Shown in pieces: positions 1-64,000 of a stretch of DNA of 64,000 bases. Each line of letters begins with the position of its first letter. The stretch's first letter is position 1. Both the position numbers and the translations under genes were made by a program. A model generated the notes under the pieces. It saw nothing but the letters and a program-made list of their open reading frames with translations. It had not been told where the DNA came from and did not search any database. This stretch comes from Apoda limacodes (lineage: Eukaryota > Arthropoda > Insecta > Lepidoptera > Limacodidae): NCBI GenBank assembly GCA_946406115.1, contig OX291557.1, forward strand, positions 14,354,501-14,418,500, given 5' to 3'.

Positions 1-318
1 TTAATTAGGTATTTCAATATCCCATTGAACACCAATGTCATTTATGATATAGGTACTTATTTTGCATATTCAATTTACAGCCTTTTCATTTTACATCCTT
101 GAATTGAACAAGTCACAGCACTTCGAAGAAACATTTTACGACTATATCCTATTTTCTTTCGGCAGCATCGCCATTCTTGGTCCTCATTAGAAACTTGTGT
201 TGTTCATAGGTTTCTTTCGTAATGATAATGATACTTACATTTTCTATTAACTGTTCTAAAATGTACATATCACTTATTTAATTCCCTTGATCGTTTTGAA
301 AGTGTTTTAAGTAATTCC

Positions 319-888
319 TTATCGATGAAGTCCAGAAGAATTACGATATACAACGTGTCGTGGTACTCTTTGTGTTGGCAATCCAGATAGTCCTTTAACA
401 TAGGTGTATGTTACTGGAGGTCGAAGTATACTCTTTGGTTGTGCTTGTTTTTTGGATTTTCGGCGTTCTAGAAGGGAGCATGATTGAGAACGTGCAGTGA
501 TATTAAAACTCTGGAAGACCTTTCGGAGAGATGAAGTAGAGCTGTGACGACGACGTCGGTCGGACACTTCGCTGCCGGAATTACTGCCAGATCCAGAAGA
601 CTGATCATCTGAATGTCCTGCTTTGCTTATCATACTGTCGCTGCTACTGGAACTGCCGATGGAATTTGCATCGGTATTTGGTGACAACCTTCGGCTGATA
701 ATACGTAATAATCGAGTTGCTTTTGAAGTTTTATCAGGCATCTCTTCAGCTGGTGGACATACCACTATTTTTGGAGTTGTCGTCATCCGGTAGTGCTTAT
801 CTTTTGTTTGCTGATCTTCTGCTGTCAGTGATAGACTGCCGATAAACTTTTCAGTTGCGATGAAATCATTTCCAAGTTTATTTTTCAT
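319..888 (-). CDS. Gene A: Ser/Arg-rich 189-aa protein of unknown family
   Basis: An intronless frame of 189 codons ends in TAA. I do not recognise the family. In order the protein has a short N-terminal region, a block PKIVVCPPAEEMPDK (39-53), a basic helix-like stretch TRLLRIISRRLS (58-69), a Ser/Asp/Gly tract (76-108), an RRRR cluster (111-114) followed by SSTSSLRK (116-123), and a strongly conserved C-terminus from PKSILRPP (151-158) to the end. There is no signal peptide or membrane segment, so a cytoplasmic or nuclear protein is likely. SILR (153-156) fits the [GS]IL[RK] phosphatase-1 docking pattern, but so short a match is weak. The first ATG follows a 5' leader of about 165 nt from a TATA/initiator promoter. 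Conservation in paralogue B and in both duplicates supports a real gene. The likely polyadenylation signal lies just left of the window, at the place matching 8450-8455. Confidence 0.85.
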   Translation of the reverse strand: MKNKLGNDFIATEKFIGSLSLTAEDQQTKDKHYRMTTTPKIVVCPPAEEMPDKTSKATRLLRIISRRLSPNTDANSIGSSSSSDSMISKAGHSDDQSSGSGSNSGSEVSDRRRRHSSTSSLRKVFQSFNITARSQSCSLLERRKSKKQAQPKSILRPPVTYTYVKGLSGLPTQRVPRHVVYRNSSGLHR

Positions 889-1049
889 CTTTAAAACAGT
901 TGTTTACACTTTCAACAAACGTAAAATTACACAAATCTTGCCTAATATTTTTTATGACTTCGAAGTAAAAGTTGCAAATTACTTAAAGTTTTTCGTTGTG
1001 AATGATTAACGCAACACTCTATAGAGTTGTTTCGTGAAAATGTGTCATG

Positions 1050-1112
1050 AACTGACTGCAGGGACTTGGAGCTGGACCTTTTATAATGCAGTTGGCGCAT
1101 GCGTGGTGTTGG
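1050..1112 (-). promoter_or_regulatory. Promoter of gene A: upstream box, TATA, initiator
   Basis: On the minus strand, TATAAAAG covers 1085-1078 and the initiator TCAGTT covers 1055-1050, with the likely start A at 1053, 32 nt from the first T of the TATA. Upstream of it, at 1093-1112, lies a stretch whose core matches the same place before gene B (tggcgcatgcgtggtgttgg here). Leader from start to ATG is about 165 nt. Confidence 0.75.
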
Positions 1113-1460
1113 TGATGCTTCAGTTGTGGTTGTTTCGTGTTGAGGTCCTGTATTATGACCGTTGCCACAATTTCCGGTACTTCTCGAATAGCTAACTAAC
1201 TAACTATTTCGGAAAACTGTATATTTTAACATGATTGAATTCTATTATTAAGGAATTCAATTGAATACGCTAAGAGTTCTATTATTAATATAAGCAATGA
1301 AAAATATATTTTTAGTAGGAAACAAAAATAAAATTTATACAAAAGAAGGTTTATTTTAGTAATTGTTAGGTAGGTTTTGGTATCCCAGAAAACATGTGAC
1401 ACAGACACGAGAGCTCGCAGTTGGTGCTATTATGAGTATTTGATAATTTATATATTTTTA

Positions 1461-1690
1461 GTTGAGGACTGAGTGGTGCAGTAGTAGAACATTGGGCTGC
1501 TATATTAAAAGTCCCGGGTTCCATTTCCAATATTGTTACAATTTGTCTCAACTTTGATTTGAGCCCGGTACGGCGATACCTATTACGTTTGTGGGACGCA
1601 ATCCCATCGATGAAACGTGCATGTAACGGGCGCTTACGTCTTTTATGTCTGTGACCAGCACTTCGGGGATAATTGTCGAGTATATATATT
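1461..1690 (+). mobile_element. tRNA-headed SINE, copy 1
   Basis: The head shows a Pol III A-box-like 'gtggtgcagtag' and a B-box-like 'gggttccatttcc' about 40 nt later, followed by a non-tRNA body and a tail of ATT repeats. The same element sits at the equivalent place in copy 2 (9915-10145), so it was present before the tandem duplication. Confidence 0.6.
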
Positions 1691-2218
1691 ATTATTATTA
1701 TATATCCATTATTATATTTTTGCAGCGTTTTTGATCAGCCAAAACTTGGATTTATTCTAATAAAATTACACATTTCAAAAAAAAAATCTCGCATAACTTG
1801 TTTTTTTTCTAAAGCGCAGATTACAAATATTTAATTTAAGATTTGTATAAAAATCATAAAAAACAGTAAACGGTACGGTATACAACATCATACTCACATA
1901 CCTCATTACATCTAATAAATATTAAATTTTATGTCAAAATCGTAATCTGCGTTCTCCAGGCGTTCTGCACAACCTGTATATAAGAAGAGACTACCTATAA
2001 GTAACATGAAAGAAACTATGGAAGGTTTTCCAAGAATTAACTGCCGCTTTTATTTTAGATTGAGATAAAATAATTTTGGCCAGTATTTTGGGTTGTAACT
2101 TAATTTTCAGATATTCCTGCAAGCTTAAAGGATTTTGTTTTGTAAATCCTGAAACACATTTAGATCCCATATTTTTTAACAGCAGAGAAGTCAGATCTGT
2201 GTTTAAATTTGCCCCTTT

Positions 2219-2480
2219 ATAGGGTTCCGTACCCAAAGGGAAAGAACGGGATCCTATTACTTAGACTCCGCTGTCCGTCCGTCCGTCCGTCTGTCACCAG
2301 GCTGTATCTCATGAACCGTGATAGTTAGACAGTTGAAATTTCCGCAGATGCTGTATTTCTGTTGCCGCTCTAACAACAAATACTAAAAAACAGAATGAAA
2401 CAAATGTTTCCTACAGCAAACTCTTCGGTCCGTACGGAACCCTTCGTGCACGATTCCGACTAGCACTTGGCCAATTTTTT
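2219..2480 (+). repeat. Widespread lepidopteran repeat (ccgtccgtccgt type), copy 1
   Basis: It starts near 'agggttccgtacccaaaggg', has a CCGT-repeat stretch, then 'aggctgtatctcatgaaccg', and ends 'gcacttggccaatttt'. The same consensus occurs at 10733, 30003 and 53705, with end fragments elsewhere. The family name is not assigned here. Confidence 0.75.
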
Positions 2481-3738
2481 TTTTGGTTTGGATGGAGTGT
2501 GTACTCCTATATTTTTTACCCTTTAGATTTGTGTTAAACAACAGTTTACACAATGTGTTAGGTACATAAAATCAATACTTCTACAGTGTTTATTATTTTG
2601 CAACCAGCTCCTGAATAAGTTTTAAGTTCTGTTTGTAACTTAAATTCTGTCTTTACTTGTATTTCAAAATTTATTGCCAAGTGAAATCAGAAAAATATCG
2701 TTCGACATTGGTAATGGATAGGCTGTACATAGATTAAAGGAAAAATTAATAGGTTTCGCAACGGAGTATTTATTTGACCTATATTTGGCACAAGGATAGG
2801 TGAAGAGATGTAGAAGGACTTGGAATACTTTACCTGGATCAAGAGTTTCTACGGTTATAGAGGTTTTTACAGATAATTTTGCTCGGCTCTGTTTTTTCAC
2901 GTAGCAAGCCAGGGACCAACGGGTTTACCTGATTTTTGCATAGGAGCAGCTATAAATTGGCAAAGAACATACAAGATTTTAATTTCGATTGATCTGAAAT
3001 ATTTATTCCACAGGTGATACCTCTAGGCACTATTCATTCAACAACGTACCAACAGTGTCATCAGATTTAGCTAAGGAGATTAGAAAAATATAAAATACTT
3101 TTATTTATTATAGTTACCTAATAGACGCGCAATCTAGTATTCGGAGCCGATACCTGTTTGGTTAATTTAAATTTTTTTCAAAATCTTTAGAACTTCAAAT
3201 TATGAATTAGAAATTCAGTTCTGTGAATTCGCATTCGTAAGCTACTACTTTCAACTAATCAATTTTATTTGTTTCGGACATCAACGAGTCAAATAGGTAA
3301 TAAAATTAAAATAATAAAATAAATTCAATATATTTATTTATTGTATACAAATATCTTAACTTACATGTTCATATATCTACCTAGCTACAAAATAGAGCAA
3401 TGTAATTTTTGTTATTAAATAAATAAATTGTATTAATACTTAATTAATAAGTCATTAAAAATGCAATAAAATGTCTTTTTGTATTCCTATAAACTTTGGT
3501 AAATAAAAACATTACAGAACAAATATGTGAGAGAACGGTTAGCCTATATCTAAATTCATTGAATACCTCAACAATAAAGGTACTTGCACCTAACCATATC
3601 AAAGTCATATATTTTATGCCAGCCTTTATATTTTAATTCATAATTATGATATTCATATAAAATCTGATAAATGTCCGTTATGTCCATAGAAATGTCCGTT
3701 TAATAGGTCTCAACCACTTTTAAGACGATAACAATTCT

Positions 3739-4308
3739 TTATCGATGAAGTCCTGAAGTATCACGATGAATCACTCGCCGCGGTATTCTCTGAGTTGGCA
3801 ATCCAGATAATCCTTTAACATAGGTATATGTAACTGGTGGCCGAAGTATACTCTTTGGTTGTGCTTGTTTTCTGGAATTTCGGGCTTTTGGAGGAGAATA
3901 TGATTGTGAGCGTACTGTGAGGTTCAGGCTCTGGAAGATCTTCCGCAGAGATGCAGTTGAGCTATTACGACGACGTCGGTCAGAAATTTCATTGCTAGAG
4001 TTAGAAGATTCAGAAGAATGGTCGTGCGAATGCCTCGTGTTGCAAGTGACACTATCGCTGCTGCTTGAGCTGCTGATGGAATCAGAATCCGTGTTTCGGG
4101 ATAGTTGTCGTCTAATAATTCGCATTAATCGCGTCACTTTCCGTCTTTTATCAGGCATTTCCTCAGCTGGCGGACGCACTACAATTTTTGGAGTCATTGG
4201 CACTGAATGCTTTTCGTCTTTATCTTGCTGATCTTTTATTACCTTCATCGACAAACCGCCGGAAAAATTCTCACTATCAATCATATTAATTTCTATTTTA
4301 TTTTTCAT
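3739..4308 (-). CDS. Gene B: 189-aa paralogue of gene A
   Basis: An intronless 189-codon frame with TAA stop, 2.85 kb from A on the same strand. It is collinear with A: MKNK start, PKIVVRPPAEEMPDK (40-54), basic segment TRLMRIIRRQLSRN (59-72), Ser tract (77-87), RRRRNSSTASLRK (111-123), and the C-terminal block PKSILRPP (151-158) through the end, with only a few changes such as RIPRR for RVPRH. The N-terminal 35 residues and the middle Ser-rich part have diverged. So A and B are an older duplication and the pair was later duplicated as a block. This copy has Met9 and Arg45, where B' has Val9 and Cys45. Two AATAAA motifs on the minus strand near 3342-3333 would end a 3' UTR of about 400 nt. 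Function unknown. Confidence 0.85.
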   Translation of the reverse strand: MKNKIEINMIDSENFSGGLSMKVIKDQQDKDEKHSVPMTPKIVVRPPAEEMPDKRRKVTRLMRIIRRQLSRNTDSDSISSSSSSDSVTCNTRHSHDHSSESSNSSNEISDRRRRNSSTASLRKIFQSLNLTVRSQSYSPPKARNSRKQAQPKSILRPPVTYTYVKGLSGLPTQRIPRRVIHRDTSGLHR

Positions 4309-4457
4309 ATTTAATAAGTTCTTTTCACTTGCAACAGCCGAAAAATACTTGTTTAATATTTTTGAAAGCGGGACGATAATTACACGAAGTTTAAAGTTTT
4401 TCGATGTTTACATGTAACGTAGTCTACAAAAGAGGTGTTCCACGAAAATCGGTTATG

Positions 4458-4522
4458 AACTGGTCTGTAAGCAGATCTAGACACTGGTTTTATAGGATAG
4501 TAGGCACATGCGCAGTGTTGGT
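4458..4522 (-). promoter_or_regulatory. Promoter of gene B
   Basis: TATAAAAC (minus strand, 4494-4487) lies 33 nt before the start A (4461) of a CCAGTT initiator. The conserved upstream box is 'ggcacatgcgcagtgttgg' at 4503-4522, which differs from the gene A box at only a few bases. Leader about 150 nt. Confidence 0.75.
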
Positions 4523-5404
4523 TCAATTACTCAATCCTGGTTATTTACACCGAGAACCTTAACATTCTACATGCGGTATATATGTTACCGCTCTGATCCA
4601 GAAAAACTATAATTTGAAATACTCACCTACATCTCTGTTTCTTTTACGTTGTGTCGTAACTTATATTTGTTCTGTGGTGGTGGGTTCTTCGATTATGTTT
4701 TAATTTATAAATGTGTCAGTTTTATAGTTGTGGAATCGAGAAAAGGTTTTAGGGTTCCTTAGCTAAAATCGGAATTCTTGGATGGATGGCACCACCTTAT
4801 ATTCTTTGGTTAGATCCTAATATAATTCTACAGAAACGGGTTATTTGTGAAAGCCATACATATTGGTCATACAAATTGAGAAATAATATTTTTAGTTAAT
4901 TTTTTTCACGCACCTACGTTTTTTTGGATAAACGCATATTTTTAAATGTATTAAATATTTTCTGTAAAATTTATATTTTGCGAGTTAGTTCGGTTAGTTA
5001 GTTAATTAGCTACCAAAGTTGAAAAAGAAAAGATGATGTAACTTTTGAAGTGCGAAATCTGAATATCCGGATATGATCATGGTAATAAAACTTTATAAAC
5101 ACTACCTACCAATAAAAAACAAAAGCGGCAAATAAGTAAATAAGTCTATGTCACGCACTTTGCCGCTTTTTATTTTATAATATCTATATTTTAATAAAAT
5201 TATTGTTTTCTTTGTTGTTTCTTGCTCATAAAACGATTAAGCAACTTTAACACTGCAAAATACCATTTTTAAAACTAAAAAGCAATTTAATTGTTCAACA
5301 GCTTAATAGAGTATGTAGTTTGGAATTAACTAAACATTGCATTAAAATTGTATTAAAGTTAAGAAATTAACAAATTTTCAGGAATATAATAAATACTTTG
5401 AACT
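4523..5404. other. Intergenic right of B, copy 1; one hairpin
   Basis: No gene seen. A 12-bp inverted repeat, 'aaaagcggcaaa' at 5121-5132 and its complement at 5159-5170, could form a hairpin with a 26-nt loop. It is kept in copy 2 near 13731-13780. Confidence 0.55.
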
Positions 5405-5597
5405 AATTAATCAACACTTATGTTTGTTTATTAATTTATCTCAACGCACACAGTACCCTACAACTTTTAACGTTTTTTTTAAATTCCTTCACCCAAAGGT
5501 TATCTGGGAGAGTTCGCTTCATAGCGATAAGATCGCCATTTGTTTACCTGTATAGTAAATACTGTTTTTATGTTTGATTTTGTGCAATAAAGTGTTT

Positions 5598-5623
5598 TAT
5601 TATTATTATTATTATTATTATTA
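5598..5623. repeat. (TTA)n microsatellite
   Basis: About eight uninterrupted TTA/TAT units following 'aaagtgtttta'. Confidence 0.9.
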
Positions 5624-5934
5624 AGACGGTTCAAGAGCCTAAAGTTTAATTACTGTAGTTTTTACCTTATTTACCATATATTGGTAACTAGACGATTCCA
5701 AAGCTAACAGTTTAGGGGGTTGAGCTTTGCAAAATCCTTTGAATATACTTACTGCGAAACTACTTGCTTAGTTTATAGGTTTCTACTTTCGTTTATTTTT
5801 ATGATTTTTTTTAGTTTATTTTGTTATTACGTTTTAGAGGCAGGTAATTTTATAATAGTTTAAATTATATTTTCCTTACTAGTATATTGGCAAAAGCCTC
5901 TTTGTTTGCTTTTGGTTTAAGTCGCTACGGAGCA

Positions 5935-6115
5935 ATTCATTAAGCTGATTTTGGCACAGAGACTATTTTAAAGGAAGGGTTAACTTTTTATCCCGGAAAA
6001 TTTAAATTTCCCACAGTACTCACTATAAACGAATTTGAGTGGACAAACTATAGCTATAGTTGTATAGCATAGTTAGGAAACCGACGCTGATAACCGAATT
6101 CAGCGCGGGCAAAAG
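5935..6115 (+). repeat. RTE-like 3' repeat fragment
   Basis: It contains the recurring sequence run 'ctttttatcccggaaaa', then 'cgctgataaccgaattcagcgcggg'-type end (split here by substitutions). It is the same family as the fragments at 27815, 55320, 57110 and 61025. Confidence 0.6.
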
Positions 6116-6570
6116 ATAGTCAGCTTTTTACTAAACACAAACAAAACTAAAATATTTTAGCTCTTTGGCTCCGACCAACGATCAAATATATACCTTCAAA
6201 TATTTTTCATTACGCTTATTCATAAACAGTGTCATTACGTGCAGGCAATACTCGAAGTAGCTGGCTGGCTTTTTCTTTGTTAATTTTACTTTTTTCAAAA
6301 CTATTAAGTATACTTAAAGACTGCCTGTTCCAGTTCAAAATATGGAATACCCGCGCACTACAAGCATGAAATTACAAGTTTTAACTTCAGTCAAAACTTT
6401 CTAATTCATAAATTCTCTAGATATCTTGCGCCATCCCATAAAAAATTTATCCAAATCGATTCAATAGTTTAGTTTTTAGACAATTCCAAATAACCTTCCC
6501 TTGAAAAATGTCATCCAAACAACTTTCCCTTGAAAAAAGCACTTCGTCACTCAAAAGTAAAAAATAAAAA

Positions 6571-6773
6571 CTTTTTAATAAAAAAAAAAAACAACCGGCT
6601 TCAAAAAGATGCACTAAAAAGTTAAAAATAATTACTTATTTCTAGAAAATCTGATCTAAATTACAGTTTGAAGTTGGTTTCATGCAAATTAAGCGTGTTA
6701 TTAACTGTTAGGTATCTACTCTACACTATTAGTGCATCTTTTTGAAGCCGGTTGTTTTTTTTTTATTAAAAAG
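6571..6773. mobile_element. Palindromic MITE
   Basis: The left arm starts 'ctttttaata' followed by an A-run and 'caaccggcttcaaaaagatg'. The right arm at 6730-6773 is its reverse complement, giving about 45-bp inverted ends around a core of some 110 bp. No coding capacity. Confidence 0.75.
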
Positions 6774-7163
6774 TCTTTATTATTTTTACATCTCGTTAAA
6801 TCCGGTATGGCTAAGCGGTAAACTCCGATATGCGTATGTTTGTATATCGCAACGGCTTTAATCCCCCAAAATTGGTGGTGAGCCCATCGCTTATATATAG
6901 TATTTATAAACATTTAAAGAATGATAGATTTTCTTACGTAGGTACTTCCAAGTTCTATTTTACCTCTTTGGTGATGAATTTCGCATAATGATTTCAATTA
7001 CACAAATAAAGAAAAGAAATCTTATTATTTAAAAACTTTTTTGTTTAAACCAGCCACTAGTTCCCAAACAAAGCGTTGATGAGAGTATATGAATAGATTG
7101 CTTATACGAGATCATAATTTAGAAATAATACCTATCTAATTATTTATAAACTTGACCGTTCTG

Positions 7164-7535
7164 GAACTTTATCTATACTAATATAATAAAGCAAAAGATT
7201 TGGTTTTTTTTCTTGTCTGAACGCGCTAATCTTATCTTAGGAACTTTGTCTATACTAATATAATAAAGCTAAAGAGATGTTTTGTTTCTTGTCTGAACGC
7301 GCTAATCTTATCTTAGGAACTTTGCCTATACTAATATAATAAAGCTAAGGAGATGTTTTGTTTCTTGTCTGAACGCGCTAATCTGTGGAACTTTGCCTAT
7401 ATTAATATAATAAAGCTAAACAGTTGGTTTGTTTCTTGTCTGAACGCGCTAATCTTTGGAACTTTATCTATACTAATATAATAAAGCTGAAGTGATGGTT
7501 TGTTTATTATTTGAACGCGCTAATCTCTGGAACTA
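7164..7535 (+). repeat. Minisatellite, about 5 units of 68-77 bp
   Basis: Each unit has 'ggaactttatctatactaat' (or tttgcc/tttgtc variants), then 'ataataaagct', then 'cttgtctgaacgcgctaatc'. Units start at about 7163, 7240, 7316, 7387 and 7459, and a broken sixth begins near 7525. It looks like local amplification of the 3' tail of an RTE-like element. Confidence 0.85.
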
Positions 7536-8449
7536 CTAGTTGGATTAAAAAAAATAGTTTTACATTTGATGGTCCAATTCTTGAGAAATGGATATGGGTA
7601 GGCTTAACTTTAGGAACCTAGCAAAAATAAAAAAAATAGGGCTGGCGAGCGATGCGCCGGGGAGGGGGGAGGGTGGCAGCAATGGAGATAGATAGATAGA
7701 GGTCAGCTAGTTATACATAAAGTTTATTAAATTGAATCAAAGACTACCGCTTTTATAAACATAGGCAATCTAAAATAAGAACTAAGGTCTTTCAAATTGA
7801 AACAATATAAACTTATGGTCAATATTTTATTGTATACGAAAACTTAGGACTAATATACAATATACACAATACGTGATTGCAATAGAAGTTGCTTTAGGTC
7901 AAAATCTTGTGTAATAGGAAATTATTTACTATTAACTATATGTGGTATACATAACAGCATTCATTACTAATATTTATTAAGCAACGATTCATAAAACTAC
8001 TTATTGAAAATAAATTCGTAAAGTCGCCATGTTTATTAATTTTAAAAATTAAATTTAAAGTAATACTTTTGACATTTATTACATAAATTTAAATTAAATG
8101 AATCATTGAAGTTGCGAAAGAATTCTTTCTTATTTTAAAATAAAAACAAAATTGTATCAACAAATGTGCATTCAAAAAAGATAATTACAATAAAGATTTT
8201 TTCTATATATGTAATGTTAAGAAAATTATCTTATATGTACTAAAGTAATTGAATACTATTGACTATTTACATATAGTAGAATTATTTAACATATAAAAAG
8301 GCACTATGCTTAATTATGCTTAATTCAGAAAAAAGGTAAATACGATTAATTCGTTTCGTACTATCTGATGATTAATATTAACGATTTATACCTTTACATA
8401 TGTATTAAATGATATAAAAGTATCTTTTATAGTAAATACAATAAGAAAC

Positions 8450-8455
8450 TTTATT
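8450..8455 (-). terminator. Polyadenylation signal of gene A'
   Basis: AATAAA on the minus strand, about 320 nt past the A' stop. It sits at the very edge of the region that matches the window start. Confidence 0.5.
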
Positions 8456-8773
8456 TTAATTAGGTATTTTAATATCCCATTGAACACCAATGTCATTTAT
8501 GATATAGGTACTTATTTTGCATATTCAATTTACAGCCTTTTCATTTTACATCCTTGAATTGAACAAGTCACAGCACTTCGAAGAAACATTTTACGACTAT
8601 ATCCTATTTTCTTTCGGCAGCATCGCCATTCTTGGTCCTCATTAGAAACTTGTGTTGTTCATAGGTTTCTTTCGTAATGATAATGATACTTACATTTTCT
8701 ATTAACTGTTCTAAAATGTACATATCACTTATTTAATTCCCTTGATCGTTTTGAAAGTGTTTTAAGTAATTCC

Positions 8774-9343
8774 TTATCGATGAAGTCCAGAAGAATTACG
8801 ATATACAACGTGTCGTGGTACTCTTTGTGTTGGCAATCCAGATAGTCCTTTAACATAGGTGTATGTTACTGGAGGTCGAAGTATACTCTTTGGTTGTGCT
8901 TGTTTTTTGGATTTTCGGCGTTCTAGAAGGGAGCATGATTGAGAACGTGCAGTGATATTAAAACTCTGGAAGACCTTTCGGAGAGATGAAGTAGAGCTGT
9001 GACGACGACGTCGGTCGGACACTTCGCTGCCGGAATTACTGCCAGATCCAGAAGACTGATCATCTGAATGTCCTGCTTTGCTTATCATACTGTCGCTGCT
9101 ACTGGAACTGCCGATGGAATTTGCATCGGTATTTGGTGACAACCTTCGGCTGATAATACGTAATAATCGAGTTGCTTTTGAAGTTTTATCAGGCATCTCT
9201 TCAGCTGGTGGACATACCACTATTTTTGGAGTTGTCGTCATCCGGTAGTGCTTATCTTTTGTTTGCTGATCTTCTGCTGTCAGTGATAGACTGCCGATAA
9301 ACTTTTCAGTTGCGATGAAATCATTTCCAAGTTTATTTTTCAT
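8774..9343 (-). CDS. Gene A': second copy of gene A (identical protein)
   Basis: This copy encodes exactly the same 189 residues as 319-888. Coding sequence, leader, promoter and about 300 nt of 3' flank show no base change from copy 1 by eye, apart from one near the window start. Everything said of gene A applies: unknown family, Ser/Arg-rich, no signal peptide, SILR motif at 153-156, conserved C-terminus. Identity over about 1.2 kb contrasts with visible divergence beyond 9670, which suggests recent gene conversion or collapse of assembly differences. Both copies look intact, so both may be expressed. Confidence 0.85.
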   Translation of the reverse strand: MKNKLGNDFIATEKFIGSLSLTAEDQQTKDKHYRMTTTPKIVVCPPAEEMPDKTSKATRLLRIISRRLSPNTDANSIGSSSSSDSMISKAGHSDDQSSGSGSNSGSEVSDRRRRHSSTSSLRKVFQSFNITARSQSCSLLERRKSKKQAQPKSILRPPVTYTYVKGLSGLPTQRVPRHVVYRNSSGLHR

Positions 9344-9504
9344 CTTTAAAACAGTTGTTTACACTTTCAACAAACGTAAAATTACACAAATCTTGCCTAA
9401 TATTTTTTATGACTTCGAAGTAAAAGTTGCAAATTACTTAAAGTTTTTCGTTGTGAATGATTAACGCAACACTCTATAGAGTTGTTTCGTGAAAATGTGT
9501 CATG

Positions 9505-9567
9505 AACTGACTGCAGGGACTTGGAGCTGGACCTTTTATAATGCAGTTGGCGCATGCGTGGTGTTGG
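9505..9567 (-). promoter_or_regulatory. Promoter of gene A'
   Basis: TATAAAAG at 9540-9533 and initiator TCAGTT at 9510-9505 (start A at 9508), with the upstream conserved box at 9548-9567. Identical to copy 1. Confidence 0.75.
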
Positions 9568-9914
9568 TGATGCTTCAGTTGTGGTTGTTTCGTGTTGAGG
9601 TCCTGTATTATGACCGTTGCCACAATTTCCGGTACTTCTCGAATAGCTAACTAACTAACTATTTCGGAAAACGGTATATTTTAACATGATTTAATTCTAT
9701 TATTTAGGAATTCAATTGAATACGCTAAGAGTTCTATTATTAATATAAGCAATGAAAAATATATTTTTAGTAGGAAACAAAAATAAAATTAATACAAAAG
9801 AAGGTTTATTTTAGTAATTGTTAGGTAGGTTTTAGTATCCCATAAAACATGTGACACAGACACGAGAGCTCGCAGTTGGTGCTATTATGAGTATTTGATA
9901 ATTTATATATTTTT

Positions 9915-10145
9915 AGTTGAGGACTGAGTGGTGCAGTAGTAGAACATTGGGCTGCTATATTAAAAGTCCCGGGTTCCATTTCCAATATTGTTACAATTTG
10001 TCTCAACTTTGATTTGAGCCCGGTACGGCGATACCTATTACGTTTGTGGGACACAATCCCATCGATAAAACGTGCATGTAACGGGCGCTTACGTCTGTTA
10101 TGTCTGTGACCAGCACTTCGGGGATAATTGTCGAGTTTATATATT
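9915..10145 (+). mobile_element. tRNA-headed SINE, copy 2
   Basis: Same element as 1461-1690, with the same A-box- and B-box-like motifs and a few substitutions. A frame on the other strand here (9821-10054) is a by-product of the SINE. Confidence 0.6.
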
Positions 10146-11856
10146 ATTATTATTATATATCCATTATTATATTTTTGCAGCGTTTTTGATCAGCCAAAAC
10201 TTGAATTTATTCTAATAAAATTACACATTTAAAAAAAAAAAAAAACGTATAATACAAATTACGAAGAAACCAAAATGGTTAAGAATTCATAAAAAAATCT
10301 CGCAAAACTTGTTTTTTTTCTAAGGCGCAGATTACAAATATTCAATTTAAGATTTGTATAAAAATCATAAAAAACAGTAAACGGTACGGTATACAACATC
10401 ATACTCACATACCTCATTACATCCAATAAATATTAAATTTTATGTCAAAATCGTATTCTGCGTTCTCCAGGCGTTCTGCACAACCTGTATATAAGAAGAG
10501 ACTACCTATAAGTAACTTGAAAGAAACTATGAGAGGTTTTCCAAGAATTAACTGCCGCTTTTATTTTAGATTGAGATAAAATAATTTTGGCCAGTATTTT
10601 GGGTTGTAACTTAATTTTCAGATATTTCTGCAAGCTTAAAGGATTTTGTTTTGTAAATCCTGAAACACATTTAGATCCCACATTTTTTAACAGCAGAGAC
10701 ATCAGATCTGTGTTTAAATTTGCCCCTTTATAGGGTTTCGCACCCAAAGGGTTAAGAACGGGATCCTATTACTAAGACTCCGCTGTCCGTCCGTCCGTCC
10801 GTCTGTTACCAGGCTGTATCTCATGAACCGTGATAGTTAGACAGTTGAAATTTCCACAGATGATGTATTTTTGTTGCCGCTATAACAATAAATACTAAAA
10901 AACGGAATGAAACAAATATTTGAGGGGGGCTCCTACAGCAAACCCTTCGGTTCGGTACGGAACCCTTCGTGCACGATTCCGACTCGCACTTGGCCAATTA
11001 TTTTTATTTGGTTTGGAAGGAGTATGTACTCCTATATTTTTTACCCTTTAGATTTGTGTTAAACAACAGTTTACACAATGTGTTAGGTACATAAAATCAA
11101 TACTTCTACAGTGTTTATTATTTTGCAACCAGCTCCTGAATAAGTTTTAAGTTCTGTTTGTAACTTAAATTCTGTCTTTACTTGTATTTCAAAATTTATT
11201 GCCAAGTGAAATCAGAAAAATATCGTTCGACATTGGTAATGGATAGGCTGTACATAGATTAAAGGAAAAATTAATAGGTTTCGCAACGGAGTATTTATTT
11301 GACCTATATTTGGCACAAGGATAGGTGAAGAGATGTAGAAGGACTTGGAATACTTTACCTGGATCAAGAGTTTCTACGGTTATAGAGGTTTTTACAGATA
11401 ATTTTGCTCGGCTCTGTTTTTTCACGTAGCAAGCCAGGGACCAACGGGTTTACCTGATTTTTGCATAGGAGCAGCTATAAATTGGCAAAGAACATACAAG
11501 ATTTTAATTTCGATTGATCTGAAATATTTATTCCACAGGTGATACCTCTAGGCACTATTCATTTAACAACGTACCAACAGTGTCATCAGATGTAGCTAAA
11601 GAGATTAGAAAAATATAAAATACTTTTATTTATTTGATTTACCTAATAGACGCGCAATCTAGTATTCGGAGCCGATACCTGTTTGGTTAATTTTATTTTT
11701 TTAAAATCCTTAGACTTCAAATTATGAATTAGAAATTCAGTTCTGTAAATTCGCATTCGTAAGCTACTACTTTCAACTAATCAATTTTATTTGTTTCGGA
11801 CATCAACGAGTCAAATAGGTAATAAAATTAAAATAATAAAATAAATTCAATATATT
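10146..11856. other. Intergenic between A' and B', copy 2
   Basis: Counterpart of 1691-3332 with no gene seen. It contains an extra stretch of about 58 bp near 10230-10290 not present in copy 1 and the repeat at 10733-10995. Confidence 0.6.
10733..10995 (+). repeat. Widespread lepidopteran repeat (ccgtccgtccgt type), copy 2
   Basis: Same insertion as 2219-2480. This copy keeps more of the consensus near its end ('gagtccgactcgcacttgg'-like, here gattccgactcgcacttgg), so copy 1 has decayed more. Confidence 0.75.
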
Positions 11857-12349
11857 TATTTATTGTATACAAATATCTTAACTTACAAGTTCATATATCT
11901 ACCTAGCTACAAAATAGAGCAATGTAATTTTTGTTATTAAATAAATAAATTGTATTAATACTTAATTTATAAGTCATTAAAAATGTAATAAAATACAATG
12001 CATAAGGTAAAAACTAATTGATGGCACAAATGTCTTTTTGTATTCCTATAAACTTTGGTAAATAAAAATATTAAAGAACAAATATGTGAGAGAACGGTTA
12101 GCCTATATCTAAATTCATTGAACACCTCAACAATAAAGGTACTTATTAGACAATTGCACCTAACCATATCAAAATCATATATTTTATGCCAGCCTTTTTA
12201 TTTTAATTCATAATTTACATTATACAAGTCACAGCACTTCGGGACAACTTTTCTTTATGATATACATATAAAATCTGATAAATGTCTGTTATGTCCATAG
12301 AAATGTCTGTTAAATAGGTCTTAACCACTTTTAAGACGATAACAATTCT

Positions 12350-12919
12350 TTATCGATGAAGTCCTGAAGTATCACGATGAATCACTCGCCGCGGTATTCT
12401 CTGAGTTGGCAATCCAGATAGTCCTTTAACATAAGTATATGTAACTGGTGGCCGAAGTATACTCTTTGGTTGTGCTTGTTTTCTGGAATTTCGGGCTTTT
12501 GGAGGAGAATATGATTGTGAGCGTACTGTGAGGTTCAAGCTCTGGAAGATCTTCCGCAGAGATGCAGTTGAGCTATTACGACGACGTCGGTCAGAAATTT
12601 CATTGCTAGAGTTAGAAGATTCAGAAGAATGGTCGTGCGAATGCCTCGTGTTGCAAGTGACACTATCGCTGCTGCTTGAGCTGCTGATGGAATCAGAATC
12701 TGTGTTTCGGGATAGTTGTCGTCTAATAATTCGCATTAATCGCGTCACTTTCCGTCTTTTATCAGGCATTTCCTCAGCTGGCGGACACACTACAATTTTT
12801 GGAGTCATTGGCACTGAATGCTTTTCGTCTTTATCTTGCTGATCTTTTATAACCTTCATCGACAAACCGCCGGAAAAATTCTCACTATCAATCACATTAA
12901 TTTCTATTTTATTTTTCAT
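12350..12919 (-). CDS. Gene B': second copy of gene B (two residue changes)
   Basis: A 189-codon intronless frame collinear with 3739-4308, differing at Val9 (Met in B) and Cys45 (Arg in B) plus a handful of silent changes. Cys45 matches A and A' (Cys44 there), so the Arg in B is probably derived. Roughly eight base changes over 570 bp contrast with none in A versus A'. All shared features are intact: PPAEEMPDK block, RRRR cluster, PKSILRPP and the C-terminal block. The likely AATAAA is at 11860-11855 on the minus strand. Function unknown. Confidence 0.85.
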   Translation of the reverse strand: MKNKIEINVIDSENFSGGLSMKVIKDQQDKDEKHSVPMTPKIVVCPPAEEMPDKRRKVTRLMRIIRRQLSRNTDSDSISSSSSSDSVTCNTRHSHDHSSESSNSSNEISDRRRRNSSTASLRKIFQSLNLTVRSQSYSPPKARNSRKQAQPKSILRPPVTYTYVKGLSGLPTQRIPRRVIHRDTSGLHR

Positions 12920-13068
12920 ATTTAATAAGTTCTTTTCACTTGCAACAGCCGAAAAATACTTGTTTAATATTTTTGAAAGCGGGACGATAATTACACGAAG
13001 TTTAAAGTTTTTCGATGTTTACATGTAACGTAGTCTACAAAAGAGGTGTTCCACGAAAATCGGTTATG

Positions 13069-13133
13069 AACTGGTCTGTAAGCAGATCTAGACACTGGTT
13101 TTATAGGATAGTAGGCACATGCGCAGTGTTGGT
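13069..13133 (-). promoter_or_regulatory. Promoter of gene B'
   Basis: TATAAAAC at 13105-13098, CCAGTT initiator with start A at 13072, and the upstream box at about 13114-13133. Matches gene B at an offset of 8611. Confidence 0.75.
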
Positions 13134-14014
13134 TCAATTACTCAATCCTGGTTATTTACACCGAGAACCTTAACATTCTACATGCGGTATATATGTTACC
13201 GCTCTGATCCAGAAAAACTATAATTTGAAATACTCACCTACATCTCTGTTTCTTTTACGTTGTGTCGTAACTTATATTTGTTCTGTGGTGGTGGGTTCTT
13301 CGATTATGTTTTAATTTATAAATGTGACAGTTTTATAGTTGTGGAATCGAGAAAAGGTTTTAGGGTTCCTTAGCTAAAATCGGAATTCTTGGATGGATGG
13401 CACCACCTTATATTCTTTGGTTAGATCCTAATATAATTCTACAGAAACGGGTTATTTGTGAAAGCCATACATATTGGTCATACAAATTGAGAAATAATAT
13501 TTTTAGTTAATTTTTTTCACGCACCTACGTTTTTTGGATAAACGCATTTTTTTAAATGTATTTAATATTTTCTATAAAATTTATATTTTGCGAGTTAGTT
13601 CGGTTAGTTAGTTAATTAGCTACCAAAGTTGAAAAAGAAAAGATGATGTAACTTTTGAAGTGCGAAATCTGAATATCCGGATATGATCATGGTAATAAAA
13701 CTTTATAAACACTACCTACCAATAAAAAACAAAAGCGGCAAATAAGTAAATAAGTCTATGTCACGCACTTTGCCGCTTTTTATTTTATAATATCTATATT
13801 TTAATAAAATTATTGTTTTCTTTGTTGTTTCTTGCTCATAAAACGATTAAGCAACTTTAACATTGCAAAATACCATTTTTAAAACTAAAAAGCAATTTAA
13901 TTGTTCTACAGCTTAATAGAGTATGTAGTTTGGAATTAACTGAACATTGCATTAAAATTGTATTAAAGTTAAGAAATTAACAAATTTTCAGGAATATAAT
14001 AAATACTTTGAACT
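13134..14014. other. Intergenic right of B', copy 2
   Basis: Counterpart of 4523-5404 with few substitutions. No gene seen. It ends at the right breakpoint of the duplication. Confidence 0.6.
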
Positions 14015-14104
14015 TTCGGTCCATCTGGCAATTGATTGGTTTATTGACGATTCAGGACAAGACACAATATAAAAAACAACGTTTTAATTGTTCAATTGTA
14101 GATG

Positions 14105-14110
14105 TTTATT
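14105..14110 (-). terminator. Candidate polyadenylation signal of N1
   Basis: AATAAA on the minus strand, about 100 nt past the N1 stop. Confidence 0.5.
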
Positions 14111-14211
14111 TTTTTGGAATAATTAACGAAGACATTTCAATTTATACTTTTTTGATAGTTGGGTTTTGGTTTCATAAAAAGGTTCAATAAACTTGGAACT
14201 GCTTTTTGTTT

Positions 14212-15520
14212 TCAGCGACGAAGGAGGACGGGTGCGGCACCATAAGCAGAGTATGTGAGTGGTACACCATAGGGTGAGACGACGGCGGGGGCGACTCCAG
14301 GGTACACGTAGTCTAATCCCGCGGAGTACGCGAGCAGCTGTGGGGAGGGCTCCGGCGCTGGAGCGGCCTTGGGTTCAGGCGCAGCCAGGGCTACCGCCAT
14401 CAGAGCGAACAGGGCAAACTGTAAATAAAATATTATTGATAAGGACATAAATATGCGTTATAGATAAATATAGCATTACTCTATGATAATAACGGGTGTA
14501 CCAAATAAGGGTACTAAGCGAGCATTCCCGGTAAGTTTTATGAGTATGTTAACATTTAAAACATTTTTATGGCTTAAATTTCAAACTTTAAAAATTACAT
14601 TTTTTAAACAATAGAAGTGACAACCCATCAGCTGTTTGGGATCAAGAGTCCTTGTCTTAAAATATGTTATGATGACATACTTTGAAGGCTTTCCGGTAAT
14701 GCTGAATAAGTATTTCTATTTCGTAACATCCTTCTTAAGGTCGTCGACCAACTTATGACATACAGTTTGTATACATATTTACAAATTTCTTTCTGTTCAA
14801 TTGAAAGACCATAAGGCTTGTTTAACCAACAACTGATGGAGAAACAAGGATACTGAGTGGCGACCACGGATGCCACGGACAAGAAATTGCAGTACAAATA
14901 GATTTACTATTGGGCTAACAGACTATCTATAGTTTTTTTAATTTTTTATACCACTAAGGTGGCAAACAAGCTTTCTGTCTGCCTGATGGTAAGCAGCGTA
15001 TTATATACTATACAGTTAAAGCCGCAGACATTCACTGGGTGTAGCTGGATAATTAGTCATGACTGACCGTTGTGACCCCCCCCCCCCGAAGTGCTAGAAC
15101 CCTGAGCCGTAAAAAATAAACAATTACTGTGCCGAGCAGTCACCCACGACTCCTCCTGGCCTCCCCTTTAATGAAACCCTGTAATAGCCCCTGAGTGAGG
15201 CCTACGTTTGAATTAGACTTACTAAAGTCTCGCCTAACATGACGATGACTTTATAGTAACTTTTAACTTTCAATTAAAGATAATTTACGTCGATAAAATG
15301 GAAAAGGTTAATCATTTGATGGGTATTTAAAGTTATGCTGAGATTCTATTGCCATCATCTTAATTTGTAAGAAAGAAACAACGTCGTTCTTTCTGAAAAT
15401 TTTTATATATATATTTCATGTGTTTTTTTTTAATTTAAAGTTTTATTTTATCGTTTGCCTTATAAGAAGCATTAATTGTCCAAAAATTTTAAATGCACTA
15501 CTTACAATCTTTGCAAACAT
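14212..15520 (-). CDS. N1: Nplp4-like small secreted peptide, two exons
   Basis: Exon 1 is 15520-15506 (ATG TTT GCA AAG ATT, MFAKI), followed by GTAAGT. Exon 2 is 14418-14212 after TTTACAG, with TGA at 14214-14212. The protein has 73 aa. Its hydrophobic signal peptide runs through FALFALMAVALAA, followed by a Pro/Glu/Ala segment PEPKAAPAPEPSP and a Tyr/Val/Pro/Ala-rich body ending VLLRR. The phase-0 intron of 1087 nt holds a LINE tail fragment (14930-15010). Size, signal peptide and Tyr/Pro/Ala composition resemble insect neuropeptide-like precursor 4 and small cuticular peptides. The exact role is unknown. A simple frame search gives a false start in the intron at 14448. The sequence differs from N2 at about 12 of 207 exon-2 bases. 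The C-terminus is VLLRR where N2 and N4 have VYLRR. Confidence 0.82.
14930..15010 (-). mobile_element. LINE 3'-end fragment in N1 intron
   Basis: T-rich run then 'ataccactaaggtggcaaac' and 'gcctgatggtaagcagc'. This is the reverse of the 3' end of the LINE at 58579-59125. Confidence 0.7.
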
Positions 15521-15542
15521 GTTGTTTGTTTGAAGAGTTCTG

Positions 15543-15583
15543 TCAGAATCGTAAGCAGAATCAACAATAACGTACTTATATAT
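15543..15583 (-). promoter_or_regulatory. Promoter of N1
   Basis: TATATAAG on the minus strand (15582-15575) and an ACGATTCTG initiator region (15552-15544), spaced as in N2-N4. The usual initiator A is a T here. Confidence 0.6.
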
Positions 15584-16557
15584 CCAAGTGTTAGCCTTGA
15601 TCTTTATAATTATCCAACTAACTTTAGACCACTTGATAATAACAATGACAAAATAATAAAGTCATACAAAGATACTTACACATACTGAGAGAGGTTGACG
15701 ATATTTGTCATAACAGTTGTCTTTGATAATATCCTGGTTTGCCATATCATAATAGGTATGTTTATCTTATGAGTACCTACTAGTATTATATACTATTTTA
15801 TACATGTCACTGATTCACTGGTCCAAATTTATTGTAACATGAAGACCACCTAATTAACCTAATTGAGAAGTGTTAACATATACGCCTATACGGGTATGTA
15901 TTGGTCCTGGTTAATACATCCATTTTGGTTCGTTAGGGTTTTAGTTTTGATTTAAAAATAAAATTATATCTGTTTATAGTAACTGTCACCATCAAATTTA
16001 ATTTGAACATTTGACCGTTTCGATTAATGTCCAAAGCTAATAATGATACTGGCTGGTCAATTCATAAAAGCAAAGAGGTAAATTATAGCTTTAACTACTT
16101 TTGTCAGTTATTTTGGCTTAACTGTTATGGATTCTTACAATTTTTGCATGTAATAGGATTTTATAAATGGGCAAAATTCGATTTAAATTTCGATTAGAAT
16201 GCTTTTTGGAATTTTATGATTTGGATAGAAACCGGAGACCGCATCTAATGTTTTGTTAAACCGATACATGAAGTATCATTATAAGCGAAAAGACCATAAA
16301 CTCGCGTTATGACTCCGAGGCACGACTGAAGTTTACTCTTTAAGTTTTTTTTTATGGCATGCTGCCATGGTCATTTTCGTGCTTTTAAATTACGAAGGCT
16401 AATATTAAAAATACCAACTGACACCTCTAGTCAGTAAGGTCTTCTTATTACCATAATTTACAGATGCCGTAGACATAGGCAATCAGTATCACTATTTCTT
16501 ATACTTCTACTACTAACTCGACCCAAAAGGTAGATAGTCTTATTATTTTGATTTTAT
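15584..16557. other. Intergenic, nothing recognised
   Basis: AT-rich DNA between the N1 promoter and the orphan frame at 16558. No gene, no clear repeat structure by eye. Confidence 0.5.
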
Positions 16558-16821
16558 ATGTTTCCAGACGAAGCGGACCTTGCCGCTCGGTACAGCAGGT
16601 ATGCTTACCGCACGCACGTGCGTGACTCGGCACGTGTCTTACACTGCCAGGCTTTTGAGAGTGGGCTGACTCCACTCAAGATCCTCGGCACAGCCTACAC
16701 TGCTTGCCAGTATCTCAGGGCGACTCTTGAACGTCATGGGTTGCCGGTATTCATCGCTACCTACCATCACAATCTACGTATACCGGGAAGTTGCGATACG
16801 TTTCTTCCTACTTTGCGCTGA
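16558..16821 (+). other. Orphan 87-codon frame, possible exon
   Basis: A frame of 87 codons with markedly higher GC and G/C-ending codons than its AT-rich surroundings. The sequence just inside the ATG, 'atgtttccag', also reads as a splice acceptor, so it could be a terminal exon rather than a whole gene. The translated sequence has no domain I recognise. An AATAAA occurs near 17082. It could equally be a fragment of a mobile element. No neighbouring exon was found. Confidence 0.25.
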
Positions 16822-19800
16822 TGTCTGATGGCAGCCTAACCTAACAGCCTACTTGTTGAGGACATCGTGCAAGATTAAGGTAGAGCCTTAACCGATGACT
16901 AATACTAATGTATTTAATCTATTGTATTTAATCTCAAAAATATTAAACCTTTGCAAAACCTCCTATTGCTTTCGCTTTCGGTTTCTATCTATCTTGCTAG
17001 ATTGATAAGGAAATATTGTAATATATTCTATCTATTTCACTTTATATTTTAGGGCTAGGAAGTGATTAGGTAATACTAATCAATAAATACTTGCGCACAC
17101 TTTTTTTTTCTAAACCCTCTCTCTGATCACCTAGCCGGTGCACAGTGACCTTAGGGACATCTCCTATACCTCTAAGTGTTTCATTGTAAATTACACCTTT
17201 GCTGGTTAGGACACTAGTTGGGTCTTTATAAACTATCAGGCTGAATACCCACCAGAATCGAATTGATCCTTTATTATGTTCGTGTTTAGACTTTTATCGT
17301 CTTTTATATTTAAGGCTCAACCTTTTTGTATGTATGTAATAGTTTAGGTCGTTATTAGTTTTAAATCTTTTAAAGATTGTTACTGAAAGAAAATATTGTA
17401 TTTTGATTGAGTTTGAAATTAATTGTGTTCGCTTTTTATTTGTTTTTACTTTCAGCTGTCTGGTCAGGTTCTACGGCTGGCCAGCTCTTACTAGGGCTGG
17501 CTGGCACCTAGCCCCTGTGAACCTTGTGAATATCAGTTACAATCCTCAGAATTTCACCGTGACTAACCTATATATTTCTTCATCGCTAAATCGCCAAAAA
17601 TTAAGAACCATTATTGACCAAAAGTGCTTTAATTGTTGCATAGCAGGCAGCTTATTGGGAAAGGTCTCGAGTATACCAGATGTAACCTATCGTTTTAGGC
17701 TACTTCAAAAATAAACATGCAAGTAAATATAGGTAACTGAATTATTGTCCAATTCTTAGAAGCTTGAATTCTTTCCTTTAAGTGAATAGGTGCTTACATC
17801 TGTGCTGTGCTGACACAGTAAATTGGTCTACGATGACAGGAATCTCTTAACAAGTTTAAAAACTTGATAAAAAATATATTTAATCTTTAAAAGCGTCAAC
17901 TAGATTTAGTGGCTTTAACTATAAAAAGTTACGTACTCAAACTTTATTTTGTTTTTATCTCTATGAGATATACAAATAGGGTGTAGTTTCAGTATGTCAC
18001 TATTAAGACACAACCAAAGGATATAGAAAAAGTTTATTGAACAATGAGTATTAATTGATCTTCAGAACCGTGAACCCCAAAGCCGATTACTGGTATTTGG
18101 AATTCGAGCGAGGGCTTGCTCGGAACGAAACTGTTGTCTAGAGGAACGCACGTGCAAGTAAACAGAACAAACGAATACAGGACACTCACGCAAGAAGAGT
18201 TCGTGGTTCTGGTACACTTACATACAATCAAATAAAACATCTTATGTTCTTTCAGCGTCCTTTTTGTTTATGGTTCTTAACTGGCCCATCATAACTCGCT
18301 GATAGTTAAAATTAGTTTACCCCAAACACTCAATTTGTATTTTTTTATTTTTTTTACGAGTTTTTTATTTTTCTGCTATGTAGTAAATTGAGTACCTGGA
18401 CAGCCTTTATGTGTAGAGATTTTAAATAGATTGCGGTTTTTCTATTTAAAAATGTCGAGGAGAGGGCAACAGATATGATTGATCAAATTATCATAATTAA
18501 CTTGATAATTACGAAAAAAGCAGAGATTTGGAGATATGGATAAAGTGTCCAATTAATTAAAAATGCTTCTTTATTCTAACTCCATATTTGTAATTTTATT
18601 TGTTGATTTATTATTTTATATTTTAGAGAATTTTAACATACCTATTCATAATTGAACTCCTTTCCTAAAGTCAATTTAATTTTTTTTTTAAACGAAAATT
18701 TAATAATTTATATTATATTTATTATGAATCTAATATATACACATTTCTATTTCCAAATTCCAGGAGCGGGTGAGCATGAACGTAAAGCGGAAATTTTCGT
18801 GCATAACCCGGTTTCGCATCGGAGAGCTTAGACAGAGAAAAAAATATAGCTAAGTTCTAAGTTAATATAACATAGTTAAATTTATTTAAAGTTCTAAGTT
18901 AATATAACATAGTTAAATTTAATTAAAGGTATTTGATTTAACATAATAATAACTAAAAGTTTTCACGAGAAAACTTTTACAGTTTTGGTGCCATGACGCC
19001 AGGATGGAGGTCAAGAAATACGAGTTATTATTAAAAAATAACTAACTTGTAACCTCTATAATAGAATCTAATTTATATGTTTCTAAAATTTCACAAACGG
19101 TCCTAAACTATTAACATAATTTTTACTTAATAAACCCATTAGACTAATCAGACACTGGCCAAAACTTCAATTAAATTAATTAATCATTTGAAACATAGAC
19201 ATGTTTTCTACTTTTGAATCTTTAAATCGCTTCCGATTTTAACAAACGCTCTCTTTAACTAAACAGGACGGTTTCTATTTTTAGAATGACAACGTAAAGT
19301 TTTTCTCAACAACATAAACTGGCAAACAAGTAGGCTTCTACAATATTAAATTTGATTTTGTTTGATTGTTTCGAATATATCTTCGTTTAGCTTAACTAAA
19401 CATGGCATAATAACGATATATCATATAATATTTTGTGTTACTGTTTTCATGTTTTATTTAGGTGGTGTTTATCTTGAATGCTTTATTTATGTGTATGCCT
19501 GATATATATCTACGAAAAAAAAAATTATCTTTTGTTTAACTATTAAACTGTAATACAAGTTACAAAATAGGTATTTCGTAAAACTTTTTTTATTAGTAAA
19601 ATTTTAAAACTCAAAGTTATTGGAATTTATTTTTATCCCTAGGGTATGCGCGCGCAAAATGCCTGACAGTTTAGGCGTAGCGCGTAGGTAAGGGACGAAA
19701 AGGGCTCCGGCTGCACCTCGGCTCGGGTAGACATTTGTCGGAACTCTTTGCAATAACACGCTTTCCGCACTCATAATGAAATATTTTGTTTTTGAATTGT

Positions 19801-21505
19801 TCGTTTATATATTGGAACAACTGGCCTTAATCTTTGCAGTCATTCAGTCTATTACACCTCTATAGGTGTAATACCTATGTAATCGCACGTCACTAGTATG
19901 TACAACAATGGCATTATAGTAAGTTACGGTAGTAGGGTTTTGACATCACGAATTTCCTGATTAACCATCAACGTTTATAAATCTTGTTAAGTGGTTTGAG
20001 AAAAAAGAAAAACGAATTGAAACCTTTTTTAGCAGAAATATTGACTAACTACTTTGAACACATTTGCTCAAAAAATGCATTTTATTTACGAAGCTTGTAT
20101 ACATTGTTCAAAATTACGCACCATACAACGTAAAATGCGGTAAAATAGGTACTGTCAAATAAGTATCTGTTTTACAGCACGCTCCGTTGTATAGCGCCGT
20201 GCGTGTTCTCTACGATTTATTATAATTTCGATCGAACCTCCTTAGAAGCGCTTTTGATCTATATATTTGACTTACTTTAATACTAAAAGAAAAAGGAACG
20301 AAAGATGAAGTTCTAATTTTCACCACCCGCACGTGGCGCCATTTGTAAATATGCGCCATTCTCATATTAGAAAAAGATTGTTGCGACTTTCCGACTGATA
20401 TCTATTTACAAAATAATGAGTTCAAGCGAGGAATCCGATATTAATATGTAATCTACTCTACCTGAAATCTAAATTGAGGCGCAAATTGCAGAAAATGGGC
20501 TCTTACCGCCAAAATCGCGAGAAATTTAATGGCTCAAAATAATTTTATATAATAGAAAACTCGAAGAAATACTCAATCATTCTCTGAAAATGTTTTAAAA
20601 GCTTATTTCAATGAATGACGTGTGAAGTTAAAAAGCACTCTTAAAACTAACAATGACATATATTTATCAAAGTACCTACTTAAAGTTATACGTATTTTTG
20701 AAACTACAGTCAGATGGCTATACAAGCAAAAAATCTAAAGTATTGACTGTTTACTATAAATTATACTGTTTTCTCGCAAATGGGTTGAAAACTCGTAACT
20801 ATGGTTAGCCCTCGACTAACCATTTCGAAACTGCTAACGCGTTACATACACTCAACCAAATGCTGCAATTATTTAATTTAAACTGCGTTACCATTGCTAA
20901 CTAGCGCCTCCAATGGATATTTTTATTTTCCTTTTTGTGCAAAGCGAATTTTAAAAACGTGCGTCTACAGAAATATGTTACTAGTATTAAGCTATTATTT
21001 TTTAATTTTTTTTTTACCACTAAGGTGGCAAACAAGCACACAGTTTTTAGAATCTAAGCGAATTAAATATAGCATATTTGTTAAAAACGGTCACTAGCAA
21101 AAATGCTATCTACAACTCACAATTTTATCCTAGAAGCAGTACCAAACGTTCATAACTGGTTACATATTTCTTTAGAGGCACATTTTTGTAATTTTCTTTG
21201 CACTAAGAGAAAAACAAAAATATCTATTGGCGACGCTAGTAGACGTCAGAAACCCTAAGTACATTTATCTATTAAATAATTATAGAAAAAAAAAAAGTTA
21301 TATCTCTGGACTGCCAGCCTTTGCAAAATTAGATTTCTTGTAGATGTCCTGAAAATAGGCCAAAATTAGACGTTTCCGAAAAATTCCTATCCTGGTAGGT
21401 AGCACGACTCGGGGATAAAGGTGTTTTTTCAGATTTCACTTCTGTACTTAACACACTTAACAGTTAAACCATTTTCTAACTCAATATAGTTTATTTAATT
21501 TCTTG
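16822..21505. other. Long intergenic region
   Basis: About 4.7 kb. A GC-richer patch preceded by a pyrimidine tract and AG lies at 17440-17530. A two-unit tandem duplication is listed at 18853-18925. A LINE 3' tail scrap ('accactaaggtggcaaacaa') lies at 21005-21037. Otherwise no gene seen. Confidence 0.5.
18853..18925 (+). repeat. Two-unit tandem duplication
   Basis: The stretch 'gttctaagttaatataacat' plus 'agttaaattta' occurs twice in direct succession, unit about 38 bp. Confidence 0.85.
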
Positions 21506-23127
21506 CAATCTGGCTTTCGATCCAGTCATAGTACTGTTACGGCTTTCACTAAGACCACGGATGATATCCGTTCAGTATGCAAGTTATTGCCCTTTCTGCT
21601 CCTGATATTGGTAATGCCTTTAACACGGTGAATTTAGACATTTTGATGGCAATCCTAAGGTCTCTTAACATATGTCCAGCAGTAATTGACTGGTTTCGTA
21701 GTTACTTGGGAGGTCGCCGACAGTGCATTCGGGTAGAAGAATCTTTCTCTAACTGGTGCCCATTAGCTGCCGGCGTATCTCAAGGTAGCGTGTTGACCCT
21801 TCTCTTTTCTGCAGATTTCATTAATACTATCACTCTCAAACTATCTTCTTTCTACCATCTGTTTGCAGACGATTTCCAGATGTATGCACACGGTCTAATA
21901 GAAAATGTCGTAACAACAATTTAACCATAATAAAATATTTGAATGGTGTGTCTCAAGTCGCAGACCATATAATTATAGGTAGCTCAAAACTAATATCCAA
22001 GATAAAATGGACTGATTTACCCCCAATCGAACTCAATTGTTTTATTATCCCGTTTAGTGAAGCAATAAAAAGTCTTAGTATTTATATTGACCGCACGTTA
22101 TCTTGGATCCCACAAGTCAAGGATATTAGCAGAAAAATCTTTGCCTCGGTCGGAACTCTGAGAAGATTACAGAATCTTTTACCGGTGTCACCTAAAATTG
22201 TGCTTGTCCAGTCTTTACTTCTACCTTTACTTGATTATGCTGACATTCGCTGCAATAATCTGACAGTGGAACAACTAAATAAAATTGAGCGTCTTCACAA
22301 TTTTACATTCACTTAATTTTTGGACTTTTACAATTTCATTCACAACTCAAGTGGTTTCCAGTGGCGTTATATTCATTTATATTTACCATAAAAATATATA
22401 TACAATATAACATAAACGGCAGGTCTGTAACGTATATACCAACATCGCAATATTAGCGTTACTTGATAACTTAATTGACTACGAAACCCTAAAAATAGCA
22501 CAGAGAACTAGAATTTTTAAATTGAAATTTTGTGATTGATTGATTGAGCAAAAACGTTAAAAGGTGGTTATCACGTGCATCGATGTTCGCCGCAGAATAC
22601 GAATGTGTTTCTAGCGTTGGAAGTAACACATTATCATTCGATTATACTAATTAATTTATAATCATGTAATTCAGTATAAAAAAGTCGATAACTTGGTTCG
22701 TAAATATTTATTAAGGCTTATCCTTCCAAATTGCGTAAGACTGTGTAAGTTTGGAACCGTAATTTTCCTGTTAAATATGACATTTATTAAATGCAAAAAA
22801 TATATAGTAATCTACAAGCTATACGGATTAACATGCTCTTGCTTAAAATTATTTTTAATATACATTAACCATTTGTTTTTAAAATACTATATAAATATAT
22901 AACAATCATTTTATTCGGCGCAAGATGTTATCGTACAGGTGGTACGGCTCATAGAAACGAGCTCTGAAGGTCGTTGGTGACTGGAGAAGCCTTAAGGCGT
23001 AACATATACACACACATACTTAGATATTTCGAATATTTTTTAACCCTATTTAGGCCGTAATTTTTAACTGCCTTGTACACCATGCGCACCGTAAGCTTGT
23101 TTGCCACCTTAGTACATTTGAATAAAA
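21506..23127 (+). mobile_element. Non-LTR retrotransposon relic (reverse transcriptase)
   Basis: Translation from 21506 reads QSGFRSSHSTVTAF and, after a frameshift before 21577, NAFNTVNLDIL, GVSQGSVLTLLFS and FADDFQMY, which are the palm motifs of a LINE reverse transcriptase. After another frameshift near 21930 the thumb and C-terminal part follows to 22316 (TLSWIPQVKDI, LLLPLLDYADI). The 5' end with endonuclease is missing. The tail up to about 23127 ends 'gcttgtttgccaccttagta', resembling the 3' end at 58640-58670. Broken by frameshifts, so inactive. Confidence 0.85.
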
Positions 23128-23639
23128 TAAAAACTTCCGCGGCCGCAATATGTCGCGATGTTATTATTAAATCTTATTATTCATTCAGGGCATTTGTATA
23201 TTAAAACAAAGATGATATAATCTAAATAAAAACATTATCCCTATCCCTCGGGTAAGAATTGCAGTAAAAGACAGTTTAGGTAAAATTGACTTGTGTTATT
23301 TTTAACTTTTTTACGCTTTACTCACCTACATATGTATGTTTGAAACGTTAAAATTCGCAAATAAATATCTCACTGTCAACATTTTTTACAGCCTATTCAT
23401 AAAGTTTAGAAAAAATGCTTTAAAAACATTTTATTTCCAACATTGATTTATATTACCTATCCTCTATCAAACAAGAAAGCTAAAAAAGAAGTTTCTGTGG
23501 TAAAATACCAGTTTTCTGCAAATTGATTGTTATATGATCCATATTTTTTACAAGCTTTTATTTAGTCCCGTGTCTGTAATCAAATCTTGGAAGTTTAATT
23601 TGACCCACATCCCGATGATATGTAACTTTGGCCCGATGA

Positions 23640-24301
23640 TATGTATTGTTAGAGATGGCAGCAGTACTCCATATGGGGCCGAACCTGCGACTTGTAAAGC
23701 AGCAACCTCTGCCCCGACGTGAAGTACTGCCTCGCTCTGTTGAGTGCACCTAGTTTTTTGGACGCCAGCTTCACCTTATCTTGTAAATGATCTCGGAACT
23801 AAACATCGCTGGAGATGTCGACACCAAGGATCCCAATGCTCTTGGAGATGGAGAGGGGAGTTTTCTGGAATTGTGGGACTACAGCGAATGGGGTTTTCTT
23901 AGCGGTGAACGCGCAGACTTGTGTTTTTGTAGGGTTAAATCGGACCAAGTTTACCCGTCCCCAGTCAGAGACCTTGGACAGTGTGGTCTCGATTTGAGAC
24001 ACAAGTTCTCCGCGGTTATCCTCCACAACGGAACAAGGGATGTTTGCACGACCCGTGTAAAAGTGTCTCCAGTACTGTCATCTGCATAGCAATGTATGTT
24101 GTTGATGGATAACATGTCATTGATATGCAGTAGAAAGAGCGTAGGAGACAGCACAGAGCGTTGCTGGACACCAGCATTAATGTCCATGCTATCAGAGCAA
24201 CTACCGTCAACTACGGTTCGTATGTGTCTACCGGACAAAAAGCTAGCCACCCATTTGCACAAACCCTCGGGCACTCCATAAGTTGGTAACTTATATAGCA
24301 A
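23640..24301 (-). mobile_element. Jockey-like LINE reverse-transcriptase relic
   Basis: Minus-strand frames read LCKWVASFLSGRHIRTVV, INAGVQQRSVLSPTLF and CYADDSTGDT (24301-23951). A frameshift follows, then VNLVRFNPTKTQVCAFT and ISIGILGVDIS-like sequence (to 23799), then a further shifted part to about 23640. The order matches the fingers, palm (YADD) and thumb of a non-LTR element. Truncated at both ends and frameshifted. Confidence 0.82.
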
Positions 24302-24864
24302 TAGCTTGTCTTAATTAGGAGTTGCCAGTATTTAGGCATAGACAAATTACGATGCTACATGGCTGAATAGTTAAACATCTGAGAAGCAACTGAATAATAA
24401 ATTAACTTTATCTTAAATACAGTGCTAATAGTACATGCGATTCTCTAACGACGTGCCTATATACCTACGTGCTACAGTTCTGTGTGTTTTTTTGTGTTTT
24501 AGGATACTATGTTATGAAGAAGAAGTTGAGTCTTATAAATGGCCTTTTCCATAAATGACACAAAATACAAATTGTGAACATTCTCGAGTTCTCGAGTCTC
24601 GCTTTCTCATAAACGAGACTACTCTGCAATTTGATTGTTATTTAGTAAAGTTTATGAAAAAAAAACCCTAGCCTGATATATCCAGGCTATAAAGGGCAGT
24701 AAAAACGCCGACGGATATATTGTTGAAGTTTGTGTCATATAACGTCAAGATAAATAAAAAAATATTTATGTATATATATATATATATCAATATTCAGAGA
24801 TATTTATTAGGTGCGTAGCAAAACGGTAGTCGTGTAGGTTTCCATTTTACAAGGTACATTTGAC
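24302..24864. other. Intergenic between LINE relic and N2
   Basis: No gene seen; (TA)n run near 24772-24786. Confidence 0.5.
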
Positions 24865-24870
24865 TTTATT
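24865..24870 (-). terminator. Polyadenylation signal overlapping the N2 stop
   Basis: The minus strand reads TGAATAAAG, so AATAAA starts at the last base of the TGA stop codon. A second AATAAA lies about 60 nt further on. Confidence 0.5.
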
Positions 24871-25466
24871 CACCGACGAAGGTAGACGGGAGCGGCACCA
24901 TACGCGGAGTATGTGAGTGGTACACCGTAGGGTGAGACGACGGCGGGAGCGACTCCGGGGTACACGTAGTCTAATCCCGCGGAGTACGCGAGCAGCTGTG
25001 GGGAAGGCTCCGGCGCTGGAGCGGCCTTGGGTTCAGGCGCAGCCAGGGCTACCGCCACCAGAGCGAACAGGGCGAACTGCAAATAATACAAAATAGCTTC
25101 TTGAAATAATAAGTTTCTAAATACACAGGTTAACCAAAAATCGTTACTAGTGTTGCTAACACTATTTTTATTTAACTTATATGATATTTTTATAATAAGA
25201 AAAAAATTAGTTACTGTACTAATAGAAAAATATTTTGTTTGCATAGTAGTAGGTACCAGTACCGAGTGCATACCAGCTAAATCTGTAAAAGATATATCTT
25301 TGAAATTAATGTAGTTAATAAAGGTTGACAGAAGTTGAAATCAAACACTGCATAGATTTCTTTAACTTACAAGCTGTTAAATCATTTATGCTTTGAAATG
25401 GAATCATGAGAATAAAGGAAAAAAGGGTAAATAGTCTAACAAAGAACTTACGACTTTGGAGAACAT
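24870..25466 (-). CDS. N2: Nplp4-like small secreted peptide, two exons
   Basis: Exon 1 is 25466-25452 (ATG TTC TCC AAA GTC, MFSKV), then GTAAGT. The 375-nt intron ends TTTGCAG. Exon 2 is 25076-24870 with TGA stop. The protein has 73 aa: signal peptide through FALFALVAVALAA, then PEPKAAPAPEPSP, then a Tyr/Pro/Val/Ala body ending VYLRR. From LAAPEPK on, it is identical to N4, which lies 20 kb away in the opposite orientation. The family is secreted; a role as a neuropeptide-like or cuticular peptide is known only by analogy. A frame reading straight through the intron (to 25271) is misleading. Expression is probably driven by the TATA/ACGATTCAG promoter just upstream. Confidence 0.87.
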
Positions 25467-25488
25467 GTTGGTTGTTAGAAGCAGTAAA

Positions 25489-25527
25489 ACTGAATCGTAT
25501 CTATTCTATGGACAATAGGCTTTTATA
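25489..25527 (-). promoter_or_regulatory. Promoter of N2
   Basis: TATAAAAG on the minus strand (25527-25520) and ACGATTCAG (25498-25490), start A at 25491, 36 nt from the TATA. Leader to ATG about 25 nt. Confidence 0.75.
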
Positions 25528-26224
25528 TTCAATATTTACCTTGATCTTTATTCAATCTATATGCGACAATATACGGTAGCGTAACTAGAGTTCACTGACA
25601 TTTCTTTTGGTTGTGTCTACGATTTGATCGCGTATCGATCGTCCTGGTTTACCTTATAAAGACAATGCAAGTTGCTATTTAAATAACAAGCATAAATAAA
25701 AAAAAAAACAAAAACAAAAAACCCGGCTGCTTAAAGAGATAGAAAATATATAAAACATAAGATGTGTCCATATGGGGAGATTATAGTTTTTTTTTCAATT
25801 TGGCTACGGAACCATAATAAGTAATTTGCTTAAAGAAGAGTAAAACTTTTTTTCTACTGCTTGCAATAAAAAGTTACAAAATCCATACACACTCAGTTTC
25901 GAATATCTAACTGTTTGAGACCCCAGTGCGAAATAACTGCCAGGTCAGTTCGAAAAACAGTATAAAATTTCATTTCGTCCTCGATGAGGCCAGTTATATT
26001 TTTAGCGCTGCCGTAGAAGAAAAATATGATGATATGAAAATGATATTGGCATTAGATCTGGTTAAGGTACCAAATTAAATGACAGAAAAAGTATCAAAAC
26101 AGAAAAGTCTAAAATCACATACGCACAGACACTTCAATTTTATATGTATTTGTCACGATATATTAAATACTATAGCTGACTCGGTGCACATTGTTTCTCT
26201 TTTTTAAAGCAACTGCCACCTATT

Positions 26225-26517
26225 TTGAAAGGGTTGTGCTAATTCAGAAACCTTCCTCGGCGTGTGAATAACAATTTACCAAGTCCGACTCGCACCGACC
26301 AGTTTTTTCATTCTCAGAAACCTTCTCCGACATGTGCACAACCGCTTACCAAAATTTTATTTCAATCAGTTCACCCTTAGTACGTGAGTCGGACTCGCAC
26401 TTAACCAGTTTTTTATTTCTCAGAAACCTTTCCTGGCGTTTGCACAACAACTTACCAAAATTTCTTTACAATCGGTTTACCCTTATAGTGCGCAAGTTTG
26501 ACTCGCACTTGACCCTT
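26225..26517 (+). repeat. Tandem repeat, about 3 units, 75-105 bp
   Basis: Units begin 'cagaaaccttc', continue with 'tgcacaacaacttaccaaaa' variants and end 'gactcgcacttgaccagttt' variants. The unit is the end of the widespread ccgtccgt-type repeat amplified locally. Confidence 0.7.
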
Positions 26518-26654
26518 TTTTTTCCTTACATGAAAACCTCTAAGAATAACGAACACAATAACACATCAACATAAAAAGAATTATCCAAAACGGTACACCC
26601 GTTCTCGAGTGTTTGTAAGACTAACAAACGTCAATTGATTTTTATAAAATTACT

Positions 26655-26890
26655 AGCTGTCCCGGCGAACGTTGTTCCGCTGCCGTCCCTCTGTACCCGG
26701 CGAAAGTTGGTTTTTACCTATAGTGCCCGAGTCCGGCTCGCACTTGACATATCGAGATAAAAACTATCCTATCTTTTAAGTTGGATCAAATAACAGATAT
26801 TTACGAAGTTTGATCAAAATCGGTTCAGTAGTTTAGGAGTCCATTGAGGACATACATTGTGACACGAGATTTATATATATTAAGATTAAG
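26655..26890 (+). repeat. Lepidopteran interspersed repeat (LINE-tail type)
   Basis: Starts 'ctagctgtcccggcgaacgt' and ends near 'gacacgagatttatatatat', with 'aaaatcggttcagtagttta' inside. Related by eye to 36613-36795. Confidence 0.6.
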
Positions 26891-27156
26891 ATAGATTGGT
26901 ATTGACAAATCCATACTATAATATTATAAATACAAGAGTAGGTAAGTTTATTTGTCCTGTCTGCATTGAGCATTCAAAAGCTAAAATTTGGCACAGGGAC
27001 AGTTAAAGAGACGGAGAAAGACATTGGCATCTTTTTACAAAGCAAAAATTTTAAATTTACCACAGGAATTTAAATTCGAGTTAATTTTTTTTTTTCACAA
27101 AATGGCAAAATATTACGTTACGGTGCACATTGCAGCGTACTATACGTAAAATATAA

Positions 27157-27640
27157 TTAACAAAGAAACGAAAATAAATAAAACTTTAGAAAGCAGTTTT
27201 TAGGTAAAATTTGAGTGCGCTTACACTGCGCTGGTCCAATTAGGAAACAGCACTGTCGAGTGAGTGCGAATTTCAATTCGGTCCACACATAAGCGCACCT
27301 ACGTTTGTTCAAAACAAAAAAACAATTATATATATTGTTGTGAACTTCTACTGCAAGTTGCCATGAGTGTTTCATTGATTAACACAAGGGATTTCTTTGT
27401 TTCAAATTCTGGACTGTTCTATTAGACGAAAACAGCCAAGCTCGTAAGTCATGTGAGGGCAATACGGAACGCACGGCTAGAGTACCTAATTATAAAGCTC
27501 CACATTTTTTTTTAGGTTTTAAAACACCTGGTTATGAAGATAGAGATGGGGACACAATTTAAAGGCTATAATTCGCAATCTATCTTCACTGACTCAACAA
27601 CACCAAGCCAAAACTGCTGAGGTAAGAAACGTTAAATTTT
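27157..27640. other. Intergenic, nothing recognised
   Basis: A 72-codon minus frame at 27157-27375 has no supporting features. Confidence 0.4.
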
Positions 27641-27814
27641 AAACATAGGATTCTTTCATGACGTAGAGATCCACCACGAAAGGATTTTGCGAAATTAATC
27701 CCCTAAAGGGAAAAATAGGGATGGCAAGTTTGTATGAAAATCCGTCTTTTTCTTAAGATTAATTCTTGAAAATTTTTTTAAATACCTTGTATGCGAATTT
27801 GATTATAATCCTAC

Positions 27815-28077
27815 TAATACTATAAATGTGAAAGTTTGTATGTCTGGATGGATGTTTGTATGGACGGATCGCGATAAAACTTGACGTATAGGTTAGGTTC
27901 TGGGATAGCATAAAGGCTACTTTTTATCCCTAAAAAATCAAAAGTTCCTGCGGGAATAACTATACTGCACCTATAGCATGCTATAGCATTGGTACAACTA
28001 ATTAATGAATTAATTGGAGTTAATTAAGGAGTTCCACGCCGATAACCGAATTTAGGGCGGGCGGAGCCGCTGGTAAA
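27815..28077 (+). repeat. RTE-like 3' repeat
   Basis: 'ctataaatgtgaaagtttgt', 'ctactttttatccc', 'ttcctgcgggaataactat' and the end 'gggcgggcggagccgctgg' appear in order. Same family as 55320-55760, 57110-57425 and 61025-61860. Confidence 0.75.
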
Positions 28078-29323
28078 GCCTAGTGGTAAATAAAACCATA
28101 GAAAATTGGTAGGTATATAGACTTTTATTTGCTAATAAAAAATAAGTGTTACAGCATTATTGGAGAATTATCTCCTGAGGGGCGAATACCTCGCCTTACC
28201 CCGCAACCCTTTTAAACCTTGATTTTTAATTATATAGACTAAAGTGACATTTGGTGGGGTGCCACCTTATGCTAACGTAAAAATAGTGTTGTACCTGAAT
28301 GATTCAATCTTTTGTTTAGTTCAACTATTTTTTGATCCTAAATCTAAATCAACTATCAACTATTTGATAATAAATTGATAATAAATGAGGTTAAAATTAA
28401 AAGGTATTCATCTCCCGAGTGTTATGGGGTAGATAAAATAGTCAAGCGCGAGTCGAAATAAATAACAAAAAGGCGTAAATAAAATGTATATAACGTCTGC
28501 TGTGTAATATTATATGTTATATGAATATATTTTACTCGTGAGTCACTTGAAATCCCGTCACAGAGTAATTGAAGACTTTTAACGTATCACATGGTGCCCC
28601 CCCTATGCAATCTGAAAAAAATAGGCAATTAGATTAGTACCAAAATTTTGATTGATTTTTAAATCAAACTATTTACATTGTAAATCTTGTTTATTAGTGT
28701 TTCAATACAAAACATGCATTTATTAGTTGATACACTATAATATTATGTTTCATTTGTGATTTTACAAAAATCACCTATTGGACGCACGCAATAAAATAGT
28801 ATTGTAAATAGTTTGTAAAGCGAGTTGTAGATAATTTACGTGATGATTCGAAAGTGTTCTTAGTAACCCATTTGAATAAAAATATTTTGATTTGATCTTG
28901 ATTTAAAAATAAATATTAAAAAAAACCAAGAACAATAAGAACTAAAAAGACATAAACGAGTTCATTTAAAACAAACTAAATATTCAACTATAAGCAGGCG
29001 GGACTCAATCAATGCAAGTCCAAAGTGTATTGCTTAAACTATAGAAGTTAGCTTAAAATGAGTTAGACGGAACTCATTTAAATATTTAAAATTAAAATTA
29101 AATATTTGGTATGTTGTAGGTGCACCTGTTTATTTCTTTTTAGTTATTAATGTTTTTGCAGTCGGGTTTTTTTATTTATTCATGCCCATACCCATGCAAT
29201 AAGTAACATGCTAAACATACCATTTCCGAAAGTCGTAGTCGGAAGAGATGGAAAAAATAAATAAAAACCGAATTTCCTTAATCACTATTGAGTTCTGTTA
29301 TAAGTCAGTTACACTTATAATAA
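28078..29323. other. Intergenic, nothing recognised
   Basis: AT-rich DNA without supportable genes. Confidence 0.5.
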
Positions 29324-29850
29324 ACCTCATCATCAATAAGGTGATCGAGTTGCATAATTTTGAGCTCTTCTTTTATAACATGATCGATACAACTCAACCA
29401 CCGTTGCGGTGTCAAAAACTGTAGCCCTTCACTAAGCAATTGTTTAATTTCTGCCATTTTAAAACTTTTGTTATTCCTTGCGATTTGCCCCTTTACCTGT
29501 GCCCATACTAGTTCTATTAGATTTAATTAACAGTGGCAAGGTGGCAGGCAGTCTTAGGATAGTGACACTGTACTCGGCAGCAAGGTCATCAACTACATTC
29601 TTTTGATAATTAGCCTTTTCTTTTTTAACGATTTTCAATATCTTCAAACATTGTGTCTTCGAAGTTGAGTTCAGCCACTCTTGAATTTAGGCATCACGCC
29701 ACGCCGTATTGGGAGTTTTTTCTACCTTACGGAAGTGGTAAGGAGCATTATCTAACATTAAAACGGAATCCTTTTTTAATTTCGGCATAATTCCATAAAA
29801 TAGTAATTCTTTACACTGGCAATAGAACACACACATTTTAAGAAAAAGAA
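29324..29850 (-). pseudogene. Transposase fossil, DDE (IS630/Tc1-like) catalytic part
   Basis: On the minus strand the frame reads KDSVLMLDNAPYHFRKVEK, an Asp-Asn-Ala-Pro-Tyr-His signature typical of DDE transposases of the IS630/Tc1 superfamily. An in-frame TAA interrupts it, then IQEWLNSTSKTQ follows, then VVDDLAAEYSVTILRLP. A further frame disruption follows, then IELVWAQVKGQIARNN, containing the expected third acidic residue, and WLSCIDHVIKEELKIM at the C-terminus. The N-terminal DNA-binding part and the first catalytic Asp are missing. The gene is dead: at least one stop and one frameshift. No terminal inverted repeats were found around it by eye. Confidence 0.75.
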
Positions 29851-30002
29851 AAAAAAGTGAATAAAATAGGAATCATACAATATTTTGGCCATATACAAGT
29901 ATTTCACGGTAAAAAATTACAGTCGTAAAAAACTAGCGCTCTCATTAAATGTTTGCTCATTTATGTCAAATTACATTTTATAGTACTTATGGGTGTCATT
30001 TT

Positions 30003-30292
30003 TAGGGTTCCGTACCTGAAAGGTAATTAGGAACCCTATTACTAAGGCTTCGCTGTCCGTTCGTCCGTCCGTCCGTCCGTCCATCTGTCACCAGGCTGTA
30101 TCTCATGAACCGTTATAGTTAGACAGTTTTCACAAAAGATGTATTTCTGTTGCCGCTATAACAACAAATACTAAAAAACAGAAAAAAAAAATTTAAGGTG
30201 GCTCCCATACAACATACGTGATTTTTTTGCTCGTTCTTGTAGATAATGGTACGGAACCCTTCGTGCGCGAGTCCGACTCGCACTTGGCCGAT
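30003..30292 (+). repeat. Widespread lepidopteran repeat (ccgtccgtccgt type), full-length-like
   Basis: Runs from 'agggttccgtacctgaaagg' through six CCGT-type units, 'aggctgtatctcatgaaccg' and 'gttgccgctataacaacaaa' to 'gagtccgactcgcacttggc'. Confidence 0.8.
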
Positions 30293-30428
30293 TTTTTAGC
30301 TTTTACAATTGCATTCGCTTTCTTGCTCTCTTACTGTTGAAAAAAGAAAAAGTTTATATGGAGAAGAGTCCAAAAAGCTACTATTTTTGTATAATATGCA
30401 TTTCAAATAAATTAAATTCATGAAAAAA

Positions 30429-30497
30429 TACTACCATGCGTTTGACACACACTACCATGCCTTCGACACACACTACCATGCTCTCGACACACACACA
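30429..30497 (+). repeat. Short tandem repeat, 21-22 bp x 3
   Basis: Three units of 'actaccatgc' plus 'ttcgacacac' variants, followed by a CA run. Confidence 0.85.
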
Positions 30498-31405
30498 AAC
30501 ACACATACCATAGTTTAATATATGAAATATTTTTAATAACTTTCGCCGCTGTGCACACTTGCTTAGGGTGGTCAAAACGAGTGATTCGTTGAATCACTAA
30601 TACAACACTATGCGCCACGCTTGCAACATTTTAAAAAAAAAGATCGATTGAAGCTGTCAGTTTAGTCTATATAATTACGCGGGTTGCGTTCGACCGAGGA
30701 GCGCGCCCTGTGCTATCATAATCCCACAACGTGTTTAGAACATAGACGTACCTTGCTTCTTGTAAAAAAAATCCTATTATACAATTTAAATACTTGTATT
30801 ATTTTATTATACACATATTATTAATAGATATTTTAGGATCTACAATAATATGGAAATTGTCCTAATACTGTACTTTACGATATGCTGTACATACTGTAAT
30901 GTCAGGTAAGTATGTACTGTTGTCACAATCTAATTGGTCAGCTATGACGTTTTTCGTTATGAGTAACTAACTTTGTAAGAAAGTACTAAAAAAATTGAAA
31001 AGTTGGATAGGAATTTATCTAGTAAGCCCTGGTTCGCAGTTTCTTGTTTATTATTGCCATACTGATTTTAATTGCCACATGCCACATTCCAAACAAATAT
31101 CAATATTTTTGCAGATATGCATCTGTTTTTGCACTTGGTATACTAATCCAATATTAGACTAATCACTACTTCACCCTTTTTGTTTTTCTTATAAAAATGC
31201 ATCTGATTTGTTGAATTGTTTATTCTATACCAATGTTAAAAAGCGCCACTGGATACAACACAATCATTTAAATGGGATTTTTTCGGTGCCGGTGGGTAAT
31301 TTTCAATAATATAAATAAATATTATTTGTGCATACAGTTTTTATGTACTAAACTGTTAAATGGAATTTGATGTCAAAAATGTAAACAAGTGTTATCATCA
31401 AAACA

Positions 31406-31505
31406 AAATGGTGGAAAAGATTAGTTTGCCAACAGACCTTAAACCTAATGTAAATGTAAATATAAATTAGTTTTAGGGTCTTTTGGCAAGCTAATCTTTT
31501 ACACA
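31406..31505. mobile_element. Small palindromic MITE
   Basis: 'ggaaaagattagtttgccaa' at the left is matched by its reverse complement near 31478-31500 ('ttggcaagctaatctttta'), giving about 35-bp inverted ends around a 30-bp core. Confidence 0.75.
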
Positions 31506-31726
31506 ATAATTATCATAAAACTAACTATAGTTTATAAATATAGGATGAGCTCTGTGACAGCTGTCATTGGAATCACATCTATCAAGTTGCATCATTGTTG
31601 CGTGCACAAAAAGAGAGACGTACCATTCTTAACCATAAAGTATTAGTTATCGATTTTGCAAATAAAATCTATCAAAGAAATAGTTACTGTTTAAATGTTT
31701 TTTTTGATTCACGCTTTATTATCTAT

Positions 31727-34700
31727 ATCGATGCCAAAAGCGGAACTGCTGTAACCGCCACTTTTTTGCATATTTGGAATCAGCGATTTTTTCTGCGTCG
31801 AATGGTCTAGGTCCCATGGCTCTAAGACGCTTAGAAAAAACTGGACAGCATCGCAAAACGAATGTATTTTTTTGACCATGCCCCCTTCTTATTGCTGTAA
31901 ACGCCCAAATAGTAGCAAATTTTTAAACGAGTACACTTACGCCTATTTCGGTTTTTTATGACCCAACGAGTGTGGTGTTTACAGCGCTGCCGAAATTTTG
32001 TCCTGTGGCGTATACATCATTTATGCATGTAGTGAAAAAATAACTCATCAAGATTACTGCAATTATAGTAAAATAAATTATCTATCATCGACGCATACTA
32101 CGTTTACTTCGAAAATAATATAACATCAAGTCGCACTTACGATATTTGAAATACAGCGCGCTGTCGGTGGCACTCTCATCTATTACAGACGTTCCCTGCA
32201 TTGCTCCCCCATCGATCCCGCCCCTTACGAATTTAGAAGCATCCGTCTGCCGCTTAGCGATGATCAGCTGATCATCATCATTGCATCGGTTTATCTCTCT
32301 CACTCAAAAGACTTGCTGGAGAGCGACCTTCAGTCGCTCTTAAATTTAGGCAAAGCCGGCATCCTTGCCGGTGACCTAAATTGCAAGCACCGTCGATGGA
32401 ACTCTTCAATCACTTCATGGAGAGGCAGACTCCTCGACCAATTAGTTGAAAGACTAAACTTCAACATCATCGCTCCCATAACGCCCACCTACTTTCCCCA
32501 TAACGCTCGCCTCAGCCATGTCGTGCTCGACGTAACACTCCTAAAGAATGTAAGGCTAAGCTTTCGCTCTATAGAGGTGCTTGACGAACTTGACTCGGAC
32601 CACCTCCCTGTCCTCCTCCGATCAGGTTTCTCATCGGACACTCCTCCCGACACTAAAACCGTAACGGACTGGAATAAATTCGGACAATTACTCGAAAACC
32701 CCAGCTCGCCACACCTAGATCGCGTTCCCAATAATATCTCTTCCGCGAACGATATAAACGTAGCTATTGACTCACTCACTAGCCACCTGACCGCCACCAT
32801 TGGCAAGTGCTTAAGACAAGTGCCGGTTGGTGACTACCACCACCTAATCCTGCCTCAGCACATCAGGTCGCTAATGAATGCTTGCTGCAGACGTGATCGC
32901 GGCCCCACTACCAAAAGCAAGGCTCCCTTCAACGACTTACACCGCCGTGTAAGAACAGCTGTAGCTCAGCTTCGCGCCCAACATTTCGGTGATCTGATAA
33001 TGAATATTTCTCCTTCTCATCAACCTTATTGGCGCCTAGCCAGAGCGTTAAAATCAGACACCTTCAACTCCCTCCCTCCGTTAACTCGTCCCAACAACGT
33101 TCCCGTGTTCGATGACAACGATAAAGCGGATTGCTTTGCATCTAGCCTCCAAGCCCAATGTGCCTTAAGCACACAACCTTTCGATCCCGATCACGTGCGA
33201 GAGGTAGACGGTGAAGTGGAGCGCAGAACTTCTCTGCCCGCGCAGGATCCTCTGCCCCCCGACACAGTTGACGAAGTCAAACAGGTCATTTAAGACCTAC
33301 TCCCCCGTAAAGCCCCTGGCGCGGACGGTATCTCTAACGATATCCTAAAGCGCCTCACTCTTCCCCTTCTCTGCTTTCTAGTAGCCATCTTCAACGCTGC
33401 TATCGAAAATGGCATCTTTCCTTCTCAATGGAAAGTTACAATTGTAATAGGCATCCATAAGCCAGGCAAAGCTCGTACCAAGCCGTCCTCCTACCGCCCT
33501 ATAAGTTTACTAAATGCCCTTGGTAAACTTTACGAACGTCTCCTCCTCGCTCGCCTACGGAACGCTATAGTCTCCAGAGGCATCTTAATCGATGAGCAGT
33601 TCGACTTCCTCGCCAAAAACTCGTGCGTCCACCAAGTCCTTCGTATCACGGAGCACATTATCACTGGCTTCCAACGAGTATTAAATAAGCCCCGTCACAC
33701 AGGCGCTGTGTTCTTCGATGTAGCAAAAGCCTTCGACAAAGTCTGGCACAACGGTTTAATTTATAAACTGTACAACTATCAGTTGCCAGACCGCTTCGTA
33801 CTCATCATACGAGACTATTTGTCGAACCGCAGCTTTCGAGTCGAAGGCACTCTCTCTTCCCTTCGCCCCGTACAAGCAGGAGTCCCGCAAGGGTCTGTGT
33901 TAGCCTCTATCTTGTACTTCCTGTACACACACGACATCCTTAAAACGATAGGTACCCAATTAGCCATCTTCGCCGACTTGGGTTGAATCACTAAGAGACT
34001 CCAATCCGCAATAACCGCACTAGGCGAATGGTTTCGGAAATGGAGAATCGAAGTGAATCCCGACAAAATCTCTGCCGTTCTTTTTACCACTGGCGGGAGA
34101 CCATCTTCCCTTTCACTCTTCTGTCGTGCCATTCCTTGGCAAAACAAGGCCATATATCTCGGTGTGACCCTGGATAGGCATTTGAACTTCCGCGATCACA
34201 GCAGCAGCTTTTGTCCTCGGCCGTCTATATCCCATGATAGGTAAGTATAGTAAGATGACGCTTAGCATTAAGCTGTCACTTGCATCTACCCCATACTGGC
34301 ATATGCTAGCGTCGTCTATGCGTTGTCTAAACGCAACCGCCATAAACTCCAGACCCTCCAAAACCGCTTCCACAGAGCGGCCTCCGGAGCCTCCTGGTAC
34401 GTCCGCAATGCGGACCTACACAGGGACTTCGAGCTTCCCACGATTCCCTAATATCTTAAAGACCTGGCTGTCCGCTTTTTCGAGCGTACACAAAATCACC
34501 TGAACCGATTAATTTTGCAATCCGCAACCTACCAATCCCCCCGACCGACCTCGGCACGGTCGAAAAACTATTTTTAGGCGGCCTCGGCACGTACTAACGG
34601 CCCCAGACTACGATCTCGCGACTAGTCTCAACTACCTCCCCTAATAGGGTCTCCCTCCTAACACGACGCCGACGTCTCAGGGTTCGTCGGTGAATGCACG

Positions 34701-35085
34701 GATACACGAGGTATCAAAGAGTGCCGGGGCGCTTGTCGCCCCCCTCTCATTTCAATCGCAACCACGTAACGGGGAACTCCTCTCCTGGAGCTGTCTCACC
34801 TTCGGGTTTGAGGCTCACGCTGGTCGAAGAGCGACAACCCAAGCCGACACTGCCATTGTCGTAAGCGCCATTATACCGTAAACTATTCATTTATGCCAAA
34901 CTTTGAATATGGAAGTTGATAGAAATTTATAAGTTATAAGTTAGTTACAAATTACAAGTATTTTTGTTCATAAATAAAGAAGTTATGATTTTTTTTCTCA
35001 AAATCAAAAAGTATTTTGGCTGTGGTGTAAAGTTTGCATTTTGGCGTTTACAGCAGTTCCGCTTTTTGCCATCGATATGTATAGG
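31727..35085. mobile_element. TIR element interrupted by a jockey LINE
   Basis: Left end 'atatcgatgccaaaagcgga' with 'actgctgtaaccgcca' and right end at 35040-35080 carry the same sequence inverted ('ggcgtttacagcagttccgc', 'tttgccatcgatat'). Related 'tgctgtaaacgcc' motifs recur inside near 31900 and 31980. Without the LINE the element would be about 0.5 kb and non-coding. Exact ends and target duplication are not clear. Confidence 0.65.
32124..34990 (+). mobile_element. Jockey-clade LINE, 5'-truncated, inactive
   Basis: An open frame from 32124 to 33293 holds the end of the endonuclease domain (AGDLNCKHRRWNS, LDSDHLPV) and the linker. A TAA at 33291 interrupts just before the reverse transcriptase, which continues as PRKAPGADGISNDIL, YRPISLLNALGKLYERLL, FFDVAKAFDKVWHNGLIYKL and AGVPQGSVLASILYFLY. 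The catalytic box is damaged: the frame reads FADLG then stop where FADDTAL would be expected, a small deletion removing the second Asp. The thumb follows (LGVTLDRHLNF), then frameshifted C-terminal sequence to about 34500. An AATAAA-like end lies near 34970. It sits inside the TIR element above. GC content is well above the host average. Confidence 0.88.
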
Positions 35086-36470
35086 TATATAGCAGTGTTG
35101 TAAAAGTGAAAAATTTAAAATCGGGTAATTTGCCAGATAAAAAACGGGAGAAATCGGGAGATTTACTACTTATCTATTACTTTTTATCTTTATACCACGT
35201 CTTACGTGTTAATTTAAAAACATTTTCTCTTTAATATTAAAAATACACTTACATAATATAGTGTACTTTTTGAGAATCTATTTATTATATTTCAATTCAA
35301 ATCGATTTAATAATAATTAATCTTTTCGGGAAGGATCGCCATAACTATATGTGTTCTGTGGCCATAACTATCCTACAGAACTTCCCTTCGTACACTTACT
35401 AAACAATAATGAATGAACTCTAAGGTATTTCAGTGCAATCTGCTTTAGCATGCTGCAAGGTTAAAAGATCGTGCAAGAAATTTCGGAAATTCCCCGTGCA
35501 TGGAATTTTTATTACCCAGGGGCTTAGACTTCTTAAATTTAACGTCACGAAAAAAAGAATGGAATCGAACAAAATATATGAACATAAAGTTTATAACGTC
35601 ACTTGCTATCGATCGCAAAAAAAATATCAGACTTGTGGCTTTTCTATGCTATGGATACCATCGCCAAGCCACTGTGGAGCGTCGAAACGAAAGTCGTGAT
35701 AAGCTTTGCATTGCAAATGGCGGCTTGAAATCTATTGTGGATATTTGTTATATTTTTAAAGAGTATCATTTTTTTGTTAATCAGGTATTTAAATGTGATG
35801 TTTGTATTCACTATTTGTATTATAGGTATCTATTTGTCTCCGATATGAAGAAATATACCTACTTTAATAAAGATGCTTATTATGTCTATTGAATCTTTAA
35901 TTATTGTCATATTTTCACAACATCATAAGAAACATTTTGGGATTAAATATGATGGTATTCTTTAAAATCTGTGTTCTGAGTATTAGTCTAATTTCTAATT
36001 CAACAGATTCATAGTAAATGTATAGCTAGATTTTCGTTACTAGAAAGCTAGAATGTTTTTACGTAAGAACCTAATATTTTCTCAATAATATACCTATGTA
36101 GGATAAACTAGACTTAAAACTTAAAAACATTTCAATATTCAATACAATAAATACCTATATTCTTAATTTTAAAACCAACCATGAATAAGGTGAATGAAAA
36201 TAAAAGTAATAAAGAAATATGATGAAATATAATACAAATAATGAAATTGCATAGTATAAATAAAAAAACAAAATAATAAACGATCTTCGATGATTGGCAC
36301 AGATAATGTAGAGTTTTCCAGACGACGCTCACGAAATAGCGTTTTCCATACATGTGGAATAATTCTACCACGATTTTTCAAATGTAACTTGTCTAAGGCC
36401 CCAGGTTTTATTTAGTTTTGCTGTACATTGAATATTATCTCCCGCGTCAGTTTTGTAAAAATACTGATAT

Positions 36471-37206
36471 GGGGCCGTCCATATATTACGTCATTCTAAA
36501 TTAGGGGGGGGGGGGGGTTGGTCTGCGGATGACGGTAAATGATAGAGGGGGGGGGGTGTTATTTTTCACGTACAAAAAGAAATAAGAAATTTCTTCCAGC
36601 ACACCTAGCAAAAAAAACTAGCTGCCCGCCCCGGCTTCGCCCGTGGTACTTACATGTATTATACATATAAACCTTCTTTAAGAATCAGTCTATCTATTTA
36701 AAAAAACCGTATAAAATCCGTTGCGTAGTTTTAAAGATCTAAGCATACATAGGGACAGACAGCGAAAGCGACTTTGTTTTATACTATGTATTGATAATAA
36801 ACACAATACTTAAATAATAACTACAACATTGCTCGAATCTTGGGACGGCGAGGAATAGAAAACGAATATCGGGAGGATACGGAGATATTACCCGTGATCC
36901 AGAATTTAAAAGAATGGGTGAAAACTCCGTGGGAGTTATCCAAAGAAAAGTAAAAAATAAGTAGTTATATTATATCAATGATTATTGCCAAAGTAAAAAT
37001 AATAAAAGGTGATTCTATAACCAAGTGTTTTAATCATATAATACCCTATTTTTCTCAAATCTGCAATGTTTTATTTTGTCAAACTAGTAATGACGTCAAT
37101 TTTGGGAGAAGGGGGGGGGGGGTCATTAAGAAATGAGGATAGGATGATTATAGGGGGGGGGGTCTAAAATCTGAAAAAATCGATGACGTAATTTATGGAC
37201 GGCCCC
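36471..37206. mobile_element. TIR element with GGGGCCGTCC ends and G-runs
   Basis: Left end 'ggggccgtccatatattacg' and right end 'gacgtaatttatggacggcc' plus 'cc' are inverted copies. Runs of 8-14 G follow each end on the plus strand (36505-36520, 36546-36556; 37109-37120, 37153-37162). The flank reads TAT on both sides, a possible target duplication. No transposase. Confidence 0.8.
36613..36795 (-). repeat. Interspersed repeat nested in the GGGGCC element
   Basis: 'ctagctgcccgccccggctt' at the left and 'gggacagacagcgaaagcga' near the right are the ends of a common lepidopteran LINE-tail repeat. Confidence 0.65.
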
Positions 37207-37288
37207 TATACTGTGAAATACTAATATTGGGAGACAATAGCCAAAATCAGTAGGTAGAAAAATCGGGACACTGCTTTTGCAACACTGA

Positions 37289-39689
37289 TATAAACATGCA
37301 TTGTAACAAGTGATTTGTTTAGTTATATATTTATTATCTGTTATAGCTTTAGTTCTCCTTTTGCGTGATTAATTCCAAAATTTATATCCATGCAAGAAAC
37401 ACTAAACTTATTTACTTTAACATACGGCGGTTTACTCTAAAATTTGATTTTTGAAAGATTGACATATTGAAAAAAGGAAAAGATGTAAAGCCAGTTTTTG
37501 AAAAGGTAAAATAGAGTAATGACGTGATAGTGGTAGCGAATAATATTATTAAAATATAATGCTGTAATTTTCTGAAACAAAGAAAATTGAACAACAGGAA
37601 AATATATTAATTTGGAGGAGTACCGTAGTCCATGAAGTATTGTACAATTACTTATTTTTTTGGTTTCAAGGGTACAGCCACAAACCCTAATCTACAGGTA
37701 CCATATTATTTTTAACAACTATGATTAACCATACCGGTTATTTTCCTTGCCAACGACGGAATTATCAATTTCGCCTTTTTGAACATAATTTTAAAGATAA
37801 CCAAAAGCCGGCGAGGGTTTTAATTTGCTGGACTGTATCACGTTATGAATAATTTGTTGAAACATATGTGAAGGTATTTAACATATCACGAAAATTATAC
37901 GTGAAACATTTGCGGTACAGTCAACTATAAAATACAAAAGTTCGGTAATTTGGGATAATTACCGAAAATTAAAATTGATCACGAAAATATAGAAAATTGT
38001 AACATTTAATTTTAAAAGGTGGTAGTATTATAAATGTTGCCTTGTTTGTTAGTATTCGTCACATTGCTTTGAATCTTTGGTGAGTTTTTGTGCCTACGGC
38101 TGCCGGAAAGGTTTCGGAATAAGTTGATTAAGAGGGGAAAGGACAAACGGGGAAAAGAAGGATAGGGAAGAAAAGGTTATTTTATTTTTCAATTCAAATT
38201 ATATTTTAGCAATAGCAGCAATAATCGGTATTAATGATCAATTATTTATCATCATCGTCCAAGCAATAGCCCTGCTACTTTGACAGCTGTCGCAGAACTC
38301 AAGCATTATTTTACAAGGTATAGTTACAGTCTGTTTTTGGTAAAACGTAACGGCGCTGCTCGCCGGTTCTGTTACTTGAACTTGGCTTGACACGCTACCG
38401 CGTATCTATATATTTATGTTGTAGGTGATATTTGACATTTGATTATTTTCATTTTTTTTACTTAAATTTCATTTCAATTTCATTTCAGATTAGAATGGTT
38501 GGCTTATATTTAATTATTTTGTTTTAAGTCAAGAGATGACTCCATAGATTTACTTTGTTCTGTATATTGTTTTGCTGGTATTTATTAAATAGTTGAATGC
38601 AAATAACCATTGGAATCCTCCTTCCGTGACAGCTAGGTAACGTGGTAAACCCAAGACTACGTCATCAGTTTATTATGTTTTAATAACAACCCCATAATCA
38701 TATTGAAGATGTCAATCAATGACACGGATAATGACGTAGTCTTGGTCAATCGTAGGAAGAGAACGCCAGGCGTAAGAAAAGAATTATACCATGCAAGTAG
38801 CTGTATTGTAAGTGCCTACGTGTATGGGTACATGTAGAAATAAAATGACAGACTAGTTATTACAAAAATTTAGCAAGTAATTTGTTTAGATATGTAATTT
38901 TTAATCTGTAAATATTACTTTGACATAAGGAGTTCGACTGGAACAGACCCGAAGCTGACAATAGTCATTGATAGACAAAGGGAGTACAAATCACCGTGCG
39001 AGCTAGCTTATGCCAAAAGGACGTATGGGGCAAAAAGTATTTTTTGTTATAAAAACTTTTGGTATTTTATTTAAAACAAATCAAAATTTAAAAGTGAGTG
39101 TTTAGACTTATTTTCAAAAAAAATTAGATTTAGATTTATTCGGTTTCGTTTGTCTGCAAAATTAATATTGTTATTATATATTTCTCTACTATAAAAAATA
39201 ATTGTTCATGTCTTTTTTTTGCTTTTAATTTCAAAATTGTATTCAAGGATATCATAGATAAAATATATAAATATCAGAGAAAGGTTGAGATCTCCACCAC
39301 CGATATTTTCAATTCGTCGTCTTACAATGCAAATGTTGTATCGTTCGCTGGGGAAAAGGGATTTTGTATAGGCTGGTTGCTTGACACGACGGGAAAAGTG
39401 GAATCGCGCAACTAACACCAGGGGGAACCGGCTAGTTTCTAATTATAATAAACTGGCCCGGAAGGCGTTGTCTTTTCCAAATTCTAGTGATCATCCGAAT
39501 CGTGAGTTATGGTCTTAATTTAAAAAGTATTTACAGTTTTTTATAAATTTTCTAATTTGCTGGACATCTTTACTAATTTTCTTTCCCTAACAATATTATT
39601 CGGACTATTAAACTTCAACTTCAATTTCATCTTTATTTGATTATTTATGAATTTATTTAAAACACAAAAACTAATAAATAATAATAAAT
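37289..39689. other. Intergenic with one small inverted repeat
   Basis: No gene seen. The inverted repeat at 38625-38745 is listed separately. Confidence 0.5.
38625..38745. mobile_element. Small MITE-like inverted repeat
   Basis: 'ccaagactacgtcat' (about 38653-38667) is matched by 'atgacgtagtcttgg' (about 38730-38744). Flanking 'ccttccgtgac' and 'tcgtaggaag' suggest the ends extend further but diverged. Confidence 0.55.
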
Positions 39690-39905
39690 AAATATTTTTT
39701 GGACTTTACACACAATGCACTTTACCCAAAAAACGGATACAAATACATATATAATACTTTTTTTTTTGTAAATACATACATATCATACATTAACACACCC
39801 AGACTCAAGGCAAACACAAATGTTAATCACATTAATGTTTTGTCCAGTGCGGGAATTGAACCCACATCCTCAACCGGACACACTACCAACTAGGCTGTGA
39901 GGGAG
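39690..39905 (-). mobile_element. tRNA-headed SINE, antisense
   Basis: The minus strand shows a B-box-like GTGGGTTCAATTCCCGC followed by a body shared with 49611-49832 and 50798-51040 ('gtatttgtatccgt'-type tail). Confidence 0.7.
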
Positions 39906-40316
39906 TCATATGCATATTTATATTTAACTTATTCACACATCACATCGTGCGGTCATAATTGAGGTACTTTGTAACGTTAGCTGAAATTACCGGAAAACGC
40001 CATTTCATTAAATACCGCACTAGGCATATTTGTTTATCTTAAATTTTTCATCCCTCTTGCACCCCATATCACCATAACCGACCAATTCTGCTTATGTTCA
40101 ACTACATAATTGCTTTTAACTGTAAAAGTAGGTACCAAAGTAGATACTTTTTAATTTGTGACATTTTAACATCTTTTTTTTCTTAATTGAGTAGCCCTAA
40201 AAATTAAATACAGTCATTTAAATTTAAAACTTTATCACAGTCACCCCATTCTACGGTTGTAGCTCTTTATGGCTTTAATTAAGTCCAACGAAAAGCCAAA
40301 ATAATATGTATACAAA

Positions 40317-40385
40317 AATCCAGCCAAGTGCGAGTCGGACCCGCGAACGAAGAGTTCCGTATTGTTGTATCGGACCCCCCCTTGA
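40317..40385 (-). repeat. End fragment of the ccgtccgt-type repeat, antisense
   Basis: 'ccaagtgcgagtcggacccg' then 'cgaagagttccgtattg'. Confidence 0.7.
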
Positions 40386-40646
40386 ATATTTGTTTTATTT
40401 TAATTTATTTATTAGATATATATATATATGATTAACTGCTGTGTTTCTTGCCGGTTCTACTCGGTGGTAAATTATTCCGAACCGGTGGTCAAGTGTATAG
40501 AATTGATAATTAAACTAACGATTCAAAAGTCTAGTTGAATTAAAAAGTTTGTGTTTCAGTTTAAAGAACATTTAATCTTTATCAATATGTGTATTAGAAT
40601 TTTGTTGTTTATTTTACAAGATCATTCAAATAAATTTCCTAATTTT

Positions 40647-41297
40647 TTAGTGACGAAGGTACAGAGGAGCAGCAGGATACGTGGAGTAGGCAAGTGGCAC
40701 ACTGTAAGGAGGAACGATGGTGGAAGCTGCGCCGGGGTACACGTAGTCTACTCCCGCTGTGTACGCGAGCAGCTGTGGGGAGGGATCTGGTGCTGGAGCG
40801 GCCTTGGGGCCAGGAGCAGCTAAGGAGCCAACAGGGTGAACTGTAAAAAATGGATTTCTTATTTATACATAATTGTAATTTTTATTATTTAATGGACTTA
40901 TAGCGTAGTAGTAGGGTATTTACAGGTATTCTATTAAATGTGCAGTACCTGGGGACTGAGCTTAGCTCGTCTGTTTACAACGCCATCTATTGTCAAGTAG
41001 CTTTACTGCTGCTATGTCGGTAAAAATAATAGTATTGATGTCACGAAGAGTCATATTTTTCAGTTTAGCATTGCCTGAAAACACGGATAAAACGACGTTT
41101 TCTAAAAATGAAACCTTGCTAGATCGATTTATCGCCCCCGAAAACCCCCGCATGCTAAATTTCATGAAAATCGTTCGAGCCGTTTCAGAGATTCAGATTA
41201 TGTACATATAAAATTGCTCGTTTAAAGGTATTAGATATATGAAAATTATGTAAATGATCTCCGCCTTAAACAAAATACCAACAAGTTTAGAGAACAT
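40647..41297 (-). pseudogene. N3: damaged Nplp4-like gene
   Basis: Exon 1 is 41297-41283 (ATG TTC TCT AAA CTT, MFSKL), but the donor reads GTTGGT instead of GTAAGT. Exon 2 is 40840-40647 after TTTACAG. It is 194 nt long against 207 in N1, N2 and N4: about 13 nt have been lost in the signal-peptide codons. With the normal splice the frame hits a stop at codon 7 of exon 2. Past the lesion the body is well preserved in another frame (LAAPGPKAAPAPDPSP, then a Tyr/Pro-rich part ending LYLRH, TAA). If splicing used the G|GTATTT four bases later, exon 1 (19 nt) plus the 17 nt before the lesion would restore the frame, but with a poor signal peptide. The intron carries a repeat (40965-41215). Most likely a pseudogene; promoter still recognisable. 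Confidence 0.75.
40965..41215 (-). repeat. Interspersed repeat in the N3 intron
   Basis: Homologous in inverted orientation to 52740-52950: shared 'aaaacgacgttttctaaaaa'-type core, 'gatcgatttatcg', 'caccatctattgtcaagtag'-like end. The frames on both strands here (40962-41211) come from the repeat. Confidence 0.65.
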
Positions 41298-41320
41298 GTT
41301 GACTATAAGATGCAGACAAA

Positions 41321-41359
41321 ATGAATCGTAATGAAACCTCTATACAATAGTCTTTTATA
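41321..41359 (-). promoter_or_regulatory. Promoter relic of N3
   Basis: TATAAAAG (minus strand, 41359-41352) and ACGATTCAT (41329-41321), 37 nt from TATA to start A. Confidence 0.65.
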
Positions 41360-41614
41360 TTTAAATTTGACCTCCATCTTTAACGAAATTTCAGTCCCAC
41401 ACCAAATACGGTAGTAATTAGAGTTCAGTGACTTTAATTGTTTTTGCTTTTGATCAATGACCTTCTAAAGGGAAAGGTCATTGTTTTTTTTATAGATAAC
41501 GTCGTGGTTTGCTAAAAAGAGAAAGTGGACTAAATTATCCTATTAGCTTAAAACAGTGCAGATTTTTCCACACGCAAACCATTAGATACATCGCCAGACA
41601 AATAAAGAAAAATG

Positions 41615-44118
41615 GATCATTGTCACTAGATCCATTATCCAGATCCATAATGGATCTAGTGAGATATTATTTTCTCAATAGATCCATATTTAAAAGTGTG
41701 TATCTACTGAGAAGTATTTGTCTCGCTAGATCCGTTAACCAGAACCAGATTGAAAGTGAAAGTGTGGGTCTACTAAGGAATTTCTTTCTCACAAGATTCA
41801 GTTGTGGATCTGATAAAAAAAATATTTGGAAAATCCAAAAGTGCACGCCTCATAGCGGTCATTCACATTTAAAAAAAAATTCTAAAACAAAAACTCAAGT
41901 TTTTTAAAATAAAATAACAAATAAGGTGAGGAAAAAATATACTATAAAATAAAAATAAAATATATATATATAGATATACAGTATACAGTTGTATATTAGT
42001 TTTTTATAAATTATAATTAAACGACAGTACTTAGAACGCTAATATTAACTAGGAATCAGCACAGTGTAATACTTTATATATTAAAAACAAAAGTATTCCG
42101 GTAAGATGAATTTTTCGACCAATTTCTCTGCCACATACATGGTCACATAAACACAGACTCACGGACGTCAAAGAATGATTAGTTTTAATGTTATTATTTA
42201 TTATATTAAACAAATTAATTGTTTATAAAATGTACCATATGTGCTAGACAGATTATTTAACTTCATATTAGTGCACTCATATTATCCTGTAAGTGTTATA
42301 TTAAAAAAAAAACGTCATTTAAGTTTCGAAAGACTGGGTTTTTTGACATGTCGAGAGTAGAGCACTAACCTCACCGCTCCGAATGAGTCGAATAGGCTTG
42401 TTGTCCCCTAGGCTGGGGAGACAACGGAACCTGCTTTCTAATACTATTTCAGGGACTCGTATCCCCCCTGTCATATTCTTATTTTTACCAACTTCAAAAA
42501 AGGAGGAAGTTCGCGAATGGTCTGTAGGTACCCATATGAGATATTATTAATTCAAAACTAAAAATTAACCGACTTTATAAAAGAAGGATCCATACTAATA
42601 GTAATATTATAAATTCGAAAGTGTCGGTGTCTGTCTGTCTGTCTATCAATCCGTTAAATTTTACGGTTGGACCAACTGTGATGAATTTAATATGGAGATA
42701 GTTTGAACCGCAAAAGACCAGAAAAATACTGTTTTTCTTAATACATTTTTTATTTTATTTTATATATATAAAAAAATTTAACTATTGATCTTACACGTGT
42801 AGTTATTTTACAAAAGTTATAGATCTCATCGAGATCTTTATTTCAGATGACAGTTGTCAAACTAGAAAGGTCAATATCTCTGAAACTATTGATCGTAGAC
42901 TAGTAGTTTCCCTCGTAGAAATGATAGATCTCATCAAGATCTTTATTTCAAATGACAGCTGTCAAACAAGAAAGGTCTATATCTCCGTAACTGTTGATCA
43001 TAGACGTAGTTTCTCCACAGACATTATACGTCTCATTATCTTTATTTCGGATGACACCTGTCAAACTAGAAAGGTATATATCGGTTACTATTGATCGTAG
43101 ACTAGTAGTTTCTCCACAGCAATGATAGTTCTCATCAAGATCCTAATTTCGAATGAAAGCTGTCAAACTAGAAAGGACTATATATCCGTAACTATTGATC
43201 GTAGACTAGTAGTTTCTTGACAAATGATACGTCTCATACGATCTTTATTTCAGAATGAAAGCTGTCAAACTGTAAAGAAATATATCTCGGTAACTTAAAA
43301 CTTACTCGGGTACTTAAAATTTATTGTAGACTAGTAGTTTCTCTACAGAAATGACACGTCAAAAATATAAAGGTTTTAGATTATAATTGTCATCCGAAAT
43401 TAAGATCTTGATAAGAACTATCATTGCTGTGGAGAAACTACTAGTCTACGATCAATAGTTACCGAGATACATTTCTAGTTTGACAGGAATAAAGATCTCG
43501 ATGAGATCTATAATTTGTATGGATAAACTACCAGTCTACTTTTTCTTTTATCTCTATATATTATTTAAGCTACTAACATCTATTAGACCAAACACTGTAC
43601 AACCCCATTTTTAATGTCTACATTACCAAAGGTTAACTGTTAGAAAATGCCATTAGACATTAAGTTCCCCTGTGTACAAACCCTAGGGCAATGATTATTA
43701 TTTTAATAATTTTATTATTATTTTTGCCCCAGATCAAGTTGGCTTAGTTTAGGTTGCGCAGGGCGGTTCGACCACACTTCGAGAGCTCAATTTAATAATG
43801 TTGTATCATTTACGTTAATAATTAAGTATCATTTTCGTTAATAATTAAGTATTATTTTCGTTAATAATTTGGTATCATTTTCTATAATTACATATTTTTT
43901 CAAACCTAATTTGTTTTTAAATTAATTGTAATAACATTCTATCTAGTGAGACAATTCATTTATCATTAGATCTAATTTATTTTAATATTATTTTTAAAAT
44001 AGATTTATTGGCAATGAAAATTCTCATCAGATCCAGTTTATTAGAAAACAGATCTACTGAGAAAAAAAAATCACTAGATCCATTATGGATCTAGACAATG
44101 GATCTACTGAGAATGATC
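41615..44118. mobile_element. 2.5-kb DNA element with 48-bp palindrome-rich TIRs
   Basis: The 48 bases at 41615-41662 match the reverse complement of 44071-44118 with four mismatches. Each end contains palindromes such as 'agatccataatggatct', and 'gatctactgaga' motifs recur just inside both ends. The interior holds an RTE-like scrap (42594-42720) and a minisatellite (42782-43520). No transposase is visible. A 132-codon frame at 41509-41907 overlaps the left end and is a by-product. Confidence 0.8.
42782..43520. repeat. Minisatellite, about 6 direct units of 105 bp plus inverted copy
   Basis: Each direct unit has 'actattgatcgtagactagt', 'agtttctccacag', 'atctcatcaagatctttatt' and 'gacagctgtcaaactagaaa' in order, starting near 42782, 42888, 42991, 43087, 43192 and (shortened) 43321. 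At 43380-43520 the same blocks appear reversed, so the array ends in a large inverted repeat. Confidence 0.85.
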
Positions 44119-45081
44119 GAGAAAAATATATGATGAATTAACTTATGCTATTGTAATTAAAAAGGGTATGAATTTGCTCTTTGTTTGTAAAGTTATTAAA
44201 AGTATATAGGATATGTTTTATTCTTTTAAGTTTAGCGTTCTGCCAAAATTCATTCTTCAAATAACTATAAGGAAATTGAACGCAATCAAAATCGCATAGG
44301 AGTAGTAGTTTGGTAACTTTTCTTTGCTTACTATTGTATTTTGTCGTCAGATAATAATTTAATAGATTAGTTATATAAAATGGACGCTTCCAGTATAACT
44401 ATGTCTGTCATATCCTTGTGTTGTGGTATCGACAGTTAGCTGTTCAAGCACCATGAGAAATGTAAAATCTACTGGTTTATATGGACATCATTAATAAGTG
44501 TTTCGACTCGGCTTTTAAAAATAGAGGCCAGCACATAATGATTTTTTTTTAAGAAAATAGGTAGTTCACTTACATATGCTAGAATATATCTACAAATGTA
44601 TAACTACTACGTTTATATTCAATAACAAGATATCTAAAAAAACAACGATACTCTTTTCTACTGCGCTACTAAAGTGTTGGAAAAAAGACACGCTTTCTTA
44701 TAGTATTCCCCTTTCAATTTTAACATTTTGTTTTTTTTTGTAAGAAATTCTGCCATAATAACACATATTTTGTATTCCTTCCTACTTCGGTCTCAAAGAC
44801 AGAGCCCATTTAAGGTCTAACGAACAGACAGACAGACAGTCTACTTAATAACCTACACCTAATAATATGGGCTCCATTGGCACTTTTTGGGTACAACCTA
44901 AACATGACTTCAATTCATTCAAAGAAAAATAAAGTTTTTAATATGCCTACTTAAAATCTTATATGCAAATACATATCAACCAACCTTTTATGATTCATAA
45001 TGGCCAGTTATAATATTCTATTGTATGACACTTTAGTCATATTAAAAAAAAAAATAAAGATCAAGGCTGAAATTTTCAATA
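44119..45081. other. Intergenic before N4
   Basis: No gene or clear repeat seen. Confidence 0.5.
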
Positions 45082-45117
45082 TATAAAGCCTTCTGTACTC
45101 GTCACAGCACGATTCAG
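45082..45117 (+). promoter_or_regulatory. Promoter of N4
   Basis: TATAAAG at 45082-45088 and ACGATTCAG at 45109-45117 (start A 45116), 34 nt apart. Leader to ATG 24 nt. Confidence 0.75.
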
Positions 45118-45139
45118 ATACCTGCATCTATCAATTAAA

Positions 45140-47328
45140 ATGTTCGCCAAAATAGTAAGTACTTTTATTAAATTAAATAAATCTTTTTCAATAGATCTTA
45201 ATGGTAACGGTAAGGGTATGGTACTTTTAAGTTTTAAAAACAAATCTTTATTTATTTTCGGTCACCGTAGCCTATGGACGCTTGCAACACCAGGGGTATC
45301 ACTTCTTGCCAACTCTTCAGAAATCTAATCACTTCTTTCTTTTAGAACCCCATACTGTGGACATATTTCATACGTAGATTAGAAGCAGTATATTGAGAAT
45401 TAAATATTTCGTCTAAGCCATTAACTTAAACTAGTTGTTATATTCATCATCATCATCATCATAGCAGCAAGAAGTCCACTGCTGGATATAGGCCTCCCCA
45501 ATAGATTTCCAAAGAAACGGTAGGAAGCGGCCTGCATCCAGCGTCTTCCTGCGGCCTTCGCTATGTCGTCTGACCACCTTGTGGGCGGTCTTCCGACGCT
45601 GCCTTTGCTAGTCCGTAGCCTCCATTCGAGAACTTTTCAAGTTGTTATATCGCAGGAAAATAATTATTAAAATATCGCTTGGTTATTAGGTGTTAGTTTA
45701 AACGAATGATTATAACGGTAACGTTTTTCACGTTAATATTTTTTGACCATAATCTAAATAAGAGGGTAGATTTTATTACTGTAAATAGTGTGTATGCTTA
45801 CTTGTCGAATATAAAAGTACCCATTAAGATAATTGGTAAAAATTAACGCAACTTTTCCTTTCGACAACCATAGCTTAACCAATGTTTCAATAGAACCCTA
45901 AGATCAAAAAAGCGATCAGTTTAAAAAAAAAAGCCCTCGCACTACCCGAGAAGCATGACTATTAATTAGATTCGCATATTTTTTGTGGCTTCGCGCCGGG
46001 TTGCGCCTCGTTCCTGATTTAATGATAACGCGAACTTGGCGTGAACGCGGCAAGGCTCCACATTCGCATGCGGTTCTGTTGCCGATATTATTATGTAAAG
46101 CCCTATTTACGCCAGCGCAACACCTTCCGACATTGTAGGTAGCATGCCACAAATTGAGGCATGCGTATTCTTGTTGCGCCGACACCGTGCGACCGATGTA
46201 GCATGCGGGCAATGCGGCAGTCTATCTTACGCTAACGAGACATCGTTGTGCAATGTCAGAATATTTTCGAACACCACAGTGAAATGGACAATCAAGTAAC
46301 TTTAGCAGCAGCTTATTTGTTATTAGGACCATGCAACTAAAAATAGACATAAAAAGAAAAGATGGTGGAAAACAACGTTATTAATAAGTAAAAGATAAGA
46401 TTTATTTATGAGTATAATAGATATTGTCTTAATATATTAATGGCCAAACAAAACCACCAAACCGAAAATTGAAAACCTGAAAAAGTTTTTATTATTATTA
46501 ATTTCTTCGACTTCTTTGACTTCGAAATTAGAATGTTTAGGGAAAAAATTAGGGAGCCCCAAATAGCTTGGCGATAAACGTTAAAACTGTTTTGACGCAT
46601 GTAACCCATCGGGCTTGAGTGTGGCGATATTGTGCCACATGACGCAACGTGTCATTTCGACGCACGATTCTTGCTACAACATGCGTCATTTTTCACGATT
46701 GTGGTATGCGGGTATGTGGCATGCTACAATGTCGCACGATGTTGCTCTGGCGTAAATGGGGCTTAAGAGCCTCGGACAGTTGTCTGTATTTTTATTGTTA
46801 ACAATTTGATCGTGTTTAAAATGTGCGCTCATTGGAAAAATGTACTAGCACTGACATTTTTAGATTTTAAACCGCCAAAGCGTTAAGTAAAGTACAGTAG
46901 CAGCAGCAACTTCGGCGTTCAACTTTGTCAAGCGCGCGAACTAAACTGTAAACCAGGCGCAAACCTCCGTGATCGTGGAAGACTGCCAGTTCTTGCCGCG
47001 ATCCGCACTCATGATCCGTACAAATTTCGCGTCGTGAATCGCGCGTGAGTGTGGCGAGGCTTTTAGGGTACAAACTTGACCTAGAAAAATTACTTACGTA
47101 GTGATGATATTTTGTTTACAGTTCACCCTGTTCGCTCTGATGGCGGTAGCCCTGGCTGCTCCTGAACCCAAGGCCGCTCCAGCGCCAGAGCCGTCTCCAC
47201 AACTACTCGCGTACTCCGCGGGATTAGACTACGTGTACCCCGGAGTCGCCCCCGCCGTCGTCTCACCCTACGGTGTACCGCTCACCTACTCCGCGTATGG
47301 TGCCGCTCCCGTCTACCTTCGTCGTTAA
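45140..47328 (+). CDS. N4: Nplp4-like small secreted peptide, two exons
   Basis: Exon 1 is 45140-45154 (ATG TTC GCC AAA ATA, MFAKI), then GTAAGT. Exon 2 is 47122-47328 after GTTTACAG, ending CGT CGT TAA. The 73-aa protein has a signal peptide through FTLFALMAVALAA, then PEPKAAPAPEPSP and a Tyr/Pro/Val/Ala body ending VYLRR. The intron of about 1967 nt has grown by insertions: a LINE scrap (45260-45360), an RTE end (45444-45640) and a Harbinger-type element (46099-46763). No other donor or acceptor of the family lies between the exons, so the pairing is the simplest one. A probable ATTAAA end signal lies near 47400. From LAAPEPK on, the protein equals N2. Confidence 0.82.
45260..45360 (-). mobile_element. 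LINE 3' fragment in N4 intron
   Basis: 'ggtcaccgtagcctatggac' and 'cttgcaacaccaggggtatc' match 58688-58735, the C-terminal end of the LINE listed there. Confidence 0.8.
45444..45640 (-). mobile_element. RTE-clade LINE 3' end in N4 intron
   Basis: The minus strand translates to LEWRLRTSKGSVGRPPTRW, SDDIAKAAGRRWMQAA and, after a frame slip, GEAYIQQW, the usual end of RTE-type open reading frames. It ends in (CAT/ATG)n at 45449-45466. Confidence 0.8.
46099..46763. mobile_element. PIF/Harbinger-type non-autonomous element (665 bp)
   Basis: Ends are inverted: left 'agccctatttacgccag', right 'ctggcgtaaatggggct', and similarity continues inward ('cgacattgtag', 'agcatgccaca'). TAA is present directly on both sides (46096-46098 and 46764-46766), the 3-bp target duplication expected for Harbinger elements. 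Near 46284 a short frame MDNQVTLAAAYLLLGPCN may be the remnant of a Harbinger protein N-terminus. Confidence 0.82.
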
Positions 47329-47432
47329 GAAAAGGGAAACGTGAAATATTATGCTACGATGAACCACGCCAAAGTTATCTTCTGTTTGATTTTGCTCAAA
47401 ATTAAAAAAAAGTTTCATCCCAAATCTGTTGT

Positions 47433-47489
47433 TTCATTATTTCTACGACGTCATGGCAACATATTATTTCTACGACGTCATGGCAACAT
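47433..47489 (+). repeat. Two-unit tandem duplication, about 29 bp
   Basis: 'attatttctacgacgtcatg' plus 'gcaacat' occurs twice in succession, just downstream of N4. Confidence 0.9.
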
Positions 47490-48150
47490 ATTACCATAAA
47501 ATTTGTTAATCCGAACTTAGTCTGAATTCAGTTGAACCGTCCTTAAATGGTATGAGAGATGTTTTTACTAAAATGATCTTGTACAAAAAAAAACCTGAAA
47601 ATATCCCGATATCTTTGCTCAAAAGCTCCCAGTAGATCTTTGTATATGACGTTCGTAACAAGCGTATTTTTGACAGACACGTAGTCGAGATTTTAACTTA
47701 CCAGAATTGTACATAGATGATTCAATTACTAGAACTCTAACTCGGACTGTAAGTTAAGACTCCTGGCTCGAGGTTAATCTTTTGACTGCATCTTTGGCTA
47801 TAAAAAAAATATTTGACAACAAACATAGGTCTTTTATTAGTTAAGGATTAGTCAGCTAAACAATAAGGTATTCATCCTTATGAATTGCTTTACAATTTTA
47901 CCAATGCAAAATATACGCTCACGTATCTTTCATAAATATTAACTACCTACTTTTAAGGTAGTATGGTACTGTATGTAGTTAGTTCATATTTGTAATACGT
48001 AAACAGTTCAGTATTCAACCAGACAAAGGCGATCTAATTATTCATTCAATTCTCGTATTCATTACTCTTTATATTTATACGCATCAATCCCCAATGACCA
48101 TTATTTGGTTTTATTTTATTATTCGTTGGAGACCAAGGACATAGGCTGCC

Positions 48151-48183
48151 TATAAATAGGAATAAATAAAAAATACAAACAGT
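48151..48183 (+). promoter_or_regulatory. Candidate promoter of N5
   Basis: TATAAATA at 48151-48158, with 'acagtctg' (start A near 48181) 30 nt further. It lacks the ACGATTC box of N1-N4. Confidence 0.5.
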
Positions 48184-48257
48184 CTGTGTCTAAAAGTGAT
48201 CCTGTGACTACCTGGGGTGAAGTTTGAATTATACTACTAAATATAATACATTGAATA

Positions 48258-50231
48258 ATGTTTACGAAACTGGTGAGTGGTTGTGTTGTGGTTATAGTTT
48301 TTATAATAAATATTTACTGAATGTATTTAGCAATGTTTTGTAAGGTAGGATTATTTTGGTATTGTATGAGTATCGCTTGGTATGAGTATCATGATATAAA
48401 TTTCAAATTACCCGTGGCCTTAAAACTTCTGATGTTTGTAAATTATATATTATATTATGTAATTTAATAGAATTGCAAAGAAGCGTAGACATAATTAAGT
48501 AAAATATAGGGCATACTGTTGGTACTATGTATTTTATTAATGTTTTTTTTTAATTTGTAGATTTTAAGTTAAATCCTTTATGCAGAGTTTAAGTCTTTTA
48601 TTTTCTAATACACATGAAAGTTTATATATTAAAATACATACCAAACGAGTGCAGTGGTACTATTTGTCATGTTTGTTATACTAATTTTGCACAAGTCTTG
48701 GGACAATTTTGAGATTTTTTCAGTGTAAAATAAAGTACAAATATTAACAGAATTTCTTAAGGCAAAGCGTTTTCTTCTACTATAATAATATAAAATACTT
48801 ATGCAATTTTCCTTCACTTTGCCTATTAATGGGAATACCTACCACTAAATATAAATGTCAAAATAATAATTTCACATTAAGTCATTAATTTTCAAGAGCT
48901 CAAACCTGAGAGCTTATTGCAAAAACTTAGTGAACAAGGTTTCGAGAGGTGAGATGTACTTCCATACATTTGGCCCCCGAGAACGCGTGACCCGAGTACT
49001 CCAGACTTTTTCGCAATAGGCTCCAATATCTGTTATCGACAGTAAAGCTTGTTTTCGTTTCAATTCCAAGTAATAAGGTTCGATGTCAAATACTTACATA
49101 AAAAGAAACTACTTTTCGTTACATTTCATATTACTATTTGAAATCATGCTACGTAATAGTAAAATTATGTTGTCGCTATCACACTAGTCTTATGTCACCG
49201 GCAGGGGTACCCTCTTTAATAAGCAATAGGTATTCTATTTCTTTTATTCTAAAGACTACTGTGGAGAAGTCGGCGGTGGCGGAGGTTCGAGGCCGGCATG
49301 TACCAATGAGTCATTTTCTAAATTTCTTAAGTACATAATTTGCTTACACTACTGACTTTTCGGGAAAGAAAAACATAGCGAGAAAACTTGTGTAAGTTAA
49401 AAAACGTATCCGTAGTCCATAATCCGCAAGCTGGTAAGAAAGGAAGGAATTTAATTACTGCCTTGGTGACTCTTGGTTGAGAGCGATACTGCCTGCTGAG
49501 CCAAGGGCCGTGGGTTCGATTCCTGCAAGGGACAAGACTTTATGTGATGAAAATTTGCGATTATTTTGAGTCTGATGAGTGTATACTATCTAAAATAAAT
49601 TTGGACATTACACACAGCGCCGTCTGACCTCAAAGTAAGCACAGCTTGTGTTATGGATACCAGACAACGGATACAAATACATATAAACTACTTATTTTTG
49701 TAAATACATACATATCAATCATAAATACACCCAGACTTAAGACAAACGTTTATCAAATAAATGTTTGTCCAGTGCGGGAATCGTACACACAACCTCTGCA
49801 CAGCAGCTGTCCACACTACCAACTAGGCTTTTTAGTTAACTATGAAATAAATCAAATGATTCAATTAATTTAATAAACACTTAATTTATTAAAAAGTATA
49901 GTGTTTATATTAGTTTTCTCGTATATATCCATAGTACATTCTATCATACAAATTTTTCGCTTCCAAAAAAAATATACCAAGATGATTTCCGTATGTCTTA
50001 CGGGTTTTGTATTGACCTATCGTATGTTTTCTTTCTTTTTAGGTATTTCTCTTCGCAGTACTTGCGATAGCTATGGCTCGGCCGCAATATTACTCTGGAT
50101 ATGGCTATGGCGGCTACTCGGGTGGCTACCCTGGATATTATAGCGGATATTCAGGATATTCCGCGCCATCAACATATGGATCTTACGGCTCGTATGGAGG
50201 TTCACCATATTACGGCTATGGATATTATTAA
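48258..50231 (+). CDS. N5: Gly/Tyr-rich Nplp4-like secreted peptide, two exons
   Basis: Exon 1 is 48258-48272 (ATG TTT ACG AAA CTG, MFTKL), then GTGAGT. Exon 2 is 50043-50231 after CTTTTTAG, TAA stop. The protein has 67 aa: signal peptide MFTKLVFLFAVLAIAMA, then a body starting RPQYYSGYGYGGYSGG and made almost wholly of Gly, Tyr, Ser and Pro, ending YYGYGYY. This composition is close to insect Nplp4 precursors and to Gly/Tyr-rich cuticle peptides. The intron of 1770 nt holds two tRNA-headed SINE copies. AATAAA is at 50351-50356, about 120 nt past the stop. Most frame-based calls would miss it, because the frame at 49901-50143 is a different one. Confidence 0.82.
49450..49610 (+). mobile_element. 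tRNA-headed SINE in N5 intron
   Basis: 'tggttgagagcgatactgcc' (A-box region) and 'gggttcgattcctgc' (B box) 40 nt later; body 'gactttatgtgatgaaaatt'. Confidence 0.65.
49611..49832 (-). mobile_element. tRNA-headed SINE, antisense, in N5 intron
   Basis: Same family as 39690-39905 and 50798-51040; the B-box-like motif is at 49772-49790 on the minus strand, and 'cttgtgttatggataccaga' marks the tail. Confidence 0.7.
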
Positions 50232-50350
50232 TGAACCCAACAATTTATGAACGTGTTTTTTTTTGTAAATATTTTGCCTTTACAGCCAAAATTAATTTAG
50301 TTCCATTTATGTATTCACTAATATTTGGCGTTTCTTTATTGTAATGTTGA

Positions 50351-50356
50351 AATAAA
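50351..50356 (+). terminator. Polyadenylation signal of N5
   Basis: AATAAA 120 nt after the stop. Confidence 0.65.
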
Positions 50357-50797
50357 TTTTGTAAATACAATTTTACGACTTTTCATTTTGGTGAGAAGAT
50401 TTGGGAAGGGGAAAAATGTGAGATGTAGTTAATGTTATCATATCTTTACGATTTTTATTCCTAAAACAGTTGCTGGGTACACACATACCTACATTGATAG
50501 TATTGGCGACAGCTTTCGTTCGCTGCTTACTTTAGGCCTGCGTAACAGTAGATGCCGTGTATCTAGACCAAGGTGGTTTATATATGTCCCATATGTGGTA
50601 AATTCACAGATTTGAAGAAATAAGCAGTAATATAAAAGAACAGGGATAGGATAATAAACACTCATTGTCAGTTCTTGAGGAACTACAAGAGGTCAGGATT
50701 GAGTACTGGATAATTTAATGATAAGAATCTAATGTTGCTCAACGTATCAAGGGTTTTTATCGCATATTGCATTAACTTGCATTATTCATGAAAATAT

Positions 50798-51040
50798 TGT
50801 AGTCTCCGAGGCTCAGTGGTTAATGACCCGACTACTGAATCGAGGACGTGTGTTCTATTCCTGCCCAAGGCAAACTTTATTATTTGTGTTTGTCTTGAGA
50901 ATTGGTTATTTACTATACGTACCTATGTATTTACAAAAAAAATACATATATATACATATATATGTATTTGAATCCGTTATCTGGCATCCATAACACAAGC
51001 TTTGCTTACTTTAAGACCAAACGGCGCTGCCAAAGGTCCA
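50798..51040 (+). mobile_element. tRNA-headed SINE
   Basis: Head 'ccgaggctcagtggttaatg' with B-box-like 'gtgttctattcc'; tail 'gaatccgttatctggcatcc', 'ataacacaagctttgcttac'. Confidence 0.7.
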
Positions 51041-52650
51041 AAAATAAATAATATTATATACATAACCTAATTCTTAAATTAATCACTTTAGTTTTTAAAC
51101 AACACAGGACAGTAGAAACAGAACTTACGTACTATTAAAAATAAATCCGGTTCCCTCAACAAGATGTCTACATCCAGGATTTTTACTTCACTACTTTCGT
51201 CTACCTTTCTAAATAAAATGTCAATAACCTGGGATAAATTAGAAAAAATAATTATCTATTTTCGATAGGAAATTATAACAATTAGTGTGAAAGAAAGAGA
51301 TGGTAAATAAGTTAAAAGGTAATTATGAATTATTTAATTATGAAGGCAATCTTGCCAAAATAACATTACTATCTTTTGTTTGTGAATTACGTAAAAACTT
51401 TTGGACCAATCAGGAAGGGACTTTTACCGATAAATGTGTTTTAAAACTAAGCTAAAATGTTACAGGTGTTTTCAAGTTAGGGGGTGTTTTGCGGGTTCAA
51501 ACCCTCTCCCTGTGCCGAATTGAAAATTCTTCTGTACATAGTGGTTTTATATTAAATATCTTTATATGTATGAACTTTTCCTAAAGCTTATCCTGTATGC
51601 AACGGTGTTATACGTACCTATATAAAACCTGCGTTATGTGCTATATAAAGTCACGGTTTTCATTGCCAGAAAGGGGTTCCCAGTAACTATACACTTTACA
51701 CACCCACTCCATAATGTGATTGATTGGTTTTCTCACTAACCTTTTCATATTTTTTTTTGAATCATTAATTTATCTAACTCTGCGATGATTCTACTAACTG
51801 TACAGTTAGTAGAATCATCGCGGCACCGCAAGAATTTTTCTGGAAAAATTTATCACGCGCATTAGATAACTTTTAAAGCAATGTGTAGGTATATTAAAGA
51901 TCCGTTCGATAAATTCTCATTAGAATCACCACGAAGTTGGCATTGAAAAAAAACCATGCGAGAGGAGCAGCTAGCATCGGCTACCTAGAGTTATTGTTAC
52001 GCATTTCAAATGAGTTGGCGCATAATCAGCCGCCGTATTATTGTTACATTTTTTTTCATGCTTTTTGGACTTCGATTATTACCTTCAGCGCCATCTAGTC
52101 CTAAACTAACCGAAGCTTTTTCTGTTAATACTAGTCAACTGATACAAATGTTAACATGGCATAAATATGGAATTTGACAATAACTTGACTACAGCGCCAC
52201 TTACCGGACTTTTACATCATTTCATTATTGGAAGTGATATACAAAGTAAAGCAAGTTCGTGCTTGGTCTGTCATTGGATGGATGACCGCCTAGAGGCACT
52301 TTTTGCTGTTTTTTATGTTTATAAATTATTTGGTGGTATGGAATCCACCACGGTGTGCGAGTCCGATTCGCACTTGACCGATTTTATATAGGTATTGACT
52401 AATCTAATATGTAAATAGCATGGTCGAGCATATAAAGTCATTTACATGTTTATAACTTGTATTTGTGGGGTATCATAACCCTTTTGAGGTAGAACCTTTA
52501 AGGTTTCTTTCTTCTGATGCACGTAATTTGTACTTGTCACGTTTTCGTCGCGTGACCGCGTTTATCCTTTTGTATAATAAGTACAACGTGCATAAATGTC
52601 GTCAGACGCACTAATTATAACACTTGTTTGCAGTATAATAACAATAATAA
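51041..52650. other. Intergenic, nothing firm
   Basis: No gene. 'gcgggttcaaaccctctccc' near 51491 looks like an isolated Pol III B box, perhaps a SINE scrap. A scrap of the ccgtccgt-type repeat end lies at 52352-52385. Confidence 0.45.
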
Positions 52651-52654
52651 TTAT

Positions 52655-52708
52655 TTTATATATGTATATATATATTCTTTTATATATGTATATATATATA
52701 TATATAAT
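52655..52708. repeat. (TA)n-rich microsatellite
   Basis: Two runs of 'tatatatgtatatatatata' type. Confidence 0.85.
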
Positions 52709-52739
52709 CTGAATCTCGGAAACTGCTTATGGTTTTTAA

Positions 52740-52950
52740 TGAGATTTAGCATGCTTGGGGGTTTAGAAAACGATAAATCGATCTAGCTAGATGTCATTTT
52801 TAGAAAACGTCCTTTTATCCGTATTTGCAGGCAATGATAAGCTGAAAAATATGACTCTTCTTGACATCAATTGGCGATTAGTAATACTATTATTTTCATC
52901 GACATAGTAACACTAAAGCTACTTGACAATAGGTGGCGCTGTTAAAAAAA
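52740..52950 (+). repeat. Interspersed repeat, partner of 40965-41215
   Basis: 'tagaaaacgataaatcgatc', 'tagaaaacgtccttttatcc' and 'cttgacaataggtggcgctg' match the reverse complement of the N3 intron insert. Confidence 0.65.
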
Positions 52951-53704
52951 ATCAGCGAAGCTTTGTCCTCCAATCATTTAATGCTCCAAAAAGTACACTG
53001 ATTCCTTATTGATAGGTTCATACATGGTAAGGTAAGAGGTAGTTCACAGTGATAAGTCTAGAGCCACTGGAAACTAAAATGGGCCTAGACTGTACTTAAG
53101 ATGCTAGACTCTTCCGGTAATAACATTCAATGTTAAGAGGTACATATCTGCTTACTAAGACCGATGTAAACACAATTAAAAATTTACGATAATTTGAAAT
53201 GATATTGCTGACACTGTACTTGAATAATATAAATTACAATTTATAAAGATATTTGTTCTACAAGTGGGCAAAGTTGTTTTTTATGAAGAGTGCCAACATT
53301 AAATCCTGAGCACAGCGAGCGATTTAAAGGTACGAGACCTTAAATAATTTGCTCTCGAGTGAAACATTCAACTTTTCTACCAGTGCGAAAAAATAGGTCT
53401 TAGTCAAGGAACACGCTGAAGGCCACATTCAGCAATAAGTTTATTCTAATTTACAAACACTACCTACTATACTCTGTTCCTATCAAAAAATAAACAATAG
53501 CTAGGTACTAAGACCTTTTGAAAGTCGCCAATTATTGAACAATTCGTATGCATTAAGATATTTTTCATGACGTGACCTCTCTGGTAAAGGCTGAGTTCAG
53601 CATTAGACACCTGTTGTCACTAATTTTTTCAAAAAAATACAAAATATACGTAAATAAACAATCTTAGGTTAAAATAACTAATTAGTTTCGCGCCATTCTG
53701 CTTT

Positions 53705-54100
53705 TTAGGGTTCCGTATCCAAAGGGTAATTAGCGGAACCCTATTAATAAGACTACGCTGTACGTCCGTCCGTCCGTCCGTCCGTCACCAGGCTGTATCT
53801 CATGAACCGTGATAGATAGACAGTTGAAATTTTCACAGAAGATGTATTTCTATTGCCGCTATAACAACAAATACTAAAAAAACAGAATAAAATAAATATT
53901 TAAGTGGGCTCCCATACAACAAACGTGATTTTTTTGCTCGATATTGATAACGGCAACAGGTAACCGCTTCAAATATTCACAGAAGATTTATTTATGTAGT
54001 AATTTAATTAAAATAATAAAATAAATTAAATATTTAAGGGGAGCTCCCATGAAACAAACGTGATTTTTTGCCGTTTTTATAGATATGTACTTGGCCGATT
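53705..54100 (+). repeat. Widespread lepidopteran repeat (ccgtccgtccgt type), rearranged
   Basis: Starts 'agggttccgtatccaaaggg'. The 'gctcccatacaacaaacgtg' part occurs twice (about 53910 and 54040), and the end 'tacttggccgatttttt' is near 54100. Confidence 0.75.
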
Positions 54101-54559
54101 TTTTTTTTACACTGGCATTCAGAAATTTAAATGAAATAATCGCTATTAATTATTAGTAGGTATTATTAGTCATAAGTATTAAGAACGTCAACAATGAACA
54201 AAATTAATTTAGTCATGCTTTTCATTAAAATAAATTTGTTCCTAAACCAATCATCGCGTTGTTTTTTTTTTCAGTATCTCAAAATTTCAAAAGGTATTTA
54301 TTTATTCGAACGTTGCATTACTTTGTCTCACGCTCGCAGCAAAAATCGATTTTGCGCACTGTTTTTGAACAGCAAGACCACCCTTTTAGTGCTGGAGAGG
54401 TGAAAAGTTATTTATGTATGTAAGTATATATTGTGTGCAATTAATATCTATTAGTATGTGCATTACATTTAAATTTAGGTTAATCGTATTTGATAAACGT
54501 TTGGGTGCAACCCGTTTCTTTTTAATGTATGTAAACAAGTAGATGAATAAATACAATAA
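54101..54559. other. Intergenic, nothing recognised
   Basis: A 69-codon frame at 54194-54403 has no supporting features. Confidence 0.4.
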
Positions 54560-54850
54560 TGACAAAGTAGATTCTACTTATATTTAAATGTGAAAGTTTG
54601 TGTTAGGATGTGTGCGTGAGTATGTTTGTCAGTCCTAAACGCCATTACAACTTAACCGGTTTGGCTGAAATTTGGAATGAAGATAGCTTATACCCCTAAG
54701 TATCACATAGACTTAAAATTTTCAAGAGTTATTAGTTGCTGTAGGGATTCTACGCTATTAAGACAGCCGCTAATAACAGGAATGAATGGCTGTAGTAATT
54801 TCACGCCGATAAGGCAGCCACTAATAACAGAAATGAAATAAAAGATAAAA
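54560..54850 (+). repeat. RTE-like 3' repeat
   Basis: 'atgtgaaagtttgtgttagg', 'ggctgaaatttggaatgaag', and two copies of 'ctaataacag' near the end. Confidence 0.55.
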
Positions 54851-55249
54851 ACAGTAAAAGTCTTTATATATTTTGTGTTTATAAACTAATGCAATCAACT
54901 CGTTGATATATTTTTGCCCGACTACGGCGAAGCAACATACAAAACATAACGGTCAAAATCATAATCCTCGTTGTTGTTGGTTATGATTGTGACGGGTATG
55001 TATAGTATATATATATGTATGTTTGTATGTGGGTATGTATGTTCATCTGTTCCCTCATAACTTCTAAACTACTTTACATAATTAAACAAATAAGGTATCG
55101 TCATAAGCGCAATAATTGTCCGCTGGTTAGGCAACGTGACGTCACACCAAATTGATAATGGCGCCCTCTAGAGTACATAAAGTCAGTTAATAAAAAAAAA
55201 ATTTCAATGATGCCGTGTTGTGTAACAAATGAAAAAGCTTAATTAGCAA

Positions 55250-55254
<5 letters not shown>

Positions 55255-55279
<25 letters not shown>
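55255..55279. repeat. (TA)n microsatellite
   Basis: Uninterrupted TA run of about 12 units. Confidence 0.9.
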
Positions 55280-55281
<2 letters not shown>

Positions 55282-55314
55282 CAGCTGTGGCTTAGGCTTT
55301 GCTTGCATGCACCC

Positions 55315-55860
55315 GATAATCCATACTAATCTTATAAATGCAAAAGTAACTCTGTCTGTCTGTCTATCTGTCTGTAACTTCTTCACGCTTCAACCGCTGA
55401 ACCGATTAAGATAAAATTTGGCATGGAGATAGTTTTATCCTGAAAAAAATCAAAAGTTTCCGCGGGAACAGCTATAACCGAGTTTAAACGAACTATAGCT
55501 TAGTATAGAAAACTACATTAGTACGGGTATAATTAAGGAGTTGACTTAAGAGTCCCACACCGGTAACCAAATTAGAGCGGGTAGAGCTGCTGGCAAAATT
55601 AATTAATAAATGCTAAAGTTTGGATGTTTGGTTGATTGTCACACAATTACGCTTTGGATCGGTATAAAACTTGGCACACATATAGGCTAGGTCCTGGAAT
55701 AGGACATAGGCTATTATTCAAAACGATTTTTTTTCCGCGGGAACAACTATAACGTCTGTTAATGCAACGGAGCATCCAATTGAGCTGAAATTTTCCACAG
55801 AAATAGTTCAATATACGGAGAAAGACAAAGGCTACATTTATCTCGGAAAATTCAAAAGTC
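55315..55860 (+). repeat. Two or three RTE-like 3' repeats in series
   Basis: 'taatccatactaatcttata' with TCTG repeats opens the first; 'agagcgggtagagctgctgg' closes it. A second begins 'taaatgctaaagtttggatg', and a third partial one ends 'aattcaaaagtccccgc'. Confidence 0.7.
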
Positions 55861-56044
55861 CCCGCATTGTTTCTAATTTCTCTTATATGTTAAAATAAAA
55901 ATTCAAGTCACTAGACACAAATATGGCGGAATTCTTACGCAAATTTTTATCCCCTATTTTGCCCTCTAGCTAAGGGACGACTTTTCAATACCAGGTAACG
56001 TAAATTTTAATTTTCAACCTCAAGCAAAATACCAATTTATATGA

Positions 56045-56205
56045 ATTAAATTTCGAAACCGGTTTCCAAAAGGAGTTAAAAGTTTCCCTTCGGCCGCTTT
56101 CGAAACCAGTTTCCCAAAAAGGAAAAGTATGTCTTTTACCGAAACCCGGTTTCCAAATAGGAACATTAATATTTTTTTCGAAACCAGTTACCATTTGAAA
56201 CAAAA
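56045..56205 (-). repeat. Diverged tandem repeat, about 4 units of 45-50 bp
   Basis: 'ttcgaaaccggtttccaaaa' and variants recur near 56049, 56097, 56138 and 56178. On the minus strand they give FWETGFE/WKPGFGK-like repeats inside a 72-codon frame, but nothing else supports a gene. Confidence 0.65.
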
Positions 56206-56849
56206 AAATTCTGTATCGAAACTCCTTTTACAAGACGTAATCTGTCAATTGTGATTGGTGATCTGATTAATACATTTCACCGAAAAGAGAGATAGCGCAA
56301 TACTGTTTAGATTTATTATACCCTTTGCTTAGTTAGTGGAATTTTGTTGATGTTAATTAATTAAGTACGTACTATGATTTTTTTTTTAATTTAAAATAGA
56401 CCATCTTCCTCATATTATATACAGGAATTTTGAGTTTCGGAAATAGTGCCTTGGGTCATACCAAACTAAAAAATCTTCATTACTAACGATGTCTTGAGGA
56501 ATTGAAACGTTAAGAAGTATTTGCAATTTCGAGACAAAAACCTATTCGTAAGTTTGATATAACTAGGTACATTGAAAACAATAAAACCTGAACAAAAAAA
56601 CTGTTCTGCAAATACTTTATCACGAAATTAGAACCCCAAAATTATATAAATTAAAAAAAAGTTCAAAAAATAAAACCCGACTACTGAAAAATCACGCTTT
56701 AAAAGGAAGAAACAAGAAAATATTGTTAAATTGTTATGTGCAATATATTCGGTATTTATCGTCTTTCAAATAAACAATTTACACGTAATATATTCAAATG
56801 TATTTATTAAATATTTATATTGATGTTTAAAGGAGAGCCGTGGTCTATC

Positions 56850-57090
56850 GTGGTCGTCAAGTTATATTATAAATGTGAAAGTAACTACGTCTGTCTGTAT
56901 GTTACCTCTTTACGCTTAAACCGCTGAACCGATTTAGATGGGCATGGAGATACTTTGAATGCCGGGAAAGGACAGAAGACAGTTTTTATCCCAAAACAAA
57001 TCACAAGTTCCCTTGGGAATAACTAAAACTGAGCTAAATGAGTTGACGTAGGAATCCCATTCCGATAACCAAATTTAGGGCGGGTGGAGC
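56850..57090 (+). repeat. RTE-like 3' repeat inside the foldback element
   Basis: 'tataaatgtgaaagtaacta', 'ccgctgaaccgatttagatg' and 'gggcgggtggagccgctgg'. Confidence 0.75.
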
Positions 57091-57109
57091 CGCTGGAAAA
57101 ATAATTCAT

Positions 57110-57425
57110 TAATTACCAGCTATCCCATTAATATTATAAATGCGAAATTTTGGATGTTTGGTTGATTGTTACTCAATCATGCTTCAACTACTGGATGGAT
57201 CGGGATGAAACTTGGCACACATATAGTAGGTCCTGGAATAGGTCATAGGCTATTTTTCATCCCGAAAAATTTAAGAGTTTCTGCGGGAACAACCATAACC
57301 GAATTCCACGAACGAACCATAACTGCAGATATAGCCTGCTGAAACAAACTTGTTTAGTATAATCAAGGACTTGTCGTAGGTATCCTAGGCCGATAACCAA
57401 ATTTAGGGCGGGCGGAGCCGCTGGC
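57110..57425 (+). repeat. Second RTE-like 3' repeat inside the foldback element
   Basis: 'taatattataaatgcgaaat', 'gatgaaacttggcacacata' and 'gggcgggcggagccgctgg'. Nearly the same as 61400-61850. Confidence 0.75.
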
Positions 57426-57669
57426 TAAAGATGGTATTTAAATATATTACGTGTAAGTTGTTTTTATAATATAGACGATAAAATACTGAATAGTTTGTAC
57501 ATAACAATTTCAGTTAAGTATATTTTCTTGTTTCATACTTTTTAAAGCGTGATTTTTCAGTATTAAACATTTAAGTTTTTGAACTTATTTTTTATGGATG
57601 GATGTTGACGCTTTGTGTTTTTTGTCTATTCGTAGTACTAATAAATTACATTTTTTTATAAAGTACGCG

Positions 57670-57835
57670 ATCTTTAGGGTCTCGTACCCAAAGAGTGGCT
57701 TCAGTTGCCACTATTACTAAGCCCTCGCTGTTTGTCCGACCTTTAAGGGTCTGAATTGTGTCACAGAAGATTGTTTTTATGGCGAATATCCTAATGTACA
57801 TCAAAAATAGCAAAAAATAAAGGTGGACCCCTGAG
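57670..57835 (+). repeat. Decayed fragment of the ccgtccgt-type repeat
   Basis: 'tagggtctcgtacccaaaga' start and 'aagccctcgctgtttgtccg' further in. Confidence 0.5.
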
Positions 57836-58577
57836 CCACGTTCATAAACCCAACTTGGGGTAACCCGGGTAGCACTGACAGCAGGATAGCAAATGAAAAA
57901 AAATTGAAATAGGGCAGATTACAGAACTCGAAGGCTATGGCTATAACTCATTCGCTATTGTCTGTTCATAATTTCTGAATATATCGTCGATATAAAAGAT
58001 ACCTACTATCTGTGTCAACATTTTGTTAATAAAAGAACACAATTTCTATACTATATGTACCTATAGCTATACCACGCGTCGAATCGATGACTGATAGGGA
58101 AGAATAGAGCCATGTGGCAACCATGGATTCCTTTTATCAAACGAGGTTAGCTCTGCAGGCGGTTTATGGTTGTAGAAGCATGAGGCATGCCTACACTCAG
58201 CTCTGACGTCTACATGTTTAATTGATCATTATGACTGTATGAAAAAGAAAGTTGGTATTTGTGTCTCTCTGTTAGTATGTTGTATTTTAAAGCAGCTTGA
58301 ACTATCAGGAGAGAGGGAGAGAGAGAGAAGAAGAGAAAGGTATATACACAATCAGCTTTCGCCCATGGTTTTACTCTAGTTATATAATAGGAGGTCATGG
58401 GCTAGTTAAATTCGACTATTAGAAACGATTTGTGAAGTTACGCAACGTCGGGCGTAATCAGTCACTGGATCGGCGATCGCTCCAGTTGCACATTTAACTG
58501 AGCCCCTTCGTGCTTCGGAGAGCACAGTCCTGGCTTATGTCATAGTGACAACAGCCGTTAAGCTAATCCTTGAACGG

Positions 58578-58578
<1 letters not shown>
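57836..58578. other. Intergenic, nothing recognised
   Basis: A short GA-rich run at 58310-58340; no gene. Confidence 0.5.
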
Positions 58579-58643
<65 letters not shown>

Positions 58644-59125
58644 CCACTAAGGTGGCAAACAAGCCTACGGTCCGCCTGATGGTAAGCGGTCACCGTAGCC
58701 TATGGACGCTTGCAACACCAGGGGCATCACTCGCGCGTTGCCGACCCTTCAGAAATCTAATAACTTCTTTTTTGAAGAACCCCATACTGTAGTCCTTAGA
58801 GAAAACCTTGGCAGGGAGCTCATTCCACAACCCAAGGGTTCGCGGGAGGAAGTTTCTCTGAAACCGCACTGTTCGCGACCATTTTGGTTCCAAAGTGTGA
58901 GAATGAATTCCCTGTCGATGGCGAGCGGTGCGATGGTAGAAAGTAGCCGTGGGCATCATTTCGAACAATTCCTCAGAACACAATCCATTGTACAAGCGGT
59001 AGAACACACACAGGGAGGCAAAGTCTCTCCTCAGACTTAAGGGTTCGATACCGCAAGTGAGTTTGGGATCGTCGACAATTCTCACAGCCCGTCGTTGAAC
59101 CGAGTCAAAAGGGCCAAGCTAGTTT
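58579..59125 (-). mobile_element. Young LINE 3' end with 62-nt poly(A) tail
   Basis: On the minus strand a frame from about 59125 through 58690 reads GPFDSVQRRAVRIVDD, CVFYRLYNGLCSEELF, RTVRFQRNFLPRTLGLWNEL and FFKKEVIRFLKGRQR, the conserved C-terminus of a non-LTR retrotransposon protein. After the stop comes the 3' end with 'ttgtttgccaccttagtggt' and an uninterrupted run of 62 A (T on the plus strand, 58579-58640). The element is 5'-truncated. The intact frame and long pure tail indicate recent insertion. It is the best reference in the window for the scraps at 14930, 21005, 23090 and 45260. Confidence 0.88.
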
Positions 59126-59505
59126 ACTCTTTCCATAGCTCGATAATTTCCGTTAATCCTTACTAGGGCAGTGTGGTGGTTATTCAAAGAGGTGCCTAAA
59201 AATATACCAAAGTATTTAATACATAGAAAAAAGCTTTATTTAGATAAAGTAACCTACATTTAGATAGAGTAAAGTAAATTGAACTACAATTCATAGGTGG
59301 ATAACAGCGATGTCGATTTAATGATAAAAAAACTGTATTGTTCATTGTTATTAGTAATGCGGATGTTTATAGAAACATGTCTTATATCAATCACATGGTC
59401 TAATTGGGGACAATGAATACGTTAAGCTTTGATTTGAAGATCAAGGATGTTTTTTTTATGAAGAAATGACAAGTGCTGAGGGCGTGGTGGTACTGATACT
59501 GGACC

Positions 59506-59513
59506 TATATAAA
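59506..59513 (+). promoter_or_regulatory. TATA box of N6
   Basis: TATATAAA, 60 nt before the ATG. No ACGATTC initiator is seen. Confidence 0.5.
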
Positions 59514-59572
59514 CCGAAATATGTTTTATTGTAATTATAACTTGTGCAATCCCAGCTCAAATCCATTTCAAA

Positions 59573-60632
59573 ATGTTCTTCCGAGTGGTAAGTTTTAATT
59601 TAAATATAAATTTATTTTAATTTTACTTTTGAATTAACTTTCCATACAAACAAACTACAGTAAAACAAAATTTTTAAATAGTTTAAAAAATTACCAACAA
59701 TTAGGCAAAACAAAAAGAGGCAAATTATGAAAACGTATGTCTACTCTATGTGTGTGTACCAAATTAACAAATTTACAGTCTTTTGTGTTATAGACACAAT
59801 ATTACTTTTATTATTAATGTTTTGCCACAAAACTAGAAATAATAACGAATGCTTTAAATCAAACGGCTTTAGGAGACTGTCTTTTTATCCACCTATGCTT
59901 TTTTCGCAATTCTTCGTAAAAAAGAAACAAATTGGTATAAGTTAATAAAAATCAAACCTCTATTTTATACTTATAAATAAATATTCTTTAATATATAGAG
60001 AAGTAATATTTCTTTGTAAGTATGTAGCCTGGATAATCTCTGTAACTACCGAACCGATTCTAAAAATTCTTTAACTAATATACTTCTAGCTACTACTATA
60101 ATACTGTATTGAGTAATAAAGGCTTTGTTTTGTTTTGATTAAGATAGGTGTACTTCGAAATATCTATTGTTATGAATTAAGTCAAAAAAAATGGCCACTA
60201 TTTCTTCTCGCAAAAAAACCCTGATTTTATGCATAAGTATTGCCAGGATTAAAGAGGAATTATAGAAATTGAAAAGGATATAAAATATTTTTCATTCCAA
60301 CTGAGAGCTCACACGGAAATATTTTAAGTACTATTTCTCACGTCTTAAAAGTGCTTATAATTTAATGGGTTTTCTCATGAAGGGAATCTCTGTGAAGCTC
60401 ATAAAGCCTTTCTACAAAAATAATAGTATATTTGTATTTATGCACGTTTTTGTTACAGTTTGCTCTCCTCGTCTTGGTGGCGGTGGCTTTCGCTAACCCC
60501 AAGCCTGATCCTCAGGCCATCACCTACGTCTCAGGGGTCCCAGCGGTGAGCTACTCAGGATACGCTCCCCTCGCTTACTCCGCTCCCTACGCAGCTCTTC
60601 CTTACGCTTACAACGGATATTATGTCCGCTGA
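59573..60632 (+). CDS. N6: Tyr/Ala-rich Nplp4-like secreted peptide, two exons
   Basis: Exon 1 is 59573-59587 (ATG TTC TTC CGA GTG, MFFRV), then GTAAGT. Exon 2 is 60459-60632 after TGTTACAG, TGA stop. The protein has 62 aa: signal peptide through FALLVLVAVAFA, then NPKPDPQAITYVSG and a Tyr/Ala/Pro/Ser body ending NGYYVR. It shares the 15-nt first exon, phase-0 intron (871 nt) and FAL-LV-VA signal core with N1-N5, but has Arg in place of Lys at position 4. AATAAA lies 64 nt past the stop. Codons in exon 2 are GC-rich against an AT-rich intron, which supports coding. Role by analogy only: small secreted neuropeptide-like or cuticular peptide. Confidence 0.85.
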
Positions 60633-60695
60633 GTTCGGAACACTGTTAATGACAAATCAAGTGAATAAGGACACCGAAATACCAAATGATTTTAT

Positions 60696-60701
60696 AATAA
60701 A
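60696..60701 (+). terminator. Polyadenylation signal of N6
   Basis: AATAAA 64 nt downstream of the stop codon. Confidence 0.7.
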
Positions 60702-61024
60702 GATTTAGTAGCATATCCTTTGTTTATATATTACTTCAGCCCTATTTAGTTGAAGTGGTTTTACTTCCTACTTTATATCTCCTAGCTGAAATTTTAATTT
60801 TAACAGACGACGGTGACCTCACAACGATTGTAGAAATATGTAATTTAAGATGACGATAAATACCCTTATATTCCAAAACAGTCTATCTTATTTGTTCTGG
60901 ATTGTAGAACTGGGCATATTCTTTAATTCTGAAACAGTTTCAGAAGTTAGGGAGAGATATAACCCATAAGACTTAAACAGAATTTTAAAATAATGTTTAG
61001 AAATTAAGAAAATAAATACCATTA

Positions 61025-61385
61025 ACATTATAAAGGCGAAAAATTTGTGAGTGTGTATGTTTGTTACTTCTTCACGCTTCAACCACTGAACGGATCGGGA
61101 TGAAACTTGGCATACATATAGGTTAGGTCCTAGAATAGCATATAGGCTACTTTTTATCCCGAAATTCCCGCGAGAATAACTATAACCGAGCTTAAACGAA
61201 CTACAGCTATAGCTACAGCTTGATATAGCAAACTTCATTAGTGTAATTAAGGAGTAAATCACAGTCGCCGATAACCGAATTTAGCGCGGGGTAATTAAGG
61301 AGTAAATCACAGTATCAATACTGAGATTAAATAAAGGAGTGCCACGCCGATAACCAAATTTAAGGCAGGGCGGCCGCTAGCAAAA
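61025..61385 (+). repeat. RTE-like 3' repeat with a duplicated end
   Basis: 'cattataaaggcgaaaaatt', 'gatgaaacttggcatacata' and 'gataaccgaatttagcgcgg', followed by repeats of 'gtaattaaggagtaaatcac'. Confidence 0.7.
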
Positions 61386-61399
61386 TTCATTAATTACCA

Positions 61400-61850
61400 G
61401 CTAGCCCATTAATATTATAAATGCGAAAGTTTGGATGTTTGGTTGTTTGTCACGCTTCAACCACTGGATGGATCGGGAACCGCACAACTGATTTAGATGA
61501 AATTTGTCTGAGTCCCGGGAAGGACATAGCCTATTTTTCATCCCGGAAAATTCAAAAGTTCCCGCGGGAATAACTATAACGTTTCTTACTTAATCCTTCT
61601 GCACTGGGAGCATTTAAATGAGCTGAAATTTTGCACTCAGAGAGTTAAAGATACGGAAAAGGACAAAGGCTACTTTTTATCCCCTTTTTATTTATAAATT
61701 CAATAGTTCCCGCGGAAGTAACTATAACCGAATTCCACGAACGAACCATAGCTGCAGATATAGCTTGCTATAACAAACTTCTTTAGTATAATCAAGGGGT
61801 TGCCGTAAGAATCCTACGCCGTTAACCAAATTTAGGGCGGGCGAAGTCGA
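61400..61850 (+). repeat. RTE-like 3' repeats
   Basis: Opens 'taatattataaatgcgaaag', contains 'aagttcccgcgggaataact', and closes 'aatttagggcgggcgaagtc'. Confidence 0.75.
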
Positions 61851-61860
61851 GTCATAAATA

Positions 61861-62724
61861 ATCATAAAAATGCCTAAAAGTTTACTTGTAGGTTCTCGAT
61901 ATTGAGTCGGGGAACTAAACCATTTTTTATTACATTTATAGCTGCATATTTAAAGAAAAAGCTTGAGTTTCCCAGTTTTTTTTATTAAATTAACCACTGA
62001 ACACACATAGCCATTTATTTTTATGGTAAGAAATCGTGTAAAGTCATAACTTAGATGTGTTATAATTTTTCACCATATAAAAATGTTTCCTATTTGCTAT
62101 CTAGATGGCGTTGGCGTCGAATTAGATCGCTTATGGTTTTGTTGACAAAAAGTGATGTTATAGTAAAGCAGCTAATACTGAATATTTTTTACAAGTTATA
62201 TAAACTGAAGTTATCTGTAAACCGGAGCAAGCAATTTTTTTTTGTCTGTTTGAGAAATGATCGATTTGTTGGTTACATCAATGCATTTTTTTCCACATTT
62301 TGGCCAATTATGGATGTTACCAACAACATTTTATGTGGAGGTTTTGTAAGAAAGGTTTTTTTGGATAGGAAAAAGGGTGTATCCTTTATTTTGTAAACAA
62401 TAGCTGCTAAATTCTGTGATGTAAGTTATGTTGATTAAAATTTTAGGAATTCATGTTGACTTAAATACATTTTATAACAACATTAGATTTATTCATAGGG
62501 CTATACTCTTAGATATTTTCCATAGTGTGCAAATATAAAATTCATCAGCAATGATCGCACTTAATGTGTTAATTTATTACATTTTGGCAGTATCCGACAG
62601 TTAAAAATTTAACTGTAAAAATTAAATAAACAACGATTTTAAGTATATTGGCATGAGTTACGATTGTTAGTAGGATATTAAAATAACATATTATAAGATT
62701 TAAAAAACTGTAAAATATAGCGTT
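61861..62724. other. Intergenic, nothing recognised
   Basis: A 113-codon frame at 62055-62396 has no domain, promoter or codon bias supporting it. Confidence 0.4.
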
Positions 62725-62955
62725 TTCGTCGTAGAGGGACGTAACCTAGACAGATCGACGTAGTTTTTTATCTGAGTAGGGTAGCATTAAAAAGAAAAAA
62801 AATACCTTAACTTGTTGGTTACGTCAATTAGCCTTTCTGCCATCGATATGTTGTATCTTATTCCAATTTTCAGCCAAATCGGTTTAGTTGTTATCGCGTA
62901 AAGAAGAAAGAAACATGAAAACACACACCTTTTGTATTTATTACATAAGTAGGAC
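62725..62955 (+). repeat. LINE-tail type interspersed repeat
   Basis: Ends 'aaatcggtttagttgttatc', 'aacacacaccttttgtattt', the typical tail seen in many lepidopteran LINE remnants. Confidence 0.55.
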
Positions 62956-64000
62956 TGATTAATGTCATAATGGTCTTATAAATTTCTTCTTATCATGTAT
63001 TTTGTGAATTTATATCGGGTTTTTAAAAGTCTAGTTTCTTACGCATTGTTTAAACACGGAAGTAGTATTCATAGAAGTCACAAACGGAGATTTGTCTCTT
63101 CAATTACTTTGGTTTCAAGGTTAGATTGTACATACGACAGTAAATATTTAGTACCAGTAGGTATGTGATTAAAATTTAAATTCACAAATAAGTGGGTTAC
63201 CTAATTTTTAATTCTTGGAATGCCACGGTGACTCATGGAAACATATCATGGGTCTGTGGTCCCATTTTCTTATACAAGTACATTACTTGGATAACACAAA
63301 TAGATAAATTACTTAAATAATAAGATATATATTGACTGACATAATATATTATATTACTAGCTTTTGCCAGCGGCTTCGCCCACCCTAAATTTGGTTATCG
63401 GCATAGGATTCTTACGGCAACTCCTCAATTATAAAAAAAAACACAGAAGGTAAAATATTTTTAAATACGTACCGCCCTTCCCCCTCATGACTGCCCGCCG
63501 GCCTCGCACATCATAAATGCGCCCGCAATACTTGATAATTATTTTGCTGCCATGTTATTTTAAAACTGCGAAATCGAATGATGAACAGGGCAATTTTGTT
63601 TTAAATTAAATGCTTGTGATGAATAACGTATTTATTTGGATAAAGATTAATATCGTGTTTATAAAGACACCTTTACAAATAATGCATTATTTTAGAACAA
63701 ATATGGTAAGCATAAAAAAGATTATAGTGAGCCAACCTTAAAATATAGACATATGCTGTAGCGGACTTTTTTTTAAAACTTTTATAGGGGAACAATTCTG
63801 TCATACATGATTTTTGGGAAACTCTAACCGTTTACGCAACGCACGCAGCGGAAGCTCTCAAAAGGATAAAAACACCCCGATTTTGAAACGTTTTTCATTA
63901 GTGCTCCGCTCCTATTTGTGTAACCGTGATGATATACAGCCTATAACCTTCCTCGATAAATGGGCTATCCAACACTTTTTTTAAATCCGACCAGTAGTTC
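62956..64000. other. Right end of window
   Basis: No gene seen. An antisense RTE-like scrap lies at 63355-63430 ('gccagcggcttcgcccaccc'). Confidence 0.5.

Follow-up and report, generated by a model that had tools for sequence, protein, structure and literature searches.

The paired A and B genes in this stretch of the Apoda limacodes genome belong to a real and expanded insect family, DUF4797 (PF16051), which is worth listing but is not undescribed. The original prediction had seen no known domain in their products; however, PF16051 matches all four proteins encoded in the window (A1, B1, A2 and B2) with E-values of 3.6e-13 to 6.8e-14, scoring 49.7-52 bits against a curated cut-off of 27 bits in the Pfam search. 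Its claim of an undescribed gene family falls with this, since Pfam had already catalogued DUF4797 and the family has named relatives in three insect orders. What is new here is additional copies, the family itself being already catalogued. The prediction had also named an immediate match to a characterised family as grounds for its own refutation, and what was found lies halfway: the family has a Pfam name, but no function was found for it. It retains a 25-residue C-terminal motif across those three orders, yet our search by family name, orthologue gene numbers and motif strings, which covered the main text of open-access papers, found no paper on DUF4797 or PF16051. As far as these searches show, DUF4797 is thus a family catalogued by name but unstudied.

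Gene copies in the window and the genome

The window, i.e. the whole stretch of 64,000 nucleotides that was analysed (C20:14354501-14418500), contains the four intact 189-codon frames that had been predicted, all on the minus strand and with ATG starts:

319..888, minus strand: A1, ATG-started frame of 189 aa with a PF16051 match; DUF at residues 151-178
3739..4308, minus strand: B1, ATG-started frame of 189 aa with a PF16051 match
8774..9343, minus strand: A2, ATG-started frame of 189 aa with a PF16051 match; coding DNA identical to that of A1
12350..12919, minus strand: B2, ATG-started frame of 189 aa with a PF16051 match

Twenty mononucleotide shuffles of the window yielded no ATG frame of at least 189 aa. 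The A1 and A2 proteins are the same, and B1 and B2 differ at two residues (9 and 45). The conserved C-terminus of the two paralogue types is borne out, A and B being identical at 34 of the last 40 residues. The Ser/Arg-richness of the proteins is borne out as well (Ser 17.5-18%, Arg 9.5-12% across A and B). Their description as intronless is shown for the coding frame only. The proposed double duplication is a head-to-tail repeat of about 8.9 kb; to this we add a third A/B pair, inverted and about 220 kb off, outside the window:

1..5404 in the window (C20:14350973-14359904): tandem unit 1, starting at about -3527, outside the window
5397..14014 (C20:14359897-14368514): tandem unit 2, head to tail with unit 1
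C20:14130220-14136958: third A/B pair, inverted, with long pieces 96-98% identical

Matching pieces of the two tandem units are 92-99% identical, and the third pair carries about 370 bases of flank otherwise found only beside unit 2. Local tandem repeats are seen at 7163-7534 (~77 bp) and 42781-43295 (~105-bp register); the former lies within unit 2, and the match to the third pair also has its left edge there.

The 800-Mb assembly (31 contigs) has nine DUF4797 loci above the cut-off, namely three A, three B, one C and two D:

C20, ~14354.8, 14363.3 and 14135.0 kb: A loci
C20, 14358.2, 14366.9 and 14131.6 kb: B loci
C20, 14450.0 kb: C locus, diverged, near A and B
C16:19141193 (L008) and C16:11214536 (L024): D loci on another contig, short, 112 aa each

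None of the nine has an internal stop, and the Pectinophora orthologue used as a query led to the same nine places, with no separate standard copy.

Relatives of the family

In A and B the Pfam alignment runs over residues 151-178 and takes in positions 1-28 of the profile's 44, short of its whole length; the C protein matches positions 1-40. No Pfam family other than DUF4797 was found in the four proteins at E up to 1, and neither A alone nor the family profile matched a solved structure at the same threshold. PF16051 matches all 86 aligned relatives (E up to 0.1). A protein search with A returned 170 matches at E up to 0.001; the best among the 120 listed are full-length lepidopteran proteins, about 49-61% identical to A, followed by beetles; the top matches listed cover 100% of A at 54-61% identity. 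Profile searches (300 matches, 120 listed; and a second, at E up to 1, with 154 matches, 120 listed) bring in the lacewing Chrysoperla, along with many unnamed sequences, among the matches listed. The named relatives among the matches listed are moths and butterflies, beetles and one lacewing; there is no named fly among the 120 of 154 matches listed from the profile search aimed past most beetles and moths. A guess that the fly member could be CG14186, a neuronal activity-regulated gene, was rejected, as PMC12405872 gives TMEM237 as the orthologue of CG14186. Most rows of P0164-P0198 form a large group of unnamed sequences that share a MEEPRVMFIDIPxxKSRSVSPMSPSP start and a KRILRQPVSYTYLKGMSGLPTQRVPRSSVC end.

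The orthologues from Pectinophora (LOC126372350) and Plodia (LOC128672940) are 58-60% identical to A and share with it the length, the MKNKLG start, the PPxEE block, the helices and the C-terminal motif. Most relatives have KRILR, whereas the copies in this moth have KSILR; SILR is present in 9 of the 198 fetched relatives. In contrast to the nine loci of this genome, each named lepidopteran species appears once among the 120 of 170 matches listed, in which sequences were clustered at 90% identity. In a quick 60-protein tree, A1, A3, B1 and B3 form a group (SH-aLRT 89) that is joined by C (88) and falls within Lepidoptera; the branches of C and D are very long, which leaves their positions unsure. 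The grouping of A, B and C, together with the single listing of other named lepidopterans, supports an expansion in this lineage, and the sequences suggest that DUF4797 was multiplied in this moth lineage, with A, B and C branching together. Two members from the scarab Holotrichia oblita (P0154, P0188) carry neighbouring gene numbers, hinting at a separate local duplication; thus, local duplication of DUF4797 is not unique to this moth.

Selection, promoters and message ends

The Ka/Ks ratio of A versus B, which had been proposed as a check, reveals purifying selection and is not close to 1 (dN 0.21, dS 0.97, ratio 0.21). The synonymous divergence is uneven along the gene: dS goes from 1.42 in codons 1-38 to 1.12 in 39-60, is saturated over 61-110, and comes to 0.55 and 0.56 in codons 111-150 and 151-188, respectively; dN is lowest (0.083) in codons 151-188. 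Past gene conversion may lie behind this fall towards the 3' end. Pooled over the three A and three B copies, the changes comprise 11 nonsynonymous and 10 synonymous ones, against an expectation of about 73% nonsynonymous under a transition weight of 2 (P = 0.035), a weak sign of constraint on the young copies. Single comparisons between young copies give dN/dS values from 0.12 to 0.61, which makes them a weak measure of constraint on the newest copies. Residues 146-189 show no differences among them. D1 and D2 differ with a dS of 0.22 and a dN/dS of 0.47.

The compact TATA promoters of the original prediction are indeed present, with TATAAAA lying 197 (A) or 186 (B) bases 5' of the ATG and an initiator-like TCAGTT (A) or a CCAGTT (B) about 30 bases downstream of it:

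1050..1085, minus strand: A1 core promoter, TATAAAA at 1085-1079 and initiator-like TCAGTT at 1055-1050
4458..4494, minus strand: B1 core promoter, TATAAAA at 4494-4488 and CCAGTT at 4463-4458
9505..9540, minus strand: A2 core promoter, spacing as in A1
13069..13105, minus strand: B2 core promoter, spacing as in B1
3416..3428, minus strand: AU-rich words ATTTATTTATTTA 3' of B1, with the same words after B2 and B3

Positions -225 to -94 of A align with -214 to -82 of B at a score of 43, as against at most 31 in 200 shuffles, and the alignment centres on a common CGCATGYGCC 5' of the TATA box. The core promoter and leader diverge less between copies than the DNA further upstream: between A1/B1 and the third pair, 3 of 480 sites are different in the segment -240 to -1, compared with 28 of 1157 in the DNA beyond it (P = 0.015). 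C has TTTATAAA and TCAGTT at the corresponding place, and its promoter gave no alignment with A or B above shuffles; the D loci lack a TATA box at the position where A and B have theirs. If the start sites are right, the leaders of A, B and C contain tiny upstream frames. A promoter motif scan, run without a shuffle control, found no consistent inducible element. At the other end, a pair of overlapping ATTTATTTA words follows each of the three B copies, against a window average of 0.05 per 400 bases, and no doubled AU-rich word follows A within 600 bases. In B2 and B3 an AATAAA precedes these words and could end the message before them.

Two rival accounts of the copies were weighed. The tandem A2/B2 block could be an artefact of assembly in which two haplotypes of one locus were placed side by side; long pieces of units 1 and 2 are 94-99% identical, and haplotypes of an outbred moth can differ to that extent. 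However, unit 2 follows unit 1 head to tail to within 8 bases, there are no Ns in the 84 kb examined, and such an artefact would leave the third, inverted pair 220 kb away untouched; we accordingly regard it as improbable. The extra copies could also be idle young by-products of local duplication, with one A and perhaps one B being functional. The single young comparisons with dN/dS up to 0.52-0.61 and the weakness of the pooled constraint favour this account, to which we assign an appreciable, if minority, chance. It has to contend, however, with the open frames at nine of nine loci, the lower divergence of the core promoter and leader relative to upstream DNA, and the A-B dN/dS of 0.21.

A tentative role for the products

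An AlphaFold2 model built on an 86-row alignment has a mean pLDDT of 54, with 27 of 188 residues reaching at least 70, and places helices at 58-66 and 118-125 and strands at 160-164 and 170-175. The protein is thus predicted to be mostly disordered apart from two short helices and a C-terminal hairpin corresponding to the DUF. Taken with the alignments, the model suggests that the chain is disordered and carries three conserved elements, all of them short. The first is a basic helix (RLLRxxSRRL), the second another helix with an Arg-Ser site after it (SLRKVFQS...RSQSCS), and the third the DUF hairpin, PK(R/S)ILRPPVTYTYV(R/K)GLSGLPTQRVPR. GxSGLPT is found in 191 and RSxS in 197 of the 198 fetched relatives.

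We tentatively posit, at somewhat less than even confidence, that these genes encode a disordered, kinase-regulated adaptor made from a quickly switched gene that has multiplied in this lineage. The ancestral state would have been one DUF4797 gene, which is apparently single in other moths and butterflies; its duplication in this lineage would have given rise to A, B and C. The A/B block would then have been duplicated at least two more times, giving an inverted copy about 220 kb away and the tandem of about 8.9 kb. The product would be an intracellular adaptor, in which the two short basic helices (~58-66 and 118-125) and the C-terminal hairpin dock partners while the Arg-Ser sites come under kinase control. 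The gene itself, with one exon, a TATA box plus initiator and a short leader, seems built for quick output and may be acutely induced, as the original prediction supposed. With its single coding exon, its TATA box and initiator, its short leader and its small disordered product it resembles genes of the immediate-early type, a likeness solely in how they would work; Pfam and structure-profile searches found no sequence kinship to a characterised family. The candidate kinase sites vary between copies: B has RSQSYS instead of RSQSCS, and RRxS occurs once in B, three times in A1 and nowhere in C and D, and the kinase-site reading is therefore uneven. Two further motif readings were tried and set aside: for docking of protein phosphatase 1, [GS]IL[KR] occurs in nine of nine copies and 11 of 198 others, but RVxF in only two of nine; and for a beta-TrCP-type degron, a loose DSG is present in 80 of 207 sequences and in none of the nine copies here. 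A bolder proposal, of which we are distinctly doubtful, is that insects have in DUF4797 a class of docking proteins that has gone unrecognised, short-lived, under kinase control and made from fast TATA genes, and that this moth lineage has multiplied and diversified it (A-D) into a small regulatory set in which gene conversion would help to keep the 3' half and core promoter uniform. A lineage with so many copies of the gene offers natural variants with which the roles of helices, Arg-Ser sites and C-terminal motif could be told apart.

The adaptor reading competes with two other views of the product. Richness in Ser and Arg is what an SR-type RNA-binding or splicing protein would display, but there is no RNA-recognition domain, DUF4797 being the sole Pfam match at E up to 1, and inspection shows no evident runs of RS dipeptides; we consider this identity very improbable. 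That A and B might instead be secreted or cuticle-linked, like their short Ala/Pro-rich neighbours within these 84 kb (four near-identical copies of a secreted-type exon and a fifth, diverged one), strikes us as the most far-fetched possibility, as by inspection both start with MKNK without a hydrophobic leader and match only DUF4797.

These neighbours, Ala/Pro/Tyr-rich exons of perhaps cuticle-like type, form a cluster of their own:

14215-14418, minus strand: short secreted-type exon
24873-25076, minus strand: short secreted-type exon
47122-47325, plus strand: short secreted-type exon
40650-40790, minus strand: short secreted-type exon
C20:14345602-14345805, minus strand: short secreted-type exon

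Four of the copies are 97-100% identical to the query and one is 70% identical; the secreted-type frame at 24870-25271 had no Pfam match. A further copy, its sequence divided between two reading frames, is found next to the third A/B pair (C20:14130227-14130377). Additionally, Pfam matches mark fragments of non-LTR retrotransposons in the window:

21577-21924, plus strand: reverse transcriptase (PF00078)
32313-33293, plus strand: endonuclease-reverse transcriptase (PF14529)
23951-24301, minus strand: sub-threshold reverse transcriptase match
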